Source: Branchiostoma floridae (taxonomy: Eukaryota > Chordata > Leptocardii > Amphioxiformes > Branchiostomatidae). Taken from it: DNA of 64,000 bases. Positions 1 to 64,000 of this stretch are shown here, one piece after another. The stretch lies in contig NC_049990.1 in the NCBI RefSeq assembly GCF_000003815.2, positions 11,943,668 to 12,007,667 of the forward strand, given 5' to 3'. The translations under genes and the position numbers were made by a program. Within the stretch, counting starts at the first letter, position 1. Every line of letters starts with the position of its first letter. Below the pieces are notes generated by a model. That model saw only the letters and a list, made by a program, of their open reading frames with translations, made no database searches and had not been told where the DNA came from.

Positions 1-3000
1 CTCCAGTTGGTTCTGGAGACCTCCAGACCTTTTGAGTGTGTTGAAGATCTGATCTTCGGATTTACATATTGGGCGACCTCTTGGGCTTTTCTAAACATTG
101 GTCACGTGAACTTATTTCCAGTATGACAGTTCTACCATGAAATATCCATCAGATTACAATGGATAATCTTACGTAATTGACTTTTCCGCTATTTCCGTAT
201 CTCCCTTTCAAAAGATCAAGCAAGGAGCGGTCACTGACATTTTAACACCACTTTACATCTTTCATGCCAAAATTTGATACCTTACAACTATTATTGATAA
301 AATTTGATAAATATTGACCTACATATAGTTTATTGCGTCACTTTGTCATCCTCACTCGTGATCTATTTTCATCACAGTTGCGTGTGTCCATCCTATGAGT
401 CGGTAACTTAGCACGTAGCTCTTAGAGGCCCCGGCAAGATCCTAAACAGATAGGAGGCATCGATGTTTGGTAATGGAGAGAGATAAACACAGAGAACATA
501 AAGTAAAGCCACGCTAACTATAGCTCTGTACGTATGCCCACATCACACAGTACACGTACACCATGGTTCCAGTATTCAGTCATCTGTAAGTATCTGGTAT
601 GAATGAAGTGTACGATGCAACGCGTAAGATGCCTTTCTTTGGTATTGTAGGGGAGCAAAAGATGAGACGTTCACTCTTTGGTCGCCTGGTCAGAAATGAT
701 GTGGACAGATCTGGGATCTGCCCCTTTACTGAACTCTTATCAGAGCCATATGTAGGGTGGCCCTGTCCTAGCTAGGACCACCTATGGCCAGTATTATAGA
801 TCTTCCTGTTATCTTCCTGTTATCTCACATTGCGACATCCATATGTGCTTCTAAGACTATCATCTGTCCCTGGAAGATGCCTGCATTGGTAAGAAGAAAG
901 TTTTCATTCCAATGGACATCTGAAAAAAGAAGTAAAACCAAGTTATCTCGAGTCAACAAACGATAGGTTGTTGGCGGTTCTTGTGACCCAATTGAAAGGT
1001 AATTATAAAATATAAATCACCTAGAGTACGGTGTTGTTTACAACTGGGTCAAACTAAGACCTTTATTGATTGGCTCTGTGACGTAATAGACATTCACCAG
1101 CACGAGTTGTTAGCGTGACTCCGGGTTCAGTATACTGTCACTGATAATGCCAAGTATTAATGATAAATCTGCACTCCATGCCACTCTCCTGGTTTACAGC
1201 CTTTGGCACTTTTGGGTCACGCATTTAACGATACTGCGTGCTATGTGCTATGTGAGGAAAACAGCAGCCTTACTTCTCTTGGCAGATCCTATGATCATTT
1301 AGCACTGGTCGATTTGAATTTGGTTAGACATCCAAAAGCTTTTTTGGAATCCATTGGACAAATTACATCTGAGATAATGTCTATGTCTATATAAATCATA
1401 TCATGAATGAATATAGAAGTGCTGTAGGCATATCGCAGTATCAAGGTAAGATTTCTTTTTCTGACGACACGTGAAACCTTATTTATTGTGATGACTCCAT
1501 GTTATTCTTCATGGCGACCAATGTTATATTGATTAGGAGAACATTTTAGTGGGTGATTAAACTTGACTCGAAACACATGAACCGACTGAGTGGGAGTTTC
1601 AATTACATTAGAATCTTTCCTATGCAGTACAAGGAATGGACTATCTGCAGTGATCTGAATCAGAATAACAACTAATTGATGGGGGTGCAGATTATGTCTA
1701 GAGTTACAATTTTGTTAAGGGAAACTTCAACTGCCATTATAATGGAATAAAACTTATATTATCCTTTTATATATGATTTATGATATACAAGGGTCGACGT
1801 CGACAGTGATTATGCCATAACAATGATTACACTGTTTTAGTACCAGCATATCCATATACGTGATGCCCACTTTCACGAAATCCATTCTGACGTCATGAAA
1901 GGTTCAATGAATGACACGTAAGTAGTTGGCGACTATAACAGCACGTAACTACCGCGTGTCATCAATACATGTACGTATGGTCCTTCTAACCAATCCCTGA
2001 AGAGTACCTAACCCTTTGTGTACGTGTCTACTCCGTTTGCCTGACAGGTATATAGTTTGCATTGTTCGAATACCTCTAACAAATCGTAAGACCGCCATGT
2101 GATGTTGATAAATACTTGATACGTATCAGTGACGTCTGTACAACCAGCAGTTCTCTTGTCTCCGATGTCATAAATCTATTTTCGGCACAATGATATACGA
2201 TAACAAATTATTGCCAAGGCACCCCGTAGTTGTAAACGTACCGCAGCAGATTCCCGGTGTTCGATTCAGTGCATATGCAGGGGAAGAGTCGTCTGTGGTA
2301 ACATTCTCCGGCGAACCGGTGTAAAATCAGTCAACTCACACTGAATTACCTCGTATATGGTGAGTACATTTACTTTTACATGGTCAACGCTCTGATAGTT
2401 TTCACATATTATATTACTTCTTTAACCTTTAATGATTCAGCAAGGTGCTACCCACTAACAATATCTATAATCTTGTTTTGATGTTGAATAGAGGACGGAG
2501 CTGGCATGAAAACCTTTTATGTCTCTGGTAAAAAAAGTGTAGTAGACAGGCGAGACACAATTATCATTTTCCTCGATTGTTGTTGTATCAGATTCACCTT
2601 TTTACATATTTTTATGTCTACATGAATTGAAATGTTAGCGTCACAGAAGCTTTTTAAAGATATTTTAAAATGTGTCTAAGAATATTTGTGAGTGGGTGAT
2701 TTCGCCAATGCAATGTAACAGTTTACACATTCAAGCCACATGATAGTCGTTACCAGTCAAGCATAGCTAGGAGTATGGACTATTGTGCAAGGGTTATTCG
2801 CGCTCCATAAAGATTGTGACCTCCACCCCATTGACATTTAAGACTCTTCACTCTTCATTGATTTTCTTTGAAGAAGTCTCAGTCCTTACTTGAGAGCATG
2901 TACCTCACTTTATTCCTTAATCTTGCAGAGAGTGCAGTTTAAGCCTTAGCTCCTGACTGAAACGATCTGCAGAAACGGTTTTTGAGACCTTTGACATCGC

Positions 3001-6000
3001 ATTGACGTCTGCAAACTGTCGGGTCGTTTCACCGCCATATAGTAACCTACATGGCAAATAGGACAGTTTTTGTAGAGGGGCAAAGGGGTATGGTGGGAGA
3101 ATATTAACAATAAATCATCGGATAGAGCAGCAAGCCGACCTATTATATACTGTAGGTATATCCAGTGTTATCCACATGTGTATATTTGGATATATCTTTA
3201 TGTGTGACTACTCTCACAATGTAAAAATAGGTAAATACATTAAAATTGCATTTACATCAATCAGAGGCGATAATGAAACCTATGATTAGGCCCACATGCT
3301 CTAATAGGATGATGCAGATTTACTAAGGCTAGCATTTATTGCCTATTGGGCAGAATTTGAGATTTGCTTTGTATTTAGACTTTGTGGTGTATAGTAGACT
3401 ATTCGAAAGTCACTTTACTTTTTGTTGCGCCGGTAATAAAACAAACCTGCATACTGCTGTCTATCCAACGTTAGCAATTTGAAAACCTGGGGCTTCAGAT
3501 TCCTCTGATAACACATTTGGCTTCAAAGGGGGTTCTAGAAATACCGTCAACAGAGTATCGTGTAGCTTCCCTATTTTTGACAGTAGTTCTATTGATTCTC
3601 TCGGTCAATTCCTCACCGATCCTCAGCTTTTGTCACCCATGCTGTTGTTGGGCACTGGCAGTTTTCCAGTAAGGGCGGGCATACATGAATCCTGCTAATT
3701 GCCAAACTTCCCCCATAAACGGTTTGTGCTAGTCTGATTCAGGTGAGCGATGGCATGGGGAGGGGGGCGTAACGTTTGATAGTTAACTGTTATATCTTTA
3801 AGCAGTGATATTTAGCAAACGAGCGTGGAAATCTTTTTGACGTTGGTGTGGCATAGCGAACGAGTTGGCCCAGAGCCTAGAGGTCCTGTTGCGCTATTGC
3901 GGTGACGTCCATCGGGTAGTACGTTAAATTGAGGTCCCGTATTTTGAGGAAAGACTGAATGCAATATGGGACTTTCCAAAGACTATATATAAAGATGCAG
4001 AATGAAGTGACTGATAACAATGATCTTGAGGACAGCCTCACAACAATTTCCGAAAAAAGGTAGGGGTTCTTTCCGGTTTGACCTGATCAAATAGATCTGT
4101 CAAGATATGCAGCTTGAATATGATGCTGTAGCATTTTTGTTGGCTTGCGGACATGACTTTGACCAAGTGCCAGGGACAAAACTCGAATCCGTGACATTTG
4201 CTGATTGATTTTTATCGGAATCAGATGTAGAATCATCCATCTAAGAATATACTAGTAGTTTACGAAGAGAAATAATTCATTTCAAACACGTTCCTATGTA
4301 CTTCCACCCAGTTCAAGAAGTCATACCAATTTAGTGGCTCCGGGATAGAAAACATTAATGCTCTACTAGTTTCACTTCCTCCACATTACATTCATAAAAC
4401 AAAGAACGTGTACTTTCGACCTTCACGGAAGGTAGAATTTGTGGCCTGGTCGTCACAGCTCACTACCCCGTGGCTTTTAGCATTTGCTGTAATAGCACAG
4501 CATTTTACTCCGGCCTCGTGACAAAGACTCTCATTTCTCACGTCACATTCGGTCTCTTTGAAACTAGCCTTGTCATTTATCTCTGGTGTTCTTTGGACTA
4601 CAAATGCCGTAAAAGCATGCCAAATAACTATTGGAAAACGCTTCTTTGATATTTTATACTCCTTTGAATTTCGCATTTGGCAGACATTCAACGTCTTATG
4701 TAGCATTTATTTCAACACCACAGACTGCCCTTTTTGGAAGTCAGCCATTTTATGATAGGTACTGTCCATTCTTTCCTATAGTGCAAACACCCGTGGGTTA
4801 CTTACGCGTTGAACTTAGAGTTAAATAGCTAAAGAAGTAAAAGGGATAAATTTGCACTTCGCAGACCAATTAGCATTGTATACACTATCTATGACAAGTA
4901 ACAGCTTCATTTGTAAAACCAGTAACGCTTCCGGTAATCCATGATCTTTAACTTCTCTCTATGTTAAAAGCTTTCTAATTGGTTGGGACCTAACAGGACC
5001 TATTTAGCACAAGGGGGCCCGTGACTTGACTCCTATAGGCTAGTTAATACAGAGCCCGGTATATTTATCACATTATTTTAGTTCCAAAAAGTGTTTCTGT
5101 CGAAAAACGTGTTAACTACTTTCACTTGTGATAAGGGTTGACACAATCATATCATATTATTTTACCAGTAGATTCAATTTAATTTCTTACCATTCTTACT
5201 AGTAAAATAATGTGATAGTGGGATACTAACACATTATTTCACTAATAGAGACATTCTGTATATCTCTTTCTAGTAAAATAATGTGTTAGTGGGGTACTAA
5301 CACATTATTTCACTAATAGAGACATTCTGTATATCTCATTCTAGTTATTGAAATAACAGCTAAAATCCAAGTTATCACAACTTTTCCAACTATCACGTTT
5401 TCTGTCCTAAAATACTATTCAGGGCTAAATAAATGTGATAAATAATCAAGTCTTAATACAGTGAATAAGGAAAATCAATAACTTGCAGATAAAGTATCGC
5501 TTGACACGTCAGTTGCGATGGAGAAAAGTGAGTCTAGCTATTACATGTATATGCATGCAGCTGTCATGCACGTACGGAATATTGACATATCTTAATTATA
5601 ACGTGCCTGAATTTGTATACATAAAGACACGAACACTATTACTAGTATTTGTTATCTAAAATCTTATATTACCATTTAAAGTGGTTATATAATGCATTTC
5701 TCATCGTTGATCATGCCATTTGCCATATTCAACTCGCCAAAGATGACTATCTATTCTTTCGTAGAAGCATTAGCATTTTAATATAACCTTCTTGACGAAG
5801 GTAACTAGGGTTGAGTATGTATGGCTGAATGAATGATACACGTCACTTAGCTTATGAAAAAGTCCTATGGCACGCTACAAAAGGTCAGTTCAATTTGTAT
5901 CTATCTCTGAAGAAAGAATGTCGGCAAATACTTAAAATCTCAAACACGTCAATGTACTCTTATCTTGATAGTAGATAAGAGCACTTAATATAGAAGCACC

Positions 6001-8518
6001 TTACGGACTCTGTGTCACGTCCTGCATGGCCTTAGGTCAACGAACTTTACTGCACGGCAGAGGGGCACGCAAGGGTATAGATCGCAATTTCTTTCTACCA
6101 TTGTTATTAAAAAATCAAGTTCGTAGAGCCTGGCCATGGTGTTACCATCATGAAGATGAAGAGCGGCCCATAGCGATAACTGTATAGCAGCATCTCTTCT
6201 TTCTAAGCCAGAAGCATCAAGTTTAGGCACGCTTGATTTCACTGGCTGATAGATGGCAATTTTTATGTATTTCATAACATAATAACAGACTTAAAAGTTG
6301 TAGCCACAGTTTATTTCGCAATTATTCAAGATAAATGATCTCTCAATCCTATGTCAAATATAAAAAATTTTGACGTACTGATGTTGCATGAAAATCGGTT
6401 TATTGTATGCTCGATATCAGTAAAATCTAAATCTTCAGTCTGTAGGGATTTCTATTGACATACATATTTCATGATTAAAGATTGCCGAAGGACACTCTAG
6501 ATCTGTGCTCTCTGACGTTGACTTTGACTGATACAGTTTCCAGGCGTTATGTAAGCTCTCTCTCAGGGGAAGCAAGCGTGAACTTCGCACGCACGCAAGA
6601 AAATTATATATTGACTACCTTCTGCTAGTTTGTAAATTTGTAAACCAATACCACCAGCAAACGTGGCAGGCAGCTCATAAAATCCCTTGAGCACAGCTTT
6701 TCGAAAACATGTTAGGACTTAAAGATAGAATGAGGTCGCAAGGGATGACGTCTTAAACTTACAAACATGATGGCTCATATATCTGGTATTATAGACGAAC
6801 TCCTGGAAGCAATTTTAACTAACAGTTCACGTATTGCGTGGATTTGACTAAGAGGTGATAATGGACACACGAAACTGATTGGTTTTAAAGGGTGTAGATT
6901 TTCACTGAGAATTATGTAAGTCAAACCATTTGTAGAAAGCGCAATGCGACCACTATGGATCAATCTGTTTGAATATGCAGCTTGTACAATAGCACAAACC
7001 TGGTGTGTTACGCCATGAGGCGGTTTCCAGCGTATACAATACTTATAGATACAGACCTATGCGCTGGTAAGGTAAGGTAAGAGTCATTGCATTGGATGGT
7101 TGTCTATTAGATTCAATTAAACTTTAGCCATGCGTGTCCTTTGTAGAATGTTGACGGAACTTTGAACGTGCTCAAGGACAAGGTCCTTCAACGTTGGTGG
7201 CAATGACTCTCCAACAGCACTTTCTGCAGACATTCGATTAGCCGTTGGAGTTTGAATGATTGGTTTTGGCAATGGTGTTGGACAATGACGGAGACGCTGC
7301 AGTTCTATCGATCCATGATAGCCTGGGATTAGATTTCCACCAGACTGGTCATCTGTCATCACTTCAAACGTCTGTGGACTGGAAAGGGACATTCCGGTTG
7401 CAATCTCAGGGATGTGTTTGGTACATTTCTTTACTGATGGTTGATGCTTTATTCATCGTGCAGCACGGTAGTGTAGTTGGAATGTAGGGACTTCATGGAG
7501 GGTCTTGTTTGTTTTTTTCCTTTGTCACAAAGCAGCGCAGATTAAAATTTTTTTTTAACTTTTCGAAGATGTGATTCTGATAAAATAATTATTATCATTA
7601 GTATTGTGTACGAAACGAATTATAGTGTTCCAAGAGTTATATTTTGTTATAGGCAGCAAAGAAAGACTCGACTTGCTAGTATATGCCCCAAATGTGATGC
7701 TACTTTATAAAGCGTAAATTAGACTGTTCGAAATGTGAAAACGTAGTATCAGGATACAGGCAAACCAATGAATAGATAGACTAAATAAATGTGAAAGTGT
7801 GACATTTGGGATCCTCTAGTAATACACTGTTACGGGTCATCGCACTACTTAATTGCCTCGACTGTAGTATCAGGAAACACAAATACTGTTCTTCGTCTTC
7901 GTCTGTTAAGTCCTACTGATAGCATCCGTCCAAACAGTTCTTTTCATCCCCATGCTACAGTCTAGGCAGTGTATGGGGAAGTGCGAAGCTATTCTCACAT
8001 CGCTTTGAAGATAACACGTCGGTATTGACTAGAATTACTGCAGCCATAAGTTAATAGGGGGCGTATCAGTATTCACCCTTACATTGAAAATGGGTGAGCG
8101 GTTTATTCAGACTTATCTAAAAAAAAGGGAACATCCCCCGTCCTTAAAATTGCTACCGGAAAAGCCATAACCATTTAATTTTTTTTCTAGATTTAATTGT
8201 GACCTAAAATTTTGGTATGTTCCAACAATTTGAATTGACTTTCTTGATCCAAATTGATCAAATGTTACATGAAATTAGTTGTTAGTTATTTCCCTTTTGA
8301 TTTTTTCCACAGATTTTCTACATTCGACTCCGACACTGAACGTGGTTCCATCTCTTCTAATTTGCCTTGCCTCCGTGTTTGAAGAAATCTATTCAACGAA
8401 GCCCAACATCACTTCTGACGTGTTGTACGTCCCTCTGGAAGCATAGCCCAGGTGCTGGACAGCCTACCCAATATCGCTGTATCGAACGGATTTTCCCTAC
8501 GCTATTATTAAATCCAAG
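1..8518. other. Intergenic region upstream of FSP1-A, no gene recognised
   Basis: AT-rich sequence with stop codons throughout. Short open frames exist (4392-4706 minus, 104 codons; 6015-6275 minus; 7117-7392 minus, 91 codons), but none shows a family motif, a convincing splice context or a paralogue elsewhere in the window. The only clear structure is the 71-bp tandem palindromic repeat at 5199-5340. Distal control elements of FSP1-A or part of an unseen neighbour could lie here; the sequence does not decide it. Confidence 0.5.
5199..5340. repeat. Two 71-bp tandem units, each containing a palindrome
   Basis: Two adjacent units begin at 5199 and 5270 with CTAGTAAAATAATGTG and differ at only a few bases. 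Each contains an inverted repeat: AATAATGTG(T/A)TAGT, then a short loop, then ACTAACACATTATT. The palindromic core suggests a small hairpin-forming or MITE-derived unit that was duplicated in tandem. Confidence 0.75.
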
Positions 8519-8655
8519 ATGGCTGCCGCAGCCTCGCCGGCGGTGATAGCGCGTATTTTGAAGAGGAAGGAGCAAGAAAAGAAACAAAAGCAGCACCAAC
8601 ACCACCATCATCACCATCGTCACAGCAAGCGACGGGGAAGTCACCAAGGGTCCAA
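8519..8655 (+). CDS. FSP1-A alternative first coding exon 1a (His/Lys-rich)
   Basis: ATG at 8519 opens 45 codons plus two bases, ending at the donor TCCAA|gtaagttt (phase 2). The start context is AAGATGGCTGCC, a YY1-like element often found at animal transcription starts. The peptide begins MAAAASPAVIARILKRKEQE, continues with a Lys/Gln stretch and a run of six histidines (HQHHHHHHRH), and ends Arg/Lys/Gly-rich. Phase 2 matches the acceptor at 27426, giving Asn at the junction. It could instead be the first exon of another transcript, but the shared phase with 1b and 1c and the lack of any other downstream plus-strand gene support this assignment. Confidence 0.6.
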
Positions 8656-11600
8656 GTAAGTTTAAACTGTAAACGTTCCTTACATGCTGTTGTTAGAGTA
8701 GGACAAGTACCACATTCAAATATCGGATTGCCAGGTATTCATGCCTCAGCTAACGTTACCTGCATTGTCGGGAATGATTTGTTGGCAAAACGTGAAATTG
8801 TGCAAAGCGAAACGCTTACTATAACAATGCTGTTTGTTATTGCACGAAACGATGTCATGTCGCATTAGTATCACGTCTATTCTTGATCGTGCAAAACTCA
8901 CTGAGTGTGAAATGACTATTTACATAACATTGAATCACGAAGGGAAAAGATGTTCTAAATTCCTACACACGAGAGAAGGAAAACATCGGCAACCAAAAAC
9001 ATTAGAAACCTTCTTTCAATATAAAAGAGATGGTAATCAGAAATGTAGATTATTCCCGCTGTGAGTAAGCCGAATTAGGCCTGCATACTTAAACTCATTC
9101 TAACGAACGTTTTATCAGAGGAGTCGTCTATTTTTAGACATGGTATAAAGTGGATTTGCCACAGTTTATAGTATCAACATCTTCCTAAAGAAGTGCATTG
9201 CAATTGGTAAAGAATAATGTGTTGGCCCAGAACGAAAGGAAGGCTCCTTTTCTTGAGGCTGTATCGACAAATAATTACTGTACATCTTACTCTTTGCAAA
9301 CGGAAGAATTATCTATTTTTAAGCATGTATAACGTAGATTCGCCACAGTTTACAGTATCATCATCTTCTAGAAGAAGTCCAATCGTAAAGAATGTGTTAG
9401 TCATAATGAAAGGATGACTCTTTTTCTTTAGGCTGTATCGACAAATGGTTACTGTACATCTCAGCTTTTTGTACACGGCGGCTATACCTCTCCCGGCAAA
9501 ACCTTTTTAGGAATTCCCTGGACCATCCAAAGTATACTCTGGGGAATAGAAGCCCATTATGTATTAATGCGAAATATCCAAGAGAATTGTGACGTAGTGT
9601 GAGATAAGTACTTGTGCAGAGAGAGAGAAAGAGGACATCATCTGCCGTCAGAAGTTTGTAATGATTTTTAGAGATAAGGTTCACTTCGAAAATCCAATTT
9701 TAAATTCTATATGTATTACATGAATAAATAAATTGTTGGGGACGTTTGCTACGTGGTTGCATGTAAAGTAACAATGAAACCACTACGTTGATTGAATAGA
9801 CTGCAGTGAAGGGCTTTATCTCTTAAAGACCACACACTCTGGCCTGGTATTTTTCAAATTCTATAGGGGTGACTGACCTACAATCAAAGAGGCATGCTGT
9901 GAAATAGATTGCATCGTTTTCGTTTTTAAAGTAAAACTCATTACATCGACATTTTCCATATTATTGATATATTCAGATATTATATCCTCTTACTTAACCT
10001 GATTTTAGAATATTGAAGATCGTTATGGAAAGACGTCTATCAAAAAAATAATCGACATTTTCCATATTATCAATATATTCAGATATTATGTCCTCTTACT
10101 TAACTTGATTTTAGAACATTAAAGATCGTTATGGAAAGACGTCTATCAATAATAATCGATTTATATCTAAAAAAAGTAGTGTAGAAGGCACCATTACTTT
10201 CTGATTCAGGAAGTGGAATCGATTGTAACGAAATCATGGGACTAGACATCTTCAAGGTCTGATGAATATTTAAGGTTCATCACGTAAGTAGTGGTTAATT
10301 GCCATAAAAAGTACTGAAGTACTCACGGACCTACCTCATTTATCTTCGTGACGAAAATCAATTCAGTACATGATGTGATGCACAGTAAACATATACATTT
10401 TGATTTGAAATGCATATTCTATTAACGTATGTTTGGTAATAGGCATCTAGTGAAAGGACTTTTCATCACAAAATATCATCTTTGCAAACGATATATTTCT
10501 AAATTTTCAAATGTTCACAAAGTGATATTGCGTTTATGCACTGGGAATGCCACACTTATAATATTCGAAACGAAATCTTGTTAAAAAATTCTAGCAATTG
10601 TTGAAGAGGTTTATCAGTCGCATATGAATACAGTTACTCCGAATTTTTTAAAACCAGATTCTAGAAAATTACGAAAAAAAACAACAATAGATATGTTGAT
10701 ATGACATTTAAACAGATGAAACGGTACCTTGCCTGCAGAATTACTTTGTCTAAGTCTACGAACAATAACAATTATTCAGCTTTAGAATCCAGTTGACTGG
10801 TGTTCAACTACGGCTTCCCTTTTATTTGACTTTGTTGAAAATTGGAACCCTTCTGAATAACATCACTGAGGTCATGTCCCAAAATCCCCTTCAAAAGACG
10901 CTAAATTATTCTCCGGAAGTGCCAGCGCTCTCGCAAATCTCATCACAATCTATTTCTAGAGCCCCCCTCACTCGTCCTCCTGTTTACAAGCTGCAAATAA
11001 CAACTCATCTTCAAACCATTGGGGCGTGAACTCTTGGGAAATTTGTCTGCAAGATTAATCATCGAAAGAGATAAGAAGGGCAACTCCTTAATCACAACGG
11101 AAGCATCGTGGACCTCCAAATGTTATTAGGACAGGGACTAGATAGTTGGGATTGCATCATTTGTCAAGATGAGCATATCCTGCCCGGGGGTTCCTTTCAA
11201 TAATGCTATTTCATCCAGGAAAAACGTAGATATGCCGCTGAAATCACCATTCTACATCGATGGTTCAACTAGCTCTATGATCTCTTCACTTCCGGCAATG
11301 TCAATGCGCGTGTATTGTGTTCTATTCTTCTATTCAATTAAAGTAGGGGGAAATTATTGCATCCTTACAAAATCGATAAGGAAAGGAATTAGTGCGGATG
11401 GATATGAATTGAAGGGACTATTTGAACCAATACACAGGAGAAGGCAATAGTTGGGGACTTAGTCGTATCTTTTATAGACATACACATTGTTTCGTTGAAA
11501 CAAAGAATTGAAACTAAGGCAATAAATTGCATTGCAAGTACATGAGGCCATATGGTTCCCAATAGCAATATATACAGGCATATATACAGTATGACACTGT

Positions 11601-14600
11601 GACAATTGATGGCAATGTAGTTCTCTATCAGTTATTTGATGCCGCTCATTCTTTCCTTAGCTTCGGTGTAATTTCTCTCTATACGAAAATTAAGCCCTAC
11701 GTCACATTTCCTACCCATGGAAAGTTTGTGTCATCGTCAATATTTGAAATATACACAAGGCGAGCTTTTGGGTTCTTTTTTGTCCGTTTTATGTTTTTCT
11801 TTATATTGTACTTTTCGTTCCCGAAACTGACCGGTATTGTATTGCCCGGTCGGGCCCCTTTGTGGAAAACGTCCTTACAGCTAGGGCCTGCAGCAGTCAT
11901 TGTACAAAACACCGCTGTTTTCGTTAATTAGTTTCCAACAAGTAATTAGGAGAAGACACCGTAAACCTTTGGGAAATTAGTCTTACAAGTTTTATCTGAC
12001 CAGTTTTGTCAACATTTAGCACCAGTGCCTACCACAGTGTCCCTGTGAGGACGAAGAGTTCAACTCTGTAACGAATGCGTGAAATCAAGCTAAACAATCT
12101 TCCTCTCCAGAGACACTTACAAAATTCAAGGCTATAAAAGAATTCTATCAACTTGCAGTAGTAGCTTAGCTGATGACTGTCGTTATTCTTACAGCCCGTT
12201 GAAATCTTATGTTCTTTTACCCTTCTATAACTACCCTTTTATGGCTTTATTATTTGTTGTCTTTCTAGTTAACATTTCCCCTGAAGCTAAGATTCCTCAA
12301 AGCTCGTGCCTGGAACAGTTGGCAGTTATCTGAAATGTGCACTGCAGCTTGTTTTCGTCTGATATAGAAAAGGCATTATTTTCTCCCGAACATCTGTGCC
12401 CAATATGCATCGGAATTGTGAAGGACGTACAACAGCCTGGGGAATACGGACAGCTTCGGGATATAATCGTCGGGGCTGTTTTGTGGGAATTCACCTTTTG
12501 ACCTTTTTGCGATTCATCATTTGCAATTGGTTCTTCCTTAATCCTTAAATGCTTTGACAACAAGATGACACATGTGGACCTTAATCAGTAACGAACGAAA
12601 GATGCTATACATGTGTTCAGGGACGTAAATATCACAGGAAATGATTGACATGGTTAAGATGTATAAGATACACAGATTACTTGCCTGCGGCTCTTACATG
12701 CATGTGCCTCCTTCGGTGGCTTCTGGTCCGGTGATGTTAACTTTTTTGGTGTTGGGGAGCTTATTCATAATTCTCAACATAAGCTAAGGTTCCTTTATGC
12801 TGGGAGAGGGAGTTTTGTCGCACCCTTTCCCAGCATAGAGAACCTTACAGTTTGCAAATCAGCACCCCCCCCCCCCTCATAGAACGCCACTCTATAGCCC
12901 TGTGAAGGACGCCGCACTGTAATATTCTAATCTATAAGCAGATCCTATTGTAGCATAAGATAGTATCAACAGCTGGCAGAGGAGTGAAGCCGGCCTAGGA
13001 GTGTGTATGCTCTGACTCCCTTTGGCCGGCTTTCAACTCAACTTTGATACTATCTTATGGCACCGTATACGTAGGATCTGCTTGGAGATTGAATATATTC
13101 TACTCAGGCAAAATGTCAAGCTCCCCGCAGCTTGTGACAAATTTGCAACCTTCACTGACTAATGGGAAATCATGTCATGTTTATTGCATACTCGTTCACT
13201 AACGAAAACCACAACGTATGGAAAAAACGAATACTCAGGCTGCCTACGAGATTGTAGTAGCCTAACCTGAAAAAAATCAAGCTTTTTTAGAAGCCCCCCT
13301 AATGGCCCAATCTCTGCCAGACGATTTACAATGGCTATAGGATAAGCAGAATAGCTTGCCAGGAGTTTACTCACCAAAGGGTTCATTTTCCCGTACAACG
13401 TTCCTGAGGCCCCCCTTAGCCTTAATAATCCAACGTCACAGTTCCGGATATCCCACCTGGGGCCCGGTCGGGCTGTTTCTTATACTCAAATAATGCCCTC
13501 CACTATTTTCTTTACGTCTTGAGTAGTCTGGTGTCTTTTATATCATACTTTGCCTTCCTTAAAGCTTGGAAATGTGATGAAGGCCTTAGGGGGACTAACT
13601 GCCCTTGCCAAATATTCCCTTTTTTGCCGAATTTTACAATTATTACCCATGTAGAACGGCATACAATCAGCTCCTGACAGTGATAGAACGTGTAGTACAG
13701 GCTAGTAGGGGTCTGGATGGGAGAATGAAACTCTGTATGTCGCCCAATTGCCGTTACGTACTAATAGATTCTATTCCACATCTTGGAGGAAGTTGTTGCA
13801 CAATTGTGTAGTCTGCTCTGTAGTCCTTTCATTCACATTCAAATAGGGTAAAAGTGTAATTTCTACCTGTGCGTCAAGCTGTGAGTCGAAATCGTCTAAA
13901 GCAGATCCAATTACCACGCTATACAACATCAGAATGGAAAGCTGGAAGTTTCTATCGCATACAAAATCGTAATTTACCATTACAGTATGTGCATATGAAT
14001 CTACCCAATCTATCATGTGTTAACAAGCTTGTGAAAATTCACTCAGGTTCTAATGTCGTTTTTAATAGGTTCGTGACTTGAATTTACTTTAGCTTGAAGC
14101 CTCTTTAATCAGATATACCATTATACAAGTAACAAATGTCGATAATGTCACCTTAGAAGTAGATCACATATCGTTCATGTATAGCACTCATACTGAGTGA
14201 TCGTTTTCTTTAGGGTCGGGAATGAGCATATCCAAAAATATGATATTATGCAATATTTAATGTGCTATTACGTCAAGCGTGGAAGTGCATGTCTCAGAGT
14301 TGATGGAATATCTGAGCGCTTTAATGGCATTAATCAAAATATCTATATATAGGCAAAGCATACAAGACAAATCTTTGAAAAGTTGGCTATATTCAATGAA
14401 TGAAGGCCTAGAGGGTATATATTGTCTTAGACTTCACATTTAGCATCAAATGCTTTCTATAGGCTATTCAAACGGGACGTCACGGCTGCCATGCTGATTG
14501 GTTGGACCTAGAAATTGGTTTACATTATCGCAATGTAATAATATTTTCATGTGAAAGAAGTTACAGACACGAAATCTGCCTGGCAACTTCTGCATTTAAC

Positions 14601-17600
14601 CATCCATCATGGCGGCGATACCTACGTCATAGTCACGTGAGTGTAAACTGCCATTGGATTAGGTAGCTGCGCCTGCCCATGCATTAGCCTTAGCGCCCAA
14701 AGTATTATGGTAATGGTCTTTTGAAATATCACAGTTGAGCTTGCTTGACACGTTAGCCATGGTGTGGGTGTACATGTACTCTATGATATTAAGTCGCAAT
14801 GATCCACACGATAGCCTTTTATACTAGTCTTGACATTATGTTTCAACGTTAACATTCACCAAAAGGTGTGGCCAGGCACAATCCATGTACATATATGGTT
14901 CAATACGTATCTAATTGTGGTAAACTACAAATATGAATTAACAAAACCAGTTTAAGTCATTGGCAAGAAGTCATAAGCAAAGAATTCATAACATCCAATT
15001 ATTTATGCTAAGTAATAAAGCTCACAAGAGGTGATCATTATCGTCATATGATAGGCTGATGAATAATGATGAATTTGATATTTGCTTTGTTACTTCACAA
15101 TACATGGTAAGACAAACCAGAAACATACTAACCCAACAAATACGGACAATAAGTTGGAAAAGAAAACATACTAGATCTATTTCACGGATATCAGATATGA
15201 TTATGTATTTTATTCGTCTATGGACATGCTCCCATTGCCAGCTATTAATGCACGAAATTGAAACCAGTGGCCTTGAATACGATTGTCCATGCTTGGTCAC
15301 CAAACCAATCACCCAGCACTCATAGCTTAATGGTTCCAATTACTTTGTTAGGAACCCACGGTTCTTATCAACCCTTTTATCTTATCTTCCGTGTAGACCC
15401 ATCATTGTGAAGTAGAGCATCTCCAAGAAAATTCGATTCGGATGTGTTTAGATACAAGATACTAGTATCATTGTACGAAATGAAAAGAGCTATATAATTG
15501 CCTAGAGCTTATCATGAGCGTTTATTTGCAAAATCATGCCAGAAGGCAAATAGTATGCGCAGTCTCGAAATAAGAGTAAAGTCATCTCATGCACGCAAAG
15601 ATTCAAATAAGAAGATTGCGATTGTTTTAGTTTTCTTATATAACATCAAAACCTATGGGTAGTTGAAACTGTTCTGAGTGAAAATCTCAGATGAGCAGGT
15701 AAACAGGCACTTGCCGGCGGGTTCGGCAACCTAGAAATGTGGAGATCTAGACAACAGTTATTATACAGTAACATTTATGTAAACTCAAGGGTTTCCTTCA
15801 GCACATTTGATAGGGATAGAGCTCTCAGCATGAGTGACTCCCAATTTCTGGGACAATTTTCCGAATGAATACTCTCGTTCTCAGATCTAGCGGCGGAACA
15901 CTTATCCCCTAAATTGGATATTTCTGTCCTCTGCATGCGATAATTGCGGTACATCTTGGATGAAATTGCCATCAAAGATTGGATATCTCACCACCTCGCC
16001 TGCCACGATAACTTTACCCTTGTGACCTTGGGGTAGATTACCTTTTAGAGTTCAATCAGCATCGTGAAGAGTTCAATACCATGTACAAACAAGGTTGTGT
16101 TGTATCGACATTGGGTAGACTAGTAGTTATCAAGCGAAGGAGAAACTTTGATTGCCCTGAGCAATGTAATTGTAGATTGCTTGCAATATACACTTGTTCA
16201 GCAGCTGATGGAGTAGTGTAAAACACCCCATACACACCCATTAACGTTAACACCATACGCACACAGACACACAGACAGACACACAGGCACGCACAGAGAC
16301 ACAGACAGGCAGACAGACAGACACACACACAAACACACACGCAAACGCGCGCGCGTGCGCTTTAATGTTAATACTAAGAGATCGTTTGCCGAAGAAAGGA
16401 AACTTTATACGTTGCATGATGCGACACTAAAAGTAAGCTTGATTTAATCAACTATAGTAGTAGGTCGATACAAAAATAAAGGTATAAAGACAAAAAAGAT
16501 GAAGCATAAAATAGTTTCCAGAGGAGATTTAGAAATACTTCTATGGAGGATGTATATTGAGGAATGAGGATGTATGAAAAATACAAAAATTACAGAGGAG
16601 AAATAGCCTTTCATGTAAAAGTTAAACTTAATCTAGTCCCTTTCGTCACCAGATAGAGCATAGGGCGACGCCTAGCTATCTGCATTTCAAAAGCCCTTGG
16701 GCTACACAACTTTATCATAAAGAAAAAGCACGGGGGGGGGGGGGGGAGGTGTGGCTTCTACTGATTGTGGTTTGTGTTCAACCATAATGTTTCCCAAATG
16801 CTGAGTGCTAAAGCAGTATGCATCATTTTCAACATCTTTGGTTGACTCAGCCGGGATCATAGTTACCATTGCGTTTTTTTTAAATCTTTCCCGCCTTTGA
16901 TTTGTAATTCAACAGAAAACAATAACTTATATTAATTCACCCTCACGGTAGCAACTTCATTAGACTTCAAAACTGAAATAATTACTTTGAAACTCTGTCT
17001 GTGACGAATACCATATGGCAGAAATTTGTTAATTTTTCGCCGATATATGCAGCGGTGCGTCCGACTTGCGCCTAACTTTGACGGGTTTGAAGTCTTGTTT
17101 CCAGTAACAGATGGTACCAAAACGGACATGAACGAATGAACCAATACTTTTACAAATCTAACACAAACTTTGTTTCTCAAATAATGAAGTCTATGAATAG
17201 GAAGGATCAAAAACAGTTTCTTAATTTAGTAAATCTTTTAATCTGTTGTGATCAGCTGAGCAGATCAAACTTAACACTAATCTCTATCCGGGATTAACAT
17301 TCTGATTGAAACAATCCCGCAGCGTCTTATCCAAGTTAAGAACACTCTGTCTTACTTTAATATTCCTATAATAAGACCTTTCCGAAAATCACCTTTGATT
17401 CATTTGTATTTTGAAACCCAATGAGCTGTATTTAAATAGAGAGCAACTACGTACTTTCAAAATCAGACATTCACCAAACATTCACTCTAACTACAAACTA
17501 GTAATGTGTAATTTGTCATTCTGTGATTACCTATGTAATGACTGTCTCTACATGACTGTGTGCTGAGTTTTGAAAGCAGTACTAGTGTGTTACGAATTTT

Positions 17601-20600
17601 GTACTCTAACCACTACATCATAGCTGCGGTAACATACAAAAAGCAAAATGTCAATGATTTACCTATCTAATGCCTATTCTCGGAACTCAATGCGACAGGA
17701 TATTCCTGTTCAATAGACCTAGACATAGAGGGTAATCACTAACAGTCGCCAATGGACGTCTTTTCTTGGAAAAAGGCCGTCAGTTAAAATGTAAATGAAA
17801 GACCGTGAACCATTAGACAGAGAGACGTCGACATTTGACTTCCTACGGAATGAAAACGTTTCTGGAATACGTTGGGGTTTTCTTGTATATACTTCATGGA
17901 TTGCAGATCTTGGTGATATAATCAATGTATTCAGGAGACCACGTAGAGACAGCTCTTCACCGTAAATTCAATTTCAGCGAGATCGCTTCCTTCATGATAG
18001 AATACTCTTCATAATGGCGTCAGCATGTTGCTTTGAAATCCGATTATGGAGTCTGATACTCTGCATAAGACGCCTAGACTGAGGCATTTGTCAGAATCAT
18101 AATGCACATATCGTAATGTCTTCTGTCGTACTGAAATCTTTTATATCCAGGTCATACTCTAAAGGTGGTACTTAGGGGACCGGTGCGGCACTGCGGTGTT
18201 CGTTCACTGCAGCAATGCGTTACTTTAGCCGATATTTTTGTAATTTAAATATTACGTAATACGTAAAAGTGGTACTTAGAAATCAACAAAATACACAAAA
18301 CGTAAGATTATTCATTCTTTATCTCTGAAATTCGCTGAGTAGTCTTTCGAACCCCGCAGTGCCGCACCGGTGCCCGAACTGCAACCACCTAAACGGTACA
18401 ATTCTTTTCTGCAAGTTTTCTGGTCGAGGTCAATGTATACTCGTTTGGTTGTTTTGCTTAACTGGCTACTTTTTGATAGTATCCACAAATACAAGGTATC
18501 TAAAAGATAATTTCACGGAAAAAAATCAATTACAAAACCAGGATATATCATTACGCAATTGTGGTGGCTCAAAATGTACTTATAAACTAATGTTACAGTC
18601 ATATTACATTTACCTAATAGATTTGACGTTTGCCGCGTGATACCAGATGATATCTCCACGGTACTGTATAATCTCAACTGCCTCTTTAAAAGGATTATCA
18701 AAATTTATGACCTGCCATTGTCACTGCCACATGTGTCAAAGTAGCTGCAATATCATTCTACCCTAGAGGATACCGGAGTAATGATTTTTCGGCCTTGGCA
18801 ATGGCTCCCATTGGAGTTACATGTAAGTTATGCATCACTGTAATTTGTAAGCCGTTACGTAGGATTACGCCTTAACCAATGAGAATTTCCTGCGAATCTC
18901 TTAAGCTTCGTTACGTTATCCAATAATCAATGATCAGGTAGGTGATTACCCTAACAATGTTCCTGCCAAGTCTTGTTACAGACACATTTTTCACAGGAGA
19001 TTTCAGGAAACTCAATGTTACTCCGAGGAAATCAAGTACGTGATGGAAGACCAACAGTATTGGGTTCATTCTTAAGTTTGCACGTAACTTGCATCTGAAG
19101 GATGTAGGATACCATGGATACTTATTATTCTGATCACGAAGTGCAGCCTTGTCTTCTTCGTGCATCTTTATTCAAGGATTAAAACCCCGTCTGGACCGGC
19201 TACAGCTTTAGATTGGTACAGGAGCAGAGCACCATCATTTTCTGGTCCGCTACTTTGAAATGCCCGTGAAGAACATATAGCCTTACCGTTGGGTAGCTTT
19301 TGATTATTCTACGGCTCCAAAGGCTTTCCTGGCGAGACTAGAGCAGTCGTAATGTATTTATTATGGTGTCTCAATTGGGAATACAACAATCCTTATCTTC
19401 ATAATGTAGCCCCCGTCTATCCTTAATGGACGATTTTGCTACAAAGAGATTTAATCCCCCTGGAAGCTACGGTTGTTTTTCAAGCGGTGGGGCGTTTCAC
19501 TTTATTTATCGGGGTGACAGTTCCTGCTTCCTTTTATCTGTGAAAGGCTTCTAATGACTCCTCGCGGCGTGTGTGTACCATCAGCGGTCTCCATCTGCGC
19601 CACCAGGCTTGCCGTACTGGATGTTGTGGACCGTACGGTGGATGATGTACTGTTGCACCCCTCCGTAAGGTAGTAGTCTTTTCCTCGCGCTGACTCACTG
19701 ACAACATGGCGTATGCTTATCTGTCGGGAGCATCGACAATATACGACAATGGCCCGTGGTCTTTCCGAGGGGGGTACACTTTTCCGGGAAGGGGATACTA
19801 CCACCGTGGGAGGGGCAGACCGTTCATGATGAGCAGGAGGCCTCCATTCCATTCCAGGAGACGTAAACAGTAAGTAGCGGAGATCGCAGGCGACTGTTTT
19901 GTGAAATCACGTCGGAGCTCTGCTTCATGCAAAGCGTAATCGTACCATGCTGTTATCATCTAATTCTACTAAAGGTCAGTGATGGTTGTGTCAAGGTCAT
20001 ATTCCTAATGAACAGCAGTTTGCCATCTTGTTTCCGACTGCTTCAACAGTTTGCCCATTCCCAGACCTTTGGATATAAATTATTCAATGTCAAAGTACTC
20101 ATATCCCCCGAAGATACCAGCCATCATTTAATTCACCTCAATTTACTCCCTATTCATAGGCTTTTACGTTGTTTGTCATGACTTTCCCCTAACGGGCTTT
20201 CTGAAGTAATAAGGAATTATAGTAATCATTGCATATTTACATGCTGCCATTAGTATCAGATCAATGCCTTAATGTGCATATAACAAAAAAAGAAGATTGC
20301 TTCAAAAATATGAGTTATAAGAGATAAATAGTTTCATTGTGTGGGTCTGAAATGAAGATAAATGAGGTTTTCAGGATGGCCAGTGTGTGAAATAAGACAG
20401 AAGCACCAGATATTGACAACACGCACGCATCCACGCTGATAATAGGATGTTAAGAGGTAATACCGTCATTATGAAGGCAGTAATCCACCATACGTTACAG
20501 CCAGGCTTGATGACCCCACTGGCCGGCTTTAGTAGTCTTCCGCCTTAAGCCTGGGCTTTGTTGTGAATAATTCAGCAGATAAAGAAGAGTTTTACAATAC

Positions 20601-23600
20601 ATAGGGGTGAGGAAATCTTATTTCTGTTTCACTCGTAATGCTAAAGAATGACTCTACGTTTGATCGTAACTCCTTAGAAATTGATATGAACATAGATAAA
20701 GTACTGAATTTTACGGTCTCTATTACTTTTTCATATCTAGCAAAAAGTTACAACCATAAATGCATAGGGCAAAGATAAGTGTCCCCTAACGTTTATAACA
20801 TAGTAAAAAAAGTTTACCATCAATATGTCATAAATGGTTACGTATTCAATAACATATTATAGCTTTAGCCTACTTTTGGGAAAAAATACCAGTGTAGAAG
20901 GTTGTATGTAATGTTAAAGTGTATGAAGACGAATATTTTATGTTGAGATCAGTTTGAAGACAAATATTTTGTGTTGAGATTAGTTTGAAGACAAATATTT
21001 TGTGTTAAAATTAGCATTACACAATTCTACTTCGTCTCTGCATCATGAATTGATACAAAACAACATAAATATGCTAACTACAATAGAGTCATGCATTGGA
21101 ATCTGGACATCCCCTATTATATGACACCTGATTGTGCGTGTATTAACATTGTATATGCTGCACACGGACACGTCAAAATGGGTCAGGAAACTATCCTGCC
21201 CACGCGTCATGGATCAACCCATTCTCCGGGGACAGCGGCCATTCAAATTGCAATTAACGATGGACACCATTTCCTCTATGCAGATCCTTTCGCTCGTTGG
21301 GAAAACCATGCATCCCCGCCGAGTGTCGTTAACGGGACATCGCGCCTACAAAATTGAAAGCGTTCAGGTTTTTACCATGACTAATGTTGAAAGAACGCGC
21401 TTTTAGATCGCGGCCAGTCTTTGAAAGCTGATCCGTGAAGAAACTTTTAAGTCTCTCCACGTACGTGTCAGACGTCAGAGCTAGCCGTTTGATGGATCAC
21501 CAACGGTGGGCATTACTATCATTGTATGATCCGTGGTCTGCGATATTAGCTTAGGCAGCCCAGATAGATGGACGGGTAAATAATGTATAACAGGTAGCTT
21601 CTTTCAATTGTAGGACATTGTCCGAGGAAGATGCAACAGGTTGCTATTTCCCTGGAAATGGGTTTTGGACCGCAGAGTTTTGTGTTTGACATGGACCTAC
21701 AAAACCAAAACAGGTTAAAACAATACATATTGTATGATAGGGCATCATTTTATGGTAATCGTTCTGCATTTGATGTAAAGCACTATTTGGATACTTTCAT
21801 CTTGGAGATATTTCTTGGACGGAAAATGTCTTTACGAAATGTAAGCTCTTTGTAGTAGAATTTTTTTGTTTCGGTTCGGGATTAGGTCAAAACAAATGAA
21901 GACTGCATGTTGTCAGTAGTTGCTGAAATTGTTTGTCATGAACAAAAATTGAGTATCTCTAGGCTTAATTCACATTCAATATAATATTCTTACAGTATAC
22001 TCTTAACTCTTGTAGCAATTCAAAATTGGTTTGGCAAACACATTAGAGTCATTCAAACTACTTCTGCTGGTCTCCAAACAGATCTACAAGTGGCAAAAAC
22101 AGTATCCAAGTAGTCATGGCCCCAACAGTACCCCGATGGCCAGTTCGATACTGTTTGGGCCCTTTGGATACTACCTTGCCACCGGTAGATCTCCTTGGAG
22201 ATTGACTTAATGCACTCTTCTGTACAATATTTAGGCATTGATGATCTCTTATACAAGTAAGATGGTCCCAGTTGCCCCCCCCCCTCCCCCAACAACAACA
22301 ACTACGTGCATATCAGCGAATCAAAGAGGCCACTAAGAGCAAAGGTTTTGTTCAACCTTTGAAGCTGTTGTAAGAACACATCCTCTGGGAAGCTTAAGGT
22401 TTCTACACATACACATACACTGTAATGTTTTGCCAGCTATGTCTGTGTGATCACTAGAGGGTATATACATAAGATGTTTGCATAGCTTGAGCTGTGGTAG
22501 CCTGGATATGGAAATCAAAACCTTTGCATTGTGTTTGCCAAGTTATTGCAGTACATGTATAGAATTCGTTCCGATAATTCATGACTTCAAGAAAGAAACT
22601 TAAATGGTGGGTAGCGAAGGCGGGCAGAATGTATTTCGGAAATAGCACATTTACGCATGATTAAAAGCAAGAAAATTGACTCAACTCTTTGCATGATTAT
22701 GTGGGTATACATTGCGGTAAAAGCTTTTGATATACAATTAGCAGTTACTGTGATAGCTACAGCAGCAATTATTATCGAATTATATATTATTTTCCATCAC
22801 GAAATTGCCCTCAAAGATAATTTGCCTTATCTTTAAAATAGCTCTTAAATTTCTGGTTACTATTATGCTTGTAATACATCATGTATAAAGATGGATAGAT
22901 GGATTAATAACTAGTTAACTGTAAATAAATGTGCAAGGTAACAGTTAATACAGCAAGTGGGTAGACTTTGGAAAATCGCCCTCCTAACGGTTACCGTACG
23001 TAATCCATTACCTTACGTAAGTCTATACTTCACCCACGTATATGATGGATTAGTAACTATAAATGAATGTACAAGGTAACATGTACAGTTACTCAAGCAA
23101 TTGCATAACAGTTACCGGTAACATAATGCATTACCTGGATGTCTATACTTCACCCACGTATGCATGTATGTATAGTTAGATAGATAGATATCATAGATAG
23201 ATAGTCAGATAGATGGATAGATAGGTAGAAAACTAGACAGATAACTAGATAGATGGATAGGTAGATAGATAGATATATCTAGATACTATAGATAGATAGA
23301 TAGTAAACTAAATAGATATTAGATAGGTAGATAGATATAAGGAAGATCTAGATAGATAGCTAGCTATATATATATATCTATATATATATATATAGATAGA
23401 TAACTAGATAGATAGATAGATCATCAGCTGGAGTGTTACCAAGAAAAGTAGAGTTATCCACCCGTCATGTGTATCTTGTATCAGAAATCTATTGGAACAT
23501 ATCTTGGCAGTTGGAGCCATTCAGGTGACTCAACCAAAACCAAAAAAATCATAATTGCTGTCGAACCATATGTGCCTGAAATGAGTGAAAGCAATTTACC

Positions 23601-26600
23601 TATACCTTAGTGGGTCGTTAAATTACTCATATCAGAGTTACGTCACACCTAAAACATATTTGTACTGGGATTGGTTTTCATAACTACACAAAGCTGTTGC
23701 GTCGTTTCAAAACCTCTGTCACAGTCCGATGACTTCATGTATTTGAGTTACAGCTGGCAATTGGGAAGGTCTGACTTGCAGGAGTGACAGGTATAAAGGA
23801 AATATAGGTTAGAGTTGGTAGAACTATTCATTGATTAGATGTATTTGAGTTACAGCTGGTAAGTGGGAAGATGACTTGCAGGAGTGGCAGGTATAAAGGA
23901 AATATAGGTCAGAGTTGGTAGAACTAGTCGTTGATTAGATGTATTTGAATTACAGCTGGTAAGTGGGAAGATGACTTGCAGGAGTGACAGGTATAGAGGA
24001 AATATAGGTCAGAGTTGGCAGAACTAGTCGTTGATTAGATGTATTTGAGTTACAGCTGGTAAGTGAGAAGATGACCGCAAAGGTCTGACTTGCAGGAGTG
24101 ACAGGTATAGAGAAAATATAGGTTAGAGTTGATAGAACTAGTGGTTGATTAGACATGACATTCCAGGTCATGGAAGAGGATACTAATTTTAAGGGAGATA
24201 TTGATTTTGTCTGTGTTTTGGCTGTCATGTATGCTCGTCACGTTCACCGTAGAATGATAGGCAATGATCTATGTACTCACGAAATATCAATAAAACGTGA
24301 TTTGCATAATCGATGAACTACATTTAAGCAAGAGTTACGAGAAACTCTACATTGACTTTTGTTTGACGGAGTAGGGAAAACTTCGAGGTTTTGTTGAAAA
24401 TACTTTCTTATTTTCTCTATCGTGTATTTAAGACATATCTCTGTTGACTTAATGACTACTGGTATGATAGTGCTATCTTGTCCATTTATAACATTGCCAT
24501 AGCTACGTCGTGCAAAATATTATTCATTGTACCTTTAAGTTTTATTATTCTGAAATTTTGTGTTAAATGAAGCAGCTGAGGCTTGTAATTAAATACGTGA
24601 TCCCGTAGAGATCATTCTTTTAGTCCCTACTGGGTTAATGTTAGATATGAAGGGTAAAAAGTTTTATAAAAGAGAGGGACCCTTATTGTTATTGCATTCA
24701 AATATCTAGTCCATCATTTCGTTATACTTACATTTGCTAAGACGATATTTGTACATGAAGGTATCGACAGCATGTTTGATACCATGCTGTCAATATCATT
24801 TGTTTATTTGTGTGTGTCTGTGTGTGTGTTTCTGTGTCTGTGTGTGCTTGTGTGTGTCTGTGTGTGTCTGTGTGTGTGTGTCTGTGTGTGTTAGTGGACT
24901 GCATAACTCGAAAAGCTGAGGATGTATCCTTATCATGATATTTGGGAGGTGACTAGGGGTCAGGAAAATGGAGGCCAAATTCAATAATGGATCCCCTAGC
25001 GGCTTTCCAATGTACGGCAGCAAAAACGAGTTTTCGTATTTCGCGTACTGGCATGCTGTGGTCATCATATTAGTGGTAGATGGCTCTTCTTCTCTATGCA
25101 ATTGGACAAACTTCTCTAGAAAGTCGTTTGTTTTTGCGAAACATATCCATTTGCAATTTGGCAATGCAATTTCAATGATTGAATCAAAGGTTTGCCAATT
25201 GTTACCGTTTCAGTTGAAATCCAGTGATACCTTAATAATTGATGGTCATTACTGTTTTATTAATAAAGTATATACTAATAAGCATATCAATTAGGAGCGT
25301 AGAGAGCGTACAAAGTCAATAAGAATGAGATGAAACATTAGTACTTACGTACGTCTGAGTATAAGTTCTTGACCTAACATTTTATAATGCAGATAATTGA
25401 CATTTCTAGTGCAAAGCTAATGCTGTTATACACTGCAGCTCTCTACATTACAAAATAGCCACGCTTCGTTCACTTTAGATAATCTAATTTGATGATTCTC
25501 CGGCTTTTTTCCTCTCACAATGATCCCCAGTGGTTTCCTGACATAGATTGTACCCGAGCTAGAGATACTATCATTTGTCTTAGAAATAGACAGATTATGG
25601 CGTATTCCTATCTATCTAGTCCGTACAATGGTTTTGGGAGGGGCCGGAGTCAGCTCCCGTCGTGGGCGCACGGCCGGGGCCCGGGCAGGGGCCGGGGGCA
25701 GTGGTCACCCGTGCCGAGGCGCAGGCCTCCAGGACTCCGATACGTGTCGTGAGTAGAAAGACGCTACGGAGTATCATCCTGCTTTTGTACAGAGATTTTT
25801 TACCTGATACTGTCAATGCTTTGCCTGTAGGTCGCTGCAGCGACCTTATTGGAGTACATGCGGATTCAACGCTTACCATCTATGCTATTGCTGCAGCACT
25901 TAGATCTACCGATTGTATCAGATATCAACAGTTTCACTCATTGTTGCAGCATTTTTTAGCAATATTAGCAAAAGCCGTGAATTTTGCAATACTTACTTGA
26001 CCGTTTACTACATTTTTTTGCCCAAGAAATATGATCTTTCTAGTGTTTTCAATGCACTATCTATACTTCTAGATATAGTTTCAAGTCGGCTGTTAGCGCC
26101 AATGCTGCATACTAACAACAAACCCGTACGCTAGCGCTTTGGGCAATCTATCGGCATTGTATGAATGATTCGTCACACTCGATTTTGGAACAATACGATT
26201 TGATTGGCATGTGATCCGCTTATCTGGGACAATGTTATCAGTAATAGTTGTTTGATAGGCAGTATACCAAGCCGGCTCGACATTTTGACGAATCGCAATG
26301 GGTGTCAAGAAATCAAGATAACCGCAGCTGCATTCACGTAGGTTAATTTGTCTGAACCCAAGACACTTGTTGTCACCATCTATCAAGATTAAAACGCCGA
26401 CTGAAGGGCAGACGAGAGCGGGTGTTTGGCGGGGTTTTGAGCATTTGTGTCGTCCATGGGTCAAACCAACCAATCACATAGAATAGAGATCATGGATCAT
26501 ATTTGGCTCATCTTCCACTATCGGCACTCAGGCTATCACGAAGAGTTTTGATCTAAATTGAACATTAAGAATTCGTTCAACTAAGTGTGTGTGTGGTTTC

Positions 26601-29600
26601 AGATAACAACTCCTCTTTGAATGTAAAATGGCTGTTTGCTTGACGAACGTGAACGTATAGAACTAGGGAATTCAACTGTCTGTTTGAATAAATATAGTCT
26701 GCTGGCACGCTATGGAGGAAGAACATTGTAGAAAGTCAGTACATGTACCATGTCACAATAGGTCAATGCCATTTACTGACATTTACCATGATGGTAATAT
26801 CACCGATATTTTGGTGGGTGCGTATAGTGTAGTGCTTGACTTATTCAACCCCCGTAGTACACCATTAATTTATTGATATATAAATGGATCACCTAATACC
26901 AGGCTTGGATTAGCGACATTTTAATAGATTAAGGAAGTGTTTTGCTTTATATGCACAGGGGACGCGTCGTGTGGGAAAGTTAAACACGTCTTGCACTTCT
27001 CATGTACTTTAAAGACTATCAGGTCTAATACTATAGTAGCAGTACATGTTAACTAATTACAGAATTTCAAAGCAATTCCTCTTCGCTAGCTAGTGCACCT
27101 GATCTTCCGTGGTTTCACTTTATAATCTGTAAGGATGGGAGAATATCTTCGGCCATATAAAAATGCCACAATTTCTGATGCTGACATGAGAGGTAGCCTT
27201 TAATAAATCGACTTAAACAAGCAAGAGTAAGAGAGCTGCATGTTTGATCTAGAAGGTTCAATTATATATTAGAATAGAGCATGAAACAAAATAATAACAC
27301 TTCATGATACCTCCTCAAACGATCAACCGATTCTTGGTCATAGATAGTCAGATTAGTCAGATAGTCAAAGGCTATGGTACTGCCCTTTCTGTCATACATC
27401 TGTCTTGCATGTTTCATTCGCAAAGCCGGACACCTTCTCCTGCGACAAGTCCTAAGGGGAGCCCATCGACAAGTCCAACGAGTCATTTCCCCGTCAGTCC
27501 TCGGCGCGGCTCGCACCCATCGCCGAGAATCAGTCCCAAACATCCCCGGCCCAGACGTGGTTCGTCGCCCAACCCCGTGGGCAGTGCGTCCCTCCCCAGC
27601 CTGCCGAGTTCGCACACAAACAATCTGCTCACGCCGTCGCAGTCTCATTCTCCGGCCGGCAGCCCTGTCGAGCAACATGACAGAACCATCACTGATCTGA
27701 CCTTTGTCTTCGGCAAGAATGGGTATCTCAAAGCATCCTGTCATTCCAAAAGCATGCTGTTTGCTACCACTGCATGGAATCGCCGCTTTTGGGCTTCAAT
27801 GGCTGCATGGTGTTGTGTTGTATTGTAGCTTAAGCTTGATTGTTCGTACGCGCTATACTCATCTGCCTGCAAAGTTGTCAGTAGATTTAAAGTGGTATCT
27901 CACTATACTTGGGGCACTTTTGCGGCACTGAGGAGTTCGAAAGGTTACACAACGACTGTCAGAGAAAAAGAACAAATTTTCTTACTTTTTTTTTGTATAA
28001 TATGTTGTCTTCTAAGTCATACTTTAACGTATTACGAAATATCTTAACTATGAAAAAGTTAGCGAAAATAACATAACAGTGCTGCAGTGAATGAACCCCG
28101 CAGTGCCACATCGGTGCCCCACGTGCAGTGAGAGACCACATTTAGGCATCAAAGAATTACTCTCAGACTTGTACAGTACTTGAACATGTTGAAGATCTAA
28201 CTTCGAGTATCTGAATGTTTCTATTTTAATGTTCGCACACACAGTAGTGCACACCACAAGGGAAGTAACCACAGTCGAGACGCCTCACCAAAGGTCTCTC
28301 CAGGCGCCTCGCCAAAGTCTTCACCCAAGAAGAGTCACGCGAAGAGTAACGGGTCGGAGGAGCAGGCTAACGCCCACGTTGTCATAGTCGGTGGAGGGTA
28401 GGCCAAAGCTATATTTTAATATTTAGGCCACAGCTAGTAGATTTTGTACATGACATCATCAACAGACTCCAAATTCAATGTTAGAGGGCGAAGAAAACAA
28501 GATGGATAAAAAAGGTGCCATAATTTTCACAATAGACACCATACGTTTGGAGGTACAATTGTAGTGACAAAGGATCACCATTAGCCAACAAGTGCTTTAT
28601 TTCTGTATTCAAGAAGTGCACAAAGTGACACTTGTTTAGAAGACTAGTATCATTTGCAAAATTGGAAACTATACACTCAAGGCTTCCAGACAGGTGTCAC
28701 TTTTACAGCTACCAAAGAAGTTTCACCCCTAAAACTACGTATACAGTCATGGCTACCTCATTAGTTCTACAAGTACACTGAAGGTTACCTCATGACATAT
28801 TTTCCCCTTTTGGTATTTTCTCGTCGTGTTGACTAACTCCGGAGGGGAAAATGTCCTATATTTCTTTTTCAAAATCAGGAGAAATTTAATGGGCGCGCTG
28901 ATGTCATTTATATAAAATCTACTTGCTGTGGCTTTGTAATAATATCGTAGATCGGTAACTTTGAGAAAATATCATGTTTCTTAACACGTACAACTACGAT
29001 AAAGCCAAAAATCAATATCAGTGATGTACTTTCAATCTACATGTTTATAGACCACTAACTTTCTTTCCTTCCTGCTCTAAAGGTACGCAGGTATAGCGAT
29101 CGCACGGAAATTACAAGGCAAAATCAACTTTACTCTAATCGACCCAAAGGAATGCTTTCACCACCACATCGGCGCACTGAGGTCTGCCGTTAGAACAGGT
29201 AATTGTGCATCTCTGCACCCGCCGTTGCCTTTCTCTGCTATAGCATGATATAAAAGGCAATTTATGCATCCGAGAGACTCTATGAAAAGCTACTCAAACA
29301 ACTGGATACGTTTTGTGCGCCTTATATATTTACTCACTTGCATGAGTAACTTTGGTAGATTCTATACAGTATCCGATTGCCTTGATTATGTCAAACCTTC
29401 ATCGACCTGCATTCTAGATAGCTCATTGAGATGAAAATTAATTGAATCACCAAGCAGCAGAATGACGTTATCTTGAAAAACGAGGCGCTTGATCTCTGAG
29501 AAGAAGTTAGAATACATGTTGTGGATGATGATATTTGGCTATCTCTATCACCGATGTTGAATGATATTATAACGCTTATACTTCATATTCCAGATTTTGC

Positions 29601-32600
29601 CAAGAAGACCTTCATTCCGTATGACGCTACGTTCGGGAAGCGGTTTAAACAAGGCCGTGTGAAGGACGTGAACACGTCTGACAGGACTATCATCCTGGAA
29701 ACAGGTAACAACTAGCATGACGTTATCTGCGCCTTATCATGATTCAAATATACTTTGTTCAACATGAATTTCAATTAGACATCTATTATGATGTTGCACA
29801 TATTGACTCTAAGCTTTGACATGATGGGAAAACTTATGTTAGAAAACCAACAAAGAACTGAACATGAATACCAATTTATGATGCAAAAAGTAACACGTAA
29901 CGTATTTTAGTATGTCCATATAATGCGGACCCAATGGGATAGAATAATCTATATAAATAGATGATATCATCTATTATTTAAAGTGGTTGGCGTCTAACAG
30001 CAGATGTCAATTATCATCATCAGGTTGCTTTTGTGCAGCCAGCCACACGTCTAACCTAGCCCATACATTATATTCAATTCTTGTATAGGCCATGATTTTA
30101 TAATATGGATAACATCCTTGCGCGCATCAATTTTCGGCCGTTTCCAAAATAAGATAAAAAGTTTTCAACCCTACTCTAAATTGTCCAAAATCAAAATAAG
30201 CTAACATATGCGGTGGATCGCAAAGATATATACCGGAAAAACGTATACTAATGTCATAGAACATTACAAGGCCAAAGAAGATGATGCTATATTCTGTGCG
30301 TCCAGTCATTTGTTCAACCTTCCTGACCACTTTGATTTCATAATGAAGTCAGCTTCTTTGTCAAACGTTTCTTTTTATTCGCAAGCTCGCATTGATTTTT
30401 GGATTCCCAGAGGATGTCATTCATATTTAATCAAATCAACATGGCGAACGGTTATGTACGGATAACATTGTTCTTGAGAACTCCCCTCAAAACCATTTTC
30501 TGCAATATTTGAAGCTATGAGACAGCGGGATCATTCTGAAATCATTCTTGTTTATCCGCCGTTAGGAGAGACCATAAGTTACACCCATCTGGTTATCGCT
30601 ACCGGATGTACGGGTCCGTTTCCTGGACGAGTCGATGACACCATCACGACTGATGAGGCCATCAGCAGGTACAACAATCTGGCGGAACAGGTACGATTAC
30701 AGACCTCCACAGTGTCTATCACCATCACATGTCAGGCCCGCCGCTTGCATAATTATATTAGCTACAGTTCTCTGGCGTACCGGCCTGTGATTCGTCCTTC
30801 TCGCGTTTTTTAAGCCACTCGCCACCAGCCAGTCACATCGTCGCCTACGGTCAAGAGGCAACATGATTGGCTGGTAACTTCCCATCCAATCATAGGAGAG
30901 AGAATATCAGATTGGTTGAAGGCGTGCCTGCGCTAAAGTAGTTGGAAGGACGGATCGCACACCGATACGCCAGAGCCGTTACTTGGCATAATTAAGCAGT
31001 GGGTCCTACATGAGAGTATGATCATATAAGGTATTATTTGGTATAGCCTGAGTGCTTTCTTCATAGACTGTGATTAGTGTTGACTCCGAAGGCTTTTTTA
31101 CAGTTCAGCTGTGAAACTCACTGTATTCGGAAATGAAGAATAAGCCATGCTTTATAATAGTTTTGCATTAACATAATTAGTCATTCATTGTCTATTATAT
31201 TGATGATATCTAAATTTTTAATCTATGTTATAAGGACAAGTATTCAGAAAATGGTTCTTAATAGTAATACAACTTCATTGAAATTGACATCAGATTTCAT
31301 AGTCTGGCTTACCGCAAGCAATTTATTTGCTAGCGGGATAGGGTACAGTCGTAAACTATACAGTAATATGTAAAGAAAACATAAAGAGGACATAGAATCG
31401 AGTGGTATATGCTTAATTTAGAGTCAGTTATGACGCGACAGTTTTCCCACTTTTTTTTCTAGATTGAGACTGCTGACAAAATAGTGATAGTTGGCGGAGG
31501 AGTAGCGGGAATAGAACTTACGGGAGAAATTCTGTCCGCCCACAAAAATAAGAACGTCACACTGATCCACGCTCACCAGCATCTCATCAACGACGACGTT
31601 CTACCGGGCATGCGCACAAAGCTACACGAGAAACTAGCTAGATATGGCGTCACGTTTATTCTAGGTACGTTAGCAAGAGTTTACTCTCTGCCTATAATTA
31701 TCTCCATGAAAATATAGGCATTGTTTTCGGTGCGTGCGTGTGTTTGTGTGTGTGTGTGTGTGTGTACTAGTGTTTCCACATATGTTTTTGTGATCAGCAA
31801 AATTTAAAACCTGTGATGATGATATTTGTAATAATATTATGTAGCTACTTGTTTTAGAAAGACAAAGGTCCAAGTTGGTTTCGACTTCTTTAAACATACT
31901 TTTAGTAAAAAATTTTGTGGGATCTTTTTGTAGTGAACTTTTCAGTATAATAACCTATTGCATACCTTGAAAGATACTAATAAGTCATTTACATGTTCTT
32001 ACAGATGAAAGAGTAAAGAATCTTGAGGAAGTTGCTACAAATGTCTCGAAGCCCACAACAGTCAAAACAGACGCCGGGACTGAAGTCAGTGCAGACCTGG
32101 TTATACGGTGTACGGGCGTCAAACCCAACACGGCAGTATTCACTAACAACTTAGGTGAGAAGGATGTAGTAATCACTTAATATACCTTTCTATTAGTAAG
32201 CAACTGTTTGATTTTTTTTTGCTGTGTAGCAGTGACATTACGTACCATAAGGTGATATCTCACTGCACTTGCACCGTGCGGCACTGCGGGGTTCGTTCAC
32301 TGCGTCACTGTGGCGTTATTTTCGCCGATTTTTTTATAATCTAGATATTGTGTAATACGTAATAGTATGACTTAGGAGACAACAAAATGCACAAAATGTA
32401 AGAAAATTCGTTCTTTATCTCTGAAATTCGTTGAGTAATCTTTCGAACCCCGCAGTGCCGCACCGGTACCCCAGGTGCAGTGAGATACCACCTTTACCAT
32501 ACCAGTATATACATAACAGTTTCTATCCGTCTTTGTTTGGTTCATGCATTATAGCTACTCTATACTTGTTTACACCGCACGGCAAGTACATTTTTCATAG

Positions 32601-33751
32601 ACCTGGTCCGTTTTGTCACCACATCCCCAATGCCGTACCTTTATTAAAGATTCATCACCTGAAGTATGATAAAAAAATACATTATGTGCTGCTGCATCAA
32701 ATGTAATGTGCTAATATCACACCACCTTAGACCTTTTGATGCTACATACACATGTAATCTGGATTTTACATTCACCAGGCGGCAAACTAGATGACTCAGG
32801 TCGGCTGAAAGTTAACGAGTTGTTTGAAGTGGACGGCCTTGAGCACGTGTATGCCATCGGGGAATGTAACGATGTGGCCGAGGTGAAGATGCCGAGGCAC
32901 AGCACCGCACAGGGGGAACTTCTGGCGGAGAACATCGTCAGGAAATTGGACAACAAGGAGATGAAACCGCATACTCATGGTACGCAACATCATTCTTAAG
33001 TCAGACATCCTTGGTCTTTCTTCTCTGTAATGTATTAATGTAGTATGCCGTATAAGATAGGAAATGTCTATTGCTCAAGTGGCAGTCGCCTCACAGTTGA
33101 GCTCCTGGTATCAGATAGTTGGTTAGGCTTAGGTTCCAATTGCACCGGTGCCCGTTAGGGATGTAGCCCCGTCCGGGCTCCGTAGTCACAAATTTGTTCC
33201 GGTGGACTGCCGAATACCGGGGTTACCCCGTCTACTTGTAACCGGGTCCCAGGTTTATTTTAAGTACGACTTAGATTCAACCCCGTGCCCGATCGAGCCC
33301 CTAAATATCTCGGGAGCCGCAAGGTGTTCCACGGGGCCACTTAGGGGTCAAAAGTAACAAAAAAAATAGCCCGTGAACTGTCCGACAGGGCCCCTTTTTT
33401 CTAATTGGGACCTGAGCCTAACTGGAAGACCCAAGTTTAATCCTGAGTATAGTAGGACATCTCGTTTTGAGCTGCACCCTTCTTTCGGAAAGGACATAGA
33501 TAATGGTCCAATGTTCGAGGGTTGGTTGAATTTTTTTCAATTATACTTTTATAACAATATACACGTTTAACCTACCACCTTCTGCCCCTACAGGTCAGCT
33601 AATGATGGAGATATCCCTGGGTCCAAATGCTGGCGTCAGTCAAGTCAAAGGTCTCATCCTCGGTAGTTTTCTTACCAAATACCGCAAGAGCAAGGATCTC
33701 TTCGTGCACCGCTTTTGGAAAAAGGTTATGAAACAGGAAGTGCCTCACTGA
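8519..33751 (+). CDS. FSP1-A: AIFM2/FSP1-like NAD(P)H:quinone oxidoreductase with alternative, extended N-termini
   Basis: AIFM2/FSP1-family flavoprotein; the vertebrate member reduces ubiquinone and vitamin K at membranes and suppresses ferroptosis. Shared exons: 27426-27722, 28245-28397, 29083-29198, 29594-29704, 30566-30690, 31463-31664, 32005-32154, 32779-32979, 33594-33751. Each joins to one of three first exons (8519-8655, 19706-19869, 25597-25748), giving open frames of 549, 558 or 554 aa. The core starts at HVVIVGGGYAGIAIARKL (first Rossmann/FAD fold), then LVIATGCTGPFPG, IVIVGGGVAGIELTGEI (second Rossmann, NAD(P)H), IRCTGVKPN, and YAIGEC, where the paralogues have YAIGDC. About 188 residues precede the core, against 13 in the paralogues, and there is no Met-Gly myristoylation start. 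Gene structure differs from C, D and E: one intron is extra (between 29704 and 30566) and one is missing, since the 202-bp exon at 31463 equals the 93+109-bp exons of the others. The least certain points are the donor at 27723 and the acceptor at 28244; an in-phase alternative acceptor would start the exon at 28275. A possible poly(A) signal lies at 34510. Confidence 0.85.
9126..9480. repeat. Diverged tandem duplication, period about 183 bp
   Basis: Two units begin near 9126 and 9308. Shared landmarks in the same order are TCTATTTTTA, GCCACAGTTTA, a CATCTTC tract, AAAGAATGTGTT-like sequence and GGCTGTATCGACAAAT followed by TACTGTACATCT. Divergence is moderate, so the duplication is not recent. 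Confidence 0.7.
9944..10157. repeat. Tandem duplication, period 107 bp
   Basis: ATCGACATTTTCCATATTAT occurs at 9944 and again at 10051. The following 100 bases match closely, including ATATTCAGATATTAT, TCCTCTTACTTAAC and GATCGTTATGGAAAGACGTC. It lies inside the first intron of FSP1-A. Confidence 0.8.
12785..12847. repeat. Hairpin with about 25-bp arms
   Basis: The left arm TAAGGTTCCTTTATGCTGGG and the right arm (ending near 12847) are near-perfect reverse complements around a loop of about 12 bases. It lies about 90 bp from the next palindrome. It could be a MITE remnant or a transcribed hairpin. Confidence 0.65.
12931..13088. mobile_element. Foldback/MITE-like element, family with 22071-22202
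   Basis: The left arm carries AAGCAGATCCTA then CATAAGATAGTATCAA; the right arm carries TTGATACTATCTTATG then TAGGATCTGCTTGGAGA. An inner GCCGGCC inverted pair extends the fold, making a 158-bp imperfect palindrome. The end motif TCTCCAAGCAGATC recurs at 22071-22202, with fragments near 60345 and 63265. No coding capacity. Confidence 0.65.
16250..16350. repeat. CA-rich imperfect microsatellite
   Basis: Interrupted (CA)n with CAGA interruptions, ending in an alternating CG-rich tract (GCGCGCGCG). The cysteine-rich open frame over it on the minus strand is an artefact of the repeat. Confidence 0.9.
18163..18390. mobile_element. MITE, GGTATCTCAC family, copy a
   Basis: About 228 bp with inverted ends. 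GGTGCGGCACTGCGG near the left end mirrors CCGCAGTGCCGCACCGG near the right end. The body carries TTATCTCTGAAATTC and the CAACAAAATACACAAAA stretch shared with the copies at 32249 and 37778. It lies in the long 5' intron of FSP1-A. Confidence 0.8.
19706..19869 (+). CDS. FSP1-A alternative first coding exon 1b (RG/Tyr-rich)
   Basis: ATG at 19706 opens 54 codons plus two bases, with donor AAACA|gtaagtag (phase 2). The peptide starts MAYAYLSGASTIYDNGPW and becomes rich in Arg, Gly and aromatics (FRGGYTFPGRGYYHRGRGRP), ending in a basic RRRK run. This resembles RGG/RG regions of RNA-binding or condensate-forming proteins; that function is inference. Without splicing the frame stops immediately (CAG TAA), so splicing at the donor is needed. 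It joins the 27426 acceptor in phase, giving His at the junction. The start resembles exon 1c (MAYSYLSS), which suggests the two arose by duplication. Confidence 0.7.
20931..21017. repeat. Short tandem repeat, unit about 34 bp, about 2.5 copies
   Basis: GAAGACAAATATTTTGTGTT with a trailing GAGATTAGTTT recurs three times with few changes. AT-rich, with no coding potential. Confidence 0.75.
22071..22202. mobile_element. Foldback/MITE-like element, second copy
   Basis: The left end TCTCCAAACAGATCTAC then GTGGCAAAAACAGTATCCAA pairs with the right end TTGGATACTACCTTGCCAC then GTAGATCTCCTTGGAGA. About 130 bp long. The end sequence resembles the 12931-13088 element. Confidence 0.65.
22895..23165. 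repeat. Imperfect tandem duplication, period about 145 bp
   Basis: Both units contain GATGGATTA(A/G)TAACTA, an AAGGTAACA motif, CAGTTACCG-like sequence and end with TCTATACTTCACCCACGTAT. It directly precedes the GATA microsatellite. Confidence 0.65.
23170..23425. repeat. GATA/TAGA microsatellite, interrupted
   Basis: About 250 bp of imperfect (GATA)n with a central TATATATATATCTATATA stretch. Likely length-variable. Confidence 0.9.
23739..24150. repeat. Minisatellite, four units of about 100 bp
   Basis: Units start near 23739, 23840, 23940 and 24040 with GTATTTGA(G/A)TTACAGCTGG. Each contains ACTTGCAGGAGTG(A/G)CAGG and GGAAATATAGG(T)(C/T)AGAGTTG, ending GTTGATTAGAT. The fourth unit has a small insertion. 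The minus-strand frame across it (23950-24228) is a repeat artefact. Confidence 0.9.
24805..24893. repeat. TG-rich microsatellite
   Basis: Interrupted (TG)n with CTG/TCTG interruptions. Both-strand cysteine- or threonine-rich frames over it are artefacts. Confidence 0.9.
25597..25748 (+). CDS. FSP1-A alternative first coding exon 1c (RG/Pro-rich)
   Basis: ATG at 25597 opens 50 codons plus two bases, with donor GTGTC|gtgagtag (phase 2). The peptide starts MAYSYLSSPYNGFGRGRSQL, continues with HGRGPGRGRGQW and ends in Pro/Arg-rich sequence. The exon is markedly more GC-rich than its surroundings. It joins the 27426 acceptor in frame with Ser at the junction. It shares the MAYxYLS start and RG-rich composition with exon 1b. 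It is the closest first exon to the shared body, 1.7 kb upstream. Confidence 0.7.
27426..28397 (+). CDS. FSP1-A shared Ser-Pro-repeat linker (exons 2 and 3)
   Basis: Exon 2 (27426-27722) and exon 3 (28245-28397) encode a disordered linker of about 140 residues joining each alternative N-terminus to the Rossmann core. Exon 2 opens with RTPSPATSPKGSPSTSPTSH and carries many SP/TP dipeptides with basic runs (SPRRGSHPSPRISPK). Exon 3 carries DASPKVSPGASPKSSPKK before EEQANAHVVIVGG. The repeated (S/T)P-K/R pattern matches proline-directed kinase sites (CDK/MAPK type). The 3' end of exon 2 is weakly supported: the donor GG|gtatct is mediocre and the last codons are less repetitive. No counterpart exists in FSP1-C, D or E. 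Confidence 0.7.
27890..28142. mobile_element. MITE, GGTATCTCAC family, copy b (reverse orientation)
   Basis: Starts AGTGGTATCTCACTATACTTG and ends GTGCAGTGAGAGACCAC. The body is the reverse complement of copies a, c and d (GCGAAAATAACA, AACCCCGCAGTGCCACA). It sits in the intron between FSP1-A exons 2 and 3. Confidence 0.8.
30743..30997. mobile_element. TIR-bearing MITE-like element in an FSP1-A intron
   Basis: CTCTGGCGTACCGG then GATTCGTCCTTC on the left mirrors GAAGGACGGATC then CCGATACGCCAGAG on the right. Outer AATTA motifs extend the ends. About 255 bp, non-coding. It starts about 50 bp after the exon ending at 30690. Confidence 0.65.
31736..31764. repeat. (GT)n microsatellite
   Basis: About 28 bp of GT-rich repeat in the FSP1-A intron after the exon ending at 31664. 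Confidence 0.9.
32249..32494. mobile_element. MITE, GGTATCTCAC family, copy c
   Basis: Starts AAGGTGATATCTCACTGCAC and ends GTGCAGTGAGATACCACCTT. Inner ends are GCGGCACTGCGGGGTTCG and CGAACCCCGCAGTGCCGCAC. It has the same internal TTATCTCTGAAATTCGTTGA as copies a and d. It lies in the FSP1-A intron before the exon at 32779. Confidence 0.9.
33140..33280. repeat. Dispersed repeat shared with the last intron of FSP1-C
   Basis: Contains CACCGGTGCCCG, CCCGTCCGGGCT, GTCACAAATTTGT and CCGGGTCCCAGGTT. The same landmarks recur in order near 44595-44870 (GCACCGCTGCCCG, CCCGACCGGGCC, GCCACAAATTTGTC, GCCGGGTCCCGGGTT). Both copies lie in the last intron of an FSP1 gene, in the same orientation. Confidence 0.55.
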
Positions 33752-34708
33752 GACAACAATACAACAAAGTGTCCAGACCTACATTGTTGTCCAAAGTCTA
33801 AAAATATATCTCTTGATAAACGTTATATAAAACATTACCAACGAAACATCCAGGGATATGATAATTATATATATGAACATTGTGCAAATAACATTCCTGC
33901 TTCTTCTTCCTCTAAATACCTTCTAAACAAAGGATCAACATCAATTCCTGCAGCCAAAACCTTTTATCAAAAGACAGTACATGACATAACATGAAGTGTT
34001 CTTATTGATACTTTATACATTTTTCCATGTTCAAGAAGTTTAAAGTAAATAGGATATAAAGGGATAACAGTTTCTTTCTGATAAAAAGGGCAACTCAAGA
34101 TTTGTTCTATTCTGTAAACATTGTTTGATATGTAACAGGTAAGTTGTGTAGAATGTACATTATGGTGAATTCACATTATAAACATTAAGACGGTATTCTT
34201 GACTTATTGACGTTATGTTGGTAATAATGTATTGGATGTCTTTTCATATTGCGCCAATTAATGACGAGTCGGAATAACAACACATCAAGCTCACAGTTCA
34301 TGTTCATGGCGTCATCCAAACAAAGGGCATTTTAAAGGTATTGTGAAACCAAAATGCAATATAAAGCAAAATCAAATTCTAGTCGCTTTGCCTCTTGTTC
34401 AGTTTATATAATTCGAATAACTCAAACTAAAAACTTTAAATTCAACCATATGTTTATACAACTAGGTAATCATGGGAAATAGATAATAAGATGATGATTA
34501 TAAATATATAATAAAAAATTTTCTTTTCAAAATACATCCTTGAAACATCGTAAGGTTAGCAACTAAACAAGAACTCAAGTTTGTAAATAGGCCACGTGTA
34601 TAAATGAAATATTTGAAATATACATGATATCAGCACATATGAAATAAAAAATGCGTAGCACGTTTTTTCAAATCACTAGGGCCCCGATTCCACAAGACGG
34701 CGATCGAG

Positions 34709-34896
34709 CTGTATCTCATTGCAACCTTAACTGAATTTGTATAACCATTGAATTTATAATTGGAATATCACATAAAGTATTGAAATATTACTGTTAAGAC
34801 AACAAAGCACACAAAGTTAGAAAAGATTTCTTATCAATGAAAATCGCAGCAAGACCGCCCCCTAGCGGAATGCTTCAGAATGGGGTATGAGATAAC
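34709..34896. mobile_element. Degenerate relative of the GGTATCTCAC MITE family
   Basis: Begins CTGTATCTCATTGCAAC and ends GGGGTATGAGATAAC, with an internal ACAACAAAGCACACAAAG tract reminiscent of the family body. Inner ends differ (CCGCCCCCTAGCGG replaces GCAGTGCCGCACC), so this is a related subfamily or a strongly diverged copy. Confidence 0.45.
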
Positions 34897-36242
34897 AAAT
34901 ACTTGGATTCTATGATATCCATAAGGCGTATTTAATAAGGTTTTGAATACGTAGAAATGTCACTTCACTCTATTCAGGACTGGACTCTATTCGGACAAAA
35001 CATTTCTACTCTAATCGTGACTGAAAAAAGTTGATAATCTCCATCAGATATTAAAGGAAAACGGTGATGACATTTTCGTGAATGGAATCCTTTATGAAAG
35101 GATTACATAAAGTACTATATATTAAGTGAATAACTTTATCGTGTAGGTAGATGCATTTTCACCACTTAATGAAAAAATAAACAGACAAATTCGCTGTAGA
35201 AAGCACGTAGTGTGTAGTATCGATGTCTTTATTACTGCTGTATACTTTATCAAGCATTTTATTGTGGGTTTTAGGTAATGTAGATTTCATATCTTTACCA
35301 TAAGAAAATTCAGGCCGAATTGACGATATGGCATATTGAAACTATTACTAAGTATAGCATTAGATTCAACGATAAAGAAATGAACATGTTAAGTCCACAC
35401 TAATTATAAGTGTCATTCCCGTGTTTTCGGGAGAAGCATTTTGTCAATGGTATTTGTTGGATACTTCTGCTGTTTTTGTAAGAAATTCTATACAACACAT
35501 CTATACAACACATCTATTTTGCGTCGTCCATGTTAATGAAAAAGTTGTTTTAAATGTATAGAGACAAATACACTGGAGGCCAATAATTTCTGTTACAGTC
35601 AAGTGAAAGTCAAGTCAAAGTTAAAGTTAAGTATCTTTTTAGTGGCATGAAAGATGAGTATGAAACAAATGTTCTTCGATGGTTTGTAATTATATGAAGT
35701 TGTTTTGTATGAAGATATAGCTTTTATCGTCAAATGTTTCTGTTTGTTTTTCATATACTTATAACATTACATATCCTGGAATATATCATGTGTATTATCA
35801 TGCTAGTCATCTAATAAACATCACAAGATACACGTTATTCATGTTCTTGTACTTATGGTTCATAGCTCGAATGTATGTTGGGAACATGCTTGGTGTGAAC
35901 CTACTTGAATTGTGTACTTAAAACTACTCTGTTTCACCTTTGTTTCTTTATCGGATCTATGTCTACAAAGCCCTTATCGACAGAAAGTGAATTAACTCAA
36001 ATCAGCTTCCATGTAGCTCAAATAAACGCAATGAAAAAATGAGCTAATCTTTCACTGGTCGTGACAGGGAAGACATTAAAAAAATTATGTACAGTATTTA
36101 CATCCATCCTTCCTTCCGCTAGCTATTTTAACAAGTACCATGAAAAGGGGACCACATGCTCCACAGCTCAATATCACATCCTAGGGACCACAGCAATTTC
36201 CAGTAGCCAGCAAGTGACCGACACAGACGCGACTTCTTGGTC

Positions 36243-36412
36243 CAGTTTCTCCTGTGTCCTACTTCATTCTCCCGGTTTCTCCTGTATTCTCCCGGTTTCT
36301 CCTGTATTCTCTTGGTTCCTCCTCTATTCTCCCGGCTTCTCTTGTTTTTTTCCTGTATTCTCCCGGTTTCTCCTGTATTCTCTTGGTTCCTCCTGTATCT
36401 CCTATATTTCTC
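36243..36412. repeat. Pyrimidine-rich minisatellite, unit about 20 bp
   Basis: Seven to eight units based on TTCTCCTGTATTCTCCCGGT, with variants ending TTGGT. It creates repetitive open frames on both strands, which are artefacts. It lies immediately 3' of the UGT stop codon. Confidence 0.85.
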
Positions 36413-36442
36413 CAGGCATGCTACCAAGAAGGATGTCGTAGC

Positions 36443-37429
36443 CTATTGACTCTTTATTTTGGCAGAACTCTGACTGTAACAGACGCCATACATGAACGAA
36501 CAGCTGTACCACACGGTCCCCAGTACAGCTGTACAGACAGACAACAGGAACACAGCCACATCCAGCAGGTAGTACTGGTACCACGGCAGCTCCACGGTAN
36601 NNNNNNNNNNNNNNNNNNNNNNNNNNNNNNNNNNNNNNNNNNNNNNNNNNNNNNNNNNNNNNNNNNNNNNNNNNNNNNNNNNNNNNNNNNNNNNNNNNNA
36701 TCTATAAGCAAAGACACCTAGAGCTGCAGTGCAATGTAAACTAAGCAGAATTGCCCTGAGGAAGATGACGGACGGTCAAAAAAACTTCGGTTGAATAAGA
36801 TATTTGGTTGTGCTCAAAGGGTTTTGCTATTTAGTGATATTCCAACCTTATGAAACTATTCATTCGTGGCATTGATAGATCGATCATTTCAACCTTTGAC
36901 TTTTGAGAAAGGCTGGATTTGGTAGTCAAGCATTTCATTTCAAGTGTTATCAGTTTCAATACCTGTTGTTGGTGAGGACATGAATAACTGCCTGATATAA
37001 CTTGTCGGCGGTGACCGTGCCGAAGTCCAACTTCACCCCCAGTCCCCTGGCCACGACCCGGGCGGCGTTAGCGGGCTGGTCCCCGTACAGCGGCAGACAG
37101 ACCACGGGTACGCCGTGGTACAGGGCCTCGCACAAGCCATTATAACCAGCGTGAGTGACGAAGGCTCGTGTCTTACGGTGACCTAGGGAAAATTAATTTC
37201 GGTAAGATGGAGGCAAAGGTAAATGTACATATATTCGTGTTAGTGTGTGATTGCGTTTCTCTCTCTCTCTCTCTGTATGTGTGTGTGTGTGTGTGTACGT
37301 CTCTCTCTCTCTCAGTGCAGTGTTGGTCAAATGAGTATATAACAAACTCATGAATTTTGCCAAAAAGTAGGTGTATTTTCATACAAATACGTATTACTAT
37401 CTTTTGTTTCTATTTCTAAATATGACTAT

Positions 37430-37469
<40 letters not shown>

Positions 37470-39476
37470 CTCTCTCTGACATAAGCAAGAAATGTTGTAT
37501 GCCCTCGATCCTACCCAGCAGGTCGTTCTGAGGCAGCCAGGCCATCAGCTTGGTGTTGTTACCCAGCCCGGCCGGCTTCTCTCCCGTGTACCGCCACAAC
37601 ACCTTCTGACGGAGACGGGCGAAGGCTGCCGCAAAGATTTCTGTCTTCTCCGGTGACAACGTCCGATACATCGACCCGAAACTCACAACAATCACTCCGT
37701 GCTTTGAAGAACTTTGAACAAAAGCTTCCAGTTCCTGTGAAGAGAGCAAAAACATACAATGTAGTTAACCTCCTAAATGTGGTATCTCACTGCACTTGGG
37801 CCACAGGTACGGCACTGCGGGGTTCTTTCACTGCGGCACTGTTGTGTTATTTTCGCCGATTTCTTTAATGATTTAGATATTGCGTAATGCGTGACTTAGA
37901 AGTCAACAAAATATGGAAAACGTAAGAAAATTCGTTCTTTATCTCTGAAATTCTTTCGAACCCCACAGTGCCGCACCGGTGCTCCAAGTACAGTGAGATA
38001 CCACCTTAACTACAGTAGATGCTATCCTGGACTTTATATCAGTTACCTCACATCGGTAGAGTGCTGAAATTACACACAAATTTCTCAGTCACCTCCCTAC
38101 ATATTGAAAATAGAAATTTGCAAACTAGTTTGTTTCTATTGGTAGATTCTTGAAATGTTACTTTATTCACAATATCATACACAGACTCACGTTGTTGTGG
38201 TGAGCGTACTTGAGCATGAAGTTAAGTCTAATGCGCGTTTGACTCAGAAATCTCTATGTAACGTTATACGTATTGTATCAATGCATTAGGATATTATATA
38301 GTCTACTTTATACCGCACCAAGTAGATACAGATGTTGGACGGTTCGGCCGTTTACCAACTCGACCCATGGCTAATCAGACCAACTCGGCCCAACACCCTG
38401 GTCAACTCGGCCCACCATCCCGGTTAACTCTAACCTAACTGTTCTGACCTAGACTCTAACCCTAGCCCTAAGATAGTAACCCTAACACTGACCGAATTGT
38501 TCAGTGTGTTCAGCCGAGTTGACTGCATGGGCCGAGTTGGTAAACGCCCAAATCGTCCGGATTCTCATTTTCATGGTCCCACCTTTGGAAGAGATGCGAC
38601 CGCCTGGACATTCACCCCTCCTATCTGAACAATATTAGGCATAGAAGGGCGGAGGAAGTCCAGAACATTGTCGGTTCGATGCAGCCATAAGTCCGTACGT
38701 TCCGTAACACTCTGGATAGTGTGTCCCTCTCCTAGGTACTTACGGACTAACCCGTCGTACGTCTTACGTGCAAGCCAACCTGACACCATGGGTGCAAGAG
38801 TGGACAAGAAGACATTTTGTACTCGCTCAGCAAAAGTCATTTGGTCAGTAAAATCGGAAGTAAAAAAGGGCACGTAAGACGAAGGCAGAGGTACGCCCGT
38901 AGCCCTTTCGCCTAAAAAGTAAGGATCTCCGCGGAAGATAGCGATGAGAGGAACGCTGAGATCTATAAGGGCAGAAAGTATGGCGCCACACGGGAAAATG
39001 GGGTCAAAAATTACAACATCGTATTGGGGCTTTTTTAGTCGATTTGCAAGGTCCCTATTCCCGAGCAGTACATCGCAGTGTTTCGTAATGTAAACGCTAC
39101 CAGGGATGTTAAGTTTGAAGGTCTGGTAAAGAGACATTGTCCCGGCTACGGTAAAGTACCTATCTTGTATTTCCTTTAATCGCGCTCCGGTTCCCTGGTC
39201 TTCAAATGTTTCAAAATGAAAATCCGGCCTCTCTGCATGTCGTTCCTTCGCAACGCCTACTGGAACAACCACTGTGACGGTGTGACCTTTACCCGCCAAA
39301 GCCTGTCCGATTTTGGCAAGTCCGAACCAGTGGCTATCAAAGAATGGCATTGGCACCAACAGAACATTTCCCCCACTACATCTGTGACAGAAGAGGCCTA
39401 TCAAAACCACTTGAAGGAAAAGATATCGACACATTGATCCAGTGAACATGTTGACTTGTTTTGGATATTCGTCCAT
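36443..39476 (-). CDS. UDP-glucuronosyltransferase (UGT), four exons seen, one interrupted by an assembly gap
   Basis: ER-membrane enzyme transferring a sugar (typically glucuronic acid) from a UDP-sugar to lipophilic acceptors. Exons: 38583-39476, 37515-37734, 36963-37182, and a C-terminal part 36443-36599 whose 5' portion is lost in the N run. The 298-residue first exon carries a hydrophobic signal-like segment (MCRYLFLQVVLIGLFC). It begins at Met15, codon at 39434, which may be the true start. The same exon holds the catalytic-His region PFFDSHWFG near residue 49. Exons 2 and 3 carry VIVVSFGSM and the donor-binding signature ([21 protein letters not shown], then CEALYHGVPVVCLPLYGDQP). The last part encodes LPWYQYYLLDVAVFLL, a transmembrane anchor, and a cytosolic tail ending KIKSQ, a KxKxx ER-retrieval motif. 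Exon joins are in phase (0, 1, 2). Perhaps 30-50 residues fall in the gap. The UGT subfamily cannot be assigned. Confidence 0.9.
36600..36699. other. Assembly gap (100 N) inside the UGT gene
   Basis: Exactly 100 Ns, the usual placeholder for a gap of unknown length. It removes the start of the last UGT coding exon and its acceptor; coding sequence runs up to the gap edge (ACCGTGGAGCTGCCGTGG, read on the minus strand). Confidence 0.95.
37257..37315. repeat. CT/GT compound microsatellite
   Basis: (CT)n, then (GT)n, then (CT)n in the UGT intron between exons 2 and 3. Confidence 0.9.
37433..37469. repeat. (CA)n microsatellite
   Basis: About 18 pure CA dinucleotides within about 50 bp of the UGT exon ending at 37515, on the intronic side. 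Confidence 0.95.
37778..38007. mobile_element. MITE, GGTATCTCAC family, copy d
   Basis: Starts GTGGTATCTCACTGCACTTG and ends AGTACAGTGAGATACCACCTT. Inner GGCACTGCGGGGTTC mirrors GAACCCCACAGTGCCGCACC. Same orientation as copies a and c. Located in UGT intron 1. Confidence 0.9.
38337..38559. mobile_element. TIR element with telomere-like internal repeats in UGT intron 1
   Basis: The left end reads GCCGTTTACCAACTCGACCCATG; the right end is its near reverse complement (CATGGGCCGAGTTGGTAAAC). CAACTCGGCCCA recurs internally. The middle holds CTCTAACCCTAGCCCTAAG and GTAACCCTAACAC, close to the TTAGGG-type telomere repeat. No coding capacity. Confidence 0.65.
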
Positions 39477-41199
39477 GAACTTTGAACTAACCTGTCTAAC
39501 CGGATAATTTAGTGCCAGTTTATAGCGACATAAGTTAGGTCTCGATGGCTGCGATAACTACGCAACTCGCTAGGTGGGGTGCTACTGTAGCGGTTCGAAT
39601 GCGCTGTGGTATTTTTGCAAGGATATTAAAGGCTGACTAGAGTTTTGAATAATAGATGTGTCAGTGTCACGCACTTGACATTATTGCTGAACATTATAAA
39701 TGCTATGAATACTTTCTGCGGACAGTTAACAACAAATAGCATTAGTTTTGCCCATAAACTATGTTAGCCATTCAGGGAGACATCGATGTCACGTAGGCCA
39801 CATACCGCCCACATAGCTGTCTTACAAGGCCAAACATGTAAATCAAATACAAAGTCATTGTGAAAGTCATCGGGTTATCTACTAAGCTAAAGTAGGATGA
39901 CAAATATCGACGTTTCTGTTTGTGTTCGTTAATCCCAAAATATGATATTGTTAACCTCCTTGTCTAGACACATATATGACTATCATGATTCTATGCAAAA
40001 TGTTTAATATGTATCGTAACGCGTGCGACCTACAGGACGATGACCTGTGATGACAACATAAGGTCAAGGTTCATCCTGGGTCCATTTGTAAAGTCTGACA
40101 TCAACAGACATTTTTGAATCTTTGCGTGATTGCTTCCACGTACGTCACTGACCAGTGCATGTGTTGCCACCGTTTTTCCTGTTTAAACACTGTCTGTAAA
40201 CTGTGAAAGGGATTCACGAAAAACAACTGACAACTTGACCTCTGACCCTTTGGGCGTTTGTGCAGCCGTGTCCTGATTCCCCGTCCTACTCGTACTCCTT
40301 TGTCTCACAGTCGTCCATTCTTCACAAGTGGTGAGTACTCGACCGAAAATTACTTTAAGATCCCCAGGTTCCTTAAGATTGTAATTCTTTGTTGACGTAT
40401 GCTATATACAAATGCTGGCTGTGATAGTGAAATTGGTTGATTTTTAATATGCCTTGCATGCCAGGGAACCGGTTGCCCGCCTTTTGTAAGCGGTGTTACT
40501 TTAACATTATCATACGTACCTGCCAAACCAAACTTTGCTGTGCATGGTGTATATTGACCGGTGGCTTACATGACTGTGGTTGCGTCTAAAATATGAGGCT
40601 GCCCACCATAACGTATGGTTGTCAGCCTTAAGGTAACCATAAGCCCCGCCCCCTTCATTCAACACACGGGGCCACCGTGAAACCGGAAGTCTTGTCCAGG
40701 GCTTGAAAATTAGTCTGGTGGGTTCTTGCTTTGTTTTTGACGTGATTCCTAAAGGTATATGGATTGTCAGTGTTTGAATTTGTTCTTCTTCACGTTTGTG
40801 TAGAAATGTAATTTTCCAAATTGTATTTATAAGGTCGCACGGTCGCATCTTGAGCATTATATCTCTTTCTCCCTAGCCCTTTTTCTCCCTCACTCAACGC
40901 GTGTATGGACGTGTGCGTGTGTGTGTGTGTTCGCAAATATTTTAGGTCACTGAGAGATATGATAGTAGACTCGCATTTTGTTGTCACAATGTTTTTCTTG
41001 TCAAGAACGTTGAACCAAAAATAAGTAACCTGTTGAACCACTCGATCACAGAGAAAGATTGGGGTCAACCGGTCCAATGATTTTGCACAATGCCATGTAA
41101 GAAGGTGTAACGTTACCACAGTTCCTTACACGCTAACAGTTGTAAATGATTTTATACCAAATTTTAATTTTCTTTAGATTTAACTAACTTAAAGTCAAA
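39477..41199. promoter_or_regulatory. Divergent intergenic region between UGT (-) and FSP1-C (+)
   Basis: 1.7 kb separates the two divergent start codons, so both promoters should lie here. On the plus strand a donor-like AAGTG|GTGAGTAC at about 40330 could end a 5' UTR exon of FSP1-C, spliced to the acceptor TTTCTTTAG at 41177, 22 bases before the ATG. A GT microsatellite lies at about 40908-40930. No TATA box or known operator is claimed. Confidence 0.35.
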
Positions 41200-44100
41200 A
41201 TGGGAGGAGGACCATCATTGTTGAACCGTCAGGACATCCACGTGGTTATTGTTGGGGGCGGCTATGGCGGAGTTCAACTAGCCAAAAACCTGACCGACAA
41301 GGCGAAGTACACACTCATCGACCCTAAAGAGATGATGCACCATAACCTGGCCGCTCTGAGGGCCGTCACGGAGTCTGGTGAGTCAGGCTATTTTCGTACT
41401 CTTTTCGTAATCCTTTAAGTTTTGTTTACACGTCTCCATATTGGCTTTCACACAGCCGAAATTGTTGATACAATCTAAAGTGGGTTCAAAAGTTCAGCTA
41501 GATTAGATTGGGTTCACTAGTCTCGTATCGGGTAACCTTAGACGGGCATGTCAAGGTCTGTATTCTTTTAGGCTGACGGCACAGACGCAAATGTCAACAT
41601 GGGCGAGGCTTAGTTTTTGTGTGGATGCCACGGTAGAAGGGTACAGGGTTTGCCATGCTGTTGACTGTTGCTTGAAAACATGGCCGGGCTGTGTGCTGCT
41701 CTCAACCTATCAAATCAAGTTACCATCGGAAAAAAAACTGTAACATTTTGACGGGAAGCGCTTTTGAAAAAGCTGATGTACTTGAAATTCAAGCTTTGAA
41801 CTACGATATGTTGGATATAATCAAGATGATGATGAATCAAGATAGCAAATAGTTATGTATAGATAAAATAGCTCCGGAAATGATGAATCAAGATAGCAAG
41901 TAGTGATCTATAATTATTCTATAGATAAAATAGGGTTTGGAAATCTTCAGACGTAAAGAGGTAGTCTGACATATAGGGTTTATAACGTTATAGGATATAC
42001 AGGGTCCTTTTAGACAGCCACTCATTTCCAATATAGACTGGAATGAATACCATTTCATCTCAGATAATTTAATAAATGATGTGACATTTCTGGAGCATAG
42101 CTGATTAAGTACCTTTTCAAATCTTTTCACAAATCACACCTATAATGTAATCATAACCTTTTGTAATTGTTTTGTAATTTCGTTACAAATGAAATTATTT
42201 ATCTAAACGTCTACAGACTTGGCACCGAAGCTCATAAACTGATGTCAAGCCCCAATCTTCGGCAAGAAATTAAGAATTTCCACTTTACGGAAACCAATCT
42301 CAGAAGGCGAAAAGTCAACAACTTTATTCCAAGAATAATCATTTTAGCTATGATTATCAAATAATGTTAACGTTGATATTCTGACAGGCTTTGCACCGAA
42401 GACGTTCATACCGTACGGCCCGACATTCGGTAACAACTTCAAACAGGGAGCGGTGACAAAGATCAACCCTACCGAACAGAACGTCACCCTGTCCACCGGT
42501 GAGAACGTGGGGTACAGTCACCTGGTCATAGCTACCGGGGCCACGGGGCCGTTTCCCGGGAAACTCTTCGGTATTACCTCGATGTCGGAGGCCTTGGCAA
42601 GAAGTAAACATCTCTTACAACAGGTAACAATGGATTACATATAAAATTTGTCAGGTGTGTCACAGTATTTAGTATTGTCCAAAGTATCTGACTGATTTTG
42701 TAAAGTTGGGATGATTTTAGAAATTAGTTCCTTTTTCCTAGTCTAGTCTAGTCTAGTTACGTCTATGAAGACTTGCTTACAATTAGTCTTCAGGTATGAA
42801 CTTGCAAAACGTTATTATCATTATTTCCGGTTTGTTTGTCTTGGTGTACGTGTAAGTTTATTGGCCCTAAATGTCGGCCTGGGGTGGGGGTGTACCTGGA
42901 GACTTGCAGGATGGGAACGGTTTGGCTCGGGGCCATAGTTAATTGCCGCAGGCTTGTTTTGTAGGTTATCTGTATATATCAAAAGAAATTATAGAAAGGT
43001 AGAGACAGTAAGCATGTTAAAAAGAGGATTCCAAAAGAAACCATACACGTTAGAAATATATTTTTCTGGAAAACAGGTGCAGTTGGCAAAGAAGGTTGTG
43101 ATTGTTGGGGGAGGAGCCGTCGGTACAGAACTGGCCGCGGAGATAGCTACAGACTACAAGGACAAGCAGGTACGGCAAGTTCAGTCGAGTCTTATTACCG
43201 AATTTGTTTCATATTACGATAAATGTGAGTTGTCCGTCCTGAATTACAAGAAAAACCATTAAATCAAAGCAGAGATTCGTTACTAATTCTGATTGATTCA
43301 GTTTTCCTATATTCAGGTGTAACGTTTTGCCAGGATTGACCATGGGGCAAATGTAAAAGTTTGAGAATGTTGATTTTTTTTTTCAGATTAGTCTGATCCA
43401 CCCCCGTGACAAGTTGGTAGATCCGAACACCTCAGACGACTTCCAGAAAACCGTCAAAGACAAAGTCACCAAAATGGGAGTGACTCTTCTTCTGGGTAAG
43501 CAGAAGGATTTACTTGCTGGCCGATTCACCTCTATCTTAACATGTCCTAACGATTAGGGAAACAGATGCCCATGTCAATGTTTTATACCAATGCTTATGT
43601 TTGTCTTTATTACAAGTATTCAACATCCCGTCAGTATTATATAGAGTTGAGCCAGACTAAAGCAGCTCCCCTCTCAAATATCTCTCAATGCCTATATGTA
43701 CGGGGTTTATTCATAGTAGAGCGATGCTGCTTTTATTATAGCTCTGTACATAGGTTATATTACTCATAATATTTAGGTGTTGCTATGACTGTTTTGTTGA
43801 TTGTACTCTTTAACTCCGCATAGGTGAAAGAGTGACGAACCTGGATAAACTACCGAAGGAGACTGTACAGGAAACCACGGTGGTGACCAACAAAGGCTCG
43901 CACATCGAGGCTGACCTGGTCATCCCTTGTACCGGTCTCAGGGTCAACAGTTCAGCCTACAGGGACAGTCTACGTAAGTTTCTTTCAAGCAAAGCGTTAC
44001 AGTTTCTGATAAGTCCTATTCTATTCATTATTTGGAAAAACGTGACAGTAAAGTACTCCTTTTCAAACATATGCGTAGAAAGATAGTTCATGTGTTATTA

Positions 44101-45216
44101 CAATAGCAAGCCTAATGCTAAAACTGTGTATCATTACGTATAATATTACTTTAGTCACTAACAATATTAATAGCAATGCTTGGGTTATTAGTATTTCTTA
44201 TCGTTATATCGAATGTCGAATCTACAGCTTCAAGTATGGAGAAAAACGGTGCGCTGAAAGTCAACGGGTACTTCGAAGTGGAGGGAACCAAAAACATCTA
44301 CGCCATCGGCGACTGTACCAACATCCCGGAGACCAAGCTGGCGTACAACGCAGGCATACATGCCGACCTACTGGCTAAAAACATCCTTGCACAGGAGACC
44401 GGGGGGAAGAGGAAGGAATACAAACCAGGTATGTACATGATGTCACAGACGCCACGAGGTCAATAAAGATTCGGTCGAAAAGCCATAAGTTTCATAACAT
44501 GCTCAAGTTCTCGCCCGTATTATACCAGCATTTCTTCATTTGCAACTCCTGAGCCGTTTGGAGATCGTCCAATAATGTGTCGGTCACATTTGCACCGCTG
44601 CCCGCGTAAGAGGAGTTTTCCCGACCGGGCCTAGAAGCCACAAATTTGTCAAAAATTCAACTGCTTTCATACATTATTTATCTAAACGCCAGTCCACCAC
44701 TTGAGATATAACATGTAAGTAATCACAACTGGTAGTTAGGCAAGAAATGCTTTATCACAAAAGGCTAGAATGTATAATGATTCATAACTCTATTGTTGAT
44801 ATTCTGTTTTTTTCTGTCGTTGATATTCTGATTCTTCTTCTATTTGTCGCCGGGTCCCGGGTTAATTCTAACTCTGAGTTTAAAAACATGACACATGTCA
44901 ACTGCTTTCGTACAGTGTAAACGTCAGTCAACCACTCGATATACTAAGTATAACATGTAGGTAATTAAAACTGGTAGCCAAGCAACAAATGTTCTATTAC
45001 AAAAGGCAATAATGTTAGCTTTATTGTTGACCTTCTTCTTTTATTTCTGTCTCTTTTGAAGCTTCCTTCTTCCTGCTGATTTGTCTGGGGAGAGCCGACG
45101 GTGCGGGCCAATGGGGTACGTCATTAACGCCATCCTTCATGGCCACGAACATCAAGAGTAAAGGCATGTTCGTCAGCAGGTACTGGGGGCTCATGGGACA
45201 AAAGATTCCCAAGTAA
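41200..45216 (+). CDS. FSP1-C: complete AIFM2/FSP1 homologue, seven exons
   Basis: Exons: 41200-41377, 42388-42623, 43077-43169, 43387-43495, 43824-43973, 44228-44428, 45062-45216. They sum to 1122 nt (373 aa plus stop), the length of human FSP1. The start MGGGPSLLNRQDIHVVIVGG fits N-myristoylation (Gly2, Ser6), then the FAD Rossmann motif GGGYGG (19-24), LVIATGATGPFPG (105-117), the second Rossmann GGGAVG (149-154), IPCTGLRVN (239-247) and the FAD motif YAIGDC (280-285). The last exon (FFLLICLGRADGAGQWG to MGQKIPK) matches the family C-terminus and has a strong polypyrimidine acceptor. Likely role: NAD(P)H-dependent reduction of membrane quinones on a lipid-anchored flavoprotein, known for the family and inferred here. 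Possible poly(A) signal AATAAA at 45877. Confidence 0.93.
42214..42335 (+). pseudogene. Possible decayed duplicate of FSP1-C exon 2
   Basis: About 170 bp upstream of the real exon 2, an acceptor-like CTACAG precedes sequence that translates as LAPKLIN, stop, then APIFGKK, then PISEGEKSTTL. This parallels the true exon (FAPKTFI, GPTFGNN, INPTEQNVTL). GGCACCGAAG versus TTGCACCGAAG is the best DNA match. An in-frame stop and missing downstream sequence make it non-functional. The similarity is short and could be chance. Confidence 0.3.
44655..45035. repeat. Imperfect tandem duplication in the last FSP1-C intron
   Basis: CAACTGCTTTC(A/G)TACA, AACG(C/T)CAGTC, TATAACATGTA(A/G)GTAAT, AACTGGTAG, ATTACAAAAGGC-like and TATTGTTGA landmarks occur in the same order in two blocks (about 44657-44812 and 44897-45030). 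The second block runs close to the branch/acceptor region of the last exon. Confidence 0.6.
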
Positions 45217-47245
45217 AACTTGACTGTACCTAAGGTGAAAAAAGTACTCAAGACATTGAAGATATCCTGCACGAAGTGTATTCAAGTACTTACAATGTCA
45301 ATGTCACAGAAAATGTGTTAAATTTTTGTAGCGAAAAATAGATGCTTTAGAAGCAAACTCTACTTTATGTTTTGCACATTTATTTCTTTATGCACTGTTG
45401 GAATGCACAAGATACTCGAGATATCTAGGATGCTCGGAGTGCATTCAAGTACTTACAGGGTATTATTCTTATAGCGAACTAGATGCTTTGGAAGCAACTC
45501 TAGTTTATGATTTTTTTTTCTTTATCAAGCACAAGTAGTGCCAAATTATGCAACATAATAGTCGTGCGATCGTCGCTTTAAATTGTCTTTCAGTGTGTTT
45601 GTGTAGAAAAAAGAAAATGTGTTATACATGTGGTACCGCATTGTTTACTTATTTTGGAGAGTGACTATGCTGTGCTTTATGTAAAGGCACTCAGCTTCAA
45701 ATATAGATGTACTAATATTGGGCGAAATGAACATATCATGTACAAGATTTTAACCCATCAACCTCCTTCCGGGCGTGCACAAAAGTTAGCTTTTAGTAGA
45801 TTTGATCCACACTTTATCTTACGCCATTGCTTTTAAAAAGTTAGATAGTTGGCCATGCCAAACTAAAGAGACTTATAATAAATCACTGTTACATGGAAAT
45901 GCTTGTCTGTTTTTAAAATCATTTCTCACATTAGAATGTACGTCATAATTTTCCATATATTATCATCTTTTAATGGGACAATTCGTTAAGATACTAGCAG
46001 TATTATTGAAAGCATTCCATGAAAATTACCCTTAACCAGTGTTTTGCTACTGCCGTAGATGTAGTTCCGCTGTTGTAAGCTTTGGTGCTGTCCTTGGTAC
46101 TGACTGCATTATGCAATTTAATGTAGGAATCATGACTGCGGTCTGACAGCTGTATTCAAAGCTCGTAAGCACAATAACGGGAAAGCTGTTTATTGAATGT
46201 CTGAGATATGTCTGTTAGTAATATTTTTCTGCTATTTATCAAATATGTACGTTAACTTAATATTTGAGCCCTTAACTTCGTTACACAGACGTTGACTTGC
46301 TGACTGGGCATTTTCTGTCTGTAGTTTTTTAAATGTTTATTGGATATATGTTTGTGTATTTGTTCCCATGGGTGTTGAAAGTGTGATATGGTCAACATCC
46401 TCTTGTCACGTGACTTGTGTGACGGTTGACTGTATGGTCACGTGAGCACGTCACCGGAACGTACTGCGCCTGCGCGAACCCTGGTGTTTTGGGGCTTGGT
46501 TTGGTCAACGTTGCATTGAAATCCCGCTTGTTGCACAGTATATGTTAGAGATATGGTTTCATGCAAAACGTACACGGGATTTTACCCTTATATATGCACG
46601 TACTTTCTTAAATGCGGCCCTCTAGTAAACCGGGGGTTTAGCAAGGTTTAGCATGTCTATACTTTTCGCGCAGGCGCAGTACGTTCCGGTGACGTGCTGG
46701 TCACGTGACTACCATTAGGTTGAAGAAAGATGGCGGAAGGCGGATGCTTTCTGAAAGCTTGTCGTCACAGCTTCTTCTTCGTACGTAACAGTTTATTTCT
46801 CTATATGTTCTATGTACATTTAACTATAAACTTACAAGAAATGATACAGACACTTGCATGTATCACTATATATACCGACAAGTTCATTTTAATCAGATAC
46901 AGTCTGCGTAGTAATACAGTTAAGTGGTTCTCTCTAATCCCTTTCCCCCACCTCTCAGTTCTACAGTAAAATACACCAATGCTGTAAATGAAACTTCAGA
47001 ATTTCACAATATTCTGATTTTTTCAAAACATTTTTTTGTGTAACAGGTCAATCATATACAGCATGAACAGCTGCAGACATCCTTCAAACTATTTGAAATC
47101 TATCATGACTTGCCCTTTCTCGATTTCTATTGAGCAATATAAATGTAAGAGGCAATTATTACTGTAGGAGCGGGGGGGGCTGTTGTGCCCTTTCCAAGAT
47201 GGCTGCCCTCGTGTGGATAAAACAGAACAGTTCAAAAGTAGATTT
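45217..47245. other. Convergent 3' intergenic region between FSP1-C and FSP1-D
   Basis: Contains the 3' UTR of C and, on the minus strand, of D (AATAAA complement at 46792). A diverged tandem duplication lies near 45275-45520 (CATTCAAGTACTTACA and GATGCTTT(A/G)GAAGCAA each occur twice). A promoter-like inverted repeat lies at 46436-46709. No complete gene seen. Confidence 0.5.
46436..46709. repeat. Inverted repeat with promoter-type motifs (E-box, NRF-1-like), followed by a YY1-type ATG
   Basis: Two arms about 45 bp long, with at least 33 bp identical, face each other across about 185 bp. Each arm carries TCACGTGA, CACGTCACCGGAACGTACTG and CTGCGCCTGCGCG, i.e. an E-box/CLEAR-like site, a CRE-like half site and an NRF-1-like site. 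Right after the right arm, AAGATGGCGGAAGG (ATG at 46730) fits a YY1 initiator. The frame runs 17 codons (MAEGGCFLKACRHSFFF) to a good donor GTACGTAA. Either a bidirectional or orphan promoter, or a mobile element carrying promoter motifs. Confidence 0.55.
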
Positions 47246-50200
47246 TTATGAAGGAGCACTTTGTCCCATGTCTCTCCAGACCTTCCACGCCATCATGTCC
47301 CTGCTCTTCAGCATCCTGACCATGAACTCGGGAAGGAGAGACGAACCCTTCTGACCCATCCCAGCCTTTCGACCAAGAGATAGTGTCATTATGAAAGGAT
47401 CTAGAAACAAACAAAAACGTCAATCACTTCAGGAGCATTGTAAATTTGCACATAGATGGGTGTATGTTTATTCTTGCTTGGGGCATATACTAGTATATAA
47501 CCTGATTAAATCTCACTTAAAGCAGCCCGTCCAATATCTGGCCGGCCTCCTAGAAGCTTGAACTCTGCGGGAAGTTACAGCCCTGGACATCATACTATAG
47601 TTTGCCTTGTGTCACTAGACTACTTCAGTACTTGGGGCATACTATCGAAAATTAGGAGGGTGCAGTTCAAAGCATGTGTGCTAGATGACGCTACGTACCT
47701 GGCTTGTACTCCTTCTTGATCCCTCCAGTTTCCTGAGCAAGGATGTTCTTAGCTAACAGTTCCGCATGCATGCCTGCTCTGTAGGTCATCTTAGTCTCAG
47801 GGATGTTGGTGCAATCCCCGATGGCATAGATTCCCTCCGTTTCTTGAACTTCAAAGAAGTTGTTGACTTTTAGGCTTCCATTGTCTTCCATACTGAAGGC
47901 TAGAAAACAAAGTACATGAAACGTTATGAGACTTCTTAGCAAAGTAGTGCAACATTAATGATTAAATGATGCACAACCAATGTGATTCTTTCATGTTCTT
48001 CTTTAAACAAATGCGAATAAGCCAGTCAGCATTCCTAGTACCCAAGTTTTGCACAAATTAATTGGTGCAGTCCATTTTGTAATAATGTCTGACTCAAAAT
48101 CTGAACATCACCACTAACTCAGGATAAACCTTCAAGTTGATCAGTGCACAACACAAGTGATGTAAGTAGTCCGAGTTACCCAGACTGTCCTTGTAGGCCA
48201 TACTGTTGACCTTGAGCCCTGTACACGGGATGACCAGGTCTGCTGAGATCTCTGTCCCCTTGTCAGTCATGACTGTAGCTGTCTCCACTCTGTTTGTTGG
48301 CAGCTCAGCTAGGTTTGTTACTCTTTCTCCTGGTGATGATAAGAAAAGAGTTTTAAGTAATATAGCATTAGATTAGAATATTGATATTATGAAGATATCA
48401 TAGTTGGATGCAGAGAGACTTCTCAAATGCTTTTGAGTCAAAGTAATACTAAAAGGAAAAGTTAACAGGCAGCTTTTTAGAGCCCATTATACGTCCATTT
48501 TAAATAGGCCCGTGGACAGAATCATAGAGTACGTAGGTAATCATGTAAGAACCTTTTCTTATCACAGCTACGCATACGCAAACTGTGATGAAGGCCAGAA
48601 GCTTGTAAACAGTTCTTGTCTCGACCATGCCATGTATTTTATGTTTGATACCAGTACCATGCCTTATATATACATGTATGTTCGGATATATGTGGCCTAT
48701 GTGTGTCGGTTTGTATAACAACGTTAACGTTCGGTTATGTCTCGGGGGGCCTAACCTTTGACCTGCGCATACGCAGTTGGATCCTTGAACGGCAATATTT
48801 TTGACAAACTTAAATCTTACCTAACACGAGTTTGACTCCCAACATTTCCAGGATTTCTTTCAGTCTCTTCTGAAAGGCATCGCTGGATTCACCATCCACT
48901 AGTATCTTACGATTATGGATCAACGTCACCTAGGAAAAAACACATTAAAGTTACTTTCTGTAGCTTCCTCCTTAAAACAGCGTCAAGTTGGGCACTTTCT
49001 TCTTCGTTTAGGCACAAAATTTAACACCTAACCTACGAGAGATCAAACTCAATTTAAAAAAACCCTCAAAACTCAAGTTCATTACTTCACCATTAATTTT
49101 TTTCCTTTATCAACATTTGGCATGCATTAGATAATCTTAATGTGCACTATTCTATGAGTTGACACATACAATCATGTTTATATTATATTTATACCTCTTT
49201 GTCCTTGTAGTCAGTTGTTATCTCTGCTGCTATCTCTGTACCCACGGCCCCTCCTCCTATGATGACAATTTTATTTGCTGCTTTCACCTACAAAATATTA
49301 TGGTTACACAATACACTATGAGGTATTTAGCACAAAGATCGTATTGTCTTAAAATTAACGATCTGGGTTGGTCTAACCAGTAGTACTATTGCTTTTCTCC
49401 ATTTTCTTAGCAGATGATGGATAAATTGTGCGTCTTAGACAAAAGACTTTTTGTGCAAAAGTAGAGGTGACCCAGTGTGCTTGGCTAAATACATACATCT
49501 ACTAGCTCAGACGAAAAAGCATACTCAGTTTGAGATTGACCGGAAATGAAGAGTTTTGTTTGGTATCTCCTTTCTTCTTAGTGTGTATGACACCAAAATA
49601 CGTCATATTCTTATTATCTGTAACAAGACTAGTATCATTCAATGACATAAACGTTTACACCAAATACACACCCTTCTGATGTTAGTGATCATTGCACCAT
49701 CAAAAATTATTCCTCAAACTCGAAGATCATTTTCTCAAAGTATCTAAGTATGTCTGTCAATGACGCCATAGTAAATATGGCAACTAGTTCGGAAACTAGC
49801 ACCATGGCTTCTGAAAATATAATTTTGAGAAGCAAACATTGCTTAATCATTGTGATATTCTATAATTGAAACATACTACAATATTTCCTTTCACGACTTT
49901 TAAAGAGAATTTTTTTCTTGAGTCACTGTGCTGTGTTGTGGAATATAAAACGAAAATTTTGTACTCTGTTTTCATACGGTCTTTAAGGACCAAACAGTAT
50001 ACAAGTAACTATAGGTTACGTCTTACCTGTTTGAGAACTTCTTCGCTCTTTTCCACCACTGCGGCCGCCGTCGTCATTCCGTCCGGTAGGCTCCACGGGA
50101 AGTGCCCGGTGGAGCCGGTCGCGAGCACGAGATGGCTGTACTTCACCGTCTCACCGCTAGAGAGCAGCACTGTCTTCTCAGCAGCGTTGATCGCAGTGAC

Positions 50201-50566
50201 GGTGCCTTGCTTGAAGTTCTCACCGAAAGTTGGGGCGTAAGGTATCATAATCTTCTTGACAAACCCTTCGTAGAGATTATTAAAAAAACATGTTGCGAAA
50301 TTTTATTCCTTTATAACGATAGGACATATTCAAGTGACTATGATAAGAACAAGAAGTGTTGGTGACATGTTAACAAAAAAAGGCTAACCTGGTTCAGTAC
50401 ATGACCTGACAGCCCCAACATTGTGGTACAACATCTCCTTGGGGTCAATCAAGGTGAACCTAGCCTTGTTCTTCAGGCTTTTGGCGAGCTGAATGCCGGC
50501 ATAGCCTCCTCCCACAATCACTACATGGATGTCCTCACGGTGGAGCAAAGATGGTCCTGATCCCAT
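47246..50566 (-). CDS. FSP1-D: complete AIFM2/FSP1 homologue, seven exons
   Basis: Exons in coding order: 50389-50566, 50027-50265, 49195-49287, 48821-48929, 48180-48329, 47699-47899, 47246-47400. They sum to 1125 nt (374 aa). Exon lengths match FSP1-E exactly and FSP1-C except exon 2 (239 against 236). The start MGSGPSLLHREDIHVVIVGG keeps the myristoylation-type Met-Gly and the first Rossmann fold; later come IVIIGGGAVGTEI, IPCTGLKVN, YAIGDC and a C-terminal exon (DPFIMTLSLGRKAGMGQKG to MGQSAPS). The usually conserved ATGxTGPFPGK segment reads ATGSTGHFPWSL here, so substrate or cofactor contacts may differ. A 5' UTR acceptor (TTCGCAG) lies at 50581. FSP1-E is its closest relative in the window. 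Confidence 0.93.
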
Positions 50567-52607
50567 TTTGGAATGTCAAACTGCGAATGAAACATTTTAG
50601 AAAGCATGTATGAAGCAATATCGAGCACACCTCATACCCTTGTGAAATATCCGAAAATAATTTCATCAGGTTGATAGGTCATCTATATAGTAGAGTTTTC
50701 TTTTGCACAACCAATTGATATTACCTGCTGTCTGTACAATACCTTTTACTGTCTCAACTTACTGCTTAGGTTCCAAGATCCTCCTTTGTGTTGTTTTTAA
50801 GCAAGTAGCAATGCCGCGGACAGTTGGAATACAACCCGGGAGACACTTTTCTCTTGAGATGGGGTTCAAAAATTCTTGAATTTCTAGTTGTACAGCTCCC
50901 GTTCCAAATGAAGGGATATCTAATTATACACTACGAAAATGATTAATTCTAACTGGAGGCTAAGCTAAACCAAAATGTGGACTCACGGTGGCTGGGGCTG
51001 TTACTTTGACACATATGGTTGTATTAAACATGACTTCTCCATCTTATGAAATCTATACTGACATAATATCCACCTTTTGCTAAACATGCATATGGAAATT
51101 GTCATAATTCGTGACTTTTATAGTGACTGAGTTGCCGTTAACTATCATGTCAGGAGTTTTTGCTTCTGTTCTGTCATAAGTGTGAATATCGACCTGCTAC
51201 ACTTTGTACAACCTACTTTCAGATGACAAAAAAATACGAATCAAGAAAACAAATAAAAAATGTCTTCACTTGGCAAAAAATTGATCAAAAGAAGACGTGG
51301 ACAAAAGGCATGAATTTGTATCTGTTGTGTAAGTCGACCTAACTGCGAATCCCTGGAGACTTACAAAACAGGTCTCCTCTTACATCAGACAAACAAGGAA
51401 AAATCAGTCTTGCATGGTTGCGTGTGCTCCATGCATTACACCAAAACCTAAATCCTAGAATACATAGCAACAGCAACTGATCCATGTAGAAACAATTTTA
51501 CCCACACACTAGCTGAAGAGCGTAGACATGTAGGATTTAGATTTTTCATTCAAATGACAAACAAGCCATACGGTAACCGCTATATAGTAAAAGACACAGA
51601 CATCCAAGATGCTCCATGTAAATTATGTAACGTTACACATGTACACCAATACTTCGTTTGATTGCTAATTCTTACCTTGAGTAAATCAGCTTTGGAGTGA
51701 ATGAAGCTTGTCAAACATAATTATAAGGAAAAGACAACCATACCTCACAGATGGCGATCAAAAAGCCTCTGGACGTTTCTTTGCTGACACTAGGAACTGG
51801 GACGTTCGGTCAACCCTGGTGACCTCCCGACGCCCACTGACCCAGAAATGGCATCTCCAACCAGGACGTCGACCCACTAGAAGCTAACGAGGAGGCCGTG
51901 ACCTGGCTGCAGTACTGGCACGGATCGATATGATGATGATGGCAGTGCTGACAACTTATGACAACTGGACACGGCCTCGGTACGACTATATAACACTGGT
52001 AGGTACAAATCTAAATTCGAATCACTAATCCGATACCAATGACACGGCCTTCCTCTTGATTGGTTCCTGGATGGGTATAACCTGACGATTTTCAAGACAA
52101 AGGTAAACAGACATGTCAGACATCATATCCACTTAGTGTATTAAACAAAAATATTTGAGTTGATCAGATTAGGAATTGTTTTGTGGGGAGCTGAAGTAAG
52201 AGAAAAGTATTGTTTGGGGCTCGTCTATGTATTTCTGTGATTCTCGAAGTACACAACCATATATCCCATACATTCTCAATACGTCTAACCTTGTAGAAAT
52301 AGAAGGGTGGAGTCAAACAAAACAAAAAAAGTTCGGAGACCTCATAACTCCATGGAAATTATGAATACATCTCATGTCTCATTTGTTATGCCCATTTATT
52401 ATGCCAATAAAGATAGTGTCTAACGTTATATGAAACAAGTTAACTTGTTGAAATGTCTACTCGTGCCCTTACAAATTCAATGCGAGATAACGCAAACACG
52501 CATGGTTTAAAACTGTTTATTCATCATCATTTTTTGTGTATAAGGAGCATAATTTGTTACTTTATAGGTCGTATCTCAAAGTCAGAAACATCTCCATACA
52601 TACCCAA

Positions 52608-52760
52608 AGCCTACTTCAGACGAACAAGAATTTTGCCCTCAAAGCCCGTATCCATGTATTTTGCCGCCATTCTGGGACAAGGTGGCCAAACTTGTACTAG
52701 AATAGCCGCAAAATACATGAAACAAAAAGCTTTAAGTGAGAACAAAAGACTTTCAGTCAC
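52608..52760. mobile_element. Foldback repeat, copy 1
   Basis: CATGTATTTTGCCGCCATTC mirrors GCCGCAAAATACATG around a short centre (52653-52719), preceded by CAAGAATTTTGCC and AAAGCCCGTATC. The copy at 53240-53380 shares most of this. Confidence 0.6.
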
Positions 52761-53239
52761 AGCTATGCATAAAAGATACAAAACGGAAATAATATAAATA
52801 CCGATTACAGGCATATCTATATGGTTACAATCAGCAACATTTGACTTGTCTAGATACCAGAACACTGTACTTGACTAATATGTAGAAGCATATCTAGATG
52901 GTATCCACGTTCATTTTCAACTTAATTAAACTTGAGGCTGGAATACAATGTAAAAAGTGTACATACCAACCCTGCATAAATGTAACAACTACAACGATAC
53001 ATTGTTACCTCCACATTAACATCATCACATCGTCATCACATGGGCTTACTAAGTCAGTCAACAAGTACATTACACTAATTTTACTTGATATACCAAAGTA
53101 ACTTACTTAAAGTACAATGATTACTGCCTGTGCTTGCAAGTACACACCAAATAACGTTACTTTGAAACCGTTATATGATGTATATAGACAAAAGGAATAC
53201 GATGTATAACCATGGATTACTAGTAAATATTACAAAATA

Positions 53240-53380
53240 TACAAGAATTTTGCTTTCAAAGCCCGTATCCATGTATTTTGCTTCCATTCTAGGACAAGGT
53301 GGCCAGTCTTGTACCAGAATACAGGCGAAATAAGTGAAATGCATTAGGCTGAATGAAAACAAAAACTTTCATTCACTGAA
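53240..53380. mobile_element. Foldback repeat, copy 2
   Basis: Shares CAAGAATTTTGC, CAAAGCCCGTATCCATGTAT, GGACAAGGTGGCCA, CTTGTAC(T/C)AGAATA and a trailing AACAAAA(G/A)ACTTTCA with the 52608 copy, about 600 bp away in the same orientation. Confidence 0.6.
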
Positions 53381-53533
53381 GATGATTCACTGAGGATCTA
53401 AAGAAAAACGCAAAACAAGACAGTCATTTTATTGCCAGACACCTTGTGATGCATGTACAATCAATACATTTATAACAAAATGTTTCCAGTGCGACTATTC
53501 AGTGTTCTGCTGCACAGACATTTAGCAAATTAG

Positions 53534-53759
53534 TACTAGTGGTGAGAAGCCCTACATGTGTGAAGAGGGTGGGTAAAGGACAGCTTCTCCCAGCAAATAA
53601 GATCTCGTACAGGAGAAAAACCTTACAAGTGTGGCTATTCTGCAGCATAGAAATCAACTTTGGACTACAGGAACACACAGGCGAGAAACCCAACATGTTT
53701 GGGGAGTGTGCTGACAAATGGTTGCTAAAATACAATAATCAATCAGGATCAAGTTGAGC
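53534..53759 (+). pseudogene. C2H2 zinc-finger gene fragment, decayed
   Basis: Three finger linkers are visible in different frames: GEKPYMCEEGG followed by a stop, TGEKPYKCGYSAA followed by a stop then KSTLDY, and HTGEKPNMFGECADKW. Frameshifts and stops separate them, and zinc-binding His residues are mostly lost. The style (alternating CGYSAAxKSTLD and MCGEC fingers) is that of the large zinc-finger families of lancelets. Probably a retro- or segmental fragment without function. Confidence 0.7.
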
Positions 53760-54226
53760 ACAAAACTATCACTTTACTTAACATGGATAAGCAGTGCATG
53801 TACAATCCGGTAAATGCATTACATTTCCAAAAAGACAATCAAAGACAAGGCAGATGAGGAAAGACTGTCTAACACTCAGTAAATCTTCAAAACAGGTATT
53901 TAACATGATAAAGATGATGACTGTACAGCTGTACACTTTGCATTATGCGTTGTTTTCAAGTCATTAAAAAGTGCTTCATCTACTAAGTAAGCATAGAATA
54001 ATTTAGACAATCGAAAGTTTATTTCTTCACACGAGAAATTTTACTGGTGGGGCATGATAGGAAATGAATGATTAGTTATGTTAAATTTGGAGCTTTTTAG
54101 AACTGAATTTACAATCCCCTTTGTCCATCTGTGACTTTGTCAACAGGGAGAATCGAAATTTCGTGGTTAGTGACAAGGCGTTGAGCACGTTTTGTTGACA
54201 TCCTGAATAATGTTACTAGTGGTTGA

Positions 54227-54430
54227 TTAGAACATTTTGAGAGCAGTGACTACTTCTGCACACATCGCTTCGGCCAGTTTCTGCAGTATGCAGGCCCGAT
54301 GTATGGCTGATTCGGTTTCTGTAACTATGCCGATGGCCGGGATTGCATCCGGAGTTACTGCAAAGTTCAGTCCATTAGAGAATAGAGACTTCGTTAATTT
54401 TGTTCGTTCATAACAACTTGTGATTTTCAA
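54227..54430 (-). pseudogene. Retroelement ORF fragment (LxxGLNFxxTP-type), minus copy
   Basis: Encodes TKLTKSLFSNGLNFAVTPDA, then IPAIGIVTETESAIHRACIL and further helical sequence. The segment Leu-x-x-Gly-Leu-Asn-Phe-x-x-Thr-Pro is typical of sequence just upstream of the reverse transcriptase in some invertebrate retroelements (Penelope-like type suspected). No RT domain is present. A related fragment lies on the opposite strand at 54593. Confidence 0.5.
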
Positions 54431-54592
54431 TCACCTGTCTTCCTTTCTGTCCCTGTGCCGTCGTCTTGGTCCGGGACCCAAGATTACGACAAAGAGCAGC
54501 TTGTGCAATGGTCTAAGGTTCCCGACCCATAGACCATCACACAAGGCAGAAAAGACGACAGGCGGTAGAAGAACCCAAGCAGCCATAAACTA

Positions 54593-54927
54593 ACCAAACT
54601 AATAAAGTCCCCGTTTTCCAGAGGACTGAACCTCACAGTAACTCCGAACACAATCCCGGCCTTCAACACAATTACAGAAACCGAAACAGCTACACATCGG
54701 GGCTGCACACCGCAAAAACTGACTAAAGCTTTGCTTGCAAAAGAAGCCGTCACTCACAAAACGCCCCAACCCCCCACCAACAACATCGCTCAGGATATCA
54801 ACAAACATACTCAAGCACCTTCCCACCGACCGAGAGATTGCAAGTATCCCTGCCGACAATGCCCCAAACAGACAGAAGAAATCGCACGTTCAGTTAAATA
54901 TATAGAAAATTTAAACAAAAATGATTA
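54593..54927 (+). pseudogene. Retroelement ORF fragment, plus copy, related to 54227-54430
   Basis: Encodes TKLIKSPFSRGLNLTVTPNT, then IPAFNTITETETATHRGCTP and a KTPQPPTNN-type segment, ending IENLNKND and a stop. It aligns with the minus-strand fragment (TKL-KS-FS-GLN--VTP--IPA---TETE-A-HR-C) and extends further. Truncated at both ends as an element, with no RT motifs. Confidence 0.5.
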
Positions 54928-55090
54928 ACTTCCCATCATGCCAATGACAAGTTAGTCCCAGTACAATTCTGCGAATGTTTTACGCTCTCTACCTACTACG
55001 TCAGTCTACAGTCTATACAGACTAACACAAATTGCGCATGAACTAATTACAACACAATGCGAAAGAATCCAAAGAGTCGACATAAACACA

Positions 55091-55165
55091 TAACTTCAAG
55101 AAACAGCTTTAGATCGCCTACTCACAGAACTTCAAGAAACAGCTTTAGATCGCCTACTCATAAAA
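55091..55165. repeat. Tandem duplication of about 38 bp
   Basis: ACTTCAAGAAACAGCTTTAG then ATCGCCTACTCA occurs twice in a row with nearly no change, indicating a recent slippage or duplication event. Confidence 0.85.
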
Positions 55166-55861
55166 TATGAAAAACCTATCATTCTTGGCTTGCCTCACAC
55201 AAGATCCTCTGATAGGGCGTGAACACGACCTCTCAGCTTTCTGGCCACGGATTCGTCCCACCACGAAAGTTGTCTTGTCTTCAAGCTGGTTCCTCCAATG
55301 CCCTTAGGTTCCTCATCATGACCAGGATGTACGCACGCACGCATCAGCTGCAACAAGCAAGACTAAATGGATGGACAAAGGCACGTGACATGATTGGACA
55401 CCTCCAAAATACATTAAACATGTGTGAAGGGCCAAACCTTCAACTACAATGTCATAGTTAAGTACAATGTACTTTCAATTGAAGACAAGGCCATACATAT
55501 GGATAACAGCTAAATGCTAATAAACAGAACCTGCTATTACAAGACAGTAATGCTCACCTTGCGGTGCCGTCATGAAGTCATTGTAGAGATGGTGGAAATA
55601 CAAACTAGTATTGTTTCGGAATGTCCTCTCCCCATGCGTCCTATGATACACACAGAAATATACCATGTATCAGAACATTTCAATCAAATGGCATTAAGTT
55701 TTACAGATCTGATTACCGAAAATTTTCCATGGTTTGACGATGATTGGAAGTTCTCGAGGTGACTACTACATGTATTACAATACCGGCTTTTCATTTGACG
55801 GCATCTGCGCCATGTTGGATTTCAGCGTACGTATGACGTAAATGTAAAGCCTGTATACCTT

Positions 55862-55990
55862 GACAAATGATTTGAGATGACTGCATGTCATTCAGGAAGA
55901 CTCCAAGGAAACCCACAACGAGGAGGAGCACCGAGACGACTTCCGCCAAGACCGCTGTCTCCCTCTTCACTGCTGCGTCTGGCACCTCCC
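55862..55990 (-). CDS. Possible exon encoding a hydrophobic segment (unidentified gene)
   Basis: On the minus strand the frame VPDAAVKRETAVLAEVVSVL then LLVVGFLGVFLNDMQSSQII ends at a donor-like TGTCAAG|GTATAC near 55862. It looks like a membrane anchor or signal. There is no ATG in frame (the codon at 55985 is GTG) and a stop lies upstream, so an upstream exon would be required. I do not recognise the family. Confidence 0.2.
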
Positions 55991-56264
55991 TTGTCTATCT
56001 TTACTAACCCTTAGCACGGCATTGCTGTAATAGACAAGAAACATATATCAGTCACAGCTCACGTGCACTACTGCTGCAACAAACACAAAGATTGGAAGGC
56101 TGTCAGATTGAACTGGAACCCAAAATACAGACTACGTATACTGTCAGTCTATACACTATACTGCACAAATAGCTGAATACCTGCACACCGTTTGCCGTCG
56201 GTCAATCGTTTTGAACACTTGGGGTCGTCTCAAGGTGCACTAGAGATTCTCGTGATATCCCCCG

Positions 56265-56299
56265 TACCTTGTGAAGTCCCCGTATCGTCGACACTCGCC
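56265..56299 (-). CDS. Possible first coding exon MASVDDTGTSQ (unidentified)
   Basis: The minus-strand ATG at 56299 is followed by 11 codons and a donor-like ACAAG|GTACGG. It lies downstream of a CCAAT-rich block (56820-56965), which fits a minus-strand promoter. The next exon is not identified in a compatible phase. Confidence 0.15.
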
Positions 56300-56819
56300 A
56301 TATCCAGACGGGAGTCCTCGCCTCCTTTGTCGCGTCCAGACGTTTCGGCCTATAGTTTTCCAACGGTAAGTGTGAATGTGATATACAATTTAATTTTAGA
56401 ACTGGACACTTCTAATAAACAGCAAGTCAACTGCTTCATGCAGCGGGGCAGAAATGAACAATAAAACTTGTCTTTCTTTACTAACAAATAATACCAACAC
56501 GGCTAATACTGAGCACAGCCAGTCGTCGGTCTCACCGTTTAGAACGCCTCAGGTCTCCTTGTTGATGGGCCCGAAGATTCCGCTGACATCTGCCCGATAC
56601 TTTCGTGATGGACCTTGCGCGTGTGACCTTCTCCTTCTCCCTGCGGCAGCCCCTTGCTTTCCTTGCCGAGGGAAGACATTCCGGCTTACGGTGCGTGCGA
56701 GCCCGTGAGAAGACACAGCTGCGGTCTTGCTAGCTTGAACAATTGACCGCAAATGACAAAACAATAGTCTTGACAGACTAACAAAGGTGTGCCCAACGCA
56801 GGTGCAAAAATTACCACTG

Positions 56820-56965
56820 GCCTACGATTGGCCAAGCAATCAAACATCCGCAGGCACCATTGGTTGATGCGTAAAGACTGCATTGTGGTTGGTCCATAAA
56901 GAGAATCCTCCCCTATCATTGGTCAGAAAAATGCACTTTCCATCATTGGCTACCTCTGCTGATGA
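56820..56965 (-). promoter_or_regulatory. Cluster of CCAAT boxes
   Basis: Five ATTGG/TTGG motifs on the plus strand (near 56827, 56860, 56888, 56919, 56943) read as CCAAT on the minus strand, spaced about 25-35 bp apart. Regular CCAAT arrays are bound by NF-Y in animal promoters. No downstream gene on the minus strand is proven. Confidence 0.35.
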
Positions 56966-57309
56966 GATTAATCGTTGAATAGATATGCAATGCAACCCAC
57001 AGCGTCCTACCTGTGATACTAGCGATTTATAACAATACTGCAATTGTTGAGAAAGTGAGTCATAGGTCCAAGTTCCGTGACTCGAATTCGGAAAATGGTC
57101 GGGAGGGAAAGGCTCTACTAAGAACAGCTAGCTGATTCTACGACGAAGGTAAGTTTTCTGGATAGAAGTTCTGCTGCAGTACCAAGAGTACACACCAGGG
57201 GCCTAAAGTCGTCCTTTGTCTTCCAAACACCTGCATACATGCCCAAAATACCATTGCAATCCATCCAGAGGCTCAACAGCAATGCTGACCTTAAATCAAA
57301 TATGGGAAC

Positions 57310-57382
57310 ATAGACACACACACAAACACAGACACACACACACACACGCACAGACACACACACACATACACGCACACACCAA
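57310..57382. repeat. (CA)n microsatellite
   Basis: Interrupted CA repeat of about 70 bp directly upstream of the MITE at 57411. Confidence 0.9.
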
Positions 57383-57410
57383 AACATTTTTTTAAGGAGG
57401 TAATGAAAGG

Positions 57411-57623
57411 TACTGTAAATGCAGAAATGTTCGCGGTGGATTAATGTTCGCGGTTTTTGCGTTGGCCATTTCACCGCGAATTTAAAACCACTGCGAACAT
57501 TTTTACAGGGCTTTAAGATACTACAGTGCAGGGTGCTATCGCAAAATTAAAACCACCGCGAAAAGTCTTGTTTTCCCACTACTGCGGAATTAAATCCCAG
57601 CAAACTTAAATGCATTTACAGTA
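57411..57623. mobile_element. MITE, TACTGTAAATGCA family, copy 1
   Basis: 213 bp with inverted ends TACTGTAAATGCA and TGCATTTACAGTA. Internal GTTCGCGGTGGATTAATG, TTTCACCGCG and ACCACCGCGAA blocks. TA at both edges fits a Tc1/mariner-type TA target site. The copy at 60974 is in the opposite orientation. Confidence 0.85.
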
Positions 57624-58756
57624 ATATTGATAAGCATCTCCGGTTCCCTTTGATTTAAATGAGGGGGGCCAGACACATCTATTATAACAAGCATTTTAAT
57701 CAGATACACAAGGAGCAATATGAATACATTTTAGGATTGAACCGGTTCTCACTCCCTTTCTCCAATTTTCAACACTCTTAAATATACATGTTACATTGTA
57801 TATAACATTATATGTAACATATTTTCTTTGTTCTGTTAGTCTGCCTAATAAAGATACAATAAATACTCCTTAACACATATAAACGTTACTTGTTAATTAA
57901 TAGATTGTCATGTACCCTTACTGTAAGTGTAAAATAATCACAGCACCATATACATTCATTTATAACAGAAAGTTTATGTATAATGGGAATGTATAGAACC
58001 AATACATTTGCTTCCTGTCACTATCAATTTGAAAACATTAAATGAATGTAAGCAAAACACCACAATATCGTAATTTAACTTTGTCATCAAAGATGACAAC
58101 ACCAAGACACCAAACAGGACAGCTGATACTTCATATATATAAGACCCTTTACACGGCAAGAAAAAAATGACGAGCGATCACCTTCGGTTACATTTTCAGC
58201 AGTAATAGTCGCTGTGTTTTCAACAGCACGATTTAAGAGATTTGAAAGTTCGAAAGTCCCCAATGTCATTGGCGTAGATTTCAGGGGAAAATAGCAATTA
58301 AGCTCTAGTCTCTGGGGCAATTTTTGAGCTACCATCTAGCAAAACTAAAGATTGTCGATTGTGTGACCTCGGCGCTTGACAGAGCAATCAATAAATTCAC
58401 ATGTTGACAAAAAGCCTCTCTTACTAAGTTACACTTTGTATATTTTGTTGTCTTTCATTCGTTTGTTTACATTTTGTACATGGTATTTCAATTATGAAGT
58501 CAAACGTTACACAAATACAGTTTAGATGGCAGCGAGTTTGCACTCAGCGTTTGCCAAATGTACAGCCAGGCCCACACATGCGATACATTCAATGTGAGGT
58601 ATATGATGTTGAATTTCTATAATTATATTTCCAGCTTCCTGTGGAGCCTGGTAGAGGCTAAGACTTCCATACGGACATCATACAAACTTGAATATATGCA
58701 CACGCATGAATCCACTTTAATTGGAGTGACAGCAGCTTCATGAGAACAAACTTAGT

Positions 58757-61700
58757 CTAGATGGGAGGTTTCTGTCCCATCTCCTTCCAGTACCGTCCAG
58801 TCATCATGTCCCTGCTCTTCAGCATCCTAACCATGAACTCGGGAAGAAGAGACGAACCCTTCTGTCCTATCCCAGCCTTACGGCCAACAGACACCACCAT
58901 GATGAAAGGGTCTGAAAAAAGCAGTAAACAGAATAGCATGATCTCCAAAATACATAATACAGTCTGCTTTCTTCCTTGTGCCCCCCCCCCCCTCACCACT
59001 TTAACATTACTAATCCAAATGCCATATCTCATGAACGCTTTCTGCATGGTTCTAAAACCATTATGAATTAAACGAATGAAACCTGTAGTCCATTTAATAT
59101 CGTTTGTAGACTGTAGTTCAGCATACTAAAAGTATTTAAACAATACACAAGTCAATGTACATGTATCTAATATGTCTACAGTTAATGTCATAGATTCTAC
59201 AATTTAGATATATCATGTAATGAGGTAGCTTCTACAATCCAGATATATCATGTAATGCAAGTCACCAAGGAGGGGGTATGTGTATGTTGAGTAAATGAAT
59301 TTCCATGACATCAAAAATCAATGAAATGCAGTTCACAAAAAATATACCAGATGGCGCTGCTCACCTGGCTTGTATTCCTTCATGGTCCCTCCAGTTTCCT
59401 GAGCAAGGATGTTCTTAGCCAACAGTTCCGCATGCATGCCTGCTCTGTAGGCCATCTTAGTCTCAGGGATGTTGGTGCAATCCCCAATGGCATAAATTCG
59501 CTCTGTTCCCTGCACTTCGAACAAGTTGTTGACCTTTAGGCAGCCATTGTCTTCCATACTAGAGGCTGGAAGGCAATGCAGATAATGTAAGAACCCCAAA
59601 AAGCACACCCCCATTCAATGTAGTAGAAAAGCCAAATGACCAGGAGGTCAAGTAGAACCAATTTGGTCAAGTAGAGATGTCCACATGGGATTCTAGAATA
59701 CAGTCGACTTGAGAGTACTCTTGGTCTGAGTCTTCCTACTTTGACTAAGCTTGGTGTAAGGAACAGGTAGGAAAAATGGATCCTTGCAATAACGTATACA
59801 TAATGTGACTCGTGAGGGTGAACTAATCATAATGTTTACTAGCAACAGGTGTGAGTAAATGTAGGATTAACCCAGAGGCCAGTTAATTGGATGATCTTCC
59901 ACTCAAACTTCTGCTTGAAGATGATCAAGATTCATTCATTCTTTCTTTATTAGAGTTTTCTAAGGTGTCATTCTCTCACTGTGTGTCTGTCCTTGGTGCT
60001 GAACATACAATGAATAAGTTTTGTTCCTGGTTATGAACACCATTCATAGTCTTCATACTGTGACAATAGCACAATATTGCTGTATATTTGGTGTTTAGGA
60101 TAAAGGACAACACTTCAAAACTGTTTCATTGTATGACTGCTGTTCAGCACCAAGGACAGGCATACAAAATATGCACCTTGGATATTTCTAATAAGAAACA
60201 GGATATAAGTTCTAAGTAGAATATATGAATTGAATCTTGATTATCTTCAAGCAGAAGTTTGATTGGAAGATCCTATGGTACACCAATTATCTTAAATTCA
60301 CTTACAGCTGTAGATAGTAAACGACATGATATCCCATCACATCTGCTTGGAGATTAAATCTCACCAGCACCCCCTTATTATTACCACCCCAATCCTAGCG
60401 CTTTATGTATGCTTTATTTCCTATGTACACTTATGACATTTCTGGTTTATATATCAACTTTGCTAGTTTGTCAGGACCTGGGATTCACATTGACAAGTGC
60501 ACATTTTCTGTTATCGCTAGACCACATTTGTCCGTGGAGTAACGTATATCCATGGTATAGAAAACCAGGGTATTTTGAATTTGAGACATGAAGTCAACAG
60601 ACAGTAGTTTCAAACTGAAATTTTTGAAAATTTTGTAATTTAAAACCCACCTTCATCTACATGTATTTGATTACCTGTTAATACACTGTTGTTACATACA
60701 ACTGATACACATGTAGATTACGCCGCAGATAAAGGTGAACTAGCATTGGCAAAGTCTTACCCAGACTGTCCTTGTAGGCCGTACTGTTGACCTTGAGCCC
60801 TGTACACGGGATGACCAGGTCTGCTGAGATCTCTGTCCCCTTGTCAGTCATGACTGTAGCTGTCTCCACTCTGTCTGTTGGCAGCTCATCTAGGTTGGTT
60901 ACTCTTTCACCTGAAGATAAGAACAAATACAAAGTACATATCACTAATTGACATAAAGCACCGTGGCAGCACATACTGTAAATGCATTTAAGTTTGCGGG
61001 GATTTAATTTTGCGGTAGCGGAAAAAAAGACATTTCACGGTGGTTTTATTTTTGCGGTAGCACCATAGACTGCAGTCTAATAACATAATAGAAAAATGTT
61101 TGCGGTGGATTTAAGTTCGCGGTGAAGTGGTCACCGCGAAAACCGCGAACATTAATCCACTGTGGACATTTCTGCATTTACAGTATTCTTTTCAATGTAC
61201 TAAAGGATTAAGACAAATAGATGGTCATCAAGTAGATCACTGTACATTGTATTAACGGTATACAGGTGAGTTATTGCAGAAATGACTATGAAGCAAGGCG
61301 TGAGTAAGTTTTGGATACAAGAGACTAATTGTTAGACATTTCTACTGAGAAAAAGAAAACATTTAGATATGTCTTGAGGGTAGATTGGTACATGTACACT
61401 TGTATGCTGTTACCCTTGCATCCACCTAATATATATGTTTACCTATTAAGCATCCTTTTGTGTTTTTGAAGACAAAATCCAATGCTGTTAATCCGAACAT
61501 AATAATTCCAATCTACATGGTACTGAATTAGCATCTCTGACAGACTTGAAGCTTACCCAACACGAGCTTGACACCCAACCCTTGCAGGATTTCTTTTAGT
61601 CTCTTCTGAAAGGCATCACTGGATTCACCATTGACCAGTTTGTCACGCGGATGGATCAGCGTCACCTGAAAAACATCAATTTTAGAATCTAATCACAATT

Positions 61701-63497
61701 CAACAATACTGTAGAATACTAAGAATATCATGATTTTAACTGACACAAAGTTAACACTTAGTACTGGTAGAAAAGGTACTCAATATAGGTCATATTTGGT
61801 TTGATTTTAGGACAGATAGACCTTTACAAAACTCTTAAACTTCTAGTCATTTTGATAAAGCAATAAATTTTCTAATTCTGTAATCTAATTACACCATACC
61901 TCTTTGTCCTTGTAGTCAGTGGCTATCTCCCCTGCTACCTCTGTACCCACGGCCCCTCCTCCTATGATCACAATTTTCTTTGCTCCTTGCACCTGCAAAA
62001 CATGAGACATAAACAATTGAGGGGTACATCACCGTATGAATTTGCATAATAGAGCATGATATTTGATGTTTTTGCTCGTGTTACCAGAGGTTGAGTCCAG
62101 TGACAGAGCAAATTTGTCTGTCTTGGACTGTCCTTATCATTGGCATATTATGTATTATATTGTTCCAACTGACGCGGCAGAAACCGCAAATATGTCACAG
62201 AGTATGTTACCTACAGTCACTTGTTGTTGTGTTATATAACTGTCAAGACAATGAGGAAATTACTCCAGGACCTACGTTATAATATTTCAATACTTTCTGT
62301 TGCTCCAAGTCTTGAAATTGAGATGGTTTTATTTTTACGGTGCCCTCTTTATTGCAAATAGCGTACTACAGTGTCATTTTAACGAGAATATTGTGAAACC
62401 GCAGTCCCTTGTGAAAATTAATGTTTCTTTATGATTACCAGCTTGAGAACTGCCTCACTCTTCTGCGTCACTTCTGCAGCTGTGATCATTTCATCTGGTA
62501 ACTTTCCAGGGAAGGACCCAGTGGAGCCGGTCGCGAGCACGAGATGGCTGTACTTCACCGTCTCACCGCTAGAGAGCAGTACTGTCTTCTCAGCAGCATT
62601 GATCGCAGTAACAGCGCCTTGCTTAAAGTTTTGCCCAAAGACCGGGGCATAAGGCATCAGGATCCTCTTGGCAAAACCTCAAGAAAGAAAATCAAAACAC
62701 AATGATTATTATATTCCATACATCAGAACATTCCTGTTGAATTAAACCATCCAATTATATAATAATCATCATACAAATGATGATGATTAATCAGACATAA
62801 AAGCAAAACAGATATACCTGTACATCATGGCTGATTCAACAAGAAGATATTACATAAATGTAGGACCACTATATATTAAGCCCTTCACGTGCTTTCGTAT
62901 GATCATAATCTTCCGGGGGCAAAAAATTGTATCTGACAGCCAAGACAGTGTGCCATGGAGGATTTTCCTGCACTCAGTCATGGTGAAGCACTTATAAGAA
63001 ATTTGTTGTGCCCCAGTCCTTGCAGTATAAATTTTGTATTGTAATCAAGGAATACACATATTGGTAGTACTGCATAAGGATTTTCCAATATATATCTTGA
63101 TTTTGAGACGAACGCGGTGGGAGGGTCGTGCCAATCTGTAACAGCCTGGAGATTGATTGCATCACAACGTAACATTAAACAAACATATCAAAGGTCCATG
63201 CATATAAGGGCACTCAGTCTTGATTCTAATAACCGGTAGCTACAGTTTTATTATTATTAAAATGCAGATCTACTTGGAGATTACCAAGATAACAAAAATG
63301 GCCCGAGAAAAACGCTAACCTGGTTCAGTACAGGACCTGACAGCCCCAACATTGTGGTACAACATCTCCTTGGGGTCAATCAAGGTGAACCTAGCCTTGT
63401 TCTTCAGGCTTTTGGCGAGCTGAATGCCGGCATAGCCTCCCCCCACAATCACTACATGGATGTCCTCACGGTGGAGCAAAGATGGTCCTGATCCCAT
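58757..63497 (-). CDS. FSP1-E: complete AIFM2/FSP1 homologue, seven exons
   Basis: Exons in coding order: 63320-63497, 62439-62677, 61900-61992, 61557-61665, 60761-60910, 59365-59565, 58757-58911. They sum to 1125 nt (374 aa). Exon 1 encodes the same 59 residues as FSP1-D (MGSGPSLLHREDIHVVIVGG onward), including the myristoylation-type start. Later motifs: LVLATGSTGSFPGKL, IVIIGGGAVGTEV, VTLIHPRDKLVNGE, IPCTGLKVN, YAIGDC and the last exon DPFIMVVSVGRKAGIGQKG to MGQKPPI. Unlike D it keeps FPGK. A 5' UTR acceptor (TTACATAG) lies near 63513. Introns hold a TACTGTAAATGCA MITE and a 380-bp inverted-repeat element. Confidence 0.94.
59893..60272. mobile_element. 380-bp inverted-repeat element with 42-bp terminal repeats
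   Basis: The left end GATCTTCCACTCAAACTTCT then GCTTGAAGATGATCAAG mirrors the right end (CTTGATTATCTTCAAGCAG then AAGTTTGATTGGAAGATC) with about two mismatches. A second, inner pair (TGTCCTTGGTGCTGAAC and GTTCAGCACCAAGGACA) nests inside. Non-coding. In the FSP1-E intron between the exons at 59365-59565 and 60761-60910. Confidence 0.8.
60974..61185. mobile_element. MITE, TACTGTAAATGCA family, copy 2 (inverted)
   Basis: 212 bp, ends TACTGTAAATGCATTTAAG and ACATTTCTGCATTTACAGTA. Internal TTTGCGGT and GGTCACCGCGAAAACCGCG blocks are the reverse complement of copy 1. It lies in the FSP1-E intron between the exons at 60761-60910 and 61557-61665. Confidence 0.85.
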
Positions 63498-64000
63498 GTT
63501 GGATTATTTTTCCTATGTAAAACAAACATAAAAGTATATGTAAGACTCTGCTAAATATGTGCATGTAAAACAGTTCCCTCCCCTGAGGCGTTGCCAAAAA
63601 TATGGCCCTGTGTGTACAGGACATTCTTGTATAAATCTGTAGCTTGAAATAGACACAAATTAAGATGTAACAATGCACTTTGCTATGCAATAAATCGGGC
63701 AGAATACATTGAATACCACTGTGACAAAAATGTTAAAATCTTCAAAAGGTACGATATTACCGTGATACAATTTTGATGTGTCAAATTAAAGAGCGATCTC
63801 ATATAGCGATCTACATGCCACTGAGTACTCAGTGTGTATACTAAAGGTTGACATCAATTACACACGCTAAACTCTGAGAGAGGGAAAATCCATTGTGTGG
63901 TTTGTTTATATTATAGAGAACACCATACGTGTCACCTGATACATTGTGTACCTTCTGTCCGGCCAGATGTTTGCTAACGTAAAGAATTTAGCCCAAGATT
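63498..64000. other. 5' flank of FSP1-E
   Basis: Upstream of the FSP1-E start on the minus strand. A splice-acceptor-like TTACATAG at about 63513 suggests the ATG exon has a short 5' UTR and an upstream non-coding exon, probably outside or near the window end. No other gene seen. Confidence 0.4.

Follow-up and report, generated by a model that had tools for sequence, protein, structure and literature searches.

The window is a 64,000-nt stretch of Branchiostoma floridae DNA (GCF_000003815.2, NC_049990.1:11,943,668–12,007,667, + strand) and carries four neighbouring FSP1-like genes: gene A, with three candidate starts, and genes B, C, and D. Gene B lies at 41200–45216 on the + strand, and genes C and D lie at 47246–50566 and 58757–63497 on the − strand. 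Each of these three has 7 coding exons and an MGxGPS start that fits the myristoylation motif (MGGGPS in B, MGSGPS in C and D). In gene A, candidate ATG exons a (8519–8655, 137 nt), b (19706–19869, 164 nt), and c (25597–25748, 152 nt), all on the + strand, leave in phase 2 and can each be joined to the same nine exons. The ten-exon frames are 1650, 1677, and 1665 nt in length with a, b, and c, respectively; each has a single terminal stop, and every modelled junction is GT-AG. These coordinates, phases, and lengths were proposed in a sequence-only reading of the window and were reproduced here, including phase-2 entry into the exon at 27426. Lancelet gene models are often wrong, according to PMC4967905.

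Shared exons and the FSP1-like core

The nine shared exons lie on the + strand. Exons 2 (27426–27722, 297 nt as modelled) and 3 (28245–28397, 153 nt) encode a Ser/Pro-rich common linker of ~140 residues, which ends within exon 3 and is followed there by the first strand of the FAD fold (HVVIVGG). In the three forms 186–195 residues precede NAHVVIVGGG. Both exons are phase 2-2, so that a skip preserves the frame. Donors were scored with a generic metazoan PWM. The closing donor of exon 2 (27722, TGG/gtatct) is poor at −2.19, and two other in-phase donors, at 27809 (−1.94, slightly better) and 27824 (−3.74), also leave the frame open into exon 3; the 3′ end of exon 2 is therefore uncertain. The core continues through exons 4 (29083–29198), 5 (29594–29704), and 6 (30566–30690), exon 7 (31463–31664) with the NADH motif, exon 8 (32005–32154) with CTG (G244 equivalent), exon 9 (32779–32979) with IGEC, and exon 10 (33594–33751) with KSKDLF (K355 and F360 equivalents) and the stop codon.

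Genes B, C, and D belong to the same core family and are 41–45% identical to A. Later exon lengths match (150 and 201 nt), gene A exons 5 and 6 together have the length of gene B exon 2 (236 nt), and the 202 nt of gene A exon 7 equal the 93 + 109 nt of genes B–D, with the intron absent in A. Genes B–D have MGxGPS in the first coding exon and no linker. Unlike A, they have no intron within the GGG of the FAD motif, and introns differ at two further places.

The core was described earlier as FSP1-like, and the likeness extends over its full length. Residues 192–554 of form c align with the solved FSP1 structure 9qrt (E = 1.3e-102, the best match) and with residues 5–368 of 9ift, an FSP1 ancestor (E = 2.5e-102), and gene A matches PF07992 (E = 4.9e-39). 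The 363-residue core is open and free of frameshifts. In human numbering, D41, E156, E160, G244, C286, K355, and F360 are all retained, and the NADH motif GXGXXGXE is present as GGGVAGIE with the E156, E160, and K355 equivalents. The collinear full-length core, the NADH motif, and these last three residues are common to gene A and vertebrate FSP1/AIFM2. The GD FAD motif (D285) reads GE in gene A, whereas genes B–D, human FSP1, and the tetrapod ancestor all have GD; in gene A, E164 is also replaced by A. With both substitutions, activity of gene A is not assured. F360 has a role in FSP1. The roles of D41, E156, E160, G244, C286, and K355 are given in PMC10643123.

Candidate first exons

Exon a encodes MAAAASPAVIARILKRKEQEKKQKQHQHHHHHHRHSKRRGSHQGS and runs from phase 0 to phase 2. 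An in-frame stop lies 24 codons upstream with no in-frame ATG in the interval, and the donor is CAA/GTAAGT. Exon b encodes MAYAYLSG...RGRGR...RRRK, with an in-frame stop 4 codons upstream and the donor ACA/GTAAGT. Exon c encodes MAYSYLSS...GRGPGRGRG...RRRPP and ends in GTC/GTGAGT; a longer in-frame start at 25492 has poor context, and the most G+C-rich 150-base windows of the entire 64 kb fall in this exon. All three start codons have A at −3 and G at +4. The donors, called good in the earlier reading, are so on the intron side, but position −1 is not G in any of them, hence PWM scores of 5.35 (a), 2.98 (b), and 1.09 (c). The predicted N-termini are basic and low in complexity, His/Lys-rich in a and Tyr/RG-rich in b and c. 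The KRRGSH end of exon a resembles an RRGSH stretch in the common linker. A possible likeness of exon a to the FGF11–14 first exon was given no weight.

Exons b and c are alike. Their protein alignment score of 55 was reached by 0.2% of 2000 shuffles, 13 of 17 nt are identical after ATGG (binomial P = 3e-5), and a six-frame search of the window plus 20 kb upstream detected MAYxYLS nowhere but in these two exons. On the strength of this likeness, b and c are likely products of a first-exon duplication, in which a single ancestral first exon would have given rise to both. Upstream of b and c, nothing shared beyond chance was detected, promoter sequence included, and a DNA alignment of their 800-base surroundings scored 25, within the range of shuffles (maximum, 31). 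Exon a resembled neither b nor c (shuffle fractions, 0.20 and 0.61). In synonymous codon bias, exons a, b, and c exceed ~98%, ~98%, and ~99.8%, respectively, of 3185 overlapping non-coding open stretches. By this measure the exon's own frame ranks first among the three in b and c and not in a; by the full codon measure another frame outscores it in all three exons. The codon signal is thus not clearly tied to the modelled frame, a weak point of the model.

On the + strand from 1 to 28240, no ATG exon of 60–319 nt other than a, b, and c combines A/G at −3 and G at +4 with a phase-2 donor of the form GTRAGT. Chance occurrence was estimated from 200 dinucleotide shuffles of 8001–27400, searched for phase-2 ATG exons of 130–249 nt whose start has A/G at −3 and G at +4 and whose donor scores at least 1.08. 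The shuffles gave a mean of 0.145 and a maximum of 3 (0.5% of shuffles), compared with 3 observed; one further candidate lies just outside, at 7272–7483. Six criteria were also applied to both strands of 22 stretches of the same genome (215,416 bases; 430,832 strand-bases), where a criterion like that of exons a–c gave one match in total. All thresholds were set after these exons were seen, so the P values are optimistic: on the + strand, 3 candidates were observed against 0.05 expected under each of two GTRAGT-donor criteria (P = 1.5e-5 each), 0.32 (P = 0.004) and 0.64 (P = 0.027) under two others, and 1.46 under the loosest (P = 0.18), and 5 were observed against 0.55 without start context (P = 2.6e-4). 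On the minus strand of the region, each of the six criteria gave zero candidates. When start context was dropped, a PWM criterion picked out 5 candidates on the + strand and 1 on the minus strand.

An origin of the first exons in another, domain-bearing gene was considered and rejected; six frames of 1–28100 had no Pfam match at E ≤ 0.05, a search that short exons of unknown families would escape. The + strand of the 20 kb upstream yielded no ATG exon that matches these in quality. Some minus-strand ORFs there resemble a transporter of the SLC22 type.

Start of the gene A protein

The first Met encoded downstream of exon a, b, or c comes no earlier than residue 363, 372, or 368, respectively, past the NADH motif. 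In the model, a core starting at an internal Met, a possibility named in the earlier reading, would have no usable Met in the shared exons ahead of the NADH domain, so gene A needs an upstream start. The three predicted starts all lack Met-Gly and the MGXXXS motif, compared with MGxGPS in 3/3 paralogues in the window, which agrees with the earlier proposal that the myristoylation-type start is replaced. Vertebrate FSP1 has a myristoylated MGxxxS N-terminus, according to PMC10643123. Gene A differs from it in its candidate starts, in the 186–195 residues ahead of NAHVVIVGGG, and in D285E and E164A. Without this motif, gene A is called an FSP1-family paralogue and not an FSP1. The earlier interpretation stands for the FSP1-like core and the missing Met-Gly start; that exons a, b, and c belong to gene A is supported indirectly, by the need for an upstream ATG, the lack of Pfam matches in 1–28100, and the lack of a comparable + strand exon upstream. 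The destinations suggested earlier for the three forms (nucleus, RNA granules, metal-rich sites) are speculative, being drawn from composition. Gene A is probably an FSP1-family (AIFM2-like) paralogue without MGxxxS, in which three alternative first exons, spread over a long 5′ region, would lead through the Ser/Pro linker to a full core.

Other explanations were weighed against this one. Just one or two of exons a, b, and c may be real starts of gene A, the others being chance open stretches or part of an unannotated transcript that does not join 27426. We consider this unlikely, as all three combine A at −3, G at +4, GTRAGT, and one phase, which is rare in the same genome, and exon a ends in a linker-like KRRGSH; in its favour, three candidates are not unusual under the loosest criterion, exon a shares no ancestry signal with the other two, and likely false positives occur at 8852–9060 (GTRAGT, no start context) and 7272–7483 (start context, donor 1.24). 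A still less probable alternative is that the protein starts elsewhere, at an unseen exon or at ATG 27304 or 27409, with a, b, and c as leaders or irrelevant; a missed Met-Gly exon would make A an ordinary myristoylated FSP1. Both ATGs lie just before the linker, in frame with it and open through it, but have T at −3 and A or T, not G, at +4. A scan of 8001–29080 for Met-Gly first exons, restricted to 9–199 nt and a phase-2 donor of at least 1, found none. Skips to exon 3 could also reach the core, although the frame ahead of exon 3 (ORF 28201–28401) is free of ATG codons as far as its upstream stop.

Lastly, gene A could be a decaying or inactive copy with a neutral N-terminal extension. D285E, E164A, and an identity of 41–45% to its neighbours point this way. 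FSP1 protects cells from ferroptosis. Human D285N is without FAD and inactive, and loss of myristoylation in G2A abolishes ferroptosis suppression, according to PMC10643123 and PMC10338336. Decay is nevertheless very improbable given the open core without frameshift, GT-AG at all modelled junctions, a residue 285 that is still acidic, and a score of 346.5 bits to 9ift, close to the 358.5 of B and the 365.1 of D, the other two genes compared.

Possible roles of the N-terminal tails

With three alternative first exons as the preferred reading, a, b, and c would each have their own promoter, and promoter choice would set where and when the gene A products act. As FAD enzymes, these products would reduce quinones at the expense of NAD(P)H. 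Basic low-complexity tails, in place of myristate, would hold them in position, perhaps on acidic membrane surfaces, RNA, or condensates, and neighbours B, C, and D would retain the ordinary membrane job. The Tyr/RG-rich tails of b and c could join RNA-protein condensates; condensation of human FSP1 requires disordered and low-complexity parts, according to PMC10643123 and PMC10338336. The broader proposal, that a lipid anchor was exchanged for three promoter-selected tails on one FSP1-family quinone reductase core that works away from membranes or on different surfaces by cell type, is offered tentatively, as a possibility that we hold to be rather unlikely.

Alternative first exons spliced to common exons are known from UGT1A, the clustered protocadherins, and FGF11–14. 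As in these systems, several start exons of one phase face one common acceptor in gene A, by sequence; gene A differs in encoding a flavoenzyme, from a family that starts with a lipidation signal, and in that its promoters and splicing are putative. An FSP1-like gene so built would add a variant to this known class. In the open-access literature, nothing was found that pairs FSP1 with amphioxus. A search there for AIFM2 with alternative promoter gave none on FSP1 isoforms by title, and none of the matches listed had a three-first-exon FSP1 architecture by title, which is not proof that it is unpublished. In Branchiostoma belcheri, an AIFM2 (copy not specified) is listed as down after poly(I:C) in PMC5752451. 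A relative that keeps the core without the anchor, next to three paralogues that carry the anchor motif, would offer a natural test of FSP1 function off membranes and of whether myristate can be replaced by other N-terminal tails.

Structure and start of gene A

Gene A is an FSP1/AIFM2-like gene, modelled with candidate first exons a (8519-8655), b (19706-19869) and c (25597-25748), all on the plus strand. A sequence-only reading had claimed that these are interchangeable and replace the myristoylation signal, and its coordinates, phases and frame lengths were reproduced. The first exons (137, 164 and 152 nt) all exit in phase 2 and, with the nine exons common to all forms, give 1650-, 1677- and 1665-nt frames, each closed by a single terminal stop. 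Every modelled junction is GT-AG. The common part is FSP1-like end to end: form c residues 192-554 match six solved FSP1 sequences, the best with E 1.3e-102. Gene A is a well-formed gene-structure prediction. The donor at 27722, ending common exon 2 (27426..27722), is weak and has in-phase alternatives at 27809 and 27824. Exons 2 and 3 (28245..28397) are both phase 2-2, so joins onto 28245 are also in frame; the actual forms may therefore be other than the three modelled.

In the spliced models, the first Met after the first exon is residue 363 in a, 372 in b and 368 in c, in each form after the NADH motif (at 324, 333 and 329). The two in-frame ATGs directly 5′ of the common exon (27304 and 27409) carry a T at -3, with A or T at +4. 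Because the common part has no earlier Met and these ATGs have poor context, a start upstream of the common exon with phase-2 entry is likely. On the plus strand of 1-28240, exons a, b and c are the sole ATG exons of 60-319 nt that combine a phase-2 GTRAGT donor with A/G at -3 and G at +4. A weaker candidate without start context, 8852-9060, has two ATGs, and exon c could begin earlier, at 25492, where the context is likewise poor.

Candidate first exons and chance occurrence

Exons b and c both encode MAY[A/S]YLS, RG repeats and RRPP. Their protein alignment scores 55; 2000 shuffles average 31.5, and 0.2% of them reach 55. Their DNA is identical at 17 of the first 21 nt (13/17 after ATGG), and by direct reading three of the four differences are third codon positions. 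Alignment of the surrounding 800 bases fell within the shuffle range, and no common sequence was found upstream of the two exons. Exon a is unrelated to either; it starts MAAAASPAVIARILKRKEQEKK, which may resemble a first exon of FGF11-14 genes. Across the 64 kb, G+C content in 150-base windows peaks on exon c, and exon 2 also ranks high.

For synonymous codon bias, exons a and b each rank above ~98%, and exon c above ~99.8%, of non-coding open stretches (n=3185, overlapping). By this measure, of the three frames the exon's own ranks first for b and c but not for a; by the full codon measure all three exons score higher in a different frame. Tails a (pI 11.9, 9 His, 11 Lys/Arg), b (pI 11.5, 6 Tyr, 4 RG) and c (pI 11.9, 4 Tyr, 4 RG) precede a shared 141-residue basic linker that carries 16 Ser/Thr-Pro sites. 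From composition we infer that the tails would be disordered. A Pfam search of the tails returned no family at its cut-off and one sub-threshold match, RCDG1 (14.5 vs 27 bits).

Chance was estimated with criteria set after exons a-c were known. For phase-2 ATG exons scored by donor PWM, shuffles predicted 0.145 in 8001-27400, a region whose start excludes one candidate (7272-7483). With GTRAGT plus start context, 215,416 bases from this genome, scanned on both strands, gave one match, and three were seen in the plus-strand region against 0.05 expected. Without start context P was 2.6e-4; other same-genome criteria gave P of 0.004, 0.027 and 0.18. This background is conservative because real genes were left in. 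Overall, we consider the three-first-exon architecture somewhat probable. Among the literature matches listed, no title describes it.

The core retains D41, E156, E160, G244, C286 and K355 (human numbering), but residue 285 is E and residue 164 is A. Most likely, three promoters would produce three N-termini, followed by the linker, on one core. The predicted product is expected to be a flavoenzyme without myristate anchoring.

FSP1-like paralogues and neighbouring features

Four FSP1-like genes lie in the window, which spans 11943668-12007667 of its contig. Besides A these are B (41200-45216, +), C (50566-47246, -) and D (63497-58757, -), each with seven coding exons; they start MGGGPS, MGSGPS and MGSGPS, consistent with the MGXXXS motif given in PMC10643123. 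The key premise of the sequence-only reading, an FSP1-like gene departing from the family's Met-Gly start, was borne out: A has no visible one and lies beside three genes that have it. A gene B protein has 23 genome-wide matches (513.4 Mb, 431 contigs), all inside the window. Gene A shares 41-45% identity with its three paralogues and 42% with the human sequence, whereas identities among B-D are 61-85%, so A is by sequence identity an old branch. Two introns are present in A but not in B-D: one interrupts the GGG of the FAD motif, the other the 236-239-nt exon of B-D. Conversely, the intron separating the 93- and 109-nt exons of B-D is missing from A. C and D match exactly over 59 residues of first-exon protein and their cores are 85% identical, which suggests recent duplication or gene conversion. 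Near the C-terminus, the last exon of gene B (45062-45216) diverges from the family, with KSKGMF in place of the human KSRDLF.

A UDP-glucuronosyltransferase gene lies between A and B (37429-39557, -), where two ORFs match PF00201 (1.6e-38 and 3.7e-28). Positions 36600-36699 are a stretch of 100 N. An element around GCACTGCGG...GTTCA occurs at 18170-18217 and 28077-28124 and, by eye, at ~32240-32330 and ~32430-32500; its copies lie in introns and spacers and have either orientation. Minus-strand ORFs within the 20 kb preceding the window (L021:1039-1341 and L022) presumably resemble an SLC22-type organic ion transporter.
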